64,000 bases of DNA from Lachnospiraceae bacterium (lineage in GTDB: Bacteria > Bacillota > Clostridia > Lachnospirales > Lachnospiraceae): assembly GCA_022769005.1 (NCBI GenBank), contig JALEKK010000017.1, forward strand, positions 1 through 64,000, in the 5' to 3' direction. The notes beneath the pieces are model-generated. The model was not told where the DNA came from. It did not search any database and saw only the letters and a program-made list of their open reading frames with translations. Positions within the stretch are counted from its first letter, which is position 1. Each line of letters starts with the position of its first letter. Made by a program: the position numbers and the translations under genes. Shown piece after piece: positions 1 to 64,000 of the stretch.

Positions 1-86
1 TTAGATTTCTTGTCAAGACCTAAATATGAAGGATCCATGTCAAGAGATCTACATCTTTTTATAACCGGAACTCTATTAACTGCCAT
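1..86 (-). CDS. rpsD: 30S ribosomal protein S4 (5' part only)
   Basis: This is the first 28 codons of S4, cut by the window edge. The reading frame begins MAVNRVPVIKRCRSLDMDPS, the usual clostridial S4 N-terminus. The ATG lies at 84-86 with a GAAGGGAGAAG ribosome binding site just upstream. It follows rpsK by 21 bases, as expected for the alpha operon (rpsM-rpsK-rpsD-rpoA-rplQ). S4 is a primary 16S rRNA binder and, in known systems, the autogenous repressor of its operon, which bears on the leader at 900-1139. Confidence 0.93.
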   Translation of the reverse strand, partial: MAVNRVPVIKRCRSLDMDPSYLGLDKKS

Positions 87-107
87 TGTACTACACTTCT
101 CCCTTCA

Positions 108-503
108 TTAAACTCTTCTACGCTTTGGTGGACGACATCCGTTATGTGGAACAGGTGTAACATCCTTAATGCTTGTTACGGTAAGACCTGCTGTCTGAAG
201 TGCACGAATAGCTGCTTCTCTTCCTGAACCAGGACCTTTAACCATAACATCTACGTACTTTAAACCATGAATGAGTGCAGCCTTTGTTGCTGTCTCTGCA
301 GCTGTCTGAGCAGCATAAGGTGTTGACTTCTTGGAACCTCTGAATCCTAAGCCGCCGGCACTTGCCCATGAAAGAGCATTACCCTGTGTATCTGTAATTG
401 TTACAATTGTATTATTGAAAGAAGACTGAATATGTGCCTGTCCTCTTTCTATATTTTTCTTAACATGCTTTTTGGTCACTTTTTTTGTATTTCTTGGTGC
501 CAT
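108..503 (-). CDS. rpsK: 30S ribosomal protein S11
   Basis: S11 (131 aa) belongs to the 30S platform, where it contacts S7, S18 and the mRNA exit path. The protein has the basic N-terminus ([16 protein letters not shown]), the core segment [19 protein letters not shown], and the conserved C-terminal tail [11 protein letters not shown]. Length is normal for the family. It sits between rpsM and rpsD in the alpha operon, 21 bases after rpsM. Confidence 0.97.
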
Positions 504-524
504 TATTACATCTCCTATATTTAA

Positions 525-899
525 TTATTTCTTCTTGTTCGCTACTGTCTTCTTAGGACCCTTACAAGTTCTTGCATTAGTCTTGGTTTTCTGTCCTCTG
601 ACAGGAAGTCCTTTTCTGTGACGAATTCCTCTGTAGCAGCCGATTTCTCTTAATCTCTTGATATTCATGGCGATCTCTCTTCTAAGATCACCTTCAATTA
701 AATTCTCTGAGTCAGATTCAACGTAATCACGGATGCGGTTTACCTCTTCATCTGTGAGATCTTTAACACGAGTGCTTGGGTCAACACCTGTTTCCGCTAA
801 GATCTTAGTTGCTCTTGCTCTACCGATACCATAAATATATGTAAGACCGATTTCAATACGTTTTTCTCTAGGTAAATCTACACCTGAAATACGAGCCAT
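525..899 (-). CDS. rpsM: 30S ribosomal protein S13
   Basis: S13 (124 aa) is in the 30S head and forms bridges to the 50S subunit. It starts [14 protein letters not shown] and has the conserved [18 protein letters not shown] segment followed by a lysine-rich tail that reaches the tRNA sites. The start is fixed by GGAGGAAATAAATA immediately before the ATG. It is the first gene of the alpha block and follows a 240-base gap after rpmJ, a probable leader region. Confidence 0.97.
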
Positions 900-1139
900 G
901 TATTTATTTCCTCCATTTAAAATTTAATAACATAAAAACAATAGTTACGAAAATATATAGCTCGTCTTTCGACGCCTGAAATGTGTATATATCCTCTATA
1001 ACTAAAAAAATTTATAAGATAGCTATTCCTCATACGAGTTTCGCTCAGCCGCTAATTAATTGATATGTTTGACAGACAATAATAATGACGGTTTGTCCGC
1101 CAAAACGAACATGAAATAATTCTTAAAATATAGTGAGAA
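900..1139 (-). promoter_or_regulatory. Structured leader region ahead of the alpha operon
   Basis: This 240-base gap between rpmJ and rpsM has no gene. Read on the minus strand it contains a GNRA-type hairpin CGTC-GAAA-GACG near 975-985, flanked by TATATA on both sides, and a second hairpin GGCGG-ACAAA-CCGTC near 1093-1107. S4, encoded two genes downstream, represses this operon through the leader in E. coli, and S4-linked leaders have been described in other groups. Assigning this gap to S4 control is inference; I could not fold it or align it. Confidence 0.4.
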
Positions 1140-1253
1140 TTATCCCTGTCTCTGTTTGTGTTTTGGGTTTTCACAGATTACTCTGATAACGCCCTTTCTT
1201 TTAATGACTTTGCATTTTTCACAAATAGGTTTAACTGATGATCTTACCTTCAC
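1140..1253 (-). CDS. rpmJ: 50S ribosomal protein L36
   Basis: L36 is a 37-residue zinc-ribbon protein of the 50S subunit. Translation from a GTG at 1251-1253 gives a protein starting [16 protein letters not shown] and ending NPKHKQRQG. The metal ligands are Cys11, Cys14, Cys27 and His32, so this is the zinc-binding (C+) form. GAAAGGAGGA precedes the start. Position between infA and rpsM is the usual one. Confidence 0.95.
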
Positions 1254-1321
1254 TGCAAAATCCTCCTTTCAGACAAGTCCGTTTAGTAGTGTATCATAAA
1301 TGAACTTCCATTGACAAGTAC

Positions 1322-1540
1322 TTATTTGTCTCGCCAAATTATTCTTCCCTTGGTCAAATCATACGGGGACATTTCCAATGTCACCTTGTCACCAGGAAGA
1401 ATACGAATGTAATTCATTCTGAGTTTTCCGCTTATGTGAGCAAGTATTTCGTGACCGTTTTCCAGTTCAACCCGAAACATTGCGTTAGGGAGCTTTTCAA
1501 GTACTGTCCCCTCTAATTCAATTGAATCTGATTTTGCCAT
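1322..1540 (-). CDS. infA: Translation initiation factor IF-1
   Basis: IF-1 (72 aa) is a single OB-fold protein that occupies the 30S A site during initiation. The family signature is complete: [20 protein letters not shown] at the start, then [20 protein letters not shown] and [20 protein letters not shown]. Its ATG overlaps the stop of the upstream KOW-protein gene by one base (TAATG), so translation is probably coupled. Confidence 0.97.
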
Positions 1541-1845
1541 TAGGCGTCCTCCTTATCTTCGGAGTATTTACAAAGGGTCTTCCTTATGACCTCGTCACTC
1601 AGACGACCCTTTGCATCTCCTCCATCAAGACCATACATCTGCTCAAGTATAAGTTCATTCTTATGTTTATTAATTTGCAAATGTTTTAATTTCTTTTTCT
1701 TAGGATTGTTAATTGTTCTGTTTTTACCATTTGCAAGAAAAGCATATTCACCGTTACATTCTATAATAATGTAAGTTTCACCTTTATCATGTCCTGCAAG
1801 TGAATAAGCAAAACAACCGGATAATTCGTTGAAATCTTTATTCAT
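1540..1845 (-). CDS. KOW-domain RNA-binding protein (L14e-like)
   Basis: This 101-residue protein matches the small KOW/L14e-type protein that many Clostridia encode just upstream of infA. The N-terminal half ([19 protein letters not shown]) resembles the KOW loop and strands. A lysine-rich patch ([18 protein letters not shown]) could bind RNA. It overlaps adk upstream and infA downstream by one base each, so it is co-translated with core translation genes. Its function is unknown; an RNA or ribosome role is inferred from fold and position. Confidence 0.75.
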
Positions 1846-2492
1846 TATTCATTTCCGACAATTTTACAGATTGAATCAAATACGGTATCCATATCCTGAG
1901 TTCCGTCCACCGTATATAAGATTCCTTTTTCCGTGTAATACTTAAGTAAAGGCTCTGTTTGAGTATGATATACATCAAGTCTGTTTTTTACCGTTTCTTC
2001 TTTGTCATCATCTCTCAAAATTAATTCACCGTTACATGTATCACATACATTTTCCACCTTAGGAGGATTATGTACTATATGATATGTTGCTCCGCAGTTC
2101 AAACATGCTCTTCTGCCTGACATTCTGCTGATTATATTATCATCCGGAACTTCAACATCTATTGCGTAGTCGAGTTTATCGTTAACACCGTTCAATGCTT
2201 TATCAAGTTCCTCAGCCTGAGGGATTGTTCTTGGAAAACCGTCAAGTACATATCCGTTAACACAGTCGTCCTGAGCAAATCTGTCCATAATCAACTCAAT
2301 AACAAGTTCATCCGGAACAAGTTCGCCTTTGTCCATGTAGGACTTAGCCTTCTCACCGAGCGGAGTATTATTTTTAATATTTGCTCTGAAAATATCTCCT
2401 GTCGAAATATGCGGAACGGAGAACTTAGCAGCAATCCTCTTTGCCTGCGTTCCCTTTCCGGCGCCGGGAGCTCCCAACATTACAATCTTCAT
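1845..2492 (-). CDS. adk: Adenylate kinase
   Basis: Adk (215 aa) interconverts ATP + AMP and 2 ADP in the cytoplasm. The P-loop GAPGAGKGTQ is at residues 7-16, followed by the AMP-site FPRTIPQAEEL. The LID domain has the four-cysteine zinc form, CLNCGATYH and CDTCNG. It starts one base after the secY stop. In many related genomes map follows adk; here adk runs straight into the KOW gene. Confidence 0.97.
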   Translation of the reverse strand: MKIVMLGAPGAGKGTQAKRIAAKFSVPHISTGDIFRANIKNNTPLGEKAKSYMDKGELVPDELVIELIMDRFAQDDCVNGYVLDGFPRTIPQAEELDKALNGVNDKLDYAIDVEVPDDNIISRMSGRRACLNCGATYHIVHNPPKVENVCDTCNGELILRDDDKEETVKNRLDVYHTQTEPLLKYYTEKGILYTVDGTQDMDTVFDSICKIVGNE

Positions 2493-3821
2493 TTATGATT
2501 CCTCCTTTAAGAAACCTTTGTAGTGTTTCTTTCTCATCATAGCTTCAATCTGATTCAACGTTTCAAGCGTTACACTGACAATAATAATCATTGATGTTCC
2601 GCCGAAAGAAACGGAGGCACCGAATATACCCGAAAATACAATAGGTATTACGGAAATAATGCTCAGTCCTATTGCACCGATAAATACAGTTGATTTCACT
2701 ACATTAGCAAGGAAATCGCTTGTAGGTGTTCCCGGAAGAACTCCCGGTATAACACCGCTTGATCTTCTGAGATTGTCGGATATCTCCAGCGGATTAAATG
2801 TAATATTAGTGTAGAAATAAGCAAAAGCAAATATTAACGCAATATATCCGGCAAGTCCGATTGTATACTTCCAATCTGACGGATTAAGCCAATTAGTCAT
2901 TATAAGGTAATTCATCCATTCAGGAGTGTCACTTACAAATATCCTGACTATAATCACCGGAAACTGCATTATTGACGAAGCAAATATTACCGGCATAACG
3001 CCTGCTGTATTTACCTTCAAAGGTATATGAGTGGTTCTGTTACCGAATGTCCTTCTACCCACCATTTTCTGAGAGTATGAAACAGGTATCCTTCTTTCCG
3101 TATCCTGAATAACACACACAAGAAGAATCAATAAAACAACCACAGCTGCTATGATTGCCGTATTAATGATATTTTGCGGCATCTGTTTACCGGCTATAAA
3201 CTGAGAATGTAAACCAATAAAGTCCGTTGGTAAACCGGCAATAATATTAAACAAAAGGATCATTGAAATACCGTTGCCGATACCGTGTTCTGCAATTCTG
3301 TCACCAAGCCACATGAGAGCTGTCGCACCTGCTATCATTGCAAAAATAACAAGTAAAATCGAAAGGAAGTAAGTCGGATATGACATTGTATCCGAGTTAA
3401 GTATAAGGCCTCTTCTGCCAAATCCTATTCCCATCGCAACCGCCTCAACTATGGCAAGTATTAATGAAAGCACCTTAGTTATCTTTTGTATTCTTTTTCG
3501 TCCATCCTCACCCTCACGTTGCATTTCTTCCAGTCTCGGAAATGCAATGGTAAGAAGTTGAATAATAATGGAGGATGTAATGTACGGAGTTATTCCCAAT
3601 GCAAAAAGTGATAACTGTGAAAACGATCCACCCGTAAACATGTTAAGGTAATTTAGACTTCCGCCGCCAAGAGAATCCAGCATATTTCCGAAATATGAAG
3701 TGTCTACTCCTGGTATGGGTATTAGGCACCCTAATCTAACGATTACTAGGATGCCTAATGTATAAAAGATACGTTTTCTCACTTCAGCATTTAAAAAAGC
3801 TCTGCCTAGTGTACGTAACAT
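2493..3821 (-). CDS. secY: Protein translocase subunit SecY
   Basis: SecY (442 aa from this start) is the ten-helix channel of the Sec translocon. Helix 1 begins near residue 15 (RIFYTLGILVIVRLG). The cytoplasmic loops LEEMQREGEDGRKRIQKITK and QDTERRIPVSYSQKMVGRR are the conserved ribosome/SecA-facing segments. The ATG at 3819-3821 overlaps the rplO stop (TAATG) and has AGGTGA upstream. A longer reading from a TTG at 3836 adds five residues without a ribosome binding site and is less likely. Confidence 0.96.
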   Translation of the reverse strand: MLRTLGRAFLNAEVRKRIFYTLGILVIVRLGCLIPIPGVDTSYFGNMLDSLGGGSLNYLNMFTGGSFSQLSLFALGITPYITSSIIIQLLTIAFPRLEEMQREGEDGRKRIQKITKVLSLILAIVEAVAMGIGFGRRGLILNSDTMSYPTYFLSILLVIFAMIAGATALMWLGDRIAEHGIGNGISMILLFNIIAGLPTDFIGLHSQFIAGKQMPQNIINTAIIAAVVVLLILLVCVIQDTERRIPVSYSQKMVGRRTFGNRTTHIPLKVNTAGVMPVIFASSIMQFPVIIVRIFVSDTPEWMNYLIMTNWLNPSDWKYTIGLAGYIALIFAFAYFYTNITFNPLEISDNLRRSSGVIPGVLPGTPTSDFLANVVKSTVFIGAIGLSIISVIPIVFSGIFGASVSFGGTSMIIIVSVTLETLNQIEAMMRKKHYKGFLKEES

Positions 3822-4261
3822 TAAATCACCTCGCAAGTACCACCTGCTGCAGTAATCTTTTCTTCTGCAGATTTGCTGAATGCATTAACCTTTACCGTAA
3901 GCTTCTTTGTGAGCTCACCGTCACCGAGAATCTTGACACCGTCACGAGGGTTCTTAACGATTCCGGCTTCAATAAGTGTTTCAACCGTAACTTCTGTACC
4001 GTTCTCAAATACATCTAACTTAGATACATTGATTCCGATAATTTCCTTATGGTTGTAGTTCTTGAAACCTCTCTTTGGGATTCTTCTGTATAAAGGCATC
4101 TGTCCGCCTTCAAATCCAAGTCTTGTAGAACCGCCTGAACGAGCCTTCTGACCTTTATGTCCTCTGCCGGCTGTCTTGCCGTTACCTGATGAATGTCCGC
4201 GACCTACTCTTGAACCATTGGATACGGCACCGTCATTTGGCTTAAGGTTTGATAAATCCAT
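3821..4261 (-). CDS. rplO: 50S ribosomal protein L15
   Basis: L15 (146 aa) is an early-to-middle 50S assembly protein. It begins [20 protein letters not shown] and contains the glycine-rich stretch [19 protein letters not shown] that threads into 23S rRNA. The ATG at 4259-4261 is preceded by AAGAAGGAGGTT. An in-frame upstream extension of 33 residues overlaps rpmD and has no L15 features, so it is not used. Confidence 0.96.
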
Positions 4262-4283
4262 GACTAACCTCCTTCTTCTAATA

Positions 4284-4469
4284 TTAGATTTCTTCAACTT
4301 TGAGCATGTAGCCGATCTGCTGGATCTGACCTCTTGTGGATGCATTATCCGGAAGCTCAACAGTCTTATTTACTTTATTAAGTCCCATAGCTTCTACAGT
4401 TTTTCTGTGCTTAGGAACCGCACCTATTGGAGATTTTACTAAAGTAATCTTTAATTTCTTATCTGCCAT
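4284..4469 (-). CDS. rpmD: 50S ribosomal protein L30
   Basis: L30 (61 aa) begins [16 protein letters not shown] and ends [10 protein letters not shown]. The segment [16 protein letters not shown] is the conserved RNA-contacting part of the family. The ATG at 4467-4469 follows GGAGGCAGG. An alternative start five codons upstream lies closer to the rpsE stop and lacks a site. The gene order rpsE-rpmD-rplO is standard. Confidence 0.96.
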
Positions 4470-4484
4470 CTGTCCTGCCTCCAA

Positions 4485-4991
4485 TTATCTTAAAATATCT
4501 TCTACCGACTTATCACGATTCTTTGCAATTTCTTCAGGTGTCTTAAGAGCAGCCAAACCTTCAAGAACAGCTAATACAACATTCTGCTTGTTGTTTGAAC
4601 CGAGAGACTTGGTACGAATATTTCTAATGCCGGCAAGCTCAAGAGTAGCACGAGCAGGACCTCCGGCGATGATACCGGTACCTTCAGGTGCTCTCTTAAG
4701 AAGAACGTTGGCGCCACAGAATTTACCGATAAAATCATGTGGAATTGAACCATTTTCATCTAAAGGAACAGTAACTAAATTCTTAATTGCAGCTTCCTTA
4801 CCTTTACGGATTGCTTCAGGGATTTCAGCTGACTTGCCTACACCTGCGCCTACGTGGCCGTTTCCGTCACCAACAACAACAAGAGCAGAGAAACGCATAT
4901 TACGTCCACCCTTAACAACCTTTGTTACTCTCTTAATAGCAACAACACGATCATTAAATTCTACTTGACTTGCATCAAATTTTTCTTTCAT
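4485..4991 (-). CDS. rpsE: 30S ribosomal protein S5
   Basis: S5 (168 aa) sits at the mRNA entry site and affects decoding fidelity. The N-terminal double-stranded-RNA-binding fold covers about residues 13-78, with [18 protein letters not shown], and the C-terminal S5 domain follows with [16 protein letters not shown]. Length is normal. The leading [20 protein letters not shown] segment is typical. Confidence 0.97.
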
Positions 4992-5007
4992 TGTATTCTC
5001 CTTCCAC

Positions 5008-5376
5008 TTAGAATTTTAGTCCAGCTTCACGAGCTGCGTCTGCGAGAGCTGCAACCTTACCTGTGTAAAGGAAACCACCTCTGTCGAATACAACTGTGTC
5101 GATTCCGTTTGCAAGAGCTCTTTGTCCAATAAATGTACCTACTGTCTTAGCAGCCTCTATATCGTTTGTTTTTGAAATGGCAGCCTTAACTTCCTTGTCC
5201 ATTGTACTTGCAGATACAAGTGTCTTACCGACTGTGTCATCGATAATCTGAGCGTACATATGGTTGTTACTTCTAAATACAGCAAGACGAGGTCTCTCAG
5301 CTGTACCGGAATAACGATTACGTTGTCTTAAATGTTTTTTCTTACGAATTTCGCTTTTTGATTTCTTACTAACCAT
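5008..5376 (-). CDS. rplR: 50S ribosomal protein L18
   Basis: L18 (122 aa) binds 5S rRNA with L5 and L25. It has the basic N-terminus [20 protein letters not shown], the motif [20 protein letters not shown], and the C-terminal [20 protein letters not shown]. It lies between rplF and rpsE as expected, with short gaps on both sides. Confidence 0.97.
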
Positions 5377-5393
5377 TACCGTCCACTCCTTTC

Positions 5394-5936
5394 TTATTTC
5401 TTACCTGTCTTACCGACCTTGCGTCTGATTACTTCGTCATCATACTTGATACCCTTGCCCTTATATGGTTCAGGAGCTCTCTTAGAACGAATCTCAGCTG
5501 CATACTGGCCGACTTTCTGCTTATCAATACCCTTAACGATAAGGATGTTCTGACCCTCAACCTCTACTTCGATGCCTTCAGGATCTTCCATCTCAACCGG
5601 GTTTGAATAACCGAGTGAAAGAACAAGTGTAGAACCTTTTTTCTGTGCACGGTAACCAACACCGTTGATTTCAAGTTTCTTCTGATAACCCTCGGAAACG
5701 CCGATAACCATGTTGTTGATAAGTGTTCTAGTAAGTCCGTGGAACGATTTCATTTTCTTTAAATCGTTAGGTCTAGAAACGGTAATAACACCTGACTCAA
5801 CTTTAATTTCCATGCCTTCCGGCATCTGTTTTACTATCGTACCTTTTGGACCTTTTACAGTCACTACATTATTAGCATCTACAGAAGCTTCAACTCCTGC
5901 AGGTACAATAACAGGCTTTATTCCTATACGCGACAT
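5394..5936 (-). CDS. rplF: 50S ribosomal protein L6
   Basis: L6 (180 aa) has the two tandem L6 repeats, from about residues 10-80 and 90-165. It starts [20 protein letters not shown], carries the family segment [20 protein letters not shown] and ends in the rRNA-binding tail [10 protein letters not shown] after [10 protein letters not shown]. Its place between rpsH and rplR is standard. Confidence 0.97.
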
Positions 5937-5960
5937 GCCTTAACCTCCTAATCGATTTAA

Positions 5961-6356
5961 TTACCATACGAACGCAATTACTTCTCCACCTACGTTAAGC
6001 TTACGTGCTTCCTTGTCAGTGATTACACCCTGATTAGTAGAGATTATTGCAACACCAAGACCACCTAATACCTTAGGAAGATTATCTTTACCTGCATATA
6101 CGCGAAGACCAGGCTTAGACACTCTCTTGAGACCTGAGATAACTCTCTCGCTCTTGTTCTTGTTATATTTTAATGTTATACGAATATCTTTAAACTCACC
6201 GTTTTCAACGATTTCAAATGAACGGATAAAACCTTCATCTAAAAGAATCTGCGCAATAGAATTCTTCATTCTTGAAGCAGGAATATCAACGGTGTCATGC
6301 TTTGCTATATTAGCATTGCGGATTCTTGTAAGCATATCTGCAATTGAATCTGTCAT
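5961..6356 (-). CDS. rpsH: 30S ribosomal protein S8
   Basis: S8 (131 aa) is a primary binder of the 16S central domain and the known translational regulator of the spc operon in E. coli. The N-terminus [18 protein letters not shown] and the C-terminus GGEVIAFVW are both diagnostic. I did not find an obvious S8-type control site here, and the Bacillota mechanism may differ. Confidence 0.97.
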
Positions 6357-6382
6357 TATATTTCACCCTCCTTATTCCTGAA

Positions 6383-6568
6383 TTACCATGACGCTTTTTT
6401 AACACCAGGAATCTGGCCTTTGTATGCTAACTCACGGAAGCAAATTCTACAGATTCCATATTTTCTTAAGTAACCATGTGGTCTACCACAAATCTTGCAG
6501 CGAGTATATTCTCTTGTAGAAAACTTCTGCTTTCTAGACTGCTTAACTTTCATAGAAGTTCTAGCCAT
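6383..6568 (-). CDS. rpsZ: 30S ribosomal protein S14, zinc-binding type
   Basis: This 61-residue S14 is the short zinc-dependent (type Z) form. It has two CxxC pairs, [10 protein letters not shown] and [10 protein letters not shown], and ends in the conserved [12 protein letters not shown]. The zinc-free, longer S14 is not in this window. It lies between rplE and rpsH. Confidence 0.97.
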
Positions 6569-6582
6569 ATCACCCTCCCGAA

Positions 6583-7122
6583 TTACTTCTTAAATGGCAT
6601 ATTGAATAATCTCAATAATTCACGTGCCTCTTCATCTGTCTTAGCTGTTGTAGTAAAGATAATGTCCATACCTCTGACTTTATCTACTTTATCAAATTCA
6701 ATTTCAGGGAAAATGAGCTGCTCTTTAATACCAAGGGCATAGTTTCCTCTTCCGTCAAATGAATCAGGACTTACACCTCTGAAGTCACGAACTCGTGGTA
6801 ACGCAAGGTTAACTAATCTGTCGAGGAATTCATACATTCTCTCGCCGCGGAGTGTAACCTTACATCCGATAGGCATTCCTTCTCTTAATTTGAAGTTAGC
6901 AATTGATTTCTTAGCTCTTGTAAGAACAGGTTTCTGTCCTGCAATAACTGCAAGCTCTTCTGTTACTTTATCAAGAACCTTAGCATTCTCTCTTGCTTCA
7001 CCAACACCAATGTTAATAACGATTTTATCAAGCTTTGGAACCATCATTGGATTGGCATATCCGAATTTCTCAGTCATCTGCTTTGAAATTTCGTTGTCAT
7101 ATAATTCTCTTAATCTGCTCAC
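6583..7122 (-). CDS. rplE: 50S ribosomal protein L5
   Basis: L5 (179 aa) binds 5S rRNA and contacts the P-site tRNA. Visible family segments are [36 protein letters not shown] and [16 protein letters not shown]. Length is typical. It sits between rplX and rpsZ with a 14-base gap downstream. Confidence 0.97.
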
Positions 7123-7143
7123 GAGAAACTCTCCTTTCTTAAA

Positions 7144-7455
7144 TTAGTCTATTGTATTACCGGTCTTCTTTGAAAAACGTACTTTTTTACCATCTTCAAT
7201 TCTGAATCCAACCTTAGTAGGTTCTCCATCAACTACAAGTACTACATTAGAGATGTTAAGAGGAGCTTCGACAGTTATGATTCCGCCTGTTGTATTAGCT
7301 GAGCTTGGCTTTGCATGCTTTTTAATAAGATTAATGCCTTCAACTACTACAGAACTTGTCTTAGCCTTAACTTCGAGAACTTTACCCTGCTTACCTTTAT
7401 CTTTACCGGCGATTACCTTAACGGTATCACCTTTCTTTATCTTTAACGCTGACAT
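7144..7455 (-). CDS. rplX: 50S ribosomal protein L24
   Basis: L24 (103 aa) is one of the two assembly-initiating 50S proteins. The KOW motif is at residues 6-30 ([18 protein letters not shown]), followed by [10 protein letters not shown] and a C-terminal SH3-like strand set. Gene order rplN-rplX-rplE is conserved. Confidence 0.97.
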
Positions 7456-7471
7456 GTATAAAGTGCCTCCT

Positions 7472-7840
7472 TTATAAAACTTCAGGTGCTAAAGAAACGA
7501 TCTTCATAAACTGACGATTTCTTAATTCTCTAGCAACCGGTCCAAAAATACGTGTTCCTACCGGAGTCTTGTCATCCTGAATAAGCACTGCAGCGTTCTC
7601 ATCAAATCTGATATAAGAACCGTCCTTACGACGAGTTTCTTTAACTGTACGAACAACTACAGCCTTAACTACGTCACCCTTGCTTACAACGCCGCCTGGT
7701 GTTGCTTCTTTAACTGTAGCAATAATAACATCACCAATTCTTGCATATCTCTTGCTTGGTCCGCCCATAACGCGAATGCAAAGGATTTCCTTGGCACCTG
7801 TATTGTCGGCAACCTTAAGTCTGGTTTCCTGTTGTACCAT
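7472..7840 (-). CDS. rplN: 50S ribosomal protein L14
   Basis: L14 (122 aa) helps form intersubunit bridges and is the binding site of the silencing factor RsfS in other bacteria. [18 protein letters not shown] and the C-terminal [20 protein letters not shown] are diagnostic. It follows rpsQ by 30 bases. Confidence 0.97.
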
Positions 7841-7870
7841 TATAATACTCCTTTCAGTATATAAATATAA

Positions 7871-8125
7871 TTACTGCGCCTTTTTGATAATGCTAACCAA
7901 ACGCCATCTCTTATCTTTTGAAAGAGGTCTTGTTTCCATTACTTTAACAACATCGCCTATTGAGCATACATTTTCCTCATCATGAGCCTTAAGCTTGTAT
8001 GTTCTCTTAACTGTTTTCTTGTAAAGAGGATGCTGTACGTTATCTTCAACTGCTACAACGATAGTCTTATCCATTTTATCGCTGATAACTCTTCCGGTAC
8101 GTGTTTTTCTTAAATTTCTTTCCAC
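7871..8125 (-). CDS. rpsQ: 30S ribosomal protein S17
   Basis: S17 (84 aa) is a primary 16S rRNA binder with an OB fold. It contains [38 protein letters not shown], and the C-terminal [16 protein letters not shown]. Standard size and place between rpmC and rplN. Confidence 0.97.
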
Positions 8126-8139
8126 GATGTATCTCCTCC

Positions 8140-8346
8140 TTATGCGTTAGCCTTTTTTTCAACGATAACAGTCTGAATTCTTGCAATATTCTTCTTTACT
8201 ATTGAAATTCTTCCTGTGTTCTCTAACTGATTTGTTGCATTCTGGAATCTGAGATTGAAAAGTTCTTTCTTTGCAGCTACTAATTCCTCAGACAATTCTT
8301 CGCTTGTCTTTTTTCTTAAATCTTCTAAATATTCATTAGTTTTCAC
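8140..8346 (-). CDS. rpmC: 50S ribosomal protein L29
   Basis: L29 (68 aa from this start) is a helical hairpin protein near the nascent-chain exit. The family signature [19 protein letters not shown] is present. I place the start at the GTG at 8344-8346, which follows GGCGGTGAT, gives the usual [14 protein letters not shown]-terminus, and overlaps the end of rplP by 11 bases. A longer frame begins 27 bases upstream but adds residues not seen in the family. Confidence 0.94.
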
Positions 8347-8773
8347 TGTTATCACCGCCTTCGAAATCTGCACGAGATACTATCTTGCACTTGCAAGGAA
8401 GCTTATGCATAGCAAGACGAAGAGCTTCTCTGGCTCTGGCCTCATCTACGCCCTTAATCTCAAACATAACGCGACCAGTTTTTACAACTGCAACCCAATA
8501 TTCAACGTTACCTTTACCTTTACCCATACGAACACCAATAGGCTTACCTGTTACTGGTTTGTCAGGGAAAATCTTAATGTATACTTCACCGCCACGCTTT
8601 GTGTAACGAGTCATAGCTACACGGGCAGCCTCAATCTGATTAGCACGAATCCAACATGGTTCCATGGCAACGATACCGAAATCACCATGTGTAAGCTTAT
8701 TGCCTCTTGAAGCCTTGCCTGCCATAGAGCCGCGGAACTGCTTTCTATGCTTTACTCTCTTAGGTAATAACAT
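8336..8773 (-). CDS. rplP: 50S ribosomal protein L16
   Basis: L16 (145 aa) organises the 50S A-site region. It starts [19 protein letters not shown] and has RIFPDKPVT-like ([20 protein letters not shown]) and [20 protein letters not shown] segments. Its ATG overlaps the rpsC stop by one base, and its 3' end overlaps rpmC by 11 bases. Confidence 0.97.
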
Positions 8774-9444
8774 TATTGTTCGCTCCCTTCTTTCTTAGTA
8801 TTAGCCTTTCTTACCGGTAAAACTTCTCCGTTATAGATCCATACCTTAACGCCTACTTTACCGTAAGTTGTGTCTGCTTCAGCAAAACCGTAATCAATAT
8901 CGGCACGAAGTGTCTGAAGTGGAATTGTACCTTCTGAGTAGAATTCCGTACGAGCCATATCTGCACCGCCGAGACGACCGGAACAGCTTGTCTTGATACC
9001 TTTAGCACCGTTCTTCATTGCTCTGTTCATACAAGATTTCATTGCTCTTCTGAATGAAACACGCTCTTCAAGCTGTTTTGCAATGTTCTCAGCAACTAAC
9101 TGTGCATCTTTTTCTGCTTTTTTTACTTCTTTTACATCTATGGAAATCTTCTCAGCAGATGAGAGTTTTTCAACCTGTTTCTTAAGAGCGTCAATTTCAG
9201 CTCCGCCCTTTCCGATTACAACGCCCGGCTTTGAAGCATGAATTGTGATCTTGAGCTTTGTTGAAACTCTTTCTATTTCTATCTTAGATACTCCTGCAGC
9301 AAAAGTCTTCTTCTTAAGGAATTTTCTAATATTGTAATCTTCAACGAGAATGTCGCCAAAATTCTTGTTGTCAACATACCACTTTGAATCCCAATCCTTG
9401 ATAATGCCGACTCTTAAGCCATGAGGATTAACTTTCTGTCCCAT
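8773..9444 (-). CDS. rpsC: 30S ribosomal protein S3
   Basis: S3 (223 aa) lines the mRNA entry channel. It begins [20 protein letters not shown]. The type II KH domain carries the GxxG loop in [16 protein letters not shown], and the C-terminal domain has [20 protein letters not shown]. Normal length. Confidence 0.97.
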
Positions 9445-9460
9445 TTATATCTCCTTTCGA

Positions 9461-9847
9461 TTATCTTTCGTTGAGTACAACTGTTATGTGACTTGTACGC
9501 TTTTCGATTCTGTAAGCTCTACCCTGAGCTCTTGGCTGAATTCTCTTCATTGTAGGGCCTTTGTTTGCGTAACATTCCTCAACATAAAGATTACGAATAT
9601 CCATTCCGTTGTTATTCTCTGCATTAGCCATAGCGGAACGAATAAGCTTTGCTATTAATGATGATGCATATCTTGGGTTATATGAAACGATTGCAAGTGC
9701 TTCTTCAACACCCTTGCCTCTGATTGCATCGAGTACGAAGCAAGCCTTCTGAACCGAAACTCTAGCGTAAGATAACTTAGCGCTTGGTCTCGTATCCATA
9801 ACAGCATTTCTTTCTCTTTTGATTTGTGATCTATGTCCTTTAGCCAT
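9461..9847 (-). CDS. rplV: 50S ribosomal protein L22
   Basis: L22 (128 aa) has a globular domain and a beta-hairpin that lines the nascent-peptide tunnel. The hairpin region is KGPTMKRIQPRAQGRAYRIE, followed by KRTSHITVVL. It has a slightly extended N-terminus (MAKGHRSQIKRERNA), common in Clostridia. Confidence 0.97.
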   Translation of the reverse strand: MAKGHRSQIKRERNAVMDTRPSAKLSYARVSVQKACFVLDAIRGKGVEEALAIVSYNPRYASSLIAKLIRSAMANAENNNGMDIRNLYVEECYANKGPTMKRIQPRAQGRAYRIEKRTSHITVVLNER

Positions 9848-9870
9848 AATGGATAAATGCCTCCTTCCGC

Positions 9871-10146
9871 TTATCTAGATTTCTTTTCGTTTTTGCCGTG
9901 TCCTCTGTAAGTTCTTGTGCTTACAAATTCTCCGAGCTTATGTCCAACCATATCTTCCGTAACATATACAGGTACATGCTTTCTTCCGTCATATACAGCA
10001 ATTGTATGTCCAACCATTATAGGGAAAATAGTAGAACGACGTGACCATGTTTTAATTACCTGCTTATCACCTGAAGCTTCCATTGCTTCAACCTTCTTTA
10101 ATAAGCTTTCGTCAGCGAATGGTCCTTTTTTTAATGAACGAGCCAT
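9871..10146 (-). CDS. rpsS: 30S ribosomal protein S19
   Basis: S19 (91 aa) forms a head complex with S13. [20 protein letters not shown] and the segment [20 protein letters not shown] are diagnostic; the tail includes [14 protein letters not shown]. It lies between rplB and rplV. Confidence 0.97.
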
Positions 10147-10166
10147 GAAACTACCTTCCTTTCTTA

Positions 10167-11009
10167 TTACTTAAACGCTTTTCCGTCTCTTCTTCTTATA
10201 ATAAGCTTATTAGACTTATTATTCTTCTTACGTGTCTTAAGTCCTAATGCAGGCTTGCCCCATGGAGTCATTGGACCAGCATGTCCGATAGGTGCCTTAC
10301 CTTCACCACCACCATGTGGATGGTCGTTAGGGTTCATAACAGAACCACGAACTGTAGGTCTGATACCCATATGTCTCTTTCTACCGGCCTTACCGATATT
10401 GATAAGACTATGATCTCCGTTACCAACCTCACCGATTGTTGCACGACATACAGCAAGAACCATTCTCATTTCGCCTGAAGGAAGTCTGAGTGTTGCATAC
10501 TTACCTTCCTTAGCCATAAGCTGAGCGCTAAGACCTGCAGATCTAACTAACTGAGCACCTCTACCTGGGTAAAGCTCGATGTTGTGGATCTCTGTACCTA
10601 CTGGAATGTTCTCAAGTGGTAAGCAGTTACCTACGCTGATTTCAGCTTCAGGTCCGTTCATAACTACCATACCATCTGTAAGTCCCTTGGGAGCGATGAT
10701 GTATGACTTTGTACCGTCTTCGTAGCAGATTAAAGCGATGTTAGCTGTTCTGTTTGGATCGTATTCGATACCGATAACCTTTGCAGCCATACCGTCTTTA
10801 TTTCTCTTGAAATCGATAAGTCTGTATTTCTGTCTGTTTCCACCACCACGATGTCTAACAGTGATTTTACCCTGGTTGTTACGACCAGCATGCTTCTTCT
10901 GAGAAGTTAAAAGTGACTTTTCCGGCTTCTTCTTTGTGATTTCTGAGAAATCTGAGCCTGTCATGTGTCTTCTTGAAGGTGTATATGGTGTATACTTCTT
11001 AATTCCCAT
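10167..11009 (-). CDS. rplB: 50S ribosomal protein L2
   Basis: L2 (280 aa) is needed for subunit joining and peptidyl transfer. The C-terminal [17 protein letters not shown] motif contains the conserved histidine implicated in activity. It starts [19 protein letters not shown] perfect 10-bp hairpin lies in the 99-base gap separating it from rplW. Confidence 0.97.
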
Positions 11010-11069
11010 GAGGAACTCCTTTCAAATTAAACGTACAATATTGTTATCTGTGCGTCTTGTATTTTATTT

Positions 11070-11100
11070 GGTAAATAATCAAACGATCTTATTATTTACC
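11070..11100 (-). promoter_or_regulatory. Intra-operon hairpin between rplW and rplB
   Basis: A perfect 10-bp inverted repeat, GGTAAATAAT at 11070-11079 and ATTATTTACC at 11091-11100, separated by 11 bases. On the minus-strand transcript it is followed by AAATAAAATAC, which is a poor uridine tract, so it looks more like a processing or pausing hairpin than a strong terminator. It lies in the only sizeable gap inside the rplC-to-rpsD stretch apart from those at 900-1139 and 1261-1321. Confidence 0.55.
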
Positions 11101-11108
11101 GGTTTTAA

Positions 11109-11408
11109 TTAAAGGTTTTCGAATAACTCGATATCCTTGCTGTCTGCTGTAAGCTTAACGATTGCTTTCTTTCTGTTAGGTGTAACACCGAACTTGTAGC
11201 CTCTTCTCTTCTTCTTACCATCAAGGTTAAGAGTGTTTACGCTTGCAACCTTAACGCCGTCGAACATTTTCTCAACAGCTTCTTTGATCATTGACTTATT
11301 AGCATCTGTATGAACATAGAATGTGTATGTCTTCTGAGCCATTGCATTCATTGACTGCTCTGTGATTACAGGCTTAATAATTACATCATAATACTGAACA
11401 TTAGCCAT
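11109..11408 (-). CDS. rplW: 50S ribosomal protein L23
   Basis: L23 (99 aa) sits at the tunnel exit and docks trigger factor and SRP in other bacteria. [16 protein letters not shown] is the N-terminal signature and [18 protein letters not shown] the central one. Its ATG overlaps the rplD stop (one base). Confidence 0.97.
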
Positions 11409-12028
11409 TATGCATACACCTCCTGAATCTTCTTTAAAGCTTCTGTTGTAGCGATAACCTTATCGTACTTAAGAACCTCATATGCATTAATAGAATCTGT
11501 TGTGATAACCTTTACATTCTTAAGATTTCTACTTGAAAGAATTACATTCTCATTGCTCTTCTCAAGGATAACTAATGCTGAATCAGCCTTTAAGTTAGCC
11601 ATTGTCTTAACAACGCTCTTTGTCTTGATTTCCGGTAATTCAAATGAATCAAGAGCGATAAGATTGTTGTTCTGTACTTTATCTGTAAGAACTGAGAAAA
11701 GAGCTGCTCTCTTCTCCTTCTTATTCATCTTCTTGCTATAATCTCTTGGCTTTGGAGCGAATACGATTCCGCCGCCCTTCCACTGTGGTGCTCTGATAGA
11801 TCCCTGTCTAGCATTACCTGTTCCTTTCTGCTTCCATGGCTTTTTACCGCCGCCAGAAACTTCTGAACGAGTAAGTGCACTCTGAGTACCCTGACGCTGC
11901 GCTGCTAAGTAATTAACAACATACATGTGTACAAGGTTCTCTTTGATATCAGCACCGAAAACGATGTCGCTGAGTTCGATTGAACCAACTTCATTTCCTT
12001 CTATATTAAATACAGATATATTTGCCAT
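11408..12028 (-). CDS. rplD: 50S ribosomal protein L4
   Basis: L4 (206 aa) has a long internal loop reaching the peptide tunnel: [19 protein letters not shown] followed by [19 protein letters not shown]. In E. coli L4 regulates the S10 operon. No residue typical of macrolide resistance can be judged by eye. It lies between rplC and rplW. Confidence 0.97.
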
Positions 12029-12056
12029 CGTGTAATAGCCTCCTTTCTATTGGTAA

Positions 12057-12686
12057 TTAACCCTTAACTGACTCTTTAATTGTAACTAATGCCTTCTTTG
12101 GTCCCGGAACAGCACCCTTTACAAGGATAAGTCCGTTTTCAGCATCAACTCTTACAATTTCAAGATTCTGGATTGTCTTCTTCTCAGCGCCCATATGTCC
12201 AGGCATCTTCTTTCCCTTTGGAACTCTGCCCGGATAAGCCGCCATGGCATTAGCTCCGGCATGTCTGTGGAACTTAGAACCGTGGCCCATAGGTCCTCTT
12301 GACTGACCATGTCTCTTAATAGCGCCCTGGTAACCTTTACCCTTAGAAGTAGCTGTTACGTCAATCTTGTCACCAGCCTCGAAGATCTCAACAGTGATTT
12401 CATCTCTTACTGAGTACTCTTCAGCGTTCTCAAGCTTGAACTCTCTAATATATCTCTTATAAGGTATCTCTGCTTTGTCAAAATGTCCCTTTACAGGTTT
12501 TGTAACGAGTTTCTCTCTGATATCTTCGTAACCAACCTGGATTGCACTGTAACCGTCGTTCTCAACCGTTTTTACTTGTGTTACAACACAAGGTCCTGCC
12601 TGAAGAACAGTTACCGGGATTAATGTGCCATCTGCATCGAAAATCTGTGTCATTCCGACTTTAGTAGCTAAAATCGCTTTCTTCAT
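12057..12686 (-). CDS. rplC: 50S ribosomal protein L3
   Basis: L3 (209 aa) is an assembly initiator; its loop near the peptidyl-transferase centre contains [20 protein letters not shown]. The start [16 protein letters not shown] at 12684-12686 is preceded by GGAGGAATATC. An in-frame extension of 20 residues to 12746 lies inside the structured rpsJ-rplC gap and is rejected. Confidence 0.96.
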
Positions 12687-12730
12687 GATATTCCTCCAAA
12701 AATGTTTTTTATCTAAAGCTCTAACAGCGG

Positions 12731-12766
12731 AAAAAAACACAGACAAACTACTCTGTTGGTTTTTTT
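12731..12766 (-). promoter_or_regulatory. Terminator-like attenuator hairpin before rplC
   Basis: On the minus-strand transcript this is a two-part stem, 8 bp of AAAAAAAC/GTTTTTTT (12731-12738 with 12759-12766) around 5 bp of ACAGA/TCTGT (12739-12743 with 12752-12756). The U-run makes it resemble a weak intrinsic terminator. It sits in the 175-base gap between rpsJ and rplC. Two further small dyads precede it: GGAACA/TGTTCC near 12823-12835, and GTCAG/CTGAC near 12839-12855. Partial termination after rpsJ is an inference. Confidence 0.5.
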
Positions 12767-12861
12767 CTTAATAGAGTTCATTAGACCTTAATAAGCCCCG
12801 AGAGAAAACTCCCGTATGCCGGAACAATGTTCCGACGTCAGTCAGGTATCTGACCGTCAAA

Positions 12862-13176
12862 TCAATTCATTATCTTTAAGTTGATATCAACACCAACTGA
12901 CATCTCTAATCTTGTAAGAGAATCAATTGTCTTCTGTGAAGGTCTGATAACATCGATAAGTCTCTTGTGTGTTCTCTGCTCGAACTGCTCTCTAGAGTCT
13001 TTGTACTTATGTACAGCTCTAAGGATAGTTACAACTTCCTTCTTAGTTGGAAGTGGAACCGGTCCGCTTACCTCTGCTCCTGTCTTCTTTGCTGTCTCAA
13101 CTATCTTCTTAGCTGCTGCATCAAGAAGCTGATGATCATAAGCCTTTAAGATAATTCTGATTTTCTGATTTGCCAT
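12862..13176 (-). CDS. rpsJ: 30S ribosomal protein S10
   Basis: S10 (104 aa) is a 30S head protein and, in other bacteria, the NusE component of antitermination complexes. It begins [20 protein letters not shown] and contains [20 protein letters not shown] with the RTHKRLIDV segment. It is the first gene of the supercluster, preceded by GGAGGCGA and a long folded leader. Confidence 0.97.
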
Positions 13177-13436
13177 AAAAAAAGTCGCCTCCTATTCGCA
13201 CTTTTACATTAGAAACTAAGTACGACAAGCGGTGACTGTACACATTGCCACGTGTTTCATAGTAGACTTTCAACAAAAGCCTTAAACACGGGTTCATCCT
13301 AATTGATAGATACCTGGTACAGTGACTTGTCGTCAGATTCATCGACATTCGCTCCCTACAAAAACCCAAAAGCATGCGTACCTGCATTGCAAATGGCAAC
13401 CTTGTAGTTCATCGCTATCAATGTCACAACTCGTTC
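13177..13436 (-). promoter_or_regulatory. Long structured 5' leader of the S10 operon
   Basis: About 250 bases separate the promoter from rpsJ, and no convincing ORF fills them. A long-range stem is visible: ACGACAAG (13222-13229) pairs with CTTGTCGT (13326-13333), and ACTGTAC (13235-13241) with GTACAGT (13317-13323). Inside it, CGTGTTT (13251-13257) pairs with AAACACG (13284-13290), and further small stems suggest a multi-branched fold. Leaders on this operon are autoregulatory in several groups, including candidate S10 leaders reported in Clostridia; whether this is that motif needs an alignment. Confidence 0.65.
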
Positions 13437-13465
13437 AGTATACAATAGTTAAAAAAAGTCTGCAA
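13437..13465 (-). promoter_or_regulatory. Sigma-A-type promoter of the S10 supercluster
   Basis: Read on the minus strand: -35 TTGCAG (13460-13465), a 17-base spacer, and -10 TATACT (13437-13442). Start of transcription would be near 13430, giving a 5' leader of about 250 bases. No other comparable promoter was seen between here and rpsJ. Confidence 0.75.
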
Positions 13466-13507
13466 TGTTTTTTTTAACATACACAGATTTTTACCGATCT
13501 GTTATTC

Positions 13508-13590
13508 TTGTATAAATGATGTTTATAATTATATAATTACACTCGGTATTTAAATAGATAGGTGTTTAAATAGATCGGTGTTTATATAAC
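13508..13590 (+). promoter_or_regulatory. Probable promoter and 16-bp repeats before methyltransferase
   Basis: A possible plus-strand promoter is TTGTAT (13508-13513), an 18-base spacer, and TATAAT (13532-13537). Just downstream are three imperfect 16-bp tandem units at 13543-13558, 13559-13574 and 13575-13590, all of the form (T)CGGTGTTTAAATAGA. The rest of 13591-13694 is AT-rich with no other feature I can see. Confidence 0.4.
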
Positions 13591-13694
13591 AAGGTTATCG
13601 TCGTATTATATATTTAACCGCTATATTATAGAAGAAATTATTTTTTACAAAGTTAAATATTTGTTAACTTATTATTCATTTTACGGAGATTGTT

Positions 13695-14624
13695 ATGTTT
13701 ATTGCAAATCGTTGGAAAGATTATGAAGTAATTGATACTTCAAACGGAGAAAAGCTTGAATTTTGGGGCAATTATAAACTTGTCCGTCCGGATCCTCAGG
13801 TAATATGGAATACAAAAAGAGACAAAGTATGGAAAAATATAAATGCCCACTACCACAGAAGCGAAAGAGGCGGCGGTAACTGGGAGTTCTTTGACCTTCC
13901 GGATGTATGGCAAATCAAATACAGCCTGCCGCTCATTTCAAATCCTCTTGTTTTTAATTTAAAACCTTTCAGTTTTAAACATACCGGAGTATTCCCGGAG
14001 CAGGCTGCTAACTGGGATTGGATGTCAAACCTTATAAAGAATTCCGGAAGGAAAATAAAAGTTCTTAATCTTTTTGCATATACCGGCGGCGCAACCATAA
14101 GCTGCGCAGCCGCAGGCGCTTCCGTAACTCATGTGGACGCATCAAAGGGAATGGTTACATGGGCGAAGGAAAATGCCGCATCCAGTATGCTGGCAGATGC
14201 TCCCATACGTTGGATAGTTGACGATTGTGTAAAATTTGTCGAACGTGAAATCAGAAGAGGTAATGTTTACGATGCCGTTATTATGGATCCCCCTTCATAC
14301 GGCCGTGGTCCAAAAGGTGAAATATGGAAAATAGAAGAAAAAATATTTGAACTTATAGAATTATGTTCCAAGGTATTATCAGACAATCCTCTTTTTTTCC
14401 TTATTAATTCATATACAACCGGTCTTCAATCTTCGGTAATGTCATATATGCTCAGCACCGCTCTTTCTCATAAAACAGGTAATCCGATAAAGACCTGCAG
14501 TGAATATCCGTATATTTATGAAACCGGTAATTGGAAAATCAGCGCTGACGAAATAGGTCTGCCCGTAACAAAGACAAACCAATTTCTGCCTTGCGGCGCA
14601 AGCTGTCGCGGTGAATTCATGTAA
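13695..14624 (+). CDS. Class I SAM-dependent methyltransferase (RlmI/RlmK-like)
   Basis: This 309-residue cytoplasmic protein has the Rossmann methyltransferase fold of the PF10672 group that includes rRNA methyltransferases RlmI and the RlmK half of RlmKL. SAM motif I is NLFAYTGGATISCAAAGA from about residue 124, with VDASKGMVTWAKENA after it. The catalytic-site motif is MDPPSYGRGPKGEIW from about residue 197. It lacks the PUA or THUMP domain of RlmI/RlmKL. An rRNA cytosine or guanine substrate is likely by family but not proven. It is transcribed alone, divergent from the S10 operon. Confidence 0.8.
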   Translation: MFIANRWKDYEVIDTSNGEKLEFWGNYKLVRPDPQVIWNTKRDKVWKNINAHYHRSERGGGNWEFFDLPDVWQIKYSLPLISNPLVFNLKPFSFKHTGVFPEQAANWDWMSNLIKNSGRKIKVLNLFAYTGGATISCAAAGASVTHVDASKGMVTWAKENAASSMLADAPIRWIVDDCVKFVEREIRRGNVYDAVIMDPPSYGRGPKGEIWKIEEKIFELIELCSKVLSDNPLFFLINSYTTGLQSSVMSYMLSTALSHKTGNPIKTCSEYPYIYETGNWKISADEIGLPVTKTNQFLPCGASCRGEFM

Positions 14625-14641
14625 GTTGGGCAATAAATAAA

Positions 14642-14732
14642 AACCTTCACTATTTGAAAGATTATATCCGATTGATTTTTGCTTTGCCAATCAGTTATAT
14701 AATACTTTCATAATATGAAGGTTCTTTTTTTA
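14642..14732. terminator. Long bidirectional terminator between convergent genes
   Basis: An imperfect inverted repeat of about 35 bases per arm. Matching blocks are AACCTTCA/TGAAGGTT (14642-14649 with 14716-14723), TGAAAG/CTTTCA, and ATTATAT/ATATAAT. It is followed by a T-run at 14725-14731, and on the other strand by TTTTTATTTATTG. It can end transcription of both the methyltransferase and the adhesin gene coming the other way. The stem is unusually long for a simple terminator. Confidence 0.8.
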
Positions 14733-14820
14733 TTTGCGCCGATTATTGTTTGTGCGATTTTTATTTACGCAGCTTAATATTAATAATTTTTGTGCATTTT
14801 AACATTTGTGTTTGTGACGT

Positions 14821-17094
14821 TTAACGTGCCGACAGTTTTTTTATTATAACGGCTATCGAAACACCCGCAATACCGATTATGGCAGTAATATGCCAAAGTC
14901 TGAGTGTATAACCGGAGTATTCACCTGTGTTTACGACTTTTTCAGCTATGTCACTTTTATTATCAACAACTCTCAAAGTCTGATCTGCATTGTTAATATC
15001 GACATGCTCTGCCAATATAACGCCTTTTTCATCTGAAAGTTCCTGAAATATTACTATTTCGCTGTCGGCTAAACCTTGTGTATTTGCATTGAATTCAACG
15101 GAAACCACTCCTTTTTCATCTGCAATAAACTTCTCGTTTGCCGCAACATCGAGCATTTCTCCCGTATTTTTATTTATTATGCTTCCTCTCAGCGAATATT
15201 CCTTTCCCGTTTTTAAATTAGAATAAAATACCTTGTCAACTATTGTAACATTTTCACTTTGTATTACCGTTTTATCACCGTTTTCATTGCCGGCTTTTGT
15301 GGAAATATCAGGGAAATATACGGTCTGATTTTCATCGTTTAAATCCCTATGGGCGGCAATTAACTTTCCGTTAGAATACAGATTTTCAAAAATGACAATT
15401 TCTTTACCCGCAAGCTCTTTAGAATCAATGTTATACAACATTTTTATGCTCCCGTCACCGCTGTCTGCCGTAAACGTCTTCTCGGCCGATGCCCCCTCAA
15501 TTTTTAATTTTTCTCCGGTGCTCTTATCAAGTATTTCTCCCGCAACAGTATATTCCGTTCCCACGGTAAGATTTGTATACGAGATTTCATCAATAAGTGA
15601 AGTCTTCCCTACAACACCTGTGTTATTCCCCGTATTTGCATCATATGCAATTGTTCTGATATCAATACTTTTGTCCGTTACCGTTCCAAGGTCCAAAACA
15701 GTCCCGTCTTCACTGATTTTAAATTCAGTGTTCTCAAGAGCATATCCGACATTGTTCTCACACCTTAATTCTTCCAATTTATATGTTCCGTACGGAAATG
15801 AACCTGCATAAGAATCATATGGATATTCACCGTTAACTCCGGCTGAAAACCAGGTTGAATAATTATAATCATAGTCATTTTCCGAAATATGGTCTTTATT
15901 CAATAAAAAATCGTTGCCGTTAACAGATTCTCCTTTATTCTTCATTGAATCAAAAGCACCGTTTTCTGTTACTATAACATGAGATTCACCGGTTTCATTA
16001 TTTGTAATTATAAACGGAACATTTAGTTTTTGACCGTCATCCCCTGTTTTTCGGAACTTTATATCACCTCTTACGGGTTTATTTGCGATTTCGGCAGTTA
16101 CTGTTTCTCCCTTTGTTTTTATATTTACATATATACCTGTATTATTTTTTACATATCCGACTCCGGGTTTTATTTCCGATATTTCATATGAGCCGTACGG
16201 AACGTCAGATATTAAGACTGTATATCGATCGTTTTTCAATGTTGTTTTCACATTGGTCAAAACTTCTCCGTTCTTTATTGCTTTACCCCGGTATGAAACA
16301 TCTTTCCCGCTTCTGTTTATTATTTTGAATTCCGCACAAAGACCGTCCCGACTCATCCATCCGTTTTTTCCGAGAATCGAATCGTACTTGATAATCTCTA
16401 TATTCCCGACAGGATTATAACTATAGTAAAATGCACCGACCGATTGGTTAGATGAAAATCTCGGTATACCGACGGCTCCGCTTGCATCTATGTCCTTTAT
16501 TATCGGTTTAAGTTCTCCTGAGTTGTATGCACGGTACACTTTATCCAGCACCGCATTTACTGTTTGAGAATCATGTTCGCTTACTTTAACGGCCTTTTCT
16601 CCGCCCTTTAAAAAGTATTCCGTAATTGTCCATATTATGCACTGTTTACCCTGTTCCATCTGTTTAGGCGTAAGATTTCCCGCAATTTTTTCAAAATAGT
16701 ATAAACCGGCCGAAACAGATTTAATGGTATTACTATCCATTATTTCCGACATGTTCTTTACCGTATTGGTTCCCGAAACAAATGGGTTCCTAATTTGAAT
16801 ACAGTACAGCGGTTCACTTCCGTTCTCCGCTCTGAAATAGTGATTTCCGTCACCCTGTCCCAGATATTCGGTATAATTCCCCTCGGAATCTCTTCTCCAT
16901 GTTGAAGCGCTCCAGTTTTCCCCGTTTATCTTTTGAATGTTTACATCTCTTCCTATACTGTCTTTTAAACAGCCGTCAGCCTGTACCTGAACCGCAGATG
17001 AAATAAGCCCGAACATGCAGCAAATAAGCGACAATATAAGTAAAAATATTATTACAATACTTTTAGAAGTCAATCGTCCGCATTTTCTTACCAT
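14821..17094 (-). CDS. Thioester-domain VaFE-repeat surface adhesin
   Basis: This 757-residue protein has a signal peptide (about residues 1-39). A thioester adhesin domain follows: Cys98 in LYCIQ and Gln151 in QCIIW match the Cys-Gln pair that forms an internal thioester able to bond host or surface ligands. Cna-B/SpaA-like beta domains follow at about 230-345 and 345-475, then two VaFE repeats (about 478-590 and 595-700; motifs SLIDEISYTNLTVGTEYTV and TIVDKVFYSNLKTGKEYSL). The C-terminus has NTGE, a hydrophobic segment and KK, a sorting signal that departs from LPXTG. The start has AGAGAGGAGACAT. No sortase gene is visible here. Family assignment is firm; the ligand is unknown. Confidence 0.82.
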   Translation of the reverse strand: MVRKCGRLTSKSIVIIFLLILSLICCMFGLISSAVQVQADGCLKDSIGRDVNIQKINGENWSASTWRRDSEGNYTEYLGQGDGNHYFRAENGSEPLYCIQIRNPFVSGTNTVKNMSEIMDSNTIKSVSAGLYYFEKIAGNLTPKQMEQGKQCIIWTITEYFLKGGEKAVKVSEHDSQTVNAVLDKVYRAYNSGELKPIIKDIDASGAVGIPRFSSNQSVGAFYYSYNPVGNIEIIKYDSILGKNGWMSRDGLCAEFKIINRSGKDVSYRGKAIKNGEVLTNVKTTLKNDRYTVLISDVPYGSYEISEIKPGVGYVKNNTGIYVNIKTKGETVTAEIANKPVRGDIKFRKTGDDGQKLNVPFIITNNETGESHVIVTENGAFDSMKNKGESVNGNDFLLNKDHISENDYDYNYSTWFSAGVNGEYPYDSYAGSFPYGTYKLEELRCENNVGYALENTEFKISEDGTVLDLGTVTDKSIDIRTIAYDANTGNNTGVVGKTSLIDEISYTNLTVGTEYTVAGEILDKSTGEKLKIEGASAEKTFTADSGDGSIKMLYNIDSKELAGKEIVIFENLYSNGKLIAAHRDLNDENQTVYFPDISTKAGNENGDKTVIQSENVTIVDKVFYSNLKTGKEYSLRGSIINKNTGEMLDVAANEKFIADEKGVVSVEFNANTQGLADSEIVIFQELSDEKGVILAEHVDINNADQTLRVVDNKSDIAEKVVNTGEYSGYTLRLWHITAIIGIAGVSIAVIIKKLSAR

Positions 17095-17387
17095 ATGTCT
17101 CCTCTCTTAAAACAGATTATTAAAACTTTGAATATATTGTTTTGGAAATTTTGAAAATTAAAAAATATTTGATGTATATAAAAATTTTGTCGATTAAAAA
17201 AATTGTTGATAAAAAATAAGATTTGATTTTGAAATAAAAATTTTAGATTCGATTTTGAGTACCGTTAATTTAATTTCGGTTAATAAATTCAGATTTTGAC
17301 TTGATCAGCCGTTTTTCATAACAACATTCAGATATGTTATTTAAATTAAATATTTAATTCGTAAATATCCTTTCGTTACATTAAATT
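17095..17387 (-). other. AT-rich gap upstream of the adhesin
   Basis: About 290 bases, very AT-rich, with many short runs resembling TTTTGAAAT and GATTTTGA. It should hold the adhesin promoter on the minus strand, but I could not pick a convincing -35/-10 pair. I saw no terminator of clear quality after the gene at 17388 either, so read-through from the kinase operon is possible. Confidence 0.4.
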
Positions 17388-18035
17388 TTATTTTGTAAAA
17401 AACTGTTTTTTATTCTTTTTTATAAATACTGTCAGGTCATCATCTCTCTTTCCCAAAAATGTTGTTTTGTCTTCATATTTACTTTTTATATCTTTATCGG
17501 GTTCTTTCCCCATAAAAGCATCTTTTTTCCCAAGAGAACCACTTCGCTTATTATTCATCGACTTATAAGATAATCCGGCAGACGATTTGACATTTTTCTT
17601 AACTAAAAATCTGTTGATGATATTAAACAGAAAAGAAGATAAACCGGATGAATTATCAAACAACTTATTTTTTGCATATGGTTGATAAATATAATAAATT
17701 TTATTTTCTCCCGCTGAATAAAAAACGGCTTTCGGATTAAATACAATGTTGCAAACGGGCAACTCGTATTTTCTAAGCATCCTTGTAACCTGAATAACAG
17801 ATGAAATCAGCAACTCCGATATTTCTCCGTTATCTTTTTTTAATAAGTTATGCAATGTTTCCGACTCCGGAGCAGAATATATAAGTCTGTGTCTTTCCAT
17901 ATCAACGGGACATATATTGGAAATAAGTCTTTTATTTAATATATTCATTATGTTCATATCCAATTTTCTGAAAAATGCTTTTTTTATGCTTATAAATGTC
18001 ATTCCGTTTTTATTTCTTATTCTTAAACCGTACAT
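17388..18035 (-). CDS. DUF6382-like protein without FHA domain
   Basis: A 215-residue protein without signal peptide. Residues about 35-125 (including HRLIYSAPESETLHNLLKK and VCNIVFNPKAVFYSAGE) resemble the DUF6382 domain, which in related anaerobes usually precedes a phosphothreonine-binding FHA domain. The tail ends TTFLGKRDDDLTVFIKKN, like the linker before an FHA domain, but no FHA follows. Either a naturally short form or a truncated gene. The ATG follows AAGGAAG and overlaps the end of the Ig-like protein gene by 26 bases, so it is co-translated with the kinase operon. The family call is from memory of pattern and not certain. Confidence 0.5.
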   Translation of the reverse strand: MYGLRIRNKNGMTFISIKKAFFRKLDMNIMNILNKRLISNICPVDMERHRLIYSAPESETLHNLLKKDNGEISELLISSVIQVTRMLRKYELPVCNIVFNPKAVFYSAGENKIYYIYQPYAKNKLFDNSSGLSSFLFNIINRFLVKKNVKSSAGLSYKSMNNKRSGSLGKKDAFMGKEPDKDIKSKYEDKTTFLGKRDDDLTVFIKKNKKQFFTK

Positions 18036-20331
18036 GCTTCTTCCTTTTAAGTGCTAAAATACATATTGTAACAGTTAACAGCGATGACAAAACTAATATA
18101 GATATAACAACGGTAATGTTGACTAACCGTTTATTTTCACTTATATCCTTTATGTTGTCCAAAGCAGGAGTCAAATATTCTCTTTTGTAGGTTTCTCCTA
18201 CAGTCGGTTTTCTCACTGACAGTCCTCTATAGATAACATCCTTCATATTTCCGGCCATATCGTATGATTTTATATATACGGAATGTTCACAGCCGTCAGG
18301 TTTAAAGGCAATATTAAGTATATTATCATCCGTCCCGGAACCTGATCCCGTAATTTCTCCAAAGTCTTTTATTTCCGAAATATTATTAACATATACCGGC
18401 TCTCCGTCGTCAACTCTGTATTCAAAATTTTTAACCGCAATATTATCATTTATAACAAATAAATATTCAACATCATTATTGCTCTCATGTTTATTATCCG
18501 ACAATTTAGTAATTTCAGGTTTGTTCCTATCAACGCAAAATCTGAATATTTTACAAATATCATTTGAATCGGAACTGTTATTGTTGCCGGCTTTATCAAT
18601 CGTATTAATCATAATTGAATATGTACCGTTACCTTTAAAATTATTATTGAATATTCTGTATGAATATTTCTTCAGAATATTTTGCGATTCTTCCGTTACA
18701 TTATATTCAACACCTCTTTTAAGCTCCTTTACTATTCCGTTATGGTACAATAAAACCTGCCTGTATTCATCTCCCATGGAATCTATGTTTAATTCCGTTA
18801 TATTGATATCCGGAGGTTTATTGGTGAAAGTATCCGATAAATTAATAATATTTTCATCCGGAATAAAAACAGATCCATGCTTATTAACCGTAAACGGTAA
18901 AATAATTTTTCGTCCGTTCCCTGCATTATCAACGGCTTCCACACTCAATTCATAGTTATCATCCCGTAATTCCGACATGTTAATTATACAGTTTATGCTG
19001 CTTTTTCTTATCATTTCGCTAAGCTGCGGCATGACTTTAAAAATGTTGTATTCTTCCTGCTTCTCATTAATCGAAATATTTTCCGAAATATCCGTATCGC
19101 CGTGCTTTTCCCCTTTTAATGATATATGTATGTTCTCAGGCGATATATTCCCGTCATGTACGGTTATTTGAGGAAAAATATTTTTATTGGTTGATATACC
19201 TTTTTCCAAATACTTATATTCTATAACAGGTTCATCGCGATCTACGGATAACAGGACGTTTTCCCGATTTATATACCCCGCCCTGTCTCTGATATAAACT
19301 TCCGCCAGGTAATCACCGCTGCCGAGTCCCGCTTTTACTTCTCCTTCAAAGTTTTCCGGAAAATTATTTAACTCCGTCGTTTCCCTTTTGAGATTTTCCT
19401 CATACGAAATCTTTCCGGTTAAGATGTCTCTTACCGTTATTCCGCATTCTTCTATTCCGGAAATCCGTGCTCCGGCTGTAATTCCGCAAATTATATCACC
19501 GTTAAATAAAGGGATATTATTCTTTGAAAACTTATTGCTTTTGACATCTATTTCTATATAATTATTTTCCGCCGCTTCGGAAGATTCAACAATAAAACTA
19601 CCCGTTATAAATTCTTTTGACTTATAAATATCATCCCAAACGGTAAAAAATATGATATTACCCGAATATCCGTCTTTTATCTTGATACTTGCTTTATATT
19701 TGTAAATTTCCCTCGAATCTTCCGTAAAATCTCCTTCCGAATTATCACTTGATCCGTTCCCTGAATTTGGTATCTTCCCTGTTTCAACCGCCTCCTTTGC
19801 ATATCTTTCTTTTTCATATTCATTTGTTAATTCTTTTATATTATCTTTATCTTCTTGTATCTCCTTTTCTTTTTCATCCTCTTTCTTGTCCTCATCGCTT
19901 TGTACAGGCTCCCATAATTCCGCCGGTATGCTTTCTTCCGTTGATATGCCGCTTATTTCATCATACAATCTGTAATACAATATATCTGTTGACTTGTCGG
20001 CACGGAATTCTATATCTAAGGTTATTCCCTTATCTCTGAATATAGTTATTTCTTCATCACCTTTGTTAAGCAGATTGTCATGTCCCGAGGAGCAATTTAT
20101 CAGTTCAAATACTCTCTGTTTTTCTTTTTCCTTTGTTTCGTAGTTTTCACTTGTTCCGTTCTCCCCGTTTTCATTCCCCCTTTCCATATCGTCGCCGCTG
20201 CTGCCGTTGTTATTCTCATCATCATTATCGTTTTTTAGTATTTCCCCGCTGTCTCTCCCTTCCGAGTCATTGCCTTCCGAATCATTGTTTTCGGCATTAA
20301 TGCTTATGCCTGTCAGTGCGCTTATTCCCAA
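18010..20331 (-). CDS. Acidic Ig-like membrane-anchored surface protein
   Basis: About 773-790 residues. The first 200 residues are acidic and low-complexity (D, E, N, S, K). Several Ig-like beta domains follow, marked by repeated boundaries such as SVDRDEPVIEYKY and FCVDRNKPEITKL. A single membrane helix near the C-terminus (VVISILVLSSLLTVTICILA) precedes a basic tail (KRKKHVRFKNKK). There is no LPXTG. The only standard start in frame, a TTG at 20331, cuts through a good signal peptide: upstream in-frame codons read KIICGIFICIVVITAV, so translation probably begins at an ATT or ATA between 20374 and 20403. It lies 14 bases after the kinase stop if extended. A partner or sensor for the kinase is inference. 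Confidence 0.65.
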   Translation of the reverse strand: MGISALTGISINAENNDSEGNDSEGRDSGEILKNDNDDENNNGSSGDDMERGNENGENGTSENYETKEKEKQRVFELINCSSGHDNLLNKGDEEITIFRDKGITLDIEFRADKSTDILYYRLYDEISGISTEESIPAELWEPVQSDEDKKEDEKEKEIQEDKDNIKELTNEYEKERYAKEAVETGKIPNSGNGSSDNSEGDFTEDSREIYKYKASIKIKDGYSGNIIFFTVWDDIYKSKEFITGSFIVESSEAAENNYIEIDVKSNKFSKNNIPLFNGDIICGITAGARISGIEECGITVRDILTGKISYEENLKRETTELNNFPENFEGEVKAGLGSGDYLAEVYIRDRAGYINRENVLLSVDRDEPVIEYKYLEKGISTNKNIFPQITVHDGNISPENIHISLKGEKHGDTDISENISINEKQEEYNIFKVMPQLSEMIRKSSINCIINMSELRDDNYELSVEAVDNAGNGRKIILPFTVNKHGSVFIPDENIINLSDTFTNKPPDINITELNIDSMGDEYRQVLLYHNGIVKELKRGVEYNVTEESQNILKKYSYRIFNNNFKGNGTYSIMINTIDKAGNNNSSDSNDICKIFRFCVDRNKPEITKLSDNKHESNNDVEYLFVINDNIAVKNFEYRVDDGEPVYVNNISEIKDFGEITGSGSGTDDNILNIAFKPDGCEHSVYIKSYDMAGNMKDVIYRGLSVRKPTVGETYKREYLTPALDNIKDISENKRLVNITVVISILVLSSLLTVTICILALKRKKHVRFKNKK

Positions 20332-20395
20332 GACTGCCGTTATTACGACAATACATATAAAAATACCGCAAATAATTTTAATTATTTTTTTATAT

Positions 20396-21925
20396 CTACA
20401 TATTTTTATACTTATTCACCACCGTTTCAGTTGTTTTAATCACCTCATTTAATTTATCTAAGTTTACATGTTCATTTTCTGAATGTGCATTTAATATCTT
20501 TATTCTTTTAATCATATCCGACACTTTTCCGACTGTTTCTTCGGATTTTCCGATTTCAGGCCCTAACCTGCTTACGGCGCTTAAAATCAATATGCTGCAT
20601 CTGTAAATAATAACAGGGTTGCCGTTTTCCTCCCCAAAGTCCAACAAACTGTCAAAATATTCAATATTCTTTAAAATATCCCCCGAACTTCCTTCTTTTA
20701 TCATATTCTGTGAATTAAGTATCCTCCCTCCGACTTTCTTATATATATCGGCTCTTTCATCGGAAGACTGCGATATCCAATACATTGCCTTTCTTATATT
20801 ATCTATGTTGTGCAAATCAAATACTTCGCCGTAATAATACCAATATAAAATACCGATTTCATATGAAATTTCCCCATAAATACTTGATTTTTTTAATTTT
20901 CCGATATTAGGATATACAGCGGATTTTAATTCACGTTCCTCTTCTTCGGAAAAAACAAAATCAGACTTATACTCATAAATAAGAGATCTGAAACTCTGAA
21001 TATCCGATGGGTTGTCTTTCAGTGATAAAATATATGCTTCGGCTCGTTTACCGGGATTATCGCCCGTAATGTCATACATTTTTTCGGTCTCAACATAATT
21101 TTCAAGGGATGATTCTCTTATCAGCTGCTGAAGAAAAACAATAATAAGTAAGCTCAATATGATTGTAATGATGTTAAAATAATGCTTTCTTCTGTTTCTT
21201 TTTTTCAGTTCTTCAAGAGAATGTCTTACGTCAGATATACTTTTATATCTCTTGTCCCTGTCTGCAGAAATGCATTTTAACAAAATGTTGTAAATATTCC
21301 TGTTTATCTTTTTATTTGATAAACCGTATAGTTCAATGCATGTTTTTCCAAAAGAGTATATATCCGTTCTGACGTCTGCCGAGCAGGTCAAAACCTGTTC
21401 AGGAGACGCATATCCGTATGTTCCCCAAATTTCTTTGTTGCCGCGATAAACCGCCGCTCCGAAATCGACAAGATAAACTTTAAAGTCTTTTGAAATAATA
21501 ATATTACCGGGCTTTAAATCAGCATAAATTATCGGCGGATCATGGTTATGCAAATATTCCAATACCGACAAAATTTGCATAATTATTTTAAAAATCTGTT
21601 TACCTGACAGTGCATCGTTTGCCGATATCTCGCCGATATTTTTGCCTTCAATGTAGTCTTCAATAATTAAGATTGACGTATCGGAATATAAGATGTCTGT
21701 TATTCTCGGAATATGTTGATGTCTGCATTCATTTAATACGGTTACTTCCCTCATAACCTCCGCGTAATAAGCATTGTCGGACTCTTTTATTGCAACATCT
21801 ATGCAAAGCTTCATGTCAAATGCTTTATATACGGTACTTAATGCTCCATGCCCGATAATTCCTGATATTTTATATCTGTTGTTTACTATGTCACCTATGT
21901 GCATATTATTACCTGTTTTAAACAT
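20396..21925 (-). CDS. Transmembrane Ser/Thr protein kinase
   Basis: A Hanks-type kinase domain at about residues 15-240. The glycine loop is GHGALSTVYKA, the ATP-anchoring lysine is K47 in VAIK, the catalytic loop is YADLKPGN (residues 134-141; the usual HRD is YAD, common in this lineage), and DFG is at 154-156. A membrane helix (about 250-267) is followed by about 240 residues outside the membrane that look helical and TPR-like, with no PASTA repeats. The better start is probably the second Met (21904): the first ATG at 21923-21925 lies inside the tandem-repeat array. First gene of the kinase / Ig-like / DUF6382 operon. Confidence 0.85.
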   Translation of the reverse strand: MFKTGNNMHIGDIVNNRYKISGIIGHGALSTVYKAFDMKLCIDVAIKESDNAYYAEVMREVTVLNECRHQHIPRITDILYSDTSILIIEDYIEGKNIGEISANDALSGKQIFKIIMQILSVLEYLHNHDPPIIYADLKPGNIIISKDFKVYLVDFGAAVYRGNKEIWGTYGYASPEQVLTCSADVRTDIYSFGKTCIELYGLSNKKINRNIYNILLKCISADRDKRYKSISDVRHSLEELKKRNRRKHYFNIITIILSLLIIVFLQQLIRESSLENYVETEKMYDITGDNPGKRAEAYILSLKDNPSDIQSFRSLIYEYKSDFVFSEEEERELKSAVYPNIGKLKKSSIYGEISYEIGILYWYYYGEVFDLHNIDNIRKAMYWISQSSDERADIYKKVGGRILNSQNMIKEGSSGDILKNIEYFDSLLDFGEENGNPVIIYRCSILILSAVSRLGPEIGKSEETVGKVSDMIKRIKILNAHSENEHVNLDKLNEVIKTTETVVNKYKNM

Positions 21926-22134
21926 GTTTGAACGATTTGTTCATAAGAATATTCTGAAAATGTTTGAATGAATTACGTGAAAATTTCTGATATGTTTGAA
22001 CGATTGAATTACATGAAAATTTCCGGTATGTTTGAATGAATGAATTACATGAAAGTTCGAATATGTTTGAACAAATGAATTACATGAAAGTTTTGAATAT
22101 ATTTGAACAGAGCGTTCATAAGAAAATATAAGAT
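21924..22134 (-). repeat. Six 36-bp tandem repeats in the kinase leader
   Basis: Units begin at 21924, 21960, 21992, 22028, 22063 and 22099, with lengths 36, 32, 36, 35, 36 and about 36. The consensus starts ATGTTTGAACGAATGAATTA and continues CATGAAAGTTTTGAAT. The first and last units share a different second half (GTTCATAAGAA), so the array looks bounded. The repeats are contiguous with no spacers, so this is not a CRISPR. They lie inside the predicted 5' untranslated region of the kinase mRNA. A weak minus-strand ORF (21941-22174) crosses them in 12-residue periods but has no ribosome binding site. Confidence 0.8.
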
Positions 22135-22165
22135 AGAATAAAGAAAAATATAAAGATATCAAATC

Positions 22166-22222
22166 GGATTTCAATAACAGAAATCCTGCTCAAAGAATAA
22201 AACGAAAATTTGTTTTTGTCAA
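22166..22222 (-). promoter_or_regulatory. Promoter and 5' hairpin of the kinase operon
   Basis: On the minus strand: -35 TTGACA (22217-22222), 17-base spacer, -10 TATTCT (22194-22199). The transcript would start near 22187 and open directly into a perfect 7-bp hairpin, GGATTTC/GAAATCC (22166-22172 with 22180-22186). A stem at the very 5' end typically protects mRNA. The leader is then about 280 bases and includes the tandem repeats. Confidence 0.7.
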
Positions 22223-22341
22223 TATTTTTAATGCTCCTTTTATGCATATATTTTATTTTTTTCAGCCTTTCTTCCCTCCCTTTTGTTCTCATAAACTCAC
22301 ATGATATATGCTGGTTCTATAAAATATATATTTTTTGGTAT

Positions 22342-22402
22342 TTGCAAGCAACAGGTTGAAAGTATATTATGAGCGTAAGCTAATTGAGTTAAGGAAATTA
22401 AC
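22342..22402 (+). promoter_or_regulatory. Promoter and dyad upstream of aldehyde dehydrogenase
   Basis: Plus-strand -35 TTGCAA (22342-22347), 17-base spacer, -10 TATTAT (22365-22370). A dyad GTTAA-GGAAA-TTAAC at 22388-22402 lies just after the expected start of transcription and could be an operator. It resembles but does not match a Rex site. The remaining 22223-22341 holds nothing recognisable. Confidence 0.6.
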
Positions 22403-22473
22403 CCATATTATTTTTTAATTAAATATCTAAACCATATCCAAATCGTAGGTTATGATTATGAAGGAGGTCTCTT

Positions 22474-23961
22474 ATGGAAGTTAAATTACAGGAAAAATAC
22501 AAGTTATTTATTAACGGCGAATGGAAAGACGCATCAGACGGCGCAACAGTAAAGACATACAGCCCTGTTGACGGTTCTCTTCTCGCTGAAGTTGCAGAAG
22601 CTACAAAAGAAGACGTAGATGCAGCTGTTAAAGCAGCAAGAGAAGCATTTAAGACATGGAAGAACACAACAGTTAAGGAAAGAGCTAAGATACTTAATAA
22701 AATCGCGGATATCATCGACGAAAATGCCGAATTCCTCGCAACAGTTGAATCAATGGATAACGGTAAACCAATCAGAGAGACAATGGCAGTTGATGTTCCT
22801 TTGGCAGCTGAGCACTTCCGTTATTTTGCGGCAGCTATCATCGCAGAAGAAGACAGTGCCAAGTTATTGGACAACAATACATTAAGCCTTATTCTTCGTG
22901 AGCCTATCGGCGTTGTAGGACAGATTGTTCCATGGAACTTCCCATTCCTCATGGGTGCATGGAAACTCGCTCCTGTACTTGCAAGCGGTTGCGTTACGGT
23001 TCTTAAGACATCAAGCACAACACCTCTCAGCGTACTCGAATTTGCTAAGCTCGTTCAGGATGTTTTACCTGCAGGCGTATTTAATGTAATAACAGGTTCA
23101 GGTTCTAAGTCAGGTCAGTATATCCTTGACCATGAAGGATTTGACAAGCTCGCATTCACAGGTTCAACAGAGGTAGGTTACAACGTTGCCAAGGCAGCTG
23201 CCGAAAAGCTTATCCCTGCTACTCTTGAATTAGGCGGTAAGTCAGCAAACATCATTTTCCCTGACTGTGACTTCGAGCAGGCTCTTGACGGCGCTCAGCT
23301 TGGTATCCTCTTCAACCAAGGCCAGGTTTGCTGTGCAGGCTCAAGAATCTTTGTTCATGAAGATATTTATGATAAGTTCGTACCTGAACTTGTTAAGAGA
23401 TTTAACAGCATAACAGTAGGTAATCCACTTGATCCTAATACACAGATGGGTGCACAGATTGACAAGCGTCAGATGAATAAAATCCTCAGCTACGTACAGA
23501 TCGGTAAGGAAGAAGGAGCTAAAGTTCTTTGCGGCGGCGAACAGTTTACTGAAAACGGACTTGAGAACGGATGCTTCATTCGTCCTACACTTCTCGGAGA
23601 TGTAACTAATGATATGAGAGTCGCAAGAGAGGAAATCTTCGGACCTGTTGCATGTATCATTAAGTTTAAGTCTGAAGAAGAAGTAATCGCTATGGCTAAC
23701 GACAGCGAATACGGTCTCGGCGGCGCGGTATTTACAAATGATCTTAACAGAGCAATCCGTGTGTCACGTGCCATCGAAACAGGTCGTATGTGGGTTAACA
23801 CATACAATGCAATTCCTGAAGGCGCTCCGTTCGGCGGTTACAAGAAATCCGGTATCGGACGTGAGACTCATAAGGTTATCTTAGAGCACTATACACAGAT
23901 GAAAAACATCCTTATCAACTTAAGCGGTTCTCCAAGCGGATTCTACCCTAAGAAGGATTAA
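22474..23961 (+). CDS. NAD(P)-dependent aldehyde dehydrogenase
   Basis: A 495-residue member of the aldehyde dehydrogenase superfamily (PF00171), oxidising an aldehyde to the acid in the cytoplasm. Key residues are present: Asn154 in VPWNFP, the general base Glu252 in LELGGKS, and the nucleophile Cys286 in NQGQVCCAGSR. The closest relatives by look are the AldA/AldB acetaldehyde or general aldehyde types rather than AdhE or CoA-acylating enzymes. A strong AAGGAGG site and codon use rich in preferred codons point to high expression. It is transcribed alone and ends at a strong terminator. Substrate not determinable. Confidence 0.88.
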   Translation: MEVKLQEKYKLFINGEWKDASDGATVKTYSPVDGSLLAEVAEATKEDVDAAVKAAREAFKTWKNTTVKERAKILNKIADIIDENAEFLATVESMDNGKPIRETMAVDVPLAAEHFRYFAAAIIAEEDSAKLLDNNTLSLILREPIGVVGQIVPWNFPFLMGAWKLAPVLASGCVTVLKTSSTTPLSVLEFAKLVQDVLPAGVFNVITGSGSKSGQYILDHEGFDKLAFTGSTEVGYNVAKAAAEKLIPATLELGGKSANIIFPDCDFEQALDGAQLGILFNQGQVCCAGSRIFVHEDIYDKFVPELVKRFNSITVGNPLDPNTQMGAQIDKRQMNKILSYVQIGKEEGAKVLCGGEQFTENGLENGCFIRPTLLGDVTNDMRVAREEIFGPVACIIKFKSEEEVIAMANDSEYGLGGAVFTNDLNRAIRVSRAIETGRMWVNTYNAIPEGAPFGGYKKSGIGRETHKVILEHYTQMKNILINLSGSPSGFYPKKD

Positions 23962-23990
23962 TTAAAAATTTAAATATAAATCACATATCA

Positions 23991-24060
23991 CATACACATA
24001 CTAAACACACAAATCACATACACATACTAAACACACAAATTACATACACATACAATAAAC
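23991..24060 (+). repeat. 26-bp direct repeats after aldehyde dehydrogenase
   Basis: Two full units and one partial unit of a 26-bp sequence starting CATACACATACTAAACACAC, at 23991-24016, 24017-24042 and 24043 onward. They lie in the 3' untranslated stretch between the stop codon and the terminator. Purine-poor on this strand; no function apparent. Confidence 0.75.
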
Positions 24061-24062
24061 AG

Positions 24063-24111
24063 AAGCTCGGACAGTTAGGTTATATCAACCTGAGTCCGAG
24101 CTTTTGTTTTA
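24063..24111 (+). terminator. Terminator of aldehyde dehydrogenase
   Basis: A 10-bp perfect stem AAGCTCGGAC/GTCCGAGCTT (24063-24072 with 24094-24103) with an inner AGGTT/AACCT stem, followed by TTTTGTTTT. Confidence 0.9.
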
Positions 24112-24154
24112 TATTAAATATTTATATTGTTTAAAATTTCTACGTGAATTGTCC

Positions 24155-24952
24155 TCAATTATTCTCCGGTTCGAAACTAATATGATCAACTGCAAAATCT
24201 TTACCGTTTTCAGATAAAATATGTTCACATTTTACCTTTTCTCCCGGATTAACTTCCGTGATATCTGCGTAAGAATATTTCTTTACACCTGCGTCATTTA
24301 CATATGAATATGCTATAATTCCGCTTTTCCATTTATAAGCCGATTTATTTGTTACGGTTATGTCCAGAACATTTTCTCCCGATAAATTAAAATCAAAGCC
24401 GTCAATTGAATATTCACTTGCATCCGCATAGTATTCCTTTCCGGCTTCCACACCTTCCCCGACATTTCTTATGACACATTCACTCAGAAATAATTTCGGA
24501 GATGTCATGTTTCTTCTGTATTGTGAGCCTTCATCCAATACAAGCAGCCTCACTTCCTTTGAACCGTGAGCCGGAATATCAACAGCCAGTCTTTTTGTGG
24601 CATATATTATATTTTCACAGGAAAAATACCTTCGTATATCAACAGGATCATCTATTTCATTTCCTGCACTATCCTGCTTTGCAATATCTATCGTACCGTC
24701 TATTACCGCCTGATCGATTCTGTTATCGCTGTCATTTTTGACCGTAGCGGTTATTATACCGTTTGCAGCATCATATTTTGCGTCACTTATTGTTATTCCC
24801 GGATACCTGTCCGAAACGTAATCCGTTGCCAAAGTGACTTCGGCTTCTCCTCCCCCGGAGGAAGTATTTGTTTCGTTAGTGCCGCAACCGGCTAAAATGA
24901 CGCTTATACCCGCTGCAGCCGCAAATATTGATGCTTTCTTTATATTTTTCAT
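24155..24952 (-). CDS. Putative lipoprotein of unknown function
   Basis: From the Met at 24952 the product is 265 residues with a lipoprotein signal: KKASIFAAAAGISVILAGC, lipobox LAGC, then a serine/glycine-rich linker. The mature part has two beta-rich segments with phrases such as ITATVKNDSDNRIDQAVIDG and VLDITVTNKSAYKWKSGIIA, like FxLYD/DUF5780-type domains that compare free and structured strands. A longer frame runs 55 residues upstream into hydE and is rejected. Located directly downstream of hydE (22 bases). Function unknown. Confidence 0.7.
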   Translation of the reverse strand: MKNIKKASIFAAAAGISVILAGCGTNETNTSSGGGEAEVTLATDYVSDRYPGITISDAKYDAANGIITATVKNDSDNRIDQAVIDGTIDIAKQDSAGNEIDDPVDIRRYFSCENIIYATKRLAVDIPAHGSKEVRLLVLDEGSQYRRNMTSPKLFLSECVIRNVGEGVEAGKEYYADASEYSIDGFDFNLSGENVLDITVTNKSAYKWKSGIIAYSYVNDAGVKKYSYADITEVNPGEKVKCEHILSENGKDFAVDHISFEPENN

Positions 24953-24974
24953 AATTATGACGTTCTGACCTCCA

Positions 24975-26048
24975 TCAAAAAATCGGGGTTTTATTTTTGA
25001 ATTTGACTTTTGAATCTCCTCTGACATTTGCAATATGATTTCCCGTTGTTTCAACCCGTCGTGTAAGACACATAATGCATTCCGCAGCTTCGTCACCGGT
25101 ACATATTTTACCGTCATATAATGCGTATTTCGCTCTTACGCTTGTAGGAGAGAGATTAGGCATTACTACATTGCCTCCGGCAAGTATACCCTGTTCTCTG
25201 CCTGTTCGGTGTAAAGAACCCAGTGCCGTTGTTGCCGGAAGAAGCACATTAGGCTGCATAAGCCTTGTAATTGCAAGAACATGCAGCGTATCTTCTATCT
25301 TTCCGTTTGGCATGTCCGCAAATGGTGTGTCGTGATTGGCGATAAAAGGTCCCATGCCTATCATATGAGGTTGAAATTCTTTCATAAAAAGCAAATCTTC
25401 AATAATGTTATCAACAGTCTGATATGGCGAACCTATCATAATTCCGCAGCCCACCTGATATCCTATTGCTTTCAAATCCTTAAGACACTCCACTCTTGCG
25501 GAAATACTCTGTGAAGGGCTGTGTATCATACTGTAATGTTCTTCGTTTATTGTTTCATGTCTGAGCAAATACCTGTCCGCTCCCGCTTCATAAAACTTAA
25601 CATATGAATCATGACTCTTTTCACCTATTGAAAGTGTAATTGCACAATCAGGGTGTAGCTGCTTAATTGAACGGATAATATCGCACATATAATCGTCGGT
25701 AAAAAAGGGATCTTCTCCGCCTTGAAGCACAAAGGTCCTGAATCCCAAACCATAACCAATATCCGAGCATTCGAGAATCTCATCAAATGAAAGTCTGTAT
25801 CTGTCGGCGTTCCTGTTGCTCGCTCTTATTCCGCAATACACACAGTCTTTTTTACAATAATTGGTAAATTCTATAAGTCCTCGGATATATACTTCATCGC
25901 CGTATACTTCTTTTTTTACCTCTCTTGCCTGTGAATATAAGAACTCCTCGTCTTCTTTTGTGAGAGTTGTAAGAAGTTGTTTTAACTCACCGTAACCCAA
26001 TATAGTATCTTTTCTCAGTTTTTTAATCAATTCCGTATTAGTACTCAT
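24975..26048 (-). CDS. hydE: [FeFe]-hydrogenase maturase HydE (radical SAM)
   Basis: HydE (357 aa) is a radical-SAM enzyme that acts with HydG and HydF to build the 2Fe subcluster of [FeFe] hydrogenase. The 4Fe-4S/SAM motif is Cys65, Cys69, Cys72 (CKKDCVYC), followed by the GGE-type segment VLQGGEDPFF. The C-terminal part (NVVMPNLSPTSVRAKYALYD) is typical and distinguishes it from BioB. hydF lies 1 kb upstream on the same strand with a lipoprotein gene between, and the hydrogenase is 13 kb away. hydG is not in the window. Confidence 0.92.
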   Translation of the reverse strand: MSTNTELIKKLRKDTILGYGELKQLLTTLTKEDEEFLYSQAREVKKEVYGDEVYIRGLIEFTNYCKKDCVYCGIRASNRNADRYRLSFDEILECSDIGYGLGFRTFVLQGGEDPFFTDDYMCDIIRSIKQLHPDCAITLSIGEKSHDSYVKFYEAGADRYLLRHETINEEHYSMIHSPSQSISARVECLKDLKAIGYQVGCGIMIGSPYQTVDNIIEDLLFMKEFQPHMIGMGPFIANHDTPFADMPNGKIEDTLHVLAITRLMQPNVLLPATTALGSLHRTGREQGILAGGNVVMPNLSPTSVRAKYALYDGKICTGDEAAECIMCLTRRVETTGNHIANVRGDSKVKFKNKTPIF

Positions 26049-26100
26049 AATAACCTCAATACAACATTATTCCCATATTCAACCGCATAATAAACGACAT

Positions 26101-26125
26101 AACGGTCAGTTATTTATATACCGTT
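26101..26125. promoter_or_regulatory. Inverted repeat upstream of hydE
   Basis: AACGGT (26101-26106) and ACCGTT (26120-26125) form a 6-bp dyad 50 bases upstream of the hydE start. It could be an operator, but no confident -10/-35 pair was found beside it. The segment 26160-26220 next to it is markedly GC-richer than its surroundings and contains small dyads such as GGTG/CACC. Confidence 0.3.
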
Positions 26126-26238
26126 TTTAATAATATGATATAAGTGTCAAAAGTACATTGATAAGTCCTCCCGCTGCCGGCATGCAGGCATGTGCGGTGT
26201 CTGACTTTCGGCACCGTAATCATAATATTATAAAATCA

Positions 26239-26301
26239 AAAAGCGCGAAGCAACCGATATGAAACATTTATACGTATTCATATCCGCCGTTTCGCACTTT
26301 T
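26239..26301 (-). terminator. Terminator downstream of lipoprotein gene
   Basis: An imperfect 25-base-per-arm inverted repeat, with blocks AAAAG, GCGAA/TTCGC and GATATGAA/TTCATATC. On the minus-strand transcript it is followed by CTTTTTGATTTT, so it ends the gene at 26316-26912. Confidence 0.75.
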
Positions 26302-26315
26302 CTTTATTTAAATAA

Positions 26316-26912
26316 TTATTTAGCCGTTACAGTGATGTATTCATCACCAAGTAAAGCCAATGCATCTTTAGGAGCGAATTCGCTGTTTCTTTCAACTTTG
26401 AGTTCTGCATACGAACTTGTGTCTCCGGACGGACCGACATATTTATATGCAACCATTTTATATTTTGAATCATCTTTTCCGTATACATAATACACTGTCT
26501 TGCCGTTATCTTCTGTTCTTCCCTGATCCAACACCTGATCAAATTCCGTCATCTCCGAATCTATCTTTGCCTCTATGGCATGGGTGGATACATTATCTTC
26601 TAAATCATATTCATATGATTCTCCCGAAGCGTTTTTATACTCCAGATTACCGTGTCTTAAATATCCGGTATAATACTTATTAACCTGTATGTTATATGCC
26701 GTACTTTCATCCGTATAAATTTCTTTAGACGCCGGTTCCGTAACAGCTGCCGTGCTTTCAACGGCTGTTGTTGTTTCAGGCACGGATTGCGTTGTAACAG
26801 CCTCAGTGGAAGCCGCCGCTGTTGTCTCAGGCTGACTACCGCCGTTTCCGCATCCCGCAAAGATTACACCCGATGCCGCAACACCTGCAATTGTTAATAA
26901 TATTTTTTTCAT
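26316..26912 (-). CDS. Putative lipoprotein with Thr/Ala/Glu-rich linker
   Basis: 198 residues from the Met at 26912, which follows AATGAGGAGGCTTATT. Signal KKILLTIAGVAASGVIFAGC has lipobox FAGC. A linker of about 50 residues is rich in Thr, Ala, Glu and Val, then a small folded domain of about 120 residues with several tyrosines. No family recognised. It lies between hydF and hydE but has its own terminator, so membership in the hyd maturation operon is doubtful. A longer upstream frame is not supported. Confidence 0.7.
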   Translation of the reverse strand: MKKILLTIAGVAASGVIFAGCGNGGSQPETTAAASTEAVTTQSVPETTTAVESTAAVTEPASKEIYTDESTAYNIQVNKYYTGYLRHGNLEYKNASGESYEYDLEDNVSTHAIEAKIDSEMTEFDQVLDQGRTEDNGKTVYYVYGKDDSKYKMVAYKYVGPSGDTSSYAELKVERNSEFAPKDALALLGDEYITVTAK

Positions 26913-27096
26913 AATAAGCCTCCTCATTGACAGAGTGAATATAGTTAAAAACAGGCACATTATTTGTCCGGTTCTTTCTTCTTCCGATATGAATATATGC
27001 TATGACCAATATATCACAATAAACCGTTTTAGTCCCTAATTTGTTGAATAAATATCTGCTTTGTCTGATTCTCAACATATTAAGTCGTTTCGTTAC

Positions 27097-28290
27097 TCAA
27101 TCTTTCAATATCTTAACGGCTCTTTCCAGTATACCGTTCATGTAACTGATTGCCGTTCCGTAATTGGTTACTTTTACTCCGCTGTTATGTATGTGCTTCA
27201 TGCGGCTCAAAATCTGTTTTTCGCTTAACATACATCCGCCGCAGTGAATAACCAGGTCAAAACCCGCAAGATCTTCCGGAAAATATGTACCGTTCGACAG
27301 CTCGATGGAGAGCTCTTTTTCTGTATATTTTTTTAATAATTTCGGTATTTTAACGGATCCTATGTCTTCACACTGTCTGTGATGAGAACACCCCTCCGAA
27401 ATCAATACTCTGTCTCCGTCCTTTAAGTTATCGATGTGATAAACTCCCTCCAATGCCATTTCCAGAAATCCTTTATATCTGGCCATAAGAATGGAAAATG
27501 AAGTAAGAGGAATGTCTTTCGGAACAATTTTATCCACAAATCCGAATACCTGGCTGTCGGTAATGACCAAATCCGAATATCTGCCGATTCCGTTTTTCAT
27601 AAATTCTTCCAGTTCGGTATCCTTTACACAGACGGCCTGTGAATCGGCAGCCAGTATATCTCTTATAACCTGTTGCTGAGGAAGTATTAATCTCCCCTTC
27701 GGAGCAGATTCATCAATTGGAATGACAAGGGTTACCAATGAATTTTTTTTGAGCCTGTCCGAAATAATAAATCTCTCTTCTTTTCTCTCGTTAAACAGAA
27801 TTATTTTTTCTTCCAAAAGCAATTTTAGCTCTTCAATACGTATGTTCTCAGCGGCGGAAACCGATATATCGGCACGTATGTCAGTTGTCTCAATCTTTGC
27901 TTCATCAATCTTATTACACACGGTAATGTATGGAATATTCCTCTCATTGCACAGTTTTAACAGCGGCTCAATGTTACTCTCCGTTTCATGAGGCGTTGTG
28001 ACTATTACCGCTATATTTACGGTATCGAGGGCTTTTCGTGCAGCCTTCATTCTGAGAGAACCAATTTCTCCGTCATCCGAAAAGCCGGGAGTGTCAATTA
28101 AAACCACCGGCCCCGCCTTGTGTAATTCCATGGTTTTTTTTACCGTATCGGTTGTTGTACCCTTAAATTCCGATACCACTGAAATATCCTGTCCCGTTAC
28201 GGCATTAATGAGTGAAGATTTACCTGCATTTACATTTCCGAGAAACCCTATTTGAACACGTTCGGAAACCGGTGTGTCATTTAAACTCAT
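27097..28290 (-). CDS. hydF: [FeFe]-hydrogenase maturation GTPase HydF
   Basis: HydF (397 aa) is the scaffold that carries the 2Fe subcluster and delivers it to HydA. The N-terminal Era/TrmE-like GTPase has P-loop GNVNAGKSS (residues 18-26), the DTPG motif and NKID. The C-terminal cluster-binding part has CSHHRQC and HCGGC, the HydF pattern. Length and order of domains are normal. Confidence 0.93.
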   Translation of the reverse strand: MSLNDTPVSERVQIGFLGNVNAGKSSLINAVTGQDISVVSEFKGTTTDTVKKTMELHKAGPVVLIDTPGFSDDGEIGSLRMKAARKALDTVNIAVIVTTPHETESNIEPLLKLCNERNIPYITVCNKIDEAKIETTDIRADISVSAAENIRIEELKLLLEEKIILFNERKEERFIISDRLKKNSLVTLVIPIDESAPKGRLILPQQQVIRDILAADSQAVCVKDTELEEFMKNGIGRYSDLVITDSQVFGFVDKIVPKDIPLTSFSILMARYKGFLEMALEGVYHIDNLKDGDRVLISEGCSHHRQCEDIGSVKIPKLLKKYTEKELSIELSNGTYFPEDLAGFDLVIHCGGCMLSEKQILSRMKHIHNSGVKVTNYGTAISYMNGILERAVKILKD

Positions 28291-28508
28291 AATTATTTAC
28301 CTGTGTATATATCCCGGATATATACATCCTCTCCTGAATATTAGTCAGATTATAAAATACCTGCGCAAGTTTCCATACCGCATACATTTAATACTAAATC
28401 ACATATCTGTTTAATTAATACTATAAATATTCCCTTTTATCAACTTATCAATCAGTAATTAATGGTAAAGGAAATACACTTATGTTCTCATATACATTTC
28501 TAACAAAA

Positions 28509-28544
28509 AAGCGGATGTCACTGTTATACAGCAAACATCCGCTT
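28509..28544 (-). terminator. Terminator of the Mrp operon
   Basis: A perfect 10-bp stem, AAGCGGATGT (28509-28518) with ACATCCGCTT (28535-28544). On the minus-strand transcript it is followed by TTTTTTGTTA. The stretch 28291-28508 upstream of hydF contains nothing else I recognise. Confidence 0.88.
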
Positions 28545-28589
28545 AATTATCCGAAAGCATAAGCACTGTCGTGCAAATACATTAAATTA

Positions 28590-30581
28590 TTAATTGAAAG
28601 CTACAAGGATTATGAAATATAATACCGCAACCATACCTATTACAAACAATAACAAACTGTATGAAATTCCTCTCGGAACTTTTTCCGCTTTTTGAGGCTT
28701 TTCATATAGCGCAAATTCATCTTCTTCCTTAGGATTAAATCTCTCCGGTCTGTTAATAAAGAACAGAGACTTATAAAGCCACGCTATGCCGTCTCCGACT
28801 ATGAACACAAGTCTTGCGGCAAACGCACCGATAAACGGTAAAACCGTGAGAAGAGCAGGGCGATAAAAATATTTTTCCATATCCAATCCATAGTTCCAGG
28901 CATCGATATATTCCTTTTTACCGTCTGCATTCTTTTTCATCAGACAAGGTCTTACTATGAGGAAGTAGAACAATGCTCCGATAGCAAGAGAAGCAAGAGC
29001 TCCGCTGATGTTAGTCCATGAAAAATATGCAACTTCCTTTTCCAAACCGTGACCGTTTAAGAAATGCTGTGACATTTCCCCGATAACATCCTGTGTGAAG
29101 TGCGGTAATATTCCGATTACAGGGAATAATACTCCGAGTATCACAAGCAGAATCTTTACGGGAACACTCGTATACTTTGATTTCCCGTCATATTCGGCCT
29201 GAAGTTCAGGGTCGTTATTCTTCTCAATAAATACTGCCGTAAATATTTTAAGCATGTAACAGAATGTCAGTCCGCCTGTAAATATAAACAACGCCTCTAT
29301 TATTTTAAATATTACCGCCATACCGGTGGTTTCCGGAAACATTGCAATATATTCAACAAGACTCTCGTGTATAAGAGTTTTACTGATATAGCCGTTAAAA
29401 AACGGTACACCTGCTACGCCCAGAATTGCCGATCCGCTCACTAACTTAATAAGCCACTTATTTCTGCCCCATCCGCGTATCTTATTAAGGTCGAAATCCT
29501 TAAGATTCATAAATATCACTCCTGCGACCATAAACAGCGCAAGCTTAATAAACGAATGGTTAACAAGATGTAATACAGAGCCCTGTACCGCTATGGCATT
29601 ATGTTCTCCCAATATTGCCTGCATTCCTGTTCCCACAAGAATGAAACCTATCTGGGACATAGAAGAACATGCAATCGTCCTTTTAAAGTTAACGGAGAAT
29701 ACCGCAAGCATTGCTCCCGTGAGCATGGTAAGGGTTCCCGCTATAAGAATAACCAATCCCCATGTATAGTCATGGAGAAGCACCTGACCGGTTACCACGA
29801 ATATACCGAATATACCGGCTTTACTAAGCACTGCGGAAAGCAATGCCGTGGCAGGCTCCGGAGCCGCCACATAGGCCTTTGGAAGCCATGTATGAAGGGG
29901 ATACATTCCCGCTTTGACTCCGAATCCGACTAATATAAGTAAACCCGAAGCAAGTATAATTCCGTAATTTGCTCCCGACATTTTTATTGCATCCAGAATT
30001 TGATCCATTTCTAAAGTGCCGATATTTGCTTTAAGCATAAACAGTCCCATAAGTGTTACAAGACCGCCGAACACACCGAATCCCAAATAGCTCTTTGACG
30101 CATCTATCGCTTTTTCGGATTCTCCGTGAATAACAAGAACATATGATGTAAATGTCATAACCTCGAAGAATATAAATGTTGTATATAAATCAGCCGAAAG
30201 GAATATTCCCATCGTCGCTCCGAGAGTCCAGAGCATAAACATATAGTATCTGTTTCTGTTTCGGCTGCTTAATCTGTTAAAGTATTCAATGCTTTGAACC
30301 GTGGTAAAGAACCATGCTATACCGGCTATCATAATCATTACCAGTCTGAACCCGTCCGCTCTGAAGTGCAATCCGAATCCCGCAAATCCTTCCCAATATA
30401 AATCAGTAGGGGTTTCAAACGACATAGCCACGAGGACTATGGCCGCAGCAAGCTCAATCGCGGTAATTAATACGGCCACTCTGTCTCTGCCGGCCTTGCT
30501 GTGTCTTCCGAGTATATAATTAACAAGTCCCGCCGCAAACGGAAAGAATACCAAAAACAATATAAGTAAATTACCTGACAA
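28590..30581 (-). CDS. NuoL/MrpA-like proton-conducting membrane subunit
   Basis: A 663-residue polytopic protein of the proton-conducting transporter family (PF00361), the largest of four paralogs in this operon. Conserved channel residues are visible: the helix-5 glutamate in FIFFEVMTFTS, and the helix-7/8 lysines in GFGVKAGMYPLHTWLPKAY and LLSAVLSKAGIFGIF. About 180 residues after the core form extra helices, as in NuoL. Translation starts at TTG (30579-30581), well supported by AAGGAGGTGA seven bases upstream. Last gene of the operon. Role: ion translocation in an Mrp- or complex-I-like assembly. Confidence 0.85.
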   Translation of the reverse strand: MSGNLLILFLVFFPFAAGLVNYILGRHSKAGRDRVAVLITAIELAAAIVLVAMSFETPTDLYWEGFAGFGLHFRADGFRLVMIMIAGIAWFFTTVQSIEYFNRLSSRNRNRYYMFMLWTLGATMGIFLSADLYTTFIFFEVMTFTSYVLVIHGESEKAIDASKSYLGFGVFGGLVTLMGLFMLKANIGTLEMDQILDAIKMSGANYGIILASGLLILVGFGVKAGMYPLHTWLPKAYVAAPEPATALLSAVLSKAGIFGIFVVTGQVLLHDYTWGLVILIAGTLTMLTGAMLAVFSVNFKRTIACSSMSQIGFILVGTGMQAILGEHNAIAVQGSVLHLVNHSFIKLALFMVAGVIFMNLKDFDLNKIRGWGRNKWLIKLVSGSAILGVAGVPFFNGYISKTLIHESLVEYIAMFPETTGMAVIFKIIEALFIFTGGLTFCYMLKIFTAVFIEKNNDPELQAEYDGKSKYTSVPVKILLVILGVLFPVIGILPHFTQDVIGEMSQHFLNGHGLEKEVAYFSWTNISGALASLAIGALFYFLIVRPCLMKKNADGKKEYIDAWNYGLDMEKYFYRPALLTVLPFIGAFAARLVFIVGDGIAWLYKSLFFINRPERFNPKEEDEFALYEKPQKAEKVPRGISYSLLLFVIGMVAVLYFIILVAFN

Positions 30582-30610
30582 GCTTATCTCACCTCCTTAT
30601 GTGTATTTGT

Positions 30611-32086
30611 TTATAAAATACCTGCTATATGCTGAAACATATTTATAAACGGCGTCGGATATACTCCGATTACGATTGATGCGACACTGAGTCCCATCAT
30701 AGGAATTGTCATACATTTTCCCGGATCCTTAACTCCCCTGTTCATTCTCTCAAGGTTTAATCCCTTATCAGGGAAATATGCCTTGATAATAATTTGGAAC
30801 AGGTATAAAGATGTAAGTACGGCTGAAATTATAAGTGCGCCGATACCGACATAAGAAAGAACCAAATCCGTGTTCGCAGCTGCCGTTCCGATCATCCATT
30901 TACTTGTTATAGCCATAAGGGGAGGTACGCCGATAAGCCCGAGAGAACATATTGTAAATGCAGCCATTGTTACAGGCATTGTTTTTCCGAAGCCCGCTAG
31001 CTGATCTACATATTCTCTTCCCGTTGTTACAATAATTGCACCCGCAACAAAGAACAATGTAATCTTAAGTACCGAATGGAACATCATGTGAGTCAGACCG
31101 CCTACCAGTCCCTCAGGAGTCATAATCATAAGAGAAAACAACATATATGAAAGATTACTTACCGTTGAATAGGCAAGTCGCCTCTTAATATGATTTTCCC
31201 TTAGAGCCATGGAGGAACCGAATATTATTGTTATTATGGCTGCAAGCATGCAGACAAACTGAGCCCATGTTCCGTATAACAACTCCGTGCCGAAGCTGTA
31301 ATATGTAACTCTCATAATCGCAAATACACCGGCATTAACAACCGCTACGGCATGAAGAAGTGCCGTAACCGGTGTCGGAGCAACGCCGGCGCTCGGCAAC
31401 CAGTTGAAAAACGGAAAAATTGCCGCTTTTACGCCAAAGCCGAAAAATGCACATATAAATCCGACAAGCAATAACTGTTCATGACCTGCAATCTTAGCAA
31501 TATCCGTTAAAATTCCGCCATACACAAAATCAAGCGAAACTCCGAAGTTCATCAGAAGCATAATTGCGATAAAACCGAAACTCGCTCCCGTTATCGAATA
31601 AATAACGTATTTTTTGCCGGCAGACGCCGCCTTTTTGTCCATCTCATGCATAACAAGAGGCAACGTTGCGGCCGTGAGCAATTCGTAAAACAGATACATT
31701 GTGATTAAGTTGGCTGAGAATACAATTCCCATAATCACACCGAATGAAATAATGAAAAATGAAAAGAATTTATTTTCATTATGTTCATGTGACATATATT
31801 CAAATGCATAAAACGCCGTTACCACCCAAAGTGTGGAAACGATCATTCCGAATACTGTAGATAAACCATCCACTCTAAAGGTTATACTAACGATTTCCGA
31901 AAAACGTATCACCGTAAAGGATTGTTCAGGTACAGTAAACATAAATACGATTGCAAGAATCATATTAGCAATGCAAACCATTGCTACATATATATGTCTT
32001 TTTCGATTATCTTTTATCCCGTTGCACATGAGTATAAATCCCATAACAATAGGAAAAATAATCGGTATTAAAAGCAATGCCGCCAT
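30611..32086 (-). CDS. MrpD/NuoM-like antiporter subunit (paralog 3)
   Basis: A 491-residue polytopic membrane protein of the same family. The helix-5 Glu is in YLFYELLTAATLPLVMHE and the helix-7 Lys in GFGVKAAIFPFFNWLPSAG. In the helix-8 segment LLHAVAVVNAGVFAIMR, an asparagine stands where most family members, including its three neighbours, have lysine. This may alter ion conduction. GAAGGGAG precedes the ATG. It lies 29 bases from its downstream paralog and 32 from its upstream one. Confidence 0.83.
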   Translation of the reverse strand: MAALLLIPIIFPIVMGFILMCNGIKDNRKRHIYVAMVCIANMILAIVFMFTVPEQSFTVIRFSEIVSITFRVDGLSTVFGMIVSTLWVVTAFYAFEYMSHEHNENKFFSFFIISFGVIMGIVFSANLITMYLFYELLTAATLPLVMHEMDKKAASAGKKYVIYSITGASFGFIAIMLLMNFGVSLDFVYGGILTDIAKIAGHEQLLLVGFICAFFGFGVKAAIFPFFNWLPSAGVAPTPVTALLHAVAVVNAGVFAIMRVTYYSFGTELLYGTWAQFVCMLAAIITIIFGSSMALRENHIKRRLAYSTVSNLSYMLFSLMIMTPEGLVGGLTHMMFHSVLKITLFFVAGAIIVTTGREYVDQLAGFGKTMPVTMAAFTICSLGLIGVPPLMAITSKWMIGTAAANTDLVLSYVGIGALIISAVLTSLYLFQIIIKAYFPDKGLNLERMNRGVKDPGKCMTIPMMGLSVASIVIGVYPTPFINMFQHIAGIL

Positions 32087-32118
32087 ATTTACTCCCTTCT
32101 AAATATTAATCATTACGG

Positions 32119-33594
32119 TTAAACCGGTAATATAACTGAAATAATTCCACTTATTGCATCAGTCAGTCCCACAGGCATAACTCCGAGACCCAGCGCAAGT
32201 ACCGATAATATTATAAGAGGTACCGTCATATAAGCGTTTGGTTCCGTCTTAACGAGTCCTTCATAATTATAGTCTTTGCCCGGGAAGAATGCCGTCTGAA
32301 CAATAGGGAACAGATATCCTGCTGTAAGCAGAGCCGAAAGCAATAATACTGCGGCGCCCACTATTCCCAAAGCTCCGAACTCCGGAGCAAGAGACGCCGT
32401 TGCCAGATACCATTTGCTGAAGAATCCCGCAAACGGAGGTATACCGACAAGCGAAAGCGATGCGATCGTAAAACACCACATTACAATCGGCATTTGTTTG
32501 CCTATACCCCGCAGCTCATATACATATGTCTTATGTGTTTTATAGATAATTGCTCCGGCACATAAGAATAATATATTCTTGGCAATCGCATGGAATACCA
32601 CCTGAAGAAGCGCTCCTTCCACCGATGCGGGTGTAAGCAGAAATAATCCGAACAATACATATGAAACCTGACTGACCGAAGAATACGCAAGTCTCTTTTT
32701 AAGAAGTTTCTCCTTAAATGCCAGCATAGAGCCCACAAATACCGTTGTCAAAGCAAGAATTATGAGCATATACTGCACCCAGGTTCCCCGAAGCATTTCG
32801 GGGCCGACCTGATAAAATAAAACTCTTATAATCGCCAGTACTCCCGCCTTTGTAATGATACCCGAAAGCACTGCCGAAGCCGGTGCAGGTGCTACCGGAT
32901 GGGCGGTCGGAAGCCATGCCTGAAGCGGTATCATACCCGCCTTTGCACCGAATCCGATAACCATTATTAATGTAACAACAAGCACTAACGTCTCATGTCC
33001 TTCCACCAATGAAGGATCGAGGACACCTCCCGGACGGAATATGAGATTTCCTCCGGCAAATCTGTTAATAAAGAAAAGTCCGAATAAACCGAAGCCCGCT
33101 CCGAAAATGGAATATCCAAGATATTTCATTCCGGCAGCAATAGCTTCTTTTGTCCTGGAATGAATTACAAGCGGAACAGTCATTATAGACATAATCTCAA
33201 AGAACATGTAGAGAGTAATCAGATTACCCGAATAGCACAGTCCTACGAGAATGCCGCCGGTCATTGTGTAAAAGCCTAAAAATCTTGATTCATCACCTTC
33301 GTGCTGAATATATTCATAGGCAAAAAATGCTACTAACATCCATATTATTGCCATTATACAAGCAAAGAATTTAGATACCGAATCAAGTTGAAATCCGACT
33401 ACCATATTATCCGCAATGGTCCACAGATTGAGTCTCAATCCGTCCGTAAAGGCCATTCCGCATACTATGGCCGCATTTAACACAAGAATAACGGAAATTA
33501 AAATTTTTCTTGCTTTAGCGTCCTTCATGGGAAAGACAAATAACCCGGCAATAACAGGCAGTAGTATGGGTATTAGCAATGTTACTCCTGCCAT
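32119..33594 (-). CDS. MrpD-like antiporter subunit (paralog 2)
   Basis: A 491-residue membrane subunit, the one of the four most like Mrp/MnhD. Helix-5 Glu in YMFFEIMSIMTVPLVIHS, helix-7 Lys in GFGAKAGMIPLQAWLPTAHP, helix-8 Lys in VLSGIITKAGVLAIIRV. Same strand and short spacing within the operon. Mrp-D-type subunits conduct Na+/H+ in exchange complexes and need the small subunits encoded upstream. Confidence 0.87.
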   Translation of the reverse strand: MAGVTLLIPILLPVIAGLFVFPMKDAKARKILISVILVLNAAIVCGMAFTDGLRLNLWTIADNMVVGFQLDSVSKFFACIMAIIWMLVAFFAYEYIQHEGDESRFLGFYTMTGGILVGLCYSGNLITLYMFFEIMSIMTVPLVIHSRTKEAIAAGMKYLGYSIFGAGFGLFGLFFINRFAGGNLIFRPGGVLDPSLVEGHETLVLVVTLIMVIGFGAKAGMIPLQAWLPTAHPVAPAPASAVLSGIITKAGVLAIIRVLFYQVGPEMLRGTWVQYMLIILALTTVFVGSMLAFKEKLLKKRLAYSSVSQVSYVLFGLFLLTPASVEGALLQVVFHAIAKNILFLCAGAIIYKTHKTYVYELRGIGKQMPIVMWCFTIASLSLVGIPPFAGFFSKWYLATASLAPEFGALGIVGAAVLLLSALLTAGYLFPIVQTAFFPGKDYNYEGLVKTEPNAYMTVPLIILSVLALGLGVMPVGLTDAISGIISVILPV

Positions 33595-33612
33595 ATAAAT
33601 ATCCTTTCATTA

Positions 33613-35268
33613 TCATAAGAGCTTTATGCCCATCTGAATTATTCTGACTATCGGTTCATAGAATATTCCAAATCCGAAATTGCTCGCAATAAATAATACC
33701 ATTGCAATTACGAAACCTGCAGAGTTCCTATGTTTCTCATCATGATGCGCATGCTCTTCCGCAAGCGCCTGTTCTGCCTCATCACGCACTTTCTCAACGT
33801 CTTTGTGATCATATGTTGCATTGAGCTTATAACCTGTTAAGTCAACATGTTTTACAGGGGTACTGATGACAGGTACTTCTTCTGAATATGCATGATGTCC
33901 CTCATGATGTTCTTCAGGCAATCTCCAGATATTAATAATTGCCCCGAGATAATATACTGCGTTAAGAGCTGTGGATACAGCAAGCGCAACCAATACTATC
34001 GGCAATCTGAACCAATCCGATTCTATGGCTCCCACCGAGAAGAACAACTTAGAAACAAAACCTGCAAATAACGGAATACCGATCATGGACATACCTCCGA
34101 TTGTAAACGCAATACCCGCAAGTTTATTTTTATGAGCCGCTCCCCTCAATTTCTTAAAGTCATATGAATGCCCCGATACATTTGCAAGACCTGTTGCCGA
34201 AAGGAACAACATAGGTTTTGTTATGGCGTGAGATATGATATGCAAAGTTGCCGCTATAATTCCGATTTCGGAATTTATTCCGATACCCATGAAGATATAT
34301 CCGATTTGAGCAACAGAAGAGTATGCGGCCATCCTCTTTAAATGTCTCTCTCTCAAGGCGTTTACGGATCCCATCATCATACCGAGTACGCCGAGAACCA
34401 GAAGAACATCCGCTATATGTGATTCCTGCATAATCTCGGGAGTGAACACTCTGTATACGGATTTAATTAAAAGTACTATGTAGCCTTTAAGTACAAGTCC
34501 GGAAAGTATGGAGCTTGATGTAGACGTTGCCGATGCGTGTGCGCTCGGAAGCCATGAATGAAATGGGTACAGCGCCGATTTGATTGCTATTGCAACGCTT
34601 ACTATTCCGATAACTGTTACAAGCGGAATTGTATATTGTCCGCTTGCCCACAACATTCTTACGGATTCTCCCAAAGGTTCCATAAGAAGGTGACCGGTAA
34701 TTCCGTAAAGCATTGAGATGCCCAGAAGGAATAATCCCGATCCTATGGCACTCATTATCATGTAACGTGTTGTTGCCACAATGGTCTTTCCCGAATCCTT
34801 TGCCATAACAATCGCACATGAAGCAATTGTATTTATCTCTATAAATACGTATCCGGTAAACATATCATTTGTATACGTAAGGGCAAGCAATGAACAAAGA
34901 AGAAGGTCAAGCATTATAAAATACAAATACTGTTTTTTTGATTTGACGTCTTCAAATACATTTCTTAATCCGCCGATGATTGATAACGCCATTACAAAAC
35001 AAAATACAGTCGCGATAAGGGCTTCATACGGACCTGCCTTCAGTTCGTTTCCGAAAGGCGCAGGGAAATGTCCCATCATGTATGTGAAACTTGCATCATT
35101 TTGAACAAGATTAACAAGCAATGCTGCGTTCAAAGCTCCCGTAAATATTACCGAAGCCAAATTGACCGTGCATGCCGCTTTGCCCCATTTTCTGATAAAC
35201 GGCGTCATCATTGCAACAATCAGCATCAACAGGATACTTATGAAGGGAACATTATATATAAACGGCAT
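33613..35268 (-). CDS. MrpD/MbhH-like antiporter subunit with His-rich loop (paralog 1)
   Basis: A 551-residue membrane subunit. Helix-5 Glu is in YVFIEINTIASCAIVMAK, helix-7 Lys in AIKSALYPFHSWLPSAHASA, helix-8 Lys in LSGLVLKGYIVLLIKS. Unlike its paralogs it has an added hydrophilic region of about 75 residues near the C-terminus, rich in His and Glu (EEHHEGHHAYSEE, EEHAHHDEKHRN), before the final helix. Its ATG overlaps the MrpC stop by one base and has GGAGGGTGA upstream. Confidence 0.85.
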   Translation of the reverse strand: MPFIYNVPFISILLMLIVAMMTPFIRKWGKAACTVNLASVIFTGALNAALLVNLVQNDASFTYMMGHFPAPFGNELKAGPYEALIATVFCFVMALSIIGGLRNVFEDVKSKKQYLYFIMLDLLLCSLLALTYTNDMFTGYVFIEINTIASCAIVMAKDSGKTIVATTRYMIMSAIGSGLFLLGISMLYGITGHLLMEPLGESVRMLWASGQYTIPLVTVIGIVSVAIAIKSALYPFHSWLPSAHASATSTSSSILSGLVLKGYIVLLIKSVYRVFTPEIMQESHIADVLLVLGVLGMMMGSVNALRERHLKRMAAYSSVAQIGYIFMGIGINSEIGIIAATLHIISHAITKPMLFLSATGLANVSGHSYDFKKLRGAAHKNKLAGIAFTIGGMSMIGIPLFAGFVSKLFFSVGAIESDWFRLPIVLVALAVSTALNAVYYLGAIINIWRLPEEHHEGHHAYSEEVPVISTPVKHVDLTGYKLNATYDHKDVEKVRDEAEQALAEEHAHHDEKHRNSAGFVIAMVLFIASNFGFGIFYEPIVRIIQMGIKLL

Positions 35269-35648
35269 TATTCACCCTCCTTTTCCTGTTTACTCTTAAT
35301 CATGATTTCATCAAGATTAAGAGTGTGATATTTCTTATACAGTCTCTGTATCAGAGCAAGAAAGAATGCTGTTGTACTGACAGAAACTACGATTCCGGTA
35401 AGTACAAGACCCGCCGGTATAGGGTTGATATACTGTGCTGCATCCGGTGAGAGATTGTCCCCGAGAATCGGAGCCACTCTCCCAAACACAAAACCTCTCG
35501 AAGCAAGATAGAGATATACAGCCGTATCCATTATATTCAGTCCTATTGCTTTTTTAACAAGGTTGTTGTGAAGCAACAGTCCCATTAAGCCTATACCGAA
35601 CAGAATCATTGAAGCAATTTCATAATAATGATTCAAGATATAATCCAT
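35268..35648 (-). CDS. mrpC: MrpC/NuoK-like antiporter subunit
   Basis: From the Met at 35648 (after GAAAGGAGAG) the product is 126 residues with three membrane helices, matching MrpC/MnhC and NuoK. The family segment is LMGLLLHNNLVKKAIGLNIM, with TGIVVSVSTTAFFLALIQRL in helix 3. A longer frame of 19 extra residues runs back into the MrpB fusion gene and is not used. A charged tail (KSKQEKEGE) ends it. Confidence 0.87.
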   Translation of the reverse strand: MDYILNHYYEIASMILFGIGLMGLLLHNNLVKKAIGLNIMDTAVYLYLASRGFVFGRVAPILGDNLSPDAAQYINPIPAGLVLTGIVVSVSTTAFFLALIQRLYKKYHTLNLDEIMIKSKQEKEGE

Positions 35649-35652
35649 AAGC

Positions 35653-36600
35653 TTAAATCTCTCCTTTCGAGAATAATTTGTAGAAGCCGAACATTGTACA
35701 TGCAACTATAAATCCTACACATATGTTAAGCGGTAATATAAGTCCGCCGCTCAGTATCGCACCCGGTGTTCCGGTAGAAATAATTGAATGTAAATGATTG
35801 GCACCCGTATAGAATGAATAACATTTAAGTCCCGCATATGTTAACAACGCACCGCTTGTTATGGCAGTAAATATTTTAAAGTTAAAAAATTTCTTTGCTT
35901 TTCTGTCTCCGAATGATACCGCATACAGTATCAGACCGGCACCTATTATTGCGCCTCCGGAGAATCCTCCTCCCGGAGAGAGATGTCCGTTAAGAACAAC
36001 ATATATTCCGAATATAAATATTATCGGAATGACAAATTTGGAAATAACCTGAAGAATTATGTTAGGATATTTTTCTTCGGTAAGAGTTTCCTCTTTTATA
36101 ACGGCAGTTTCTTTGTCAAATTCCGCCTGCTCTTTGGCGTTTCTTTTTTCTTCATCCCTTCTCAGAAGAATTATTACTGCGGCCACGGCAGAGAAAAGAA
36201 CCGTTGACTCGCCCAGCGTATCAAATGCTCTATAGTCAAGAATCATACTGGCAATAACATTGGTAGCACCTGTATCTGCCAATCCGTCTTCTATATATTT
36301 TGCTGAAACCTCGTTATTGGTAGGCGCATCAATAATTCCGAAGGATGGGTCAAAATTGACAACAACTAAAAGAAGAACTATAAACGCGCAGCACATGGCA
36401 ATTGCAAGTCCGATATAGACTTTTTTAAATTTCCTGTAATTTTTTATCTCGTCTTCTTTTTTTTCTTTTTTCGGTCTTCTGATATTTTCTCTGATAACCT
36501 TTTTTTCTGTTTTCGGACGCTCTTCACCGTTTACCCAATCAACAAATGCATTATGTTTCTCAGGTACGGAGGAGAGCTGTTTTTTTTCTTTTTCTTCCAT
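35653..36600 (-). CDS. MbhE-MrpB fusion subunit with charged N-terminus
   Basis: 315 residues that join two usually separate parts. After a charged, non-membrane N-terminal stretch of about 60 residues (lysine/glutamate-rich), one helix leads to the MbhE/MrpA-C-terminal-like segment ASMILDYRAFDTLGESTVLF. A second charged linker leads to a MrpB/MnhB domain with NGHLSPGGGFSGGAIIGAGL. AAGGAGGAGAACG precedes the ATG. In Mrp and Mbh complexes this region connects the small subunits to the antiporter core. Confidence 0.85.
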   Translation of the reverse strand: MEEKEKKQLSSVPEKHNAFVDWVNGEERPKTEKKVIRENIRRPKKEKKEDEIKNYRKFKKVYIGLAIAMCCAFIVLLLVVVNFDPSFGIIDAPTNNEVSAKYIEDGLADTGATNVIASMILDYRAFDTLGESTVLFSAVAAVIILLRRDEEKRNAKEQAEFDKETAVIKEETLTEEKYPNIILQVISKFVIPIIFIFGIYVVLNGHLSPGGGFSGGAIIGAGLILYAVSFGDRKAKKFFNFKIFTAITSGALLTYAGLKCYSFYTGANHLHSIISTGTPGAILSGGLILPLNICVGFIVACTMFGFYKLFSKGEI

Positions 36601-36611
36601 CGTTCTCCTCC

Positions 36612-36923
36612 TTAAGTGTTATCATCTTCATTTTTATCCGCCTCGGATTCTTTGTCGGCTTCTTCCTTTTTCTTCTTATCCAAAGCCTTAATCTTATTAT
36701 ATGTAACAAAGAACAGTATGGTCGTTACTCCCGCACCAACCGCCGCCTCGGTTCCGGCAAGATCGGGGGATTCCAAAAATAACCATATAATGGACATAAC
36801 AAGGCTGTACGACATAAATATCAAAGTAGTAGTCAAAAGACTCTTAACCACGGTTGATGCCACGGCGCACAGAATAAGAAAACCTAACAGGGTCCATACA
36901 AGTAATGTGGTTGCATCAAACAT
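36612..36923 (-). CDS. MbhD-like (DUF4040) subunit
   Basis: 103 residues, three helices, with the DUF4040 signature ESPDLAGTEAAVGAGVTTIL, equivalent to MbhD or to part of MrpA's C-terminal region. The last 25 residues are a charged tail (KKKKEEADKESEADKNEDDN). It overlaps mrpG by 8 bases. The set MbhD + MbhE-MrpB + MrpC follows the Mbh gene order. Confidence 0.85.
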   Translation of the reverse strand: MFDATTLLVWTLLGFLILCAVASTVVKSLLTTTLIFMSYSLVMSIIWLFLESPDLAGTEAAVGAGVTTILFFVTYNKIKALDKKKKEEADKESEADKNEDDNT

Positions 36924-37257
36924 CCTTATCTACCCCCTCATCAAATCTCTTCTTAAATTCCTCAGAGTCTTCTGCGGTTATTGTAGCTATCTCCATCTTT
37001 GCAATCATGTGAGATGAAACAGGAGCAGTCAGCCAAAAGAATACTAAAATAATTACAAGTTTCAGCGTTGAATAAGTAAGTCCTGTCATAACGCCCACGC
37101 CCGCAAGCACTGAAAATAATGCCAGTGAATCTCCTATTGCGGCGGCATGCATTCTGTTAAGCACATATTTAAACTTGAATACTCCGAATGTGGACATTGC
37201 AAACAGGAAGACTCCGAACCCCACAAGACAGGCTGCTATAATAAATCTTATCAGCAT
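36916..37257 (-). CDS. mrpG: MrpG-like antiporter subunit
   Basis: 113 residues with three helices and the MnhG/PhaG signature FKFKYVLNRMHAAAIGDSLA followed by GVMTGLTYSTLKLVIILVFF. Its start overlaps the mrpF stop (ATGA). Required small subunit of Mrp complexes; no catalytic residues of its own. Confidence 0.9.
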   Translation of the reverse strand: MLIRFIIAACLVGFGVFLFAMSTFGVFKFKYVLNRMHAAAIGDSLALFSVLAGVGVMTGLTYSTLKLVIILVFFWLTAPVSSHMIAKMEIATITAEDSEEFKKRFDEGVDKDV

Positions 37258-37604
37258 CAGTCATCGTCCTCCTCTCTGTTAACATTTACTACCCTTGATT
37301 TTTCATCACCGCGCAGCCTATGCTTTTTTTCTTTCGCAACTATGATCTTTGAAAGAACAACAACGGCAATAAATCCGAGAACCGCATATATTACGGCAAC
37401 ATCAAATATAAAATCTTCATGTAAAAATATGGCAAGAAGGCATATAAATGCCATCGTATTGGTGCTTATCATATTGCCTGCCAAAATACGATCCGTGTAT
37501 CTGGGTCCTCTTATCGCCCGTATTAACAGCATCAGCAGCATCGCCGCCATCGCAAACATACAAATAAGCAGGAAAATGTCTGAATATAACGTTTTTTCAA
37601 TCAT
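37257..37604 (-). CDS. mrpF: MrpF-like antiporter subunit
   Basis: 115 residues, three helices, with the MnhF signature IRGPRYTDRILAGNMISTNT. In structural work on Mrp this subunit packs beside MrpG. A hydrophilic tail follows. Its ATG overlaps the mrpE stop. Confidence 0.9.
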   Translation of the reverse strand: MIEKTLYSDIFLLICMFAMAAMLLMLLIRAIRGPRYTDRILAGNMISTNTMAFICLLAIFLHEDFIFDVAVIYAVLGFIAVVVLSKIIVAKEKKHRLRGDEKSRVVNVNREEDDD

Positions 37605-38074
37605 TATAATTTCTCCTCCATTTTCTTTATCTGCTCTACAAATACCGACTCATCCATTCCCTCCGACATACTTACGTCAAGAGCATGCACTATAAATACA
37701 TCATCGTCTATATCACATGTAATCGTACCGGGAGTCATGGTTATTGAGTTGGCAAGAGTCGCTTTTCCGACATCGGATTTGATATCAGGATTTTTAAAAT
37801 ATACAAGACGCGGTTCAATGGTATCTCCCGGAGTCATTATAAATTTTAATGTTCCGAATGTGGCTTTAACGATTTCCCACCATAGAACAAATGCATATTT
37901 AAAAAGTCGTCCGATATTTTTAAATATAAACGCTTCCTGCTTAGGACCGTATCCGAGTGCTTTCCAGGCAAAAATGTAAACTGCGGCCGCTATTCCGAAT
38001 CCGAACAGCATAACTTCCAATGTCCATCTTCCGTTAAATACGATCCAAGCAAAGAAGAAAATTGCATAAAACAT
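37604..38074 (-). CDS. mrpE: MrpE-like antiporter subunit
   Basis: 156 residues with two or three N-terminal helices and the cytoplasmic MnhE domain. Signatures are FILMW-like KFIMTPGDTIEPRLVYFK and ANSITMTPGTITCDIDDDVF. The ATG follows GAAAGGAGATAAAT. First Mrp structural gene, preceded by the small-peptide gene and its terminator-like hairpin. Confidence 0.9.
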   Translation of the reverse strand: MFYAIFFFAWIVFNGRWTLEVMLFGFGIAAAVYIFAWKALGYGPKQEAFIFKNIGRLFKYAFVLWWEIVKATFGTLKFIMTPGDTIEPRLVYFKNPDIKSDVGKATLANSITMTPGTITCDIDDDVFIVHALDVSMSEGMDESVFVEQIKKMEEKL

Positions 38075-38101
38075 ATTTATCTCCTTTCAATAATAATAAA
38101 A

Positions 38102-38168
38102 GAGCCTGTACAGTTTATTAAGATTAATTTATTTCATCATATAATCATTAGTATCTGTAATCAGGCTC
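38102..38168 (-). terminator. Terminator-like hairpin overlapping the leader-peptide stop
   Basis: On the minus-strand transcript GAGCCTG-AT-TACAG (38168-38155) pairs with CTGTA-CAGGCTC (38113-38102), 12 bp with a 2-base bulge and a loop of about 40 bases, followed by TTTTATTATTATT. The 5' arm is the last coding stretch of the 65-residue peptide (residues EPDYR). A ribosome finishing the peptide would cover that arm. It therefore looks like a translation-responsive attenuator in front of mrpE, though this is inference. Confidence 0.65.
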
Positions 38169-38345
38169 AAATACATTAACAATATAGCCGTTATCACCGG
38201 AATGGTGTCCCTCTGTCGTATCTTCAACATGTTCCGTTTGCTCGTCTTGATGTTCATTTTGATGTTCTACCCCTGTCGGGGCGGATACGAGAAACAGTAT
38301 TCCGACAGTTGCCGCAAGTGCGGCCAAAACCGATAGTACTTTCAT
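38148..38345 (-). CDS. Small membrane protein with His/Glu-rich tail, Mrp operon leader
   Basis: 65 residues from the Met at 38345, which has an excellent GGAGGTCATT site. One membrane helix (VLSVLAALAATVGILFLV) is followed by a hydrophilic part rich in His, Glu and Gln (EHQNEHQDEQTEHVEDTTEG, then HHSGDNG) and an aromatic/acidic end (VNVFEPDYRY). It is the first gene after the Mrp promoter. No family recognised. It may bind metal ions through the histidines, or serve as an Mrp accessory subunit, or act mainly as a leader peptide. Confidence 0.72.
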   Translation of the reverse strand: MKVLSVLAALAATVGILFLVSAPTGVEHQNEHQDEQTEHVEDTTEGHHSGDNGYIVNVFEPDYRY

Positions 38346-38496
38346 AATGACCTCCGTTAAATCAATCCGTTTCAAAACACCGGTATTATGTTTATGATGC
38401 GGCAAAATATGTAGATCCGACAAATGACAGCGACTGTTTATGCCGGCTGCAATTTAATATAATTTTATACAAATTATATTAAATTATAATGTTTTA

Positions 38497-38525
38497 ATAA
38501 TAATTCATAGCAACATTAAAGTCAA
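38497..38525 (-). promoter_or_regulatory. Promoter of the Mrp operon
   Basis: On the minus strand -35 TTGACT (38520-38525), 17-base spacer, -10 TATTAT (38497-38502). The start would be near 38490, giving a leader of about 145 bases before the small peptide. The rest of 38346-38630 is AT-rich without other features. Confidence 0.7.
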
Positions 38526-38630
38526 ATCGATTGTACACATTTTAATACAATATGACGGTTTTATATCTAATTCATTAATTGCTTTTCGGTAAGTTGTTAT
38601 ATAAGGAATATTTAAGTATCAGAAATCAAA

Positions 38631-38672
38631 AAGACCATGGCATCACATCTCAAATGCATATGCCATGGTCTT
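38631..38672 (-). terminator. Terminator of the hydrogenase operon
   Basis: A perfect 13-bp stem AAGACCATGGCAT/ATGCCATGGTCTT (38631-38643 with 38660-38672). On the minus strand the stem ends in TCTT and runs into TTTGATTT. It separates the hydrogenase genes from the Mrp operon. Confidence 0.88.
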
Positions 38673-38720
38673 TTAAAATTTCAAAATATTCCGTTAAATA
38701 ATTATATATCTTATACCGTA

Positions 38721-40457
38721 TTACTTTTCATTATACATTTTCCATGCATGATGATCGGTATGAAGAAGCTTTTCGGCAAGCTCTGAAAGAGGTTCTCCCA
38801 AAAAGTCTCTGTATACGGCTATAATTGAAGGATTTTCATGTGAAAATCTCAATTTATCATTTCTGTCAATCTTATATAAGATATCGGCTCTTTCCTTTTG
38901 TTTGCTGTATCCGTTAACTATAGGCTGACCGCCGCCGTTAACACATCCGCCCGGACATGCCATGACCTCTACAAAATGATAATCAGCCTCACCCTTTCTC
39001 AATGCATCGAGAAGTCTGTCTGCGGCACCGAGAGTGTGTGCAACGGCAATCTTTAATGTGGTTCCGTTAATATCAAGAGAAAGTTCTCTCCACTCTTCCT
39101 GTCCTCTTACTTCCTTAAACGCATCGGGATCCGCATTCTCGCCTGTCACAACATTGTATGCGGTTCTGAGAGCCGCTTCCATAACTCCTCCGGTTGCTCC
39201 GAATATGTGACCGGCTCCCGTCGCAATGCCGAGAGGCATGTCAAGTTCTATCTCTTCAAGACCCGCAGGGTTGATATTGGCAGCCTTAATCATACGTGAG
39301 ACCTCTCTCGTTGTGATTGAAAAATCAACATCAGGCTCTCCGCATGCGTCATTAAGAACAGGAATCTCCGCCTCTTTCTTCTTGGCGATGCAAGGCATTA
39401 CCGAAACGCATACTATATTCTTAGGATCAACTCCGAGAATGTTTGCATAATATGTCTTTGCAATAGGTCCAAACATCTGCTGCGGTGATTTTGATGTGGA
39501 CAGCTGATCCACAAAATCAGGATGAAATGCCTTGCAGTGGCGGATCCATGCCGGACAACATGATGTAAACATAGGAAATTTAGCAGCTTCTTCAGGATGT
39601 GTAAGCTTATGAACGAATTCATTTGCTTCCTCCATAATAGTAAGATCGGCGGCGAAGTCCGTATCAAATACATAATCCACGCCCATCTCTTTAAATGCCG
39701 CACAAAGTCTCTTCATTGACGCCGTCTCGTCATCTAATCCGAAAGGCTCACCCCATGCCGTTCTTATTGAAGGAGCAATCTGCATTACAACAATCTTCTC
39801 AGGGTCCTCGATACATTCGAATAATCTGTCCGTATCATCTCTTTCTCTGAGGGCTCCCACAGGACAATGCTTAACACACTGACCGCAGATTGCGCAATCC
39901 GTATGGTCTAAGCAGTCGCCTGAAGAAAATCCAACCGTTGTTCTCGATCCCGTGTTAATAACGTCCCAAACATGAGTATTCTGCATATTGTCACATACCT
40001 GTACACAACGCATGCATTTGATACATTTTGAATCATCTCTTGTAAACGGAAATGTCTTATCGAGTTTTGCAATAGGAACATCTTTTTCAAAACTGATTTC
40101 TCTTATGTTAAGTTCATTTGATACCTTCTGTAATGAACAGTTTCCGCTTCTTACGCATGTAGGGCAATCCGTATTATGCTGTGAAAGAATAAGTTCCACA
40201 TTGTTTCTTCTGGCAATTCTTGCCTTTTTGCTGTTGGTATATATGACCATTCCTTCGTCTACCGTATTGTTGCAGGCGGTAAACAATTTATCGTAACCCT
40301 CAACTTCAACAACACATACACGACATGCACCTATTTCATTGATGCCTTCCCAATGGCAAAGTGTAGGAAGGTTTATTCCCGCAGACTGCGCCGCTTTAAG
40401 GATAGTTGTTTTCTCCGGTACCTGAACAGCTTTACCGTTAATTGTAATATTTACCAT
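38721..40457 (-). CDS. hydA: [FeFe] hydrogenase catalytic subunit
   Basis: 578 residues, cytoplasmic, interconverting H2 and 2H+ + 2e-. In order: an N-terminal 2Fe-2S domain (Cys34, 45, 48, 62); a His-ligated 4Fe-4S cluster (His94, Cys98, 101, 107); two 4Fe-4S clusters (CIKCMRCVQVC at 145-155; CAICGQCVKHC at 188-198); and the H-cluster domain with L1 TSCCPAW (298-304), L2 MPCIAKKKE (354-362) and L3 ACPGGCVNGGGQP (about 500-512). All ligands are present. It overlaps the upstream flavoprotein gene by 7 bases. The pairing with a GltD-like protein fits the HydDB group A2 description. Direction and partner are inference. Confidence 0.95.
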   Translation of the reverse strand: MVNITINGKAVQVPEKTTILKAAQSAGINLPTLCHWEGINEIGACRVCVVEVEGYDKLFTACNNTVDEGMVIYTNSKKARIARRNNVELILSQHNTDCPTCVRSGNCSLQKVSNELNIREISFEKDVPIAKLDKTFPFTRDDSKCIKCMRCVQVCDNMQNTHVWDVINTGSRTTVGFSSGDCLDHTDCAICGQCVKHCPVGALRERDDTDRLFECIEDPEKIVVMQIAPSIRTAWGEPFGLDDETASMKRLCAAFKEMGVDYVFDTDFAADLTIMEEANEFVHKLTHPEEAAKFPMFTSCCPAWIRHCKAFHPDFVDQLSTSKSPQQMFGPIAKTYYANILGVDPKNIVCVSVMPCIAKKKEAEIPVLNDACGEPDVDFSITTREVSRMIKAANINPAGLEEIELDMPLGIATGAGHIFGATGGVMEAALRTAYNVVTGENADPDAFKEVRGQEEWRELSLDINGTTLKIAVAHTLGAADRLLDALRKGEADYHFVEVMACPGGCVNGGGQPIVNGYSKQKERADILYKIDRNDKLRFSHENPSIIAVYRDFLGEPLSELAEKLLHTDHHAWKMYNEK

Positions 40458-42283
40458 TTTTCTCTTCTACCTCCCCTAAAGCTTCCGTAACCGAAATGGT
40501 CACAATGCAGGCATCTTGCGGATTCCTGACAAGCCTCTTCGTCAGTCATGCCGATTTCCATAAGTTCGAATGATTTTACTCTTTCAGACGGAGAAATCTC
40601 TCTCATGTTAACTCTTGCGCAAGGCTCATGATCGCTGAATCTTATTCTAGGTAATTCGATTCCCGCATCAATAATATGATTATATCCGAGATATTCATCA
40701 ATATTTGCTGCGGCAACCTTTCCTGCGGCAATGGCTTTAATAACCGTGGCAGGACCGGTAACACAATCTCCTCCGGCAAATAATCCGTCAACGCCTTCAA
40801 CTCCGGACGTATCAAGTGCATCGATATGACCTCTTGTAATATGTACGCCCGACTCTTCAAGTTTGGATGAATCGATTCCCTGACCGATTGCAACGATTAC
40901 CTTATCACACTTAATCTCAACTTCAGGAGTGTCAGCAGCCTTAACGCTTGCTCTTCCGTTCTTTATGGCACCTATAATCTGAGGCTGTACAACCAATGAA
41001 CTCACCTTGCCGTCAGCGTCCTTTTCTATTCTTACAGGAGCGTTAAGTTCTATAATCTCACAACCGTCCGCTATTGCACCGTATATTTCCTCTTCGAGAG
41101 CAGTCATATCGCTTATTCTTCTTCTGTATACAACCTTTACGCTCTTTGCTCCGAGTCTTACGGCAGAACGGGCAACGTCCATGGAAACATTTCCGCCTCC
41201 GACAACTACAACATCCTGTCCCGTATAATCAACCTTCTCTTTATCGCCTATGGCTCTGAGCATCTCAACCGCACTTGTTACACCATCGGCATCTTCGCCG
41301 TCAATTCCTATTTTTTTATCGGTATGCGCACCGATGGAAACAAATACGGCGTCATTTTCGGAAAGCAGATCGGCAAGAGAAATATCATTACCGATACTTA
41401 CATTCATCTTAGTCTTTATACCTGTTGACAGTATGCCGTTTATCTCCTTATCGAGAACTTCCGACGGAAGTCTGTATGTAGGAATTCCGTAACGAAGCAT
41501 TCCGCCGAGCTGTTTTCTCTGCTCATAAACTGTTACGTCATGTCCCATGATGGCAAGATAATATGCCGCAGAAAGTCCTCCCGGACCGCCTCCAACTATG
41601 GCCACTTTTTTTCCTGTGCTGTCCATGATGGCAGGAGTCTTTATGTCTCCTTCATGTTCAACGGCATATCTCTTAAGACCTCTGATATTAATCGGATCGT
41701 CTACCATTGTACGACGGCAGTCCGACTCACAAGGATGTTCGCATATAAGACCGCAAGCCGCCGGAAACGGATTGTCTTTTCTTATAAGATTTACCGCATC
41801 CTCATATCTTCCCTCATGGATAAGAGAAATATATCCCGGAACATCAACATGTGCCGGACACATTGATATGCAAGGTATGGCTCTGTGATGAGAACCGCCG
41901 CATCTGCCCTCATTAACATGTGATTCATACTCATCTCTGAATCCTTTTATGCCTTTAAGAACCATTCTTGCAGCTTCTGAACCTATGGCGCAGTCTGCCG
42001 TATAAAAAATAGATTCCGCGGTATGCTCTATTGTGTCTAATGTATTCATGGAAGCCTTACCGTCAAGAACATCGTTGATTAATGATTCAAGCTGTCCGAG
42101 TCCGACTCTGCATGGTGTACATTTTCCGCATGACTGTGAATGACACATATGAACAAATGCTTCTGCCAAATCAACAGGGCACAATCCCGGCTGACTTGCT
42201 TCAATTCTTCTCTCAAGATCTTTATAGAGAACCTCTATCGTTTCCTGAGCCTGATCTTTCGTGGTTAAAGTTAGTCTACTCAT
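40451..42283 (-). CDS. NuoF-cluster/GltD-like NAD(P) flavoprotein, hydrogenase partner
   Basis: 610 residues with an unusual composition. Residues about 1-125 are the 4Fe-4S tail domain of NuoF (CGKCTPCRVG, Cys52/55/58, with Cys98 as fourth), but without NuoF's FMN/NADH domain. Then comes a GltD-type FAD/NAD(P) oxidoreductase: cysteine region CISMCPAHVDVPGYI and CGLICEHPCESDC, FAD motif GGGPGG (231-236), NAD(P) motif GGGNVSMD (362-369), and GGDCVTGPATVIKAIAAGK. A CLHC motif ends it. It resembles subunits of Nfn- and glutamate-synthase-type complexes. It probably passes electrons between hydrogenase and NAD(P)H, possibly with bifurcation. Confidence 0.85.
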   Translation of the reverse strand: MSRLTLTTKDQAQETIEVLYKDLERRIEASQPGLCPVDLAEAFVHMCHSQSCGKCTPCRVGLGQLESLINDVLDGKASMNTLDTIEHTAESIFYTADCAIGSEAARMVLKGIKGFRDEYESHVNEGRCGGSHHRAIPCISMCPAHVDVPGYISLIHEGRYEDAVNLIRKDNPFPAACGLICEHPCESDCRRTMVDDPINIRGLKRYAVEHEGDIKTPAIMDSTGKKVAIVGGGPGGLSAAYYLAIMGHDVTVYEQRKQLGGMLRYGIPTYRLPSEVLDKEINGILSTGIKTKMNVSIGNDISLADLLSENDAVFVSIGAHTDKKIGIDGEDADGVTSAVEMLRAIGDKEKVDYTGQDVVVVGGGNVSMDVARSAVRLGAKSVKVVYRRRISDMTALEEEIYGAIADGCEIIELNAPVRIEKDADGKVSSLVVQPQIIGAIKNGRASVKAADTPEVEIKCDKVIVAIGQGIDSSKLEESGVHITRGHIDALDTSGVEGVDGLFAGGDCVTGPATVIKAIAAGKVAAANIDEYLGYNHIIDAGIELPRIRFSDHEPCARVNMREISPSERVKSFELMEIGMTDEEACQESARCLHCDHFGYGSFRGGRREKW

Positions 42284-42391
42284 ACTTTCTCTCTTTGTGA
42301 CATATTAATAGAAACAACAAAATTTAATAACAACAACAATTAAATGTATACTATAATGTAGACATTTAAGTAAATTTGGATATTTCATTGA

Positions 42392-42420
42392 ATTTTATCA
42401 TACAAAAAAAGTATGTTCAA
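42392..42420 (-). promoter_or_regulatory. Promoter of the hydrogenase operon
   Basis: On the minus strand -35 TTGAAC (42415-42420), 17-base spacer, -10 TAAAAT (42392-42397). The spacer contains CATAC/GTATG arms. A hairpin GTTAG/CTAAC lies immediately upstream (42425-42440). The leader would be about 105 bases. No Rex consensus site was seen. Confidence 0.6.
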
Positions 42421-42440
42421 AAAAGTTAGTTTCGGCTAAC

Positions 42441-42840
42441 ATAAGAAATATTGTTAAAGTACCAAATCAGACTGTAAAAAAAGCCGTAAAAATGCGTTTA
42501 TTTTGTGTACAATTTTCTTTAAAAAATACATAACATTTTCAAACTTAATTATTTAAAGCATATATTAAATAATAATTAATATAATATAAATTTCAGTAAA
42601 TTACGACCTTCAATCCTAATATTATTAATTTTATGCATTCGTCTAAACATATGTCACTTCAATATGCATTACGTTTAGTATTGTATTTAGCAGATCTAAT
42701 CAGATATCAAAGGACTTTTAAAAAATATTATTTCCTTATATTATATGCCATTATTTACATTATTAGTTTTACTTGTTTTTCTGATAAATAAATTATTATT
42801 TACACATTCTATATAATGTATGGATTCATACATTCATTCA
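42441..42840. other. AT-rich intergenic stretch between hydrogenase and giant adhesin
   Basis: No gene on either strand. The only clear structure is a perfect 7-bp hairpin ATGTATG-GATT-CATACAT at 42816-42833, immediately upstream of the adhesin promoter; it could be an operator or the remnant of a terminator. The rest is AT-rich and I see nothing in it. Confidence 0.5.
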
Positions 42841-42869
42841 TTGACACTTCAATGGCGTAATTTTAGAAT
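42841..42869 (+). promoter_or_regulatory. Promoter of the giant adhesin gene
   Basis: Consensus -35 TTGACA (42841-42846), 17-base spacer, -10 TAGAAT (42864-42869). The transcript would start near 42876, leaving a 5' leader of about 210 bases that contains the large stem at 42893-43006. Confidence 0.75.
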
Positions 42870-42892
42870 TAATTTAGAATTTACATGAAATA

Positions 42893-43006
42893 AGCATAGT
42901 AGATTACCGTTGTATAAGGCATATATTTATCTCCGATATCATACACGTCATCCCGTGATGATGTTTTATCCGTGCCCGCAAACATACAACCGGTAATTAT
43001 TATGCT
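42893..43006 (+). ncRNA. Candidate structured 5' leader RNA of adhesin
   Basis: A long composite stem encloses about 70 bases: AGCATA (42893-42898) pairs with TATGCT (43001-43006), and ATTACCGTTGTAT (42903-42915) with ATACAACCGGTAAT (42984-42997), one bulged G. The enclosed region has another hairpin (CACGTCATC-CCGT-GATG near 42948-42960) and a GTGCCCGC stretch. No U-run follows, so it is not a simple terminator. A second small stem TTTAAC/GTTAAA (43038-43054) lies before the ribosome binding site. I compared it by eye with c-di-GMP, purine and other riboswitch consensus sequences and did not find a match. Confidence 0.6.
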
Positions 43007-43086
43007 TTAAATACAATATATTTTGAATTACGACAGCTTTAACAGAGAGTTAAATTAAATGCGCTGCATAATATAGGGGACATTAT

Positions 43087-46000
43087 ATGAGTTACAATAT
43101 TAAAAAGCATATTCCGAAGATTCTGGTCGCCGTAATATGTATTGCGATATTATGTGTGACCGTTATTTCATTTCGCTTCACAAATGTTAAAGGCGAAAAC
43201 ACATCATCAGGAGATAATTACGACTTAAAAGAGAATGTAAACACTTCCGCCGATGATGAATTTACGGGCGGAAAAGAATACAAATATTCCGATGAAGACT
43301 TAAATGTTACGGTAACTCTTCCGAAAGAAACAGCCGTGCCTTCCGATGCGGTTCTCAGTGTTAAAAGAATTACAAATGACAACAACGGCGAACAGTACTC
43401 AGAGCTTGAAAAAAGCGCAAAGGAAGCCGTATCCGGAACATTGGAAAGCGCCGCTTATTATGATATAAGTTTCTATACTTCGGACGGAAGTTACATTGAT
43501 GTATCCGACAAGGCCAAGGTTTCCTTCGATTACAATGATAAAGTTCCGATCAACGTAACCCCCGACAACACATCAAGCAGAGTCGGAGTGCTGCATTTCA
43601 CCAACGGAACTTCCGATGCCGTTGATGTGAAAAATCTTGTAACGGATAATGACAAAGTAAACAATAATAACAATAATGTTATATCCAAAACCGATGACAA
43701 AGGCGATAAAGTTACTTCTCTTGATTTCAATACCGAAGGATTTTCAATATATGCCGTTGTTAACGTCACGGACTATAACTCCATTGAAAGCGGTCCGTAT
43801 GTCATCGTCAATACGAACCGACAGGGAAATAACGGTACGCTCTATGCTCTTACATCAAGCAAAAGCGGAAGCAACAGACTTTATTATTCCACCAATCTGT
43901 CCATGAGTAACGGAATTGTCAATACCACTTCAAGTATTACACTATGGTATTTTTCAAAAGTAGACGGAGTAACAAACGGATACAATATTAAGGCCATTGA
44001 TTCCGGCGAATATATGAGTCTGTCATCCCGAGCACTTACAACATCGTCGTCCCTTAACAATTCAACAACCATATATGTAAGAAATAACAACACCGGAACA
44101 TACCCGGGACAGGTGATGCTGTCAACCTCTTCCAACAACAACAGGCAGACTTATAATATTAACTTATACGGAGGAGGCGATCAAGGCATATTCGGTTCGT
44201 ACAATGACAACACCGGCGCCAATGAATACCTTACTCTTGCAAAATATGCGGACGCTAATTTTATTACATATGATTTCGGTCTTTCAGCTTTCAGAACCCA
44301 ATATCACTTTCCTACCGGCGGTTCATGGTACAGAAAAAACGGTAATACATATATTCAGGATTCATCATCCGAACCGACGCTGAGCTCATCCATAACTTCA
44401 ATTGCCGACGGAGAGACTCTTTCTTCCGTAAACGGAACAAAAAGCGACAACGGATATTATACATGGGTAAGAAGATCCGGAGATGCTCAAACCGCAACTT
44501 TGGCTTCTGCAGGCAAGTCCCCGGGAAAAGACATTCGCTTTGACGGCTGGGAAGCCACAATCAACGGAAAAAAATATGTATTCCCTGAGGGAGCGGCAAT
44601 AACAAAAAGCGGCACTAATGCCGTTATAACAGATGTAAACGGCAATCGTGTCACTGTTCCCACAGGTACTACCTTAAAAGGAAAGTGGACTCAGATTTCC
44701 GACGTTGTCAGGTTCTTCATCGGACGTAACGCAACCATACTCGATACGGTGGGCGATACTCAAAAAAGAGCAAATCCATTGTGGACCGGTCAGATTGCAG
44801 TAGGTCATATTTATTATGCCCAAAGCGATTATATAGGCAGCGATACCATAATGTATTCATGGGCAAATGAGGCCATAAGGAGTTCTTTTGCACATTCATT
44901 TGACCCAAACAATTTGAGTACGCAAATCGTTATTGATTATGTCACCTCCCAAGCTTCCAAAACCGCTCAGGAAAACCGATACACCCCTGCAGACGGAATC
45001 AACGCCACAGAGCTTGATACTTCTTTACTTACATATCTTTACAACCGTGAAGAAAGTATAAATATGGCTCCGGGTTCCACCTCCAACAGACCTCCGGTCA
45101 GCAGTCCGAAAACATCCGACAACTTTTCAATAAGATGGTACATCGTAAAGGACGAAGGTGATGATTACCACATTGACGGCGTACTCGTAGCCAAGACAAA
45201 GGAATTATCCCTCAGTGAAAACTTCTTCGGAATAGACGAGTCGCAGGTAAATAATATAATGACGCGGGGTACGAATCCTCTCACTACGGATGTTAAAATC
45301 AACAGCAATCTTTCTGATTATCTGTCAATCAAAAATTCATCCACCGAGGATTATGACTATCTCGGAAAAACAGACGGTTCGTTGAGTTACAGATGGGTTA
45401 TTCCCGTAATCAACAATGAGCAATACACATTCATAGAGAAAGAATCCGGAACGGCTCTTTCCGGATATGATGTTACAACCCTTATAACTCATTATTATAC
45501 GGATGACACCGGCAACAATTTATCGGAGTCAAAGTTCGGACATGAAACCACAAGTGTCGACTCCACGGTTAACTCTACCAACAACCTGAGACAGCACCTG
45601 TTAGGCGGTAAATCCTACAGCCTGGTTTATGACAACTTTTACACTCCGGTTAACACAGGTTCGCTTCTGATAAAGAAATATGAATCTGACAGCGATAATA
45701 ATCCTGTTTCCTCACTTTCAGGTGCCGAGTTTAAACTCTACGGTGATAATTTACCGTCGGCAGGCGGTACTCTTGTATCAACGGTTTCATCCGACAATAA
45801 CGGATTTGTATTTTTTAATAATCTGCAAAAAAGCAAAGACTATTATCTTGTTGAGAGTACCGTTCCCAACGGTTTTGAAAATAACAGTTCGTATTGGAAA
45901 GTTACCGTCGATTCAAATGCCAATGTCTCAATTCAGCAATATGACGAATACGGCAATACGGTGGGAGATTCTAAAATTGTATATGAAGATACAACAGTCA

Positions 46001-47544
46001 ACGGAAATACAAAAAAGATAAACCATGTCTATGATATTTTAAATCATCCGGATCAGAACTCCGTGACCCTGACAGCCTCATTTTCGGGTATAACAACATC
46101 AGACCTTGATGAAATGGTAAATAAGAGCAAAAAGAACAGGGAAAACGGTTATAAAATCACTTTTCAGTCAAAGCAAAAAAACGAGGATGAAAGCCAATAC
46201 AAGGATTCGAATACGCTGTATCTTGCCGATGCCACAAGATCTGCCGACGGCAGAACCTTTACATGGGTTATCGGGCTTAATTCAGCAGATAAATTGAAGG
46301 ATTGGAAGGGAATACAGAGCAATTACATAAGTGATAAGTATTCAAATACGGTTGTACTTGTTAAAGAAGACGGAAATTCCTTAAATTCGAATTTTGATCA
46401 GAGCAACAATACCGTTTCCTTTAATGCCGCGCTTAAGGAAGATAATCACGATAAGATTTCAATAGTGAACACATATACTAACACATTTAATTTGAGAACG
46501 AAGACGGTCGATACGGATAATCCGGAAACCGTTCTCAAAGGCGCGGTATATGACATTTACGGAAGTTATGAAGAGGCTACGGACTCCGGTAAAACCGTTA
46601 CTTATACGGATCCTAAAACAGGTCAGTCCCGTACGGGATATTATATCGGCTCATCAACTTCCGACAAAGACGGTATAGCGACGTATAACAATCTTACTCT
46701 TTCAACTTCCGAGACGGAATATCCTTATATTCTGATAGAAAGAACCGCTCCGGACAAGTTCGGAAATAAAATTATAAAACCGGAAGCAAATTATGATATT
46801 CCCGATAATCAGCGTGTCATTTCGGTGCAGAGAACCACGGACGGATATTCTTCCGGATTCTATAATATGACTATAGAAAATAAACGAACCGTATTCCACC
46901 TTGTGGATATAGACTTCGATAAAAAGTGGGAGAAGATGCCTAATCTCGCAACAGCCACATTTACTCTCTATAGAAAGACAGCTTCAGAGAAAATGGCAAC
47001 GGCGCTTCCGTATAAAATAACATTGGACGGAAATACCGACGAAAATACACAAACACAGGTATATACTCCAAAAATGAAAGATGGTTCGGATGCACCTCAG
47101 GCCACTCTTACATATTCAGAAACAGCTCCGTGGCACGCAACATGGTATAATCTCCCTGTATATTCCGATACAGGCGAAGAATACACATATTACATAAAAG
47201 AAGATGATCTGAATACTCATTATCCGGAATATTATCAGAATCTTACCGATAAAATCGAGACAATGATTACATTTAACACTCCCGAGGGCAAACCTGAATC
47301 TTACATAGCTCTCCCGGCAAATAATGCATATGAACCGATAAAAAATCTTGTAATCGAAAATAAGTTAAAATTACCTTCCGTACAGCTTCCTTTTACGGGC
47401 GGAATAAGCGACAGGGGGTTAATGCTTCTTATAATCGGCGTCTGTGCAATAGCCGGCGGTGTAACAATATTCATATTAAAGACGAGAAAGAAAGCCCGTC
47501 CTGATAGATATGACGACGAATATGACGACACTGATTTAATGTGA
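43087..47544 (+). CDS. Giant LPXTG-anchored SpaA/Cna-B adhesin
   Basis: 1485 residues, secreted and wall-anchored. Signal peptide at about 1-38. The first 850 residues include long Ser/Thr/Asn-rich beta regions without a family I can name. Three Cna-B/SpaA-type domains start near residues 856 (TGSLLIKKYESD), 1133 (NLRTKTVDTDNPETVLKG) and 1269 (VDIDFDKKWEKMPNLATATF), a type that often forms internal isopeptide bonds. The sorting motif LPFTG is at 1434-1438, then a hydrophobic helix and KTRKK, but the cytoplasmic end is extended by an acidic stretch (RYDDEYDDTDLM). No sortase in the window. AGGGG precedes the ATG. Likely adhesin or pilin-like tip; ligand unknown. Confidence 0.87.
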   Translation: MSYNIKKHIPKILVAVICIAILCVTVISFRFTNVKGENTSSGDNYDLKENVNTSADDEFTGGKEYKYSDEDLNVTVTLPKETAVPSDAVLSVKRITNDNNGEQYSELEKSAKEAVSGTLESAAYYDISFYTSDGSYIDVSDKAKVSFDYNDKVPINVTPDNTSSRVGVLHFTNGTSDAVDVKNLVTDNDKVNNNNNNVISKTDDKGDKVTSLDFNTEGFSIYAVVNVTDYNSIESGPYVIVNTNRQGNNGTLYALTSSKSGSNRLYYSTNLSMSNGIVNTTSSITLWYFSKVDGVTNGYNIKAIDSGEYMSLSSRALTTSSSLNNSTTIYVRNNNTGTYPGQVMLSTSSNNNRQTYNINLYGGGDQGIFGSYNDNTGANEYLTLAKYADANFITYDFGLSAFRTQYHFPTGGSWYRKNGNTYIQDSSSEPTLSSSITSIADGETLSSVNGTKSDNGYYTWVRRSGDAQTATLASAGKSPGKDIRFDGWEATINGKKYVFPEGAAITKSGTNAVITDVNGNRVTVPTGTTLKGKWTQISDVVRFFIGRNATILDTVGDTQKRANPLWTGQIAVGHIYYAQSDYIGSDTIMYSWANEAIRSSFAHSFDPNNLSTQIVIDYVTSQASKTAQENRYTPADGINATELDTSLLTYLYNREESINMAPGSTSNRPPVSSPKTSDNFSIRWYIVKDEGDDYHIDGVLVAKTKELSLSENFFGIDESQVNNIMTRGTNPLTTDVKINSNLSDYLSIKNSSTEDYDYLGKTDGSLSYRWVIPVINNEQYTFIEKESGTALSGYDVTTLITHYYTDDTGNNLSESKFGHETTSVDSTVNSTNNLRQHLLGGKSYSLVYDNFYTPVNTGSLLIKKYESDSDNNPVSSLSGAEFKLYGDNLPSAGGTLVSTVSSDNNGFVFFNNLQKSKDYYLVESTVPNGFENNSSYWKVTVDSNANVSIQQYDEYGNTVGDSKIVYEDTTVNGNTKKINHVYDILNHPDQNSVTLTASFSGITTSDLDEMVNKSKKNRENGYKITFQSKQKNEDESQYKDSNTLYLADATRSADGRTFTWVIGLNSADKLKDWKGIQSNYISDKYSNTVVLVKEDGNSLNSNFDQSNNTVSFNAALKEDNHDKISIVNTYTNTFNLRTKTVDTDNPETVLKGAVYDIYGSYEEATDSGKTVTYTDPKTGQSRTGYYIGSSTSDKDGIATYNNLTLSTSETEYPYILIERTAPDKFGNKIIKPEANYDIPDNQRVISVQRTTDGYSSGFYNMTIENKRTVFHLVDIDFDKKWEKMPNLATATFTLYRKTASEKMATALPYKITLDGNTDENTQTQVYTPKMKDGSDAPQATLTYSETAPWHATWYNLPVYSDTGEEYTYYIKEDDLNTHYPEYYQNLTDKIETMITFNTPEGKPESYIALPANNAYEPIKNLVIENKLKLPSVQLPFTGGISDRGLMLLIIGVCAIAGGVTIFILKTRKKARPDRYDDEYDDTDLM

Positions 47545-47574
47545 TAATATTTTACTGATATATTCGGCAAAAAT

Positions 47575-47613
47575 AAAAAGAGTGGGGTACATATTAAGTA
47601 CCCCACTCTTTTT
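47575..47613. terminator. Strong bidirectional terminator after adhesin
   Basis: A perfect 16-bp inverted repeat with U-runs on both sides: AAAAAGAGTGGGGTAC (47575-47590) and GTACCCCACTCTTTTT (47598-47613). Confidence 0.93.
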
Positions 47614-47646
47614 GTACTTTTCCATGTGCAGTCATAAGTATTAAAA

Positions 47647-47676
47647 GCCCGCCGCCGTACATTCACGGCGGCGGGC
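47647..47676 (-). terminator. GC-rich terminator of the ABC exporter operon
   Basis: A perfect 12-bp stem GCCCGCCGCCGT/ACGGCGGCGGGC (47647-47658 with 47665-47676), followed on the minus strand by TTTTAATACTT. With the previous hairpin it insulates two converging transcripts. Confidence 0.85.
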
Positions 47677-47718
47677 AATACTTTAATCAGATGGTTTTAT
47701 TTATATCTGTTTATCCGT

Positions 47719-49554
47719 TTATTCATCTTCTGAAAATTGCGAATTATAAAGATCGGCATAAATACCTCCCTTTGCAAGCAATTCATTATGATTGCCCTGC
47801 TCTACGATATCCCCCTTATTAAGAACCAATATCTGATCCGCATTTTTAATTGTAGATAATCTGTGAGCTATTACAAAGCTGGTTCTGCCTTTCATAAGAT
47901 TGTCCATGGCACTTTGTATAATTGCTTCCGTTCTTGTATCAACGCTTGAAGTTGCTTCGTCAAGTATAAGCATTTTCCTGTCTGCAAGGAACGCTCTTGC
48001 TATTGTAAGAAGCTGTCTCTCTCCGAGAGAAAGGTTACTTGCGTCTTCATTTAAAACAGTATTATATCCGTCGGGCAGATTCCTTATAAAGTGATCAGCA
48101 TGGGCTGATTTGGCAGCCTGAATAACCTCTTCATCAGTAGCATTCTCCTTGCCGTATCTGAGGTTTTCCATTATGGTTCCGCCAAACAGCCACGTGTCCT
48201 GAAGAACCATACCGAACTCACTTCTTACCTCGGATCTGTCGACTTTGCCGATATCCACTCCGTCTATCTTAATTGAGCCGCTGTTAAGATCATAAAATCT
48301 CATAAGTAACTTTACCAATGTAGTCTTACCGGCACCCGTAGGACCTACAATGGCAACCTTGTTGTGAGGTTCTGCCGTAAACGTAAAGTCATTAATAATC
48401 GTCTGATTCTCAACATATCCGAAATGAACATGTTCGAACTCAACCTTGCCTTCAATATTTTCAGGAAGTGAAATCGGATTTTCCACAGGCTTCTCCGAAG
48501 GTTCGTCAATAAACTTGAATACTCTTTCCGAAGCCGCCGCCATGGTTTGAACCTGAGTCATAACCTGCGACAGCTGCTGAATAGGCTGAGCAAGATTTCT
48601 TACATATTGGATAAATGCCTGAATATCACCGATTTTAATTGTTCCGTTTATTGCAAGCATACTTCCGAATATTGCCACCGCAACATAGGCTATATTACCT
48701 ATACCAAATACTATCGGCTGCATGAGCCCGGAAATAAACTGTGACTTCCAAGCCGATGTATACATTATCTTGTTTTCATCTTTGAAGTCATTAATTACAT
48801 CCTCTTCTTTGTTAAACGCCGTAATTACAAGATGTCCGCCGTAATTCTCTTCAACCTGTCCGTTTAAAGATGCAAGGTGCTGTTGCTGTGCAATAAAGTG
48901 CTTCTGAGATTTTTTTACTGTAACTGCAATCAGTCCGAATGATAAAGGTATCATGACAACTGCGATTAACGTAAGAAGCGGATTAATCGTAAGCATCATA
49001 ACCACGACGCCTATAATTGTGGCAATTGATGTGATGACACTTGATATACTCTGGTTTAACGCCTGTCCGAGAGTATCAACATCATTGGTTATGGCAGATA
49101 ATATATCACCGTGCTTGTGACTCTCAAAATAACTCATCGGAAGGTTATTTAACTTAACCGATATGTCTTTACGCATTTTAAATGTAACGTTTTGCGCAAT
49201 ATATGCCATAAGAATATTGGCAAAGAAAGAAAACAATGCACCTATTGAATATATTATTAATACGGTAATAAGTATTCTTCCTATTGCTTCGAAATTCATT
49301 CCGCCGTTGCCCGATATTTTGCCGGAGAGGCCTGAGGCAAGTTCCGACGTTGCATTTCCGAGTATCTTTGGACCTACAACGAAAAACACCGTACTGGCAG
49401 CCGATAATGCAAATGAAACAATAATCATTATTCGGTATACGCCCATATACTTAAACAGGCGACCTATTGACTTCCAGAAATTACCTGCCTTTTCACCGGG
49501 TCCGTTGTGACCGAATGGTCCGCCGCCGTTTTTCTTCTGTCTGTTTTCAGCCAT
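47719..49554 (-). CDS. ABC exporter, catalytically complete half
   Basis: 611 residues: six-helix ABC exporter membrane domain (about 40-340), then a nucleotide-binding domain with Walker A GPTGAGKTT, Walker B MLILDEATSSVD with the catalytic Glu, and H-loop VIAHRLST. The signature loop is LSLGERQ rather than LSGGQ, which pairs with the degenerate site of the partner. Its ATG overlaps the stop of the upstream gene by one base. Heterodimeric exporters of this class move drugs, lipids or peptides; substrate unknown. Confidence 0.9.
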   Translation of the reverse strand: MAENRQKKNGGGPFGHNGPGEKAGNFWKSIGRLFKYMGVYRIMIIVSFALSAASTVFFVVGPKILGNATSELASGLSGKISGNGGMNFEAIGRILITVLIIYSIGALFSFFANILMAYIAQNVTFKMRKDISVKLNNLPMSYFESHKHGDILSAITNDVDTLGQALNQSISSVITSIATIIGVVVMMLTINPLLTLIAVVMIPLSFGLIAVTVKKSQKHFIAQQQHLASLNGQVEENYGGHLVITAFNKEEDVINDFKDENKIMYTSAWKSQFISGLMQPIVFGIGNIAYVAVAIFGSMLAINGTIKIGDIQAFIQYVRNLAQPIQQLSQVMTQVQTMAAASERVFKFIDEPSEKPVENPISLPENIEGKVEFEHVHFGYVENQTIINDFTFTAEPHNKVAIVGPTGAGKTTLVKLLMRFYDLNSGSIKIDGVDIGKVDRSEVRSEFGMVLQDTWLFGGTIMENLRYGKENATDEEVIQAAKSAHADHFIRNLPDGYNTVLNEDASNLSLGERQLLTIARAFLADRKMLILDEATSSVDTRTEAIIQSAMDNLMKGRTSFVIAHRLSTIKNADQILVLNKGDIVEQGNHNELLAKGGIYADLYNSQFSEDE

Positions 49555-51788
49555 TATTCAGCCACCTCCTTCCCGTACAGTTCCTCTTTAGATAACTGTG
49601 ACTCGGCAATTTCTCTGTATGTTTCGCAGTTCTTTAATAATTCTTCATGTGTTCCCATTCCCACGATACTGCCTTCGTCAAGTACAATAATCTGATCGGC
49701 GTTAATAATGGTGCCTACTCTTTGTGCAACAATGATAAGTGTGGCATCTTTGACTTCTTTGGAAAGGGTTTCTCTGAGCAGCTTGTCGGTCTTCATATCA
49801 AGAGCCGAGAAGCTGTCATCAAATAAAAGTATCTTAGGATGTTTTGCAAGAGCTCTTGCGATTTGAAGTCTCTGATTCTGACCTCCCGATACATTGGTAC
49901 CGCCCTGGGAAATAGGCGAATCATATTTATCTTCTTTGCTCTCAATAAACTCCTCAGCCTGTGCAATCTTTGCGGCCTTCTCTATATCTTCCATGGTTGC
50001 ATCGTCATTTCCGTATGCAATATTAGTTGCAATGGTTCCTGAGAAAAGAATTCTCTTTTGAGGAACATATCCGATTGCTTTTCTTAATGACTTAATGTCA
50101 ATATCCTTTACATTAATACCGTCTATGGTTATCTCTCCGTCCGTAACATCATATAATCTCGGTATTAATTGTATAAGAGTTGTTTTTCCGCATCCCGTAC
50201 TTCCTATAATCGCCGTTGTTTTTCCGGGTTCTGCCTTAAAGCTGATATCTTTAAGCACTATATCCCCTTCTGCTCCGTCGTATGCGAAATTGACATTTTT
50301 AAATTCGACAACACCCTTTGGATTGTTAAGCTCAACCGCATTGTCAGCATTTTTTATCGATGATTCCGTAGTAATAACTTCATCTATTCTGTCAGCCGCA
50401 ACCATTGCTCTCGGAACTATAAGCGCAAGCATTGTCAGCATCAGGAATGACATTACTATAAGCATGGAATATGTAATAAACGATGTCATTTGACCTATTT
50501 GCAATGTTCCCTCGTCGATTTTATGTCCGCCTACCCATATTATTAATACAGACATTCCAAACATAATAAACATGAGAATAGGCATAAGAAATGACATTAT
50601 TTTTCCTATAAATAACTGTGTTTTAAACAGATCTTTATTGGACTTTTCAAATCTTACTTCTTCCTTTTTCTCTCTGTTAAACGCTCTTATTACCAGCATA
50701 CCCGTAAGGATTTCTCTTGATATCCTGTTTACGTTGTCAATGAGTTTTTGAACACTTTTAAACTTAGGTACCGCCAATCCCATAAGGATCGCCAATACTC
50801 CGAATATCAAAGCTACGGCAAGGCCGATAATCCATCCCATTCCGGATCCGGTCAATATAACCTGCACAATGCCGGCCGCCGCAAGTATCGGAGAATAGAG
50901 GGCCATTCTTAGTACAAGTGTCGTGGACTGCTGAATCTGCTGAATATCGTTGGTAGTTCTTGTTATAAGTGATGCCGTTGAGAATTTCTCAATTTCAGAA
51001 TTTGAGAACTTCATGACATTTTCATACGTCTGCTCTCTTAAGTCTCTTCCGATAGCCGCACCTACTTTGGCAGCCAACAAAGCATCAATAATCATTGCAA
51101 CAGCCATTATTGCAGCGATAACAATCATTATTCCGCCGTTGGTCCATAAAAATCTCTGCTGAACGGCGTCAACGTCGACACCTGCCATTTTATCCATTTT
51201 CTTTGCATATGCTATTCCCATTGAATTTTTAATCGTAGCTCCGATTTCGTCCAATTTGGAATTAAGCTCGTTCTTCATGGATATGAGATTGTCGGAATTC
51301 ATTCTTCCCGCTTGTACCATATTAATGATGATCGGTCTCAAGTCTGCCGGGAATTCTTTTATTCCCAGCATTTCCGGAGTTATCTTTGTCTGACTGTCAC
51401 CCTGATTCATCATTTTCTCAAATGTGCTTTCGTCTACACTTGAAATCTGATTATTCATAATCAGTGCACCTGACAATTTATCGTCCAAATTATCAAGTTC
51501 CTTTTTACTTAAACTCTTAAGTTCATAAATATCTCCGTTTTCCGTATATGAATTATCCCACAGTTGCTTTTCTTCATCATCCATAAACAACTGAGCATAT
51601 TCGTATTCTTCTTTTGTTATTTTTTCCGGAGCGACATGTTCTATTCCGCTGTTTTGTATACCCGTATCTATCATTTTAGATGTATAACCCGGCAGTGTAA
51701 TATCGCACAGTGCTTCAACAATAAGGAAAATAATAAAAAGAATAACGGAGCCCTTGTACCTTCCTAAGGCATTCATCCATCTTTTCAT
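49554..51788 (-). CDS. ABC exporter, degenerate-site half with large outer loop
   Basis: 744 residues. The NBD has a normal Walker A (GSTGCGKTT) and signature (VSGGQNQRLQIARAL), but Walker B ends FDDS, with Asp replacing the catalytic Glu, and the H-loop reads IIVAQRVGT, with Gln replacing His. Both changes mark the non-catalytic site of heterodimers such as BmrCD, LmrCD and TM287/288. Between the first two helices is an added hydrophilic region of about 170 residues (roughly 40-215) that should lie outside the membrane. First ABC gene after the MarR regulator. Confidence 0.9.
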   Translation of the reverse strand: MKRWMNALGRYKGSVILFIIFLIVEALCDITLPGYTSKMIDTGIQNSGIEHVAPEKITKEEYEYAQLFMDDEEKQLWDNSYTENGDIYELKSLSKKELDNLDDKLSGALIMNNQISSVDESTFEKMMNQGDSQTKITPEMLGIKEFPADLRPIIINMVQAGRMNSDNLISMKNELNSKLDEIGATIKNSMGIAYAKKMDKMAGVDVDAVQQRFLWTNGGIMIVIAAIMAVAMIIDALLAAKVGAAIGRDLREQTYENVMKFSNSEIEKFSTASLITRTTNDIQQIQQSTTLVLRMALYSPILAAAGIVQVILTGSGMGWIIGLAVALIFGVLAILMGLAVPKFKSVQKLIDNVNRISREILTGMLVIRAFNREKKEEVRFEKSNKDLFKTQLFIGKIMSFLMPILMFIMFGMSVLIIWVGGHKIDEGTLQIGQMTSFITYSMLIVMSFLMLTMLALIVPRAMVAADRIDEVITTESSIKNADNAVELNNPKGVVEFKNVNFAYDGAEGDIVLKDISFKAEPGKTTAIIGSTGCGKTTLIQLIPRLYDVTDGEITIDGINVKDIDIKSLRKAIGYVPQKRILFSGTIATNIAYGNDDATMEDIEKAAKIAQAEEFIESKEDKYDSPISQGGTNVSGGQNQRLQIARALAKHPKILLFDDSFSALDMKTDKLLRETLSKEVKDATLIIVAQRVGTIINADQIIVLDEGSIVGMGTHEELLKNCETYREIAESQLSKEELYGKEVAE

Positions 51789-51803
51789 ATTTAACCTCTT
51801 AAA

Positions 51804-52316
51804 TTATTGCTTTTTATCGTCATTTGTAATTTTTATTACCGAATCTATCTCCTGTTTCTCCAGCACATCGGCCAAAGCGTTTATTTCATCCGTTAAATGC
51901 TTTGCCCGTTCCGTTCCGTATTCGCTGTATACTCTATTCCAATAATTCTTCATTAATAATTCAAATTTTTTTACACTTTCATACCCCTGCTCCGTAAGCT
52001 CAACATACTTTTTTCTTGCATCGTTTGTATCTGCCGTTCTTTTAATATATCCCACGGATTTAAGGTTCTTCAGCGATCTGGAAATGGCTGTAGGAAGTAT
52101 TCCGCCATGAACTCTTTTTCTCAGCTCACTTACACTTACGGGTTCGACATCCGAAAAATGCTGATATTCCCATCCGCTGATACAGTGATATATGGTCATG
52201 AGAATATATACATCCGTTGATGTAATATCAGAGAATACGGCATAAATTTTTTTATGATTCGGCTGCAGTCTCGTAAATGCTTTTAAAAGCCCTATGTGTC
52301 TGTCAAAATCGTTCAT
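51804..52316 (-). CDS. MarR-family transcriptional regulator
   Basis: 170 residues, dimeric winged-helix DNA-binding protein. The recognition region is GGILPTAISRSLKNLKSVGY, followed by the wing IKRTADTNDARKKYVELTEQG, both typical of MarR. It precedes the two exporter genes on the same strand (15-base gap), so it is probably their local repressor, controlled by the exporter's substrate. A strong palindrome overlaps its own promoter. Confidence 0.9.
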   Translation of the reverse strand: MNDFDRHIGLLKAFTRLQPNHKKIYAVFSDITSTDVYILMTIYHCISGWEYQHFSDVEPVSVSELRKRVHGGILPTAISRSLKNLKSVGYIKRTADTNDARKKYVELTEQGYESVKKFELLMKNYWNRVYSEYGTERAKHLTDEINALADVLEKQEIDSVIKITNDDKKQ

Positions 52317-52337
52317 AATGTCCTCCTTTCCGAAAAT

Positions 52338-52405
52338 ATATAACAGAGTTACTTAACACTGTTAATTAACTCTGTTATATTATCACCCGGCAACTTTAAA
52401 GTAAA
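52338..52405 (-). promoter_or_regulatory. MarR-operon promoter with nested palindromic operator
   Basis: On the minus strand -35 TTTACT (52400-52405), 17-base spacer, -10 TAATAT (52377-52382). Overlapping the -10 and the start of transcription is a perfect 14-bp inverted repeat, ATATAACAGAGTTA (52338-52351) and TAACTCTGTTATAT (52367-52380). Within the gap lies a second palindrome, TTAACA-C-TGTTAA (52353-52365). This placement suits autorepression by the MarR protein, with two overlapping sites or one extended site. Confidence 0.8.
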
Positions 52406-52436
52406 GTAAAATATAATTAAATATTGTCTAAAATAA

Positions 52437-52515
52437 AAACATGTGCAACGCCTGATATCGGCTTAATCTGATTCACTTCGTGATACAGACAACACCAAAG
52501 GCATTTCACATGTTT
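52437..52515 (-). terminator. Terminator downstream of asparaginase
   Basis: Outer arms AAACATGTG (52437-52445) and CACATGTTT (52507-52515), with inner CGCCT/AGGC and TCAC-TTCG-TGA stems. The minus-strand transcript continues CATGTTTTTATTTT. Confidence 0.75.
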
Positions 52516-52543
52516 GTTATTAATTATTATTTAAATTCATTGT

Positions 52544-53689
52544 TTATTCTGATTCGCGCAGCAATACATTTATGTATGCAGCCTCGGAAGAAAGATCGAA
52601 AAGTCGGACAAATTCAGTATTCTTTAATTTAACGAAACTTCCGTACTCATCGTTTATTTCCGCTTTTGAGGATGCAAGATATACGGTTACGTTTTCCTCA
52701 TTGCATCTCTTAATGAATTTTGAAATATCTGTCCCGTTCCCTTCCGAACAAAATGTCCCTGCGTGATAACCGTATATCAATACTGCTCTTATACCGGATA
52801 TATTTATACAGTCGTAATTAAATCCCGGTACCTGTTTAATGTATAATACATTACCGTTGAGTTTTCTTTCTCTTTTAAATACTTTTTCAAGAATTTCATC
52901 GGAAACATTTGGATTGCATGTGTTGACATGATCACTGTTCAATTCCAGATAATAATTCTCGTACCCGAAATATGCATTATCCATCCATTCCATGGAATTA
53001 TCCCCGTCGAGAAACATAACATTGGATTTATCAAGATAAAAGAATCCGAATTCTTCATCCCCGTAAGACCCGTATGCATCGTTTGCGGAGTCCGCCTCTG
53101 TCAGCTCCTCTCCTCTGTGTATAACCGATCCGTAGATATCTCCGCCGTCGACAACAAATACATCCTTAAGTAATTCCCTCGTGTATTCGTCATCCGAATT
53201 TTTATTGCATATAAAAGTATCAATAATACCCACGGCAGAAGCAAAGTTATATACGGCATCGGATCCCGGCATGTCGGGAGGTAACATTGCACCCACAATC
53301 ACAAGCGGAATATTCAATCGCCCTTTTAATACACTGCCGAGTAAAGAAGACGTGTAAGGCATTGTATCAGAACCGTGCGTAAGTATTATTCCGTTATATT
53401 CGGATTGGTTGATATCCGCAACTACATCCAATAAATCATTTAAATAAGATATTGTGGAATTTTCACTTAATATCGAAAACTTTTCTTTAATGTCAAATCT
53501 GTCAGTAATATCCGTTTCAGAATTATTGTTCTTATGTGATGAATTATTTGCGGTCTTTAATTCTTTATCATAAAATTCCCGGTACATTTCAATCACGGTA
53601 TATTTTGAATCGCTGCCGATGTCTATACTGCCGTCTTTTACACAACTTCCGACAGTTCCTCCCGTAAGTATAACCAAAATATCTTTCAT
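52544..53689 (-). CDS. L-asparaginase family protein
   Basis: 381 residues of the asparaginase/GatD family (PF00710), which hydrolyse asparagine (and sometimes glutamine) to the acid and ammonia. First catalytic threonine motif VILTGGTVGS (Thr12); second motif ILTHGSDTMPYTSSLL. No signal peptide, so cytoplasmic. It is longer than typical type I enzymes (about 330 residues), with insertions near residues 40-70 and 175-215. Stand-alone gene with its own terminator; it could alternatively be a GatD-like subunit, but no gatE is adjacent. Confidence 0.83.
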   Translation of the reverse strand: MKDILVILTGGTVGSCVKDGSIDIGSDSKYTVIEMYREFYDKELKTANNSSHKNNNSETDITDRFDIKEKFSILSENSTISYLNDLLDVVADINQSEYNGIILTHGSDTMPYTSSLLGSVLKGRLNIPLVIVGAMLPPDMPGSDAVYNFASAVGIIDTFICNKNSDDEYTRELLKDVFVVDGGDIYGSVIHRGEELTEADSANDAYGSYGDEEFGFFYLDKSNVMFLDGDNSMEWMDNAYFGYENYYLELNSDHVNTCNPNVSDEILEKVFKRERKLNGNVLYIKQVPGFNYDCINISGIRAVLIYGYHAGTFCSEGNGTDISKFIKRCNEENVTVYLASSKAEINDEYGSFVKLKNTEFVRLFDLSSEAAYINVLLRESE

Positions 53690-53731
53690 ATATTATTCTC
53701 CGACTTATTATATTTAGATCATATTATAAAT

Positions 53732-53816
53732 AAAATCACCCTGTAAAATCCTTAATGATAACATTCATTTACCGGTTATCCCGAAAAAATATCATATGGA
53801 ATTACAGGGTGATTTT
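53732..53816 (-). terminator. Terminator of the Na/Pi cotransporter gene
   Basis: A perfect 15-bp stem AAAATCACCCTGTAA (53732-53746) and TTACAGGGTGATTTT (53802-53816) with a 55-base loop. A U-rich tract follows on the minus strand (GATTTTATTTATAATAT). Confidence 0.82.
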
Positions 53817-53848
53817 CTAAATCCGTGTAATATACATTATGTAAGGCG

Positions 53849-55678
53849 TTATGCCTTTTCTTCTATTGCAGGACGTCTTTCGACCTGCTCTTTTTCGAAT
53901 TTCGGAAGCTTGTATTTATCGGAATAAAATGCAACGTCTCTTTGGAACTCTTCCGAATTGGATTTCTTCACCGTCTCTATATATTCATGCATGTCTAGTG
54001 AAAGGTCACCCTTGGCAACTTCTATGGTTGCGATGGCAATATTGGAACAGTGAGCTGCAACTCTTTCAAGATAAATGCTCAGATCCGAGAGTATAAAACT
54101 TGTAACCATGGTGCATTTACCTGTAGTAAGGTACTTAACACGTCTGTCACGAAGCTTAATACTGAGGCTCTTGATAACTTCTTCAAGAGGTTCAACCCTC
54201 TTGGCAACCATAACGTCACCCGTAACAAGCCCGTTATGAGTTGTTTCAAGTATATCCTTGATTGCATCTTCAAGGACATGCATATCAGATGTTATCTCAG
54301 GAGTGAAAAATTCCTTCTTTTCATGAATTTCTTTGGCCGAAAACATCGTGTTTTCCGCATGATCGGCAATACGCTCAAGGTCGGCGATCATACGAAGCAT
54401 TACGCCTACCTTGTCTGCCTGCTTATTACTCAATTCCCTTGTACTTATCTTAAGTAAGAAAGTTCCGAGTTTATCTTCATATTTATCAACCTGTGATTCC
54501 ATAATCGTAACACGGTTTGCTTTTTCCTCATTATAATCATGCAAAAGAGAAAGTGCTATATTCATACTCTCTTTAGCCGTTTCACTCATTTTTACCGTAA
54601 CTTCATAAGCCTGATCTACAGCCGCCGAAGGCTGATTGAGGAAAATATCGTTGATTTTTGAAAGATTGTGAGCCAATTCCTCATCCGCCTCTTCTTCAAC
54701 GGTTGCTTTTCCGCGCACAGTTTTACATGCAAGTTTAACAAGAAGCTTTCTGTTCGGAAGAAGAATAGCCGTTGTAAGCAAGTTAAAGAATGTATGGAAT
54801 ATGGCAATACCCATAGGGGTCGCCGCATCTCCGAGGAATGCAAACGGATGAAAGGCATTAATTGTATAAAATCCCGCCATAAATATAACCGTACCTATAA
54901 CATTAAAGTACAGATGTATAAATGCGGCTCGCTTGGCATTTTTGGATGTTCCTATACTTGATATAAGAGCCGTAACGCAGGTACCTATGTTCTGACCCAT
55001 AATAATAGGAAGAACCGATGAATACGGTATTGTACCCGTAAGAATCAATGCCTGCAAAATACCTACCGAAGCAGAGGAACTTTGAATTGCCGCCGTAATA
55101 ACGGTACCGGCAATAACTCCGAGTATAGGATTGGAGAACATCAATAACAGGTTTGTAAAGTTTGGATCATTCGCCAACGGCTTAACGGCGGCGGACATGA
55201 AATCCATACCTATCAGAAGCAAACCTAAACCGAAAAGGACTTTACCTACCGTATGCAATTTTTCTTTTTTTAAGAATATAAGCAGTATTACTCCCACCAT
55301 AGCCATAATAGGGGCGAAGGTGGAAGGCTTAAATGCCGTAATAAAAGGATTATCCCCGCTTAAGCCCGTCAAACTCAAAATCCATGACGTAACGGTAGTA
55401 CCTACGTTGGCACCCATAATAACGCCTGCAGCCTGCTCGAGATTAAGCGTAGCTGAGTTAACAAAACCTACTACCATAACGGTTGTAGCGGATGAAGACT
55501 GAATTACCGCCGTAATACCAAGGCCGAGAAGAACTGCCATGAAAGGATTTGACGTCATCTTTTCCATAGCACCGACAACCTTACCTCCGCCCGATTGGAG
55601 ACCTTCTCCCATGAGATGCATGCCGTAAAGGAACATGGCAAGCCCTCCCAGCATCGATATCCATCCAAAAATGTCCAT
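53849..55678 (-). CDS. Na+/phosphate cotransporter with PhoU-like domain
   Basis: 609 residues from the Met at 55678 (MDIFGWISMLGGLAMFLYGM), preceded by AGAGGT. The two inverted transport repeats carry the QSSSA motifs: ITAVIQSSSATTVMVV and ITAAIQSSSASVGILQ. After about residue 335 a cytoplasmic helical PhoU-like region follows (VGVMLRMIADLERIADHAEN). This is the NptA/YjbB type, importing or exporting phosphate with sodium. A start 11 codons upstream is possible but lacks a good site. Confidence 0.9.
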   Translation of the reverse strand: MDIFGWISMLGGLAMFLYGMHLMGEGLQSGGGKVVGAMEKMTSNPFMAVLLGLGITAVIQSSSATTVMVVGFVNSATLNLEQAAGVIMGANVGTTVTSWILSLTGLSGDNPFITAFKPSTFAPIMAMVGVILLIFLKKEKLHTVGKVLFGLGLLLIGMDFMSAAVKPLANDPNFTNLLLMFSNPILGVIAGTVITAAIQSSSASVGILQALILTGTIPYSSVLPIIMGQNIGTCVTALISSIGTSKNAKRAAFIHLYFNVIGTVIFMAGFYTINAFHPFAFLGDAATPMGIAIFHTFFNLLTTAILLPNRKLLVKLACKTVRGKATVEEEADEELAHNLSKINDIFLNQPSAAVDQAYEVTVKMSETAKESMNIALSLLHDYNEEKANRVTIMESQVDKYEDKLGTFLLKISTRELSNKQADKVGVMLRMIADLERIADHAENTMFSAKEIHEKKEFFTPEITSDMHVLEDAIKDILETTHNGLVTGDVMVAKRVEPLEEVIKSLSIKLRDRRVKYLTTGKCTMVTSFILSDLSIYLERVAAHCSNIAIATIEVAKGDLSLDMHEYIETVKKSNSEEFQRDVAFYSDKYKLPKFEKEQVERRPAIEEKA

Positions 55679-55939
55679 GAAATACCTCTTTTTAAGATTA
55701 TTAAGACGCAATTAAAAACAACTTTTTAAGTTTATATTATTTATTTAAAAAATACTATTTATTTAATAAGTTAATACTCATAAATAATTTATAAAATTAA
55801 AAAGTTGTTATTTTTCATATTATGTTAAATATGCATTAATACGGTTGTATGTTTTATTATACATATGTAACCCGGACAAATTAATTTCAAAAAATCATTT
55901 ATCCGGCAAAGCTCATATTAAATCTTTACACCGGGCATA

Positions 55940-56179
55940 TTATTTTTTCATTTCTTTAATTTTTTCACTTGTCTTTTCAAGTATCTTTTCGGTCTTCTCC
56001 TTTACCTCTTCTACTCCCTTCTCGGCTGCGTTTTTGGCTTTTTTAAGACCGCTTGAAGTTGCTTCTTTTGCAGCCTCAAATCCCTTTGCCGTAGCGTCTG
56101 CCGCTGCCTCTAAACCGTCCTTTGCAGCCTCTTTTGCTATCCCTAAGCCTATTTCCGCTTTTTCTTTAAGTCCTGACAT
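55940..56179 (-). CDS. Small amphipathic helical (LEA-like) protein
   Basis: 79 residues from the Met at 56179, with GGGAGGCGG upstream. Almost the whole chain is a Lys/Glu/Ala-rich amphipathic helix with 11-residue-like periodicity (LGIAKEAAKDGLEAAADATA, then KGFEAAKEATSSGLKKAKNA). It resembles LEA/apolipoprotein-like stress proteins in composition only. Function unknown; transcribed alone. A 23-residue upstream extension in the frame is rejected because of the ribosome binding site. Confidence 0.6.
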   Translation of the reverse strand: MSGLKEKAEIGLGIAKEAAKDGLEAAADATAKGFEAAKEATSSGLKKAKNAAEKGVEEVKEKTEKILEKTSEKIKEMKK

Positions 56180-56315
56180 AAAACCGCCTCCCAAAATATA
56201 TTTATTAAATCTTTTTTTAATTTTACTGCTTTCATATGTTTTTTTCAAACTATAATATGTTAAACTATTTATAGTTGTGCAGGTAAAAAACTGTAATTAG
56301 ACTAAGGAGATTTTT

Positions 56316-57671
56316 ATGAGTACTAATGAACAAAATATTCAGGATCAAATAGCAAAAAATAACTCTGCATTTCAGATAGATGACGCATATACTCTTAAAC
56401 GGGACGGTAAAGATGTCACATATGTTTCGGGATTTCTTTTAAAAGGAACATTTAAGCAGGGCGAAGGTATCTGTATGTATTCCGGAGAGCAATTACAGCT
56501 CACATGCCGCATTCTTTCACTTGAAAAAATCGGTCGTGATGATTTAAAAGAAATTACATATGCGGAAAACGGCGGCAACGAGAATGCATATGGTATTATC
56601 GTGGATAATCCCAATGTTTCACTGTTTAAAAAAGGAAATATTATCTGTTCATTGGACAACGGACATAACAAGATCAACAAGGACAAATTATCCGATTCCA
56701 GACTGGGTGAACTCAGAGCAATGCTTGATTCAGATATAACGCAGGAAAAAGCCGATGCGTTGTCAATTCAGGAATTATCGTTTTTGATCAAATGCATAAG
56801 AAATGAAAAAATCAAGGATGAGAACAAAGCAGATCTTTTAAAGAAAACCATTATTTCAAAAATCAATAATGCCGATGAGTTGTTTATTACCATCGATCTT
56901 AACACAAATACTCCGTTTCTTAATAACGGCACGGTTGATGTTTATTCTCTTAAATCATATGCCGATGATGCCGTTGATTACTATGGCAAGCAATTCAGAA
57001 AATTATCGGTTCGCCAAATGAACAACAAGACGGATCAACTTCCTCTGTTTGTCTATCTTGCTCTGCTCGGCGTTAAAAGCGTAACCATAGATAACGGTCA
57101 GCAGCATATTCAGCTTGACGTAAATGATTTTATCAGCGAAAAACAATTGGCCGAATCCATACTTCAAAAATCAGATGAACACCCTGATTTCTTTAATCCT
57201 GAGTTCAGATATGCCATGAATATCTGCTTATCTGAATTAAGATGGCCAGTTGATTATCCTAACAGAAATGAAAATTGCGAAGTCAAGGATAAGGCCATGT
57301 GGAGCGCATTTAAAAATTCCAAGCTCCTTGTACCTATTAAACAGGTGGTTGAAGAAGTTAACGGAGAAAAAATACGAGCTGTTCCGGACGGAAATATTTC
57401 AATACCTCATGTTAACAACGGTAACGGTGATACATTGATTGCCATTTTTACCGACCTTGATGAGTTCCAGAAAATGTATCCGGTCGATGAATGGGGCGTA
57501 ATTCTCGTAGACGGTGAAAAAACTCTTTCACTTGATGACTCAGTAGGTCTTGTAATAAATCCTCTTACGGAAAATCTTGTTATTACAAAGGAAAGACTCC
57601 CTCAATATAGAGAAAATATATTAAACGGTCTTTCTCCTAATGCCGTTAATAAAAATAATCAAAAAAAATAA
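56316..57671 (+). CDS. EF-Tu-domain-2-like/SseB fusion protein
   Basis: 451 residues, cytoplasmic. The N-terminal 100 residues look like the beta-barrel domain 2 of translational GTPases (FQIDDAYTLKRDGKDVTYVS, then GFLLKGTFKQGEGICMYSGE, and VSLFKKGNIICS), but no GTPase domain is present. The middle (about 105-320) is helical and unrecognised. The C-terminal 110 residues match SseB N-terminal-type domains (MWSAFKNSKLLVPIKQVVEE; TLIAIFTDLDEFQKMYPVDE; VGLVINPLTENLVITKERL). Transcribed alone and convergent, four bases from the prepilin peptidase stop. Function unknown. Confidence 0.65.
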   Translation: MSTNEQNIQDQIAKNNSAFQIDDAYTLKRDGKDVTYVSGFLLKGTFKQGEGICMYSGEQLQLTCRILSLEKIGRDDLKEITYAENGGNENAYGIIVDNPNVSLFKKGNIICSLDNGHNKINKDKLSDSRLGELRAMLDSDITQEKADALSIQELSFLIKCIRNEKIKDENKADLLKKTIISKINNADELFITIDLNTNTPFLNNGTVDVYSLKSYADDAVDYYGKQFRKLSVRQMNNKTDQLPLFVYLALLGVKSVTIDNGQQHIQLDVNDFISEKQLAESILQKSDEHPDFFNPEFRYAMNICLSELRWPVDYPNRNENCEVKDKAMWSAFKNSKLLVPIKQVVEEVNGEKIRAVPDGNISIPHVNNGNGDTLIAIFTDLDEFQKMYPVDEWGVILVDGEKTLSLDDSVGLVINPLTENLVITKERLPQYRENILNGLSPNAVNKNNQKK

Positions 57672-57675
57672 TAAT

Positions 57676-58188
57676 TTAAGGCAATATACTTATATTGAGT
57701 ATAACAGCATATGAGAGCGATATAAACGGACCGAGAGCCGTCTTTGTATCGCTCTTTTTTATAATATGAACCGGTAGCCACATAATCATGGATAACATAA
57801 TTACATAAATAATATTTGTCTCCGCATTTACGGCAATAACCGTATATAGCTTTATGTCTCCCATACCTATGGTTTTACCGGTTAGTACCCTTGCCGTAAA
57901 AAACAATATTAAAACAAACAAAACAGATAATACTGCCGAAAATGTATGAGAATACAAATAATTAAATATATAAGAAATAAAAATACCGACAGTCTCGCCA
58001 TTTGAATATCCCATACATTCACTTTTTAGGAATATCATATTTTCTGCGGAGTATAGTATCGGATAAATAATAAATAAAAATAATATATGTAATAACCTTT
58101 TATTTTGAATTATATATCTGAGCGAATCCTCTATCGAAATCAAAAAAAGTATGAAAATAACTGCAGAGTAAAAAAAATAATTTAGAAT
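57676..58188 (-). CDS. Prepilin peptidase (A24/TadV-like), ATT start
   Basis: 170 residues if begun at ATT (58186-58188). A24 aspartic proteases cut class III signal peptides of type IV/Tad pilins at the membrane. Both catalytic aspartates are visible: D21 in SIEDSLRYIIQN and D111 in IGMGDIKLYT (GxGD). The only standard start, TTG at 58143, removes the first membrane helix (NYFFYSAVIFILFL) and has no ribosome binding site, whereas the ATT lies four bases after AGAGGTGA. No pilin or Tad genes are adjacent, so its substrates are elsewhere. A residue-poor, divergent family member. Confidence 0.68.
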   Translation of the reverse strand: MLNYFFYSAVIFILFLISIEDSLRYIIQNKRLLHILFLFIIYPILYSAENMIFLKSECMGYSNGETVGIFISYIFNYLYSHTFSAVLSVLFVLILFFTARVLTGKTIGMGDIKLYTVIAVNAETNIIYVIMLSMIMWLPVHIIKKSDTKTALGPFISLSYAVILNISILP

Positions 58189-58393
58189 AAAATCACCTCT
58201 GAAAATGTATTAAAGTATGACGTTTCATATAAGCATTGCGAAAATGTGCATCACAAAAAGTTCAAATGCAACAGCACAGTCGAAGCTGCGAAGTAAAAAC
58301 ACGCGTATTCATAAACGGGACTTAAAAGCCGTCTTTGGCGTTTATATCATTATAATATATAAAGATAAATTCTCATATTTTTATAAACAAAAA

Positions 58394-58414
58394 GGAGATG
58401 CCTGATGCATCTCC
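58394..58414 (-). terminator. Terminator downstream of the small acidic-tail protein
   Basis: A perfect 8-bp stem GGAGATGC (58394-58401) and GCATCTCC (58407-58414). The minus-strand transcript continues TTTTTGTTTATAAAAA. The remaining gap up to 58188 holds nothing recognisable. Confidence 0.8.
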
Positions 58415-58453
58415 TCAAGACGATATTAAGTTGTAAATCTAATTTTTAACGGC

Positions 58454-58639
58454 TTATGCTTCCTCTTCGTCAGCAAAATCTGTCTCTTCGTCAAAATCGT
58501 CATCATCGTAATCGTCGTCATCGTACTCATCAAGATAATCCGGCTTTGTAAGCTTATAGATTAAGAAGCAGATTCCTCCGATAATTGTAAGAGCGCCGAC
58601 AAATGCCAAAAACTTACCGAACTTACTTCCCTTTTTCAC
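58454..58639 (-). CDS. Small single-helix membrane protein with acidic tail
   Basis: 61 residues. A basic start (KKGSKFGKF), one membrane helix (LAFVGALTIIGGICFLIY), then a tail of almost only Asp, Glu and Tyr (YLDEYDDDDYDDDDFDEETD). Similar small proteins occur in many Lachnospiraceae without known function. It lies 94 bases downstream of pcrA and upstream of a good terminator, so it is probably on the pcrA transcript. Confidence 0.75.
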   Translation of the reverse strand: MKKGSKFGKFLAFVGALTIIGGICFLIYKLTKPDYLDEYDDDDYDDDDFDEETDFADEEEA

Positions 58640-58733
58640 AACCTTATCCTCCTTAACTATGATATATTAGAAGTATATCACATCTCCATGTTACTTTCTA
58701 TATTTTCTTGCCATTTAATAGCATAATGTTAAG

Positions 58734-61232
58734 TCATTCCAAAACATTCAACTTAATGAAGCTTGTAAGCATTTTTTTCTGACCGCCTTCATCAAATTCC
58801 ACGGTAACGAGCCAATCGTTAGACATAGGTTTAATATCTGTTACGACACCATGACCGAATCTGTCATTTGACACTCGTTGTCCGATAATATAAGGTGCTT
58901 CCCCGACTGAAAATTTTTCCGTTGTTGCAGCCTTATTATTACTTTGAGAGGATTCAGTGTCGTTTGTTTTTAATACATTTCCTGTTTTCACCGCCCCGCT
59001 TAAAGAATCTGATCCGTTCAAAGGCTTGCCGGGAATATTCCTTTTTATGTTACCGTCTGCCGGAAACGCTCTGCCGAATGTAGGTCGTCTGTCTCTTTCG
59101 GTCTTTCTCGGAATATTTACTCTGCTGCTGTACTTACCGACGGTATTTTGCGGTATAGCAACACTTCCCGATTTAAGCCTTAAAGGTTTTTTATCAAGAG
59201 AAGTTGACGTTGCTCTCGGCTCATATTCTTTTGTAAAGACTGTTTCCCTTTTTGAATTGAGTCCCGATAGATTATCGGTCTCAAGTAAATGCTGAGGTAT
59301 TTCTCTTACAAATCTTGAAGGTACGGCAGATCTTCTCTCGCCGTGAACCATTCTTTCGGCCGCAAATGTAAGGTAGAGCATTTTCTCGGCTCGTGTCATA
59401 CCTACATAGCACAGACGGCGCTCCTCTTCCAATTCTTCATCATCATCCGCGGATATATAACTTGGGAATAATCCTTCTTCCATTCCCGCCATAAATACAA
59501 TCGGAAATTCCAAACCCTTGGCGGAATGCAAAGTCATCATAACAACCCTGTTCGGATCCGTGTCATTTTCACCGACATCCGCAATCAGAGAAACTTCTTC
59601 CAAAAATCCGTCAAGACTTATCGGTAAATCACTTAATGCCTCTCCCGTTGCAGGGTCATATGATTCCTCTTTATCATCCGACTCGTATGCGATTATCTTA
59701 TTTATAAGTTCATCAATATTGGCTCTTCGGTCCGCCAGTTCTTCAGGCGAATCATTTTCTCCCAGGTAGTCTATATATCCCGTTTTTTCCAATATCTCAT
59801 TGGCAAGTTCTTCAATGGTACCGTCACCGGCTGTTTCTTTGAACTCTGCGATCATATCCGTAAATTTATGAATTTTTTTAGCGGTTGCGGGAGTAATCTC
59901 GGGATTATTTTCACAGTCGGTTAATGCTTCCCAAAATGTTATGCCATATATATCGGAATAATTTTGAATTCTCTCTACGGTGGTCTGTCCTATTCCGCGC
60001 TTCGGTACATTTATTATTCTTTTGATTGCCTGAGCGTCTGATTCATTCGCAACCGCTTTCAGATATGACAACACATCCTTAATTTCCCGCCTTGCATAGA
60101 AGTTAACTCCGCCGTACATTCTGTAGGGTATGTTATTGTATACCAATTTTTCTTCTATTGTTCTGGATTGAGCATTCGTTCTGTACAGAATTGCAATATC
60201 GCTGTATTCCCATCCGTCGTGAACAAGATATTCTATCTTTCCGGCAATTCCCTGCGCTTCGTCATATGCGGAATTATACATAAGAAATTTAACTTTTTCA
60301 CCCTGTTCATTTCCCGTATAAAGAGTTTTATCCTTTCTGTTACAATTATTCTTCACTACGGCATTGGCCGCATCAAGAATTGTTTTCGTCGATCTGTAAT
60401 TCTCTTCCAGCTTAATAACCTTTGTATTTTTAAATTCATCCTCAAAACTCAGTATATTTTCAATATTTGCTCCTCTGAACTTATATATTGACTGGTCGTC
60501 GTCACCTACAACACAGAGATTGTTCCATTTTGACGCAAGCAGACTTACCAACTCAAATTGAGATGTATTGGTATCCTGGTACTCATCTACCATCATATAT
60601 TTAAATCTGTTTGCAAACGTTTCCAATACATCCGGATTGGATTTGAGCAAATTAACCGTATGAAATATCAGATCGTCAAAATCCATCGCATTGTTTTTCT
60701 TAAGCGCAGCCTGATAATCAGCATAGAGATTGGCATAATTTTCTTCTCTCATTCCCCTTGCGCCGGTTAACATCTGTCTCGGATCGATCATCCTGTCCTT
60801 GGCCCCTGATATTACATTTAATACCACCCGTTCTTTATATGATTTTGTATCAAGATTTCTTGCCTTAATTGCCTCACGCATAACGCTTTTCGCGTCATCC
60901 GTATCATATATTGCAAAATCACCGGTAAATCCGATCCTGTCCGCAAATCTTCTGAGAATCCTGACACACATTGAATGAAACGTACTGACCCATACCCTGT
61001 TGCCCCCGTCGACAACATCATTTACTCTGTCACGCATTTCTTTCGCCGCTTTGTTCGTAAATGTTATTGCAAGTATGTTATACGGGTCTGTTCCGTGTTC
61101 AATAAGATAGGCGATTCTGTATGTCAGAACCCTTGTCTTACCGGATCCGGCACCTGCAATAATTAATAGAGGTCCCTCCGTGGTAATTACCGCTTCTCTT
61201 TGATTATTATTAAGATCATTTAAATTAATCAT
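58734..61232 (-). CDS. pcrA: ATP-dependent DNA helicase PcrA/UvrD
   Basis: 832 residues, superfamily 1A 3'-5' helicase for repair and replication restart. Motif I AGAGSGKTRVLTYR, motif II DEYQDTN, motif III VGDDDQSIYKFRGA, motif IV region EENYRSTKTILDAAN, motif V VMMTLHSAKGLEFP and motif VI RRLCYVGMTRAEKMLYLTFA. The last 70 residues form the Tudor-like RNA-polymerase-binding domain typical of PcrA (VGQRV-like IIGQRVSNDRFGHGVVTDI). A disordered basic linker (about 650-760) joins them. Complete. Confidence 0.94.
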   Translation of the reverse strand: MINLNDLNNNQREAVITTEGPLLIIAGAGSGKTRVLTYRIAYLIEHGTDPYNILAITFTNKAAKEMRDRVNDVVDGGNRVWVSTFHSMCVRILRRFADRIGFTGDFAIYDTDDAKSVMREAIKARNLDTKSYKERVVLNVISGAKDRMIDPRQMLTGARGMREENYANLYADYQAALKKNNAMDFDDLIFHTVNLLKSNPDVLETFANRFKYMMVDEYQDTNTSQFELVSLLASKWNNLCVVGDDDQSIYKFRGANIENILSFEDEFKNTKVIKLEENYRSTKTILDAANAVVKNNCNRKDKTLYTGNEQGEKVKFLMYNSAYDEAQGIAGKIEYLVHDGWEYSDIAILYRTNAQSRTIEEKLVYNNIPYRMYGGVNFYARREIKDVLSYLKAVANESDAQAIKRIINVPKRGIGQTTVERIQNYSDIYGITFWEALTDCENNPEITPATAKKIHKFTDMIAEFKETAGDGTIEELANEILEKTGYIDYLGENDSPEELADRRANIDELINKIIAYESDDKEESYDPATGEALSDLPISLDGFLEEVSLIADVGENDTDPNRVVMMTLHSAKGLEFPIVFMAGMEEGLFPSYISADDDEELEEERRLCYVGMTRAEKMLYLTFAAERMVHGERRSAVPSRFVREIPQHLLETDNLSGLNSKRETVFTKEYEPRATSTSLDKKPLRLKSGSVAIPQNTVGKYSSRVNIPRKTERDRRPTFGRAFPADGNIKRNIPGKPLNGSDSLSGAVKTGNVLKTNDTESSQSNNKAATTEKFSVGEAPYIIGQRVSNDRFGHGVVTDIKPMSNDWLVTVEFDEGGQKKMLTSFIKLNVLE

Positions 61233-61479
61233 TATATATCCTTATCCGTATTCCGAAATTATAAAATTTATATCTAAAATAATTCATTTGTATAACACAT
61301 TTGTTCTATATTATAGCATACATTAATATCAACATAAAATAAACACACCCGGTAATATTATTAAAATTACATGTGGTTTTTAATAACTACATAATATAAT
61401 ATTTGAAACCTTGAATTGATTTATGGATATATATATAATGTACAAAACAGAAACATTCATTTACGTACGGAGACGAATT

Positions 61480-62148
61480 ATGTCCGAATATAAACATTAC
61501 GATAATATTAAAGATATTATATCTAACGAGATAGAAGCTCTCAAAAATATAAAAACCATAGCTCCGGATGATCCTCCGGACATTTATCTTTATATGGATC
61601 AGGTAACGGCATTTCTTCGAGATCATCTTATGAACAACAACGTTCATGACGACGATAAACTTCTTACAAAAACAATGATTAACAACTATACGAAGAAAAA
61701 GCTGCTTCCTCCGCCCGTTAAGAAAAAATATTCCAAACAGCATTTATATTTTCTGACTCTTATATATTACTATAAGAACTTTTTAACGATAGACGAGATA
61801 CACGATCTTCTTGAGCCCATTACCGAAAAATATTCCGAAAACGATTCCGTCGCCATGGAATATACATATCGCTGCTACTCCAAAATCCATAAAATGTGCA
61901 GTGATCAACAGGAAGGCATAATGGCCGACATTAAAGATGATTTAACTACAGTCAGAAAAATGATAGAAGATGCAAAACAGGAAGGAGAAATCGACTTCTC
62001 TGATGAAATCGAAGATTACCTTGAATTGTTTTTACTTATAACGGTTATTTCAAACGATATCTATTACAAGAAGGTTCTTATTGAGAATTTAATAGGCAAT
62101 TACGCCCAGCTTAATAAAGATAAAAAAAATAAAGAAAAGGATAAGTAA
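61480..62148 (+). CDS. DUF1836 family protein
   Basis: 222 residues from the Met at 61480, preceded by GGAGACGAATT. The DUF1836 core is clear: YLYMDQVTAFLRDHL and LTKTMINNYTKKKLLPPPVK, followed by KKYSKQHLYFLTLIYYYKNF. This family has a MerR-like helix-turn-helix look and is found in Bacillota, with function unproven. C-terminal half helical. A longer frame from 61423 has no ribosome binding site. Confidence 0.85.
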   Translation: MSEYKHYDNIKDIISNEIEALKNIKTIAPDDPPDIYLYMDQVTAFLRDHLMNNNVHDDDKLLTKTMINNYTKKKLLPPPVKKKYSKQHLYFLTLIYYYKNFLTIDEIHDLLEPITEKYSENDSVAMEYTYRCYSKIHKMCSDQQEGIMADIKDDLTTVRKMIEDAKQEGEIDFSDEIEDYLELFLLITVISNDIYYKKVLIENLIGNYAQLNKDKKNKEKDK

Positions 62149-62188
62149 ATATTTTCAGTCATGTTCCGGGCGTGAAAATCATATAAAA

Positions 62189-62224
62189 AGACGAAGTAAT
62201 ATCTGTACGGAAATTACTTCGTCT
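62189..62224. terminator. Bidirectional terminator between DUF1836 and yerC
   Basis: A perfect 12-bp stem AGACGAAGTAAT (62189-62200) and ATTACTTCGTCT (62213-62224) with T-rich sequence on both sides. Confidence 0.88.
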
Positions 62225-62249
62225 CATTTATTTATTATTTAACCGGAAA

Positions 62250-62555
62250 TTAATATTTTTCCCTGATTTCCTCCGGCAAATTGTCAAGAACCTTTCTGTA
62301 ACCGTTATCTCCGTAATTAAGGCATCTGTTGACCCTGCTTATTGTTGCGGTGGAAGCATGTGTTACTTTTGCAATATCCTGATATGTTTTATTTTTATAA
62401 AGCATCAGCGCAACCTGCAGCCTTTGAATAATTGAATATAATTCATTAATTGTACATATATCTTTCAGGAACTCCTCGCATGTCTCTTTGTCGTTAATGG
62501 AGATGATTGCATCGCAAATCAAACCCATTTGACTGTCCAGATCCTTATAATTCAT
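62250..62555 (-). CDS. yerC: YerC/YecD-type TrpR-related DNA-binding protein
   Basis: 101 residues. The TrpR-like helix-turn-helix is KTYQDIAKVTHASTATISRV followed by NRCLNYGDNGY, the YerC/YecD signature in Bacillota. The upstream part (FLKDICTINELYSIIQRLQV) matches the TrpR superfamily dimer core. Regulatory target unknown; tryptophan binding is not implied. Divergent from the membrane protein gene at 62729. Confidence 0.88.
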   Translation of the reverse strand: MNYKDLDSQMGLICDAIISINDKETCEEFLKDICTINELYSIIQRLQVALMLYKNKTYQDIAKVTHASTATISRVNRCLNYGDNGYRKVLDNLPEEIREKY

Positions 62556-62728
62556 GGTTCTCTCCTATCCATAGCAATTATACTTTGTCATGTGGCAGCA
62601 TTAGTTTAACACACTAAAGTCAAAAAGTAAATTGACGCAATTAAAGTTTTAGTTGTATTTTTAATCAATGTTATATTATGGTATAGTATTAAAGTTAAAA
62701 ATAAATTATAAAAATCAGGTGGTACATT

Positions 62729-63901
62729 ATGACTTCTAAGAACAGATTATTTGCAATTGACATAATTGTCACTGTAGCAATGTCACTGTTGTTCTCATTT
62801 ATTGTGCAGGGTCCTAATGCCGGAATTAATATAATCATACCGGTAATCGGTTTGGTATGTATGTCTATTATATTTTTTAAATATAATTTCCGGCAGATTC
62901 CCCTGTTCATTGCATTGATCACATATCTCAGTATCTCGCCGTTTTATATTTACCACAGCGAATATGCATTATATAGTTCAATGCTCGTTCCGGGACTTAT
63001 GCTGGCAATACTTCTTACGTATAGAAGAAAGTACATTGCATATTTCGTACCCGGACTGGTACTCGGAGCAACAGCTCTAATAAACTGTTCTTCTCCGTTT
63101 ACCGTCATTTATTTTGTTGCTTATACCGTATTTATGCTTATATACCTTTGTATAGACAGCGGATTTGCGATTCTGAAGCTGTTATCCAACCTCGGAACAG
63201 GTATTTGCATTGCGCTTATTATTTCTGCCGCCTCCGGCGGAAATGCGTTTTTATCATATCAGACATATATTTCATCTCTGCCTTACGGACAAAGCGAAGT
63301 ACTTCCGTTGGATCTGTTCGCAAGATTTATTATACCTGATGTGTTTGCGGGATACGGCGGATTTACCGTATTTCTGGGATTGATTTTTCCTGTTTTTATA
63401 ATGTATCTTATATACATTATAGTATTACAGAAATATTCATATATGCCGTATAAAGCCCGATACTACAAAAAGTTTTTGACGGCTGTTGCGATCTGTGCCG
63501 CTTTCCTCGGTATATTTTCATGGATTGCATTCGGAATAAGCGGCTTGGAAATCTTCGGATTTTTGACAAAACTTACAATTATGACCGTTATTCCTCTTGT
63601 TGGCGTATTTATAATATTATTCCCGAGAACAAGAGTAGATGATTTTGACACCGGCAGGTATAATTTTGCCGTTGCCGTTGCCGTTACATCGGTTATTCTT
63701 GTGGTTATATCCACATGGGTAAAGGCTCCGTTCAGTTTAATATATGCACCTCTTATGACCATAATATTCGGAATAACAATTAATAAACTGTCGTTAGGCG
63801 TTAAGAACCGTTCAGTCGGAACCGTACTTACGATTATATTACTTGCGGTTGCCGCACTCGGAATATTCAATAATATTTCCATAGGTTTGGCATTCAGATA
63901 A
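62729..63901 (+). CDS. Polytopic membrane protein of unknown function
   Basis: 390 residues with about 11-12 predicted membrane helices and few charged residues. Short loops hold YRRKY and RYYKKF motifs. I do not recognise a transporter or enzyme family. Helices pair in the order 10-30, 34-50, 55-72, 82-96, 100-118, 121-150 and so on. It is transcribed alone from the gap shared with yerC and ends at a strong terminator. AGGTGG lies a few bases before the ATG. Confidence 0.7.
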   Translation: MTSKNRLFAIDIIVTVAMSLLFSFIVQGPNAGINIIIPVIGLVCMSIIFFKYNFRQIPLFIALITYLSISPFYIYHSEYALYSSMLVPGLMLAILLTYRRKYIAYFVPGLVLGATALINCSSPFTVIYFVAYTVFMLIYLCIDSGFAILKLLSNLGTGICIALIISAASGGNAFLSYQTYISSLPYGQSEVLPLDLFARFIIPDVFAGYGGFTVFLGLIFPVFIMYLIYIIVLQKYSYMPYKARYYKKFLTAVAICAAFLGIFSWIAFGISGLEIFGFLTKLTIMTVIPLVGVFIILFPRTRVDDFDTGRYNFAVAVAVTSVILVVISTWVKAPFSLIYAPLMTIIFGITINKLSLGVKNRSVGTVLTIILLAVAALGIFNNISIGLAFR

Positions 63902-63954
63902 AAAAAGCTTAGGCTTCAATTATCCAAAGGATATATTGCAGCCTAAGCTTTTTT
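63902..63954. terminator. Bidirectional terminator after the membrane protein
   Basis: Arms AAAAAGCTTAGGCT (63902-63915) and AGCCTAAGCTTTTT (63940-63953) with inner TATCC/GGATA stem, and T-rich sequence on each outer side. Confidence 0.92.
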
Positions 63955-63969
63955 ATTTTAATCAAAATG

Positions 63970-64000
63970 TTATAACTTGATTTCCTCAATAAATGTCCAG
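63970..64000 (-). CDS. C-terminal end of a further minus-strand gene (partial)
   Basis: Only the last codons are in the window. Read on the minus strand from the edge, the frame gives WTFIEEIKL and then a TAA at 63970-63972. The bidirectional terminator at 63902-63954 stands just after it, which supports a gene end here. Too short to assign a product. Confidence 0.4.
   Translation of the reverse strand, partial: WTFIEEIKL

Follow-up and report, generated by a model that had tools for sequence, protein, structure and literature searches.

Short ORFs that precede a premature-termination signal and then the structural genes are familiar from the ribosome-mediated attenuators of trp and pyrBI and from mgtL and corL, the leader ORFs of ion transporters; some attenuators (pyrBI, ampC) have no competing antiterminator. 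In MifM-yidC2 and SecM-secA, the upstream peptide is inserted in the membrane or exported, carries a conserved C-terminal arrest sequence and acts on a hidden ribosome site. We analyzed a 64,000-nucleotide stretch of DNA of a gut bacterium of the Lachnospiraceae (hereafter, the window) in which a small ORF lies ahead of a Mrp sodium/proton antiporter operon. The order of elements is the same as in trp, pyrBI, mgtL and corL, the termination signal being here a predicted one, but we found neither an antiterminator nor a regulatory codon run, and the ORF encodes a conserved protein that is also found in hairpin-free loci. As in MifM and SecM, the upstream peptide presents a membrane segment, but the conserved C-terminal arrest sequence and the hidden ribosome site are both missing.

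Two further systems are close in design. In Rhodobacter capsulatus, the gene of CutF, a small protein that is exported and may bind metal through one of its parts, immediately precedes cutO, and a hairpin separates the two genes (PMC9973294). It acts on translation: the stem-loop hides the cutO ribosome site and CutF has a proline-rich stalling end (PMC9973294). The window resembles this arrangement by its predicted small exported protein, by the position of its gene directly upstream of the gene that would be controlled and by the intervening hairpin. However, the hairpin is here terminator-like, the ribosome site of mrpE lies outside of it and there is no proline-rich stalling end; we claim no homology. 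MdtU, encoded by a small translated ORF ahead of the membrane transporter operon mdtJI of E. coli, is associated with premature transcription termination that is Rho-dependent and spermidine-responsive, and its conservation is strongest at the C-terminus (PMC7815308). In our locus, a small ORF likewise precedes an operon for a membrane transporter, with translation and termination predicted, whereas the small protein of the window is conserved most in its N-terminal membrane span. In the literature searched, we found no Mrp system with leader peptides or with a small partner rich in histidine. The explanation that we favor, and to which we would give an even chance, is that a small Mrp-associated membrane protein is encoded by the first cistron and that a lineage-specific, internal partial terminator would set its ratio to the antiporter.

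The small gene, its operon and its hairpin

The small ORF comprises 65 codons on the minus strand, from an ATG at 38345 to a TAA at 38150-38148, and is preceded by AACGGAGGTCATTATG, with a good ribosome site, GGAGG (Table 1). Its translation (MKVLSVLAALAATVGILFLVSAPTGVEHQNEHQDEQTEHVEDTTEGHHSGDNGYIVNVFEPDYRY) presents a single N-terminal membrane span (Kyte-Doolittle mean of 2.6 over 17 residues starting at residue 3) followed by a His/Glu/Asp-rich tail that is probably extracytoplasmic. An earlier note on this DNA had described a His/Glu-rich single-span membrane peptide encoded ahead of mrpE, and indeed the ORF and its ribosome site can be read directly. Searches of the small peptides against Pfam and NCBIfam returned sub-threshold matches only.

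Table 1. Features of the small gene, the hairpin and the Mrp operon in the window.
Feature	Position	Strand	Basis
Candidate operon promoter TTGACT-17-TATTAT	38497..38525	-	Consensus scan, 10/12 match
Small gene, 65 aa, first cistron of the Mrp operon	38148..38345	-	ORF and ribosome site, homologues in nine other genomes
Hairpin 5' arm GAGCCTG-(AT)-TACAG, encoding E60-R64 of the small protein	38155..38168	-	Direct reading, fold
Hairpin 3' arm CTGTACAGGCTC	38102..38113	-	Direct reading, fold
U-rich run UUUUAUUAUUAUU after the hairpin	38089..38101	-	Direct reading
mrpE, second cistron	37604..38074	-	MNHE, Pfam E 4e-27
Rest of the Mrp operon: mrpF, mrpG, mbhD-like, mbhE/mrpB fusion, mrpC-like, four proton-antiporter (Proton_antipo_M-type) subunits	28590..37604	-	ORFs and Pfam

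The mrpE gene has its own ribosome site, AAAGGAG (~38087-38081), outside the hairpin, and starts with the ATG at 38074. Pfam supports the downstream assignments of F, G, MbhD, MbhE/MnhB, a C-like protein and two large subunits; the two antiporter subunits of 491 aa were assigned by eye. We infer that the operon promoter is the TTGACT-17-TATTAT element, although ~5.5 matches per region are expected by chance in this consensus scan; the leader between this element and the small ORF would be ~145 nt long. Comparable elements, TTGAC(A/T)TTTT...CATAAT, were observed upstream of the small gene in two other genomes that carry it (L253 and L255) and immediately upstream of mrpE in three genus-mates of the window (L003-L005). 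A promoter between the hairpin and mrpE (38121-38093) was rejected: its score is at chance level and it would leave almost no leader. Shortly downstream of the candidate promoter lies a perfect 15-bp inverted repeat, AATTTAATATAATTT-5-AAATTATATTAAATT (38451-38485), that could be an operator or merely AT-rich sequence.

The Mrp operon is flanked by hydrogenase genes (24975-42283, minus strand). Upstream are a HydA-like gene (38721-40457) and a fusion of NuoF and a pyridine-nucleotide oxidoreductase (40451-42283); downstream, ORFs resembling by eye the maturases HydF (27097-28290) and HydE (24975-26048). The presence of hydrogenase genes on both sides suggests that hydrogenase and Mrp are functionally linked at this locus. 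At ~38631-38676, hydA is followed by a long hairpin (AAAAGACCATGGCAT...ATGCCATGGTCTTTT) that has U-runs on both strands; it is likely the hydA terminator, separating this gene from the Mrp operon. Elsewhere in the window, we noted two ordinary features: an S10-Clostridia ribosomal protein leader (Rfam RF03136, 55 bits; 13327-13420, minus strand) and a large surface protein of pilin or adhesin type, with a SpaA domain and an LPFTG-like end (43087-47544).

The end of the small gene overlaps a hairpin spanning 38168-38102. Its 12 bp are divided into 7 + 5 bp by a 2-nt bulge and close a loop of 41 nt (38154-38114), in which a weak AU helix is the sole pairing. Codons GAG CCT GAT TAC AG make up the 5' arm, the stop codon lies in the loop, starting 5 nt beyond this arm, and the hairpin ends 28 nt ahead of mrpE. 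The 91-nt fold has a free energy of −18.6 kcal/mol (shuffle mean −9.7; z = −3.7), which was equalled in none of 200 dinucleotide shuffles, and the value for the hairpin with its U-run (−17.4 kcal/mol) was equalled in none of 100 shuffles. A simple terminator scan overlooked this structure because its loop exceeds the limit of 8 nt. When the whole leader was folded, the terminator hairpin was kept in both the MFE and the centroid structures and no antiterminator was predicted. At the small ORF and the hairpin, Rfam gave nothing at the gathering threshold and, with a looser cut-off, a single miRNA match attributable to chance (E 3.4). Judged by sequence alone, a predicted intrinsic terminator with an atypically long loop is present between the small ORF and mrpE. 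The earlier description of the 3' end of the small gene as one arm of a 12-bp terminator hairpin holds for the overlap and the U-run, but the helix is bulged, the loop long and the terminator atypical.

We compared this hairpin to others in 378 kb of the same genome in one scan, which identified terminator-like hairpins at 68 gene junctions, using crude gene calls (greedy longest ORFs, an antisense ORF displacing mrpE itself). The hairpin of the window is long and poorly paired relative to the 68 junction hairpins (span of 67 nt against a median of 37 nt; 51% against 80% paired), and it is therefore an atypical terminator, weak by loop and pairing. Since 5 of the 21 co-directional gaps of 60-120 nt contain a terminator-like hairpin, internal terminators are not exceptional in this genome. 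The 5' arm starts inside the upstream gene in three of the 68 cases, including the window's own, and in none of the 63 well-paired hairpins whose 3' arm lies past the stop; this rarity hints that the overlap may matter.

Distribution of the small gene and of the hairpin in relatives

Our survey covered ~200 distinct loci with mrpE, almost exclusively clostridial and mostly from draft metagenome assemblies; at each, we inspected the DNA upstream of mrpE. A homologous small ORF was found immediately upstream of mrpE in nine genomes in addition to the window: a group of small-genome Clostridia (L050, L051 and L253-L256), the sister species L016 and L018, which belong to one genus within the window's order, and Clostridia UC5.1-1D2 (L106). 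All these small proteins begin with a short basic segment, followed by a membrane span and a tail that is often rich in His, Glu, Asp and Gly; the tail of L253 contains one His. The alignment of the carriers places the conservation in the membrane span, where the motif AAxxGILFLVSA is conserved between the window and its nearest carriers, and the C-terminus is variable. Codon comparisons indicate that the small gene is under purifying selection at the protein level (L253/L254: dN = 0.15, dS = 1.07, dN/dS ~0.14; L051/L256: dN = 0.16 with saturated synonymous sites). The small protein of the window has a pairwise identity of only 15-17% with those of L016, L018 and L106, whose proposed homology draws on gene position, overall design and a common profile; the E-values of this ten-member profile refer to the sequences from which it was built. 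In L106, the MrpB/MbhE-like ORF located +1335 from the mrpE start contains, in its N-terminal part, a long His/Glu/Gly repeat that recalls the tail of the small protein.

A His residue immediately precedes the stop in all seven proteins of L050, L051, L253-L256 and L106, with differing stop codons, which may reflect a functional C-terminus. This residue is absent in the window, L016 and L018, the three carriers with an overlapping hairpin.

The five genus-mates of the window possess mrpE without the small ORF or the hairpin, most of them with a promoter-like element directly upstream, and no small gene was detected when their genomes were searched with a profile. A quick MrpE tree nests the window and its five genus-mates within the carrier clade (SH-aLRT of 99 and 95), and the small gene was therefore probably older than the window's hairpin and lost in the genus-mates. 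Searching 98 relatives with the single peptide yielded chance matches only. Among 391 Clostridia, a six-peptide profile had weak matches in eleven further genomes; these were rejected as family members, as no mrpE was present at any locus fetched and the best match (L211) resembles a secreted protein. With the ten-peptide profile, only the window, L016, L018 and two matches within a 604-aa frame were retrieved from 392 genomes of the window's order.

One uniform scan was applied to the interval between the small gene and mrpE in all ten carriers, and no terminator-like hairpin was detected in six of them (L050, L051, L253, L255, L256 and L106). In L254, a hairpin of −19.6 kcal/mol follows the stop of the small gene and was equalled in 21 of 100 shuffles. 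In L016 and L018 (−28.5 kcal/mol in the latter), a terminator-like hairpin overlaps the end of the small ORF, as in the window. Its outer arms (GCAGCGATAGC / AGCTGC) and its run (TTTTGTTAT) are conserved between these two sequences. The ORF, however, reads into the hairpin in different frames with different stop positions in the two species, indicating that the precise stop-to-hairpin geometry is not kept. The hairpins of the window, of L016/L018 and of L254 are mutually unrelated in sequence. Because the nearest carriers present no counterpart, the analysis of these sequences indicates that the window's hairpin is lineage-specific.

Explanations for the overlap

Starting from what is directly established (the conservation of the ORF and the selection on it, the hairpin, its U-run, their overlap, and the lack of hairpin conservation in most carriers), we infer the following. 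The first gene of the Mrp operon would yield the small membrane protein, most likely an accessory of the Mrp complex. The hairpin and U-run would act in vivo as an internal intrinsic terminator with partial read-through, some transcripts ending after the small gene and others running on into mrpE, which would set how much small protein is made relative to antiporter. Because translation extends through the 5' arm, the hairpin should unfold briefly each time the small ORF is completed, and read-through may rise with translation; we would see this as a passive consequence rather than as a dedicated sensor. The recurrence of unrelated hairpins in the window, L016/L018 and L254 would be consistent with repeated acquisition of partial termination, but with six of the ten carriers lacking a hairpin, setting this ratio would not be a general need. 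A likely small accessory gene and an internal terminator are each ordinary in kind.

The earlier note had instead proposed a translation-coupled attenuator, in which the terminating ribosome masks the 5' arm, good translation leads into mrpE, poor translation leads to termination, and serving as a regulatory leader is the main role of the peptide or one of its roles. The geometry agrees with the claim that a ribosome which has reached the stop would sit over the 5' arm, and the rarity of such overlaps in the window's genome also speaks for this proposal. The second lineage with an ORF ending inside a terminator-like hairpin (L016/L018), with its conserved outer arms and U-run, points the same way. 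This parallel was downgraded as strong independent support, however, because overlapping hairpins are common in the L016 and L018 genomes (18 of 50 in the same scan), and the frame and stop inside the hairpin differ between the two species. The fold offers no antiterminator, and the peptide is conserved in its membrane span rather than at its end. Moreover, the note had named the loss of paired arms alongside a conserved peptide as a refutation, and the hairpin is indeed not conserved with the ORF in most carriers, which weakens the switch model. A dedicated leader-peptide switch is therefore possible but, in our estimation, rather unlikely. The dN/dS of the ORF and its hairpin-free homologues run counter to a leader peptide as its main role, and the evidence does not establish a novel form of antiporter regulation. 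It is also conceivable, although we regard it as unlikely, that the overlap arose by drift: an ancestral gene ending in His-stop before an intergenic hairpin (which may serve in termination, 3'-end stabilisation or processing) would have been extended into it by stop loss or frameshift. Such an extension into a pre-existing hairpin would explain why His-stop is found in 7/7 carriers without overlap and in 0/3 with it. The residues DEAH that immediately precede the hairpin-encoded tail of L016 and the L254 hairpin that still follows the stop fit the same history. Drift, however, leaves unexplained why a terminator-like hairpin occurs at the same place in three lineages, and the tail of the window has no clear ancestral end.

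Finally, the exported His-rich tail might bind metal or sense the membrane and thereby slow the ribosome near the stop and open the hairpin, as a nascent-chain sensor of the CutF or MifM type. The membrane span, the His/Glu-rich tail, the site just upstream of a cation-transport operon and the intergenic hairpin are all in keeping with this idea, and CutF demonstrates that designs of this type exist (PMC9973294). Nevertheless, no arrest motif or regulatory codon run is visible in the small ORF, the window's hairpin leaves the mrpE ribosome site uncovered, most carriers are hairpin-free and the L253 tail has its single His; we consider this sensor very unlikely. Sensing of pH, metal or insertion by the peptide, as suggested earlier, found no support in our analysis and has precedent in kind only (CutF, MdtU). 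We view as very unlikely that the small protein would be both a Mrp accessory and a cis-acting sensor, its insertion or cation binding slowing its own ribosome at the end of the ORF, opening the terminator and turning on the operon. If true, this would represent control by the nascent chain of an exported peptide over transcription termination rather than over translation.

Returning to the accessory protein and partial terminator that we favor, because the end of the ORF overlaps the predicted terminator, any dependence of read-through on translation should be easy to probe with a reporter. The small protein falls outside all Pfam and NCBIfam models and was previously unnamed. Mrp complexes are large energy-coupling machines, and an extra small subunit or regulator in them would be of interest.
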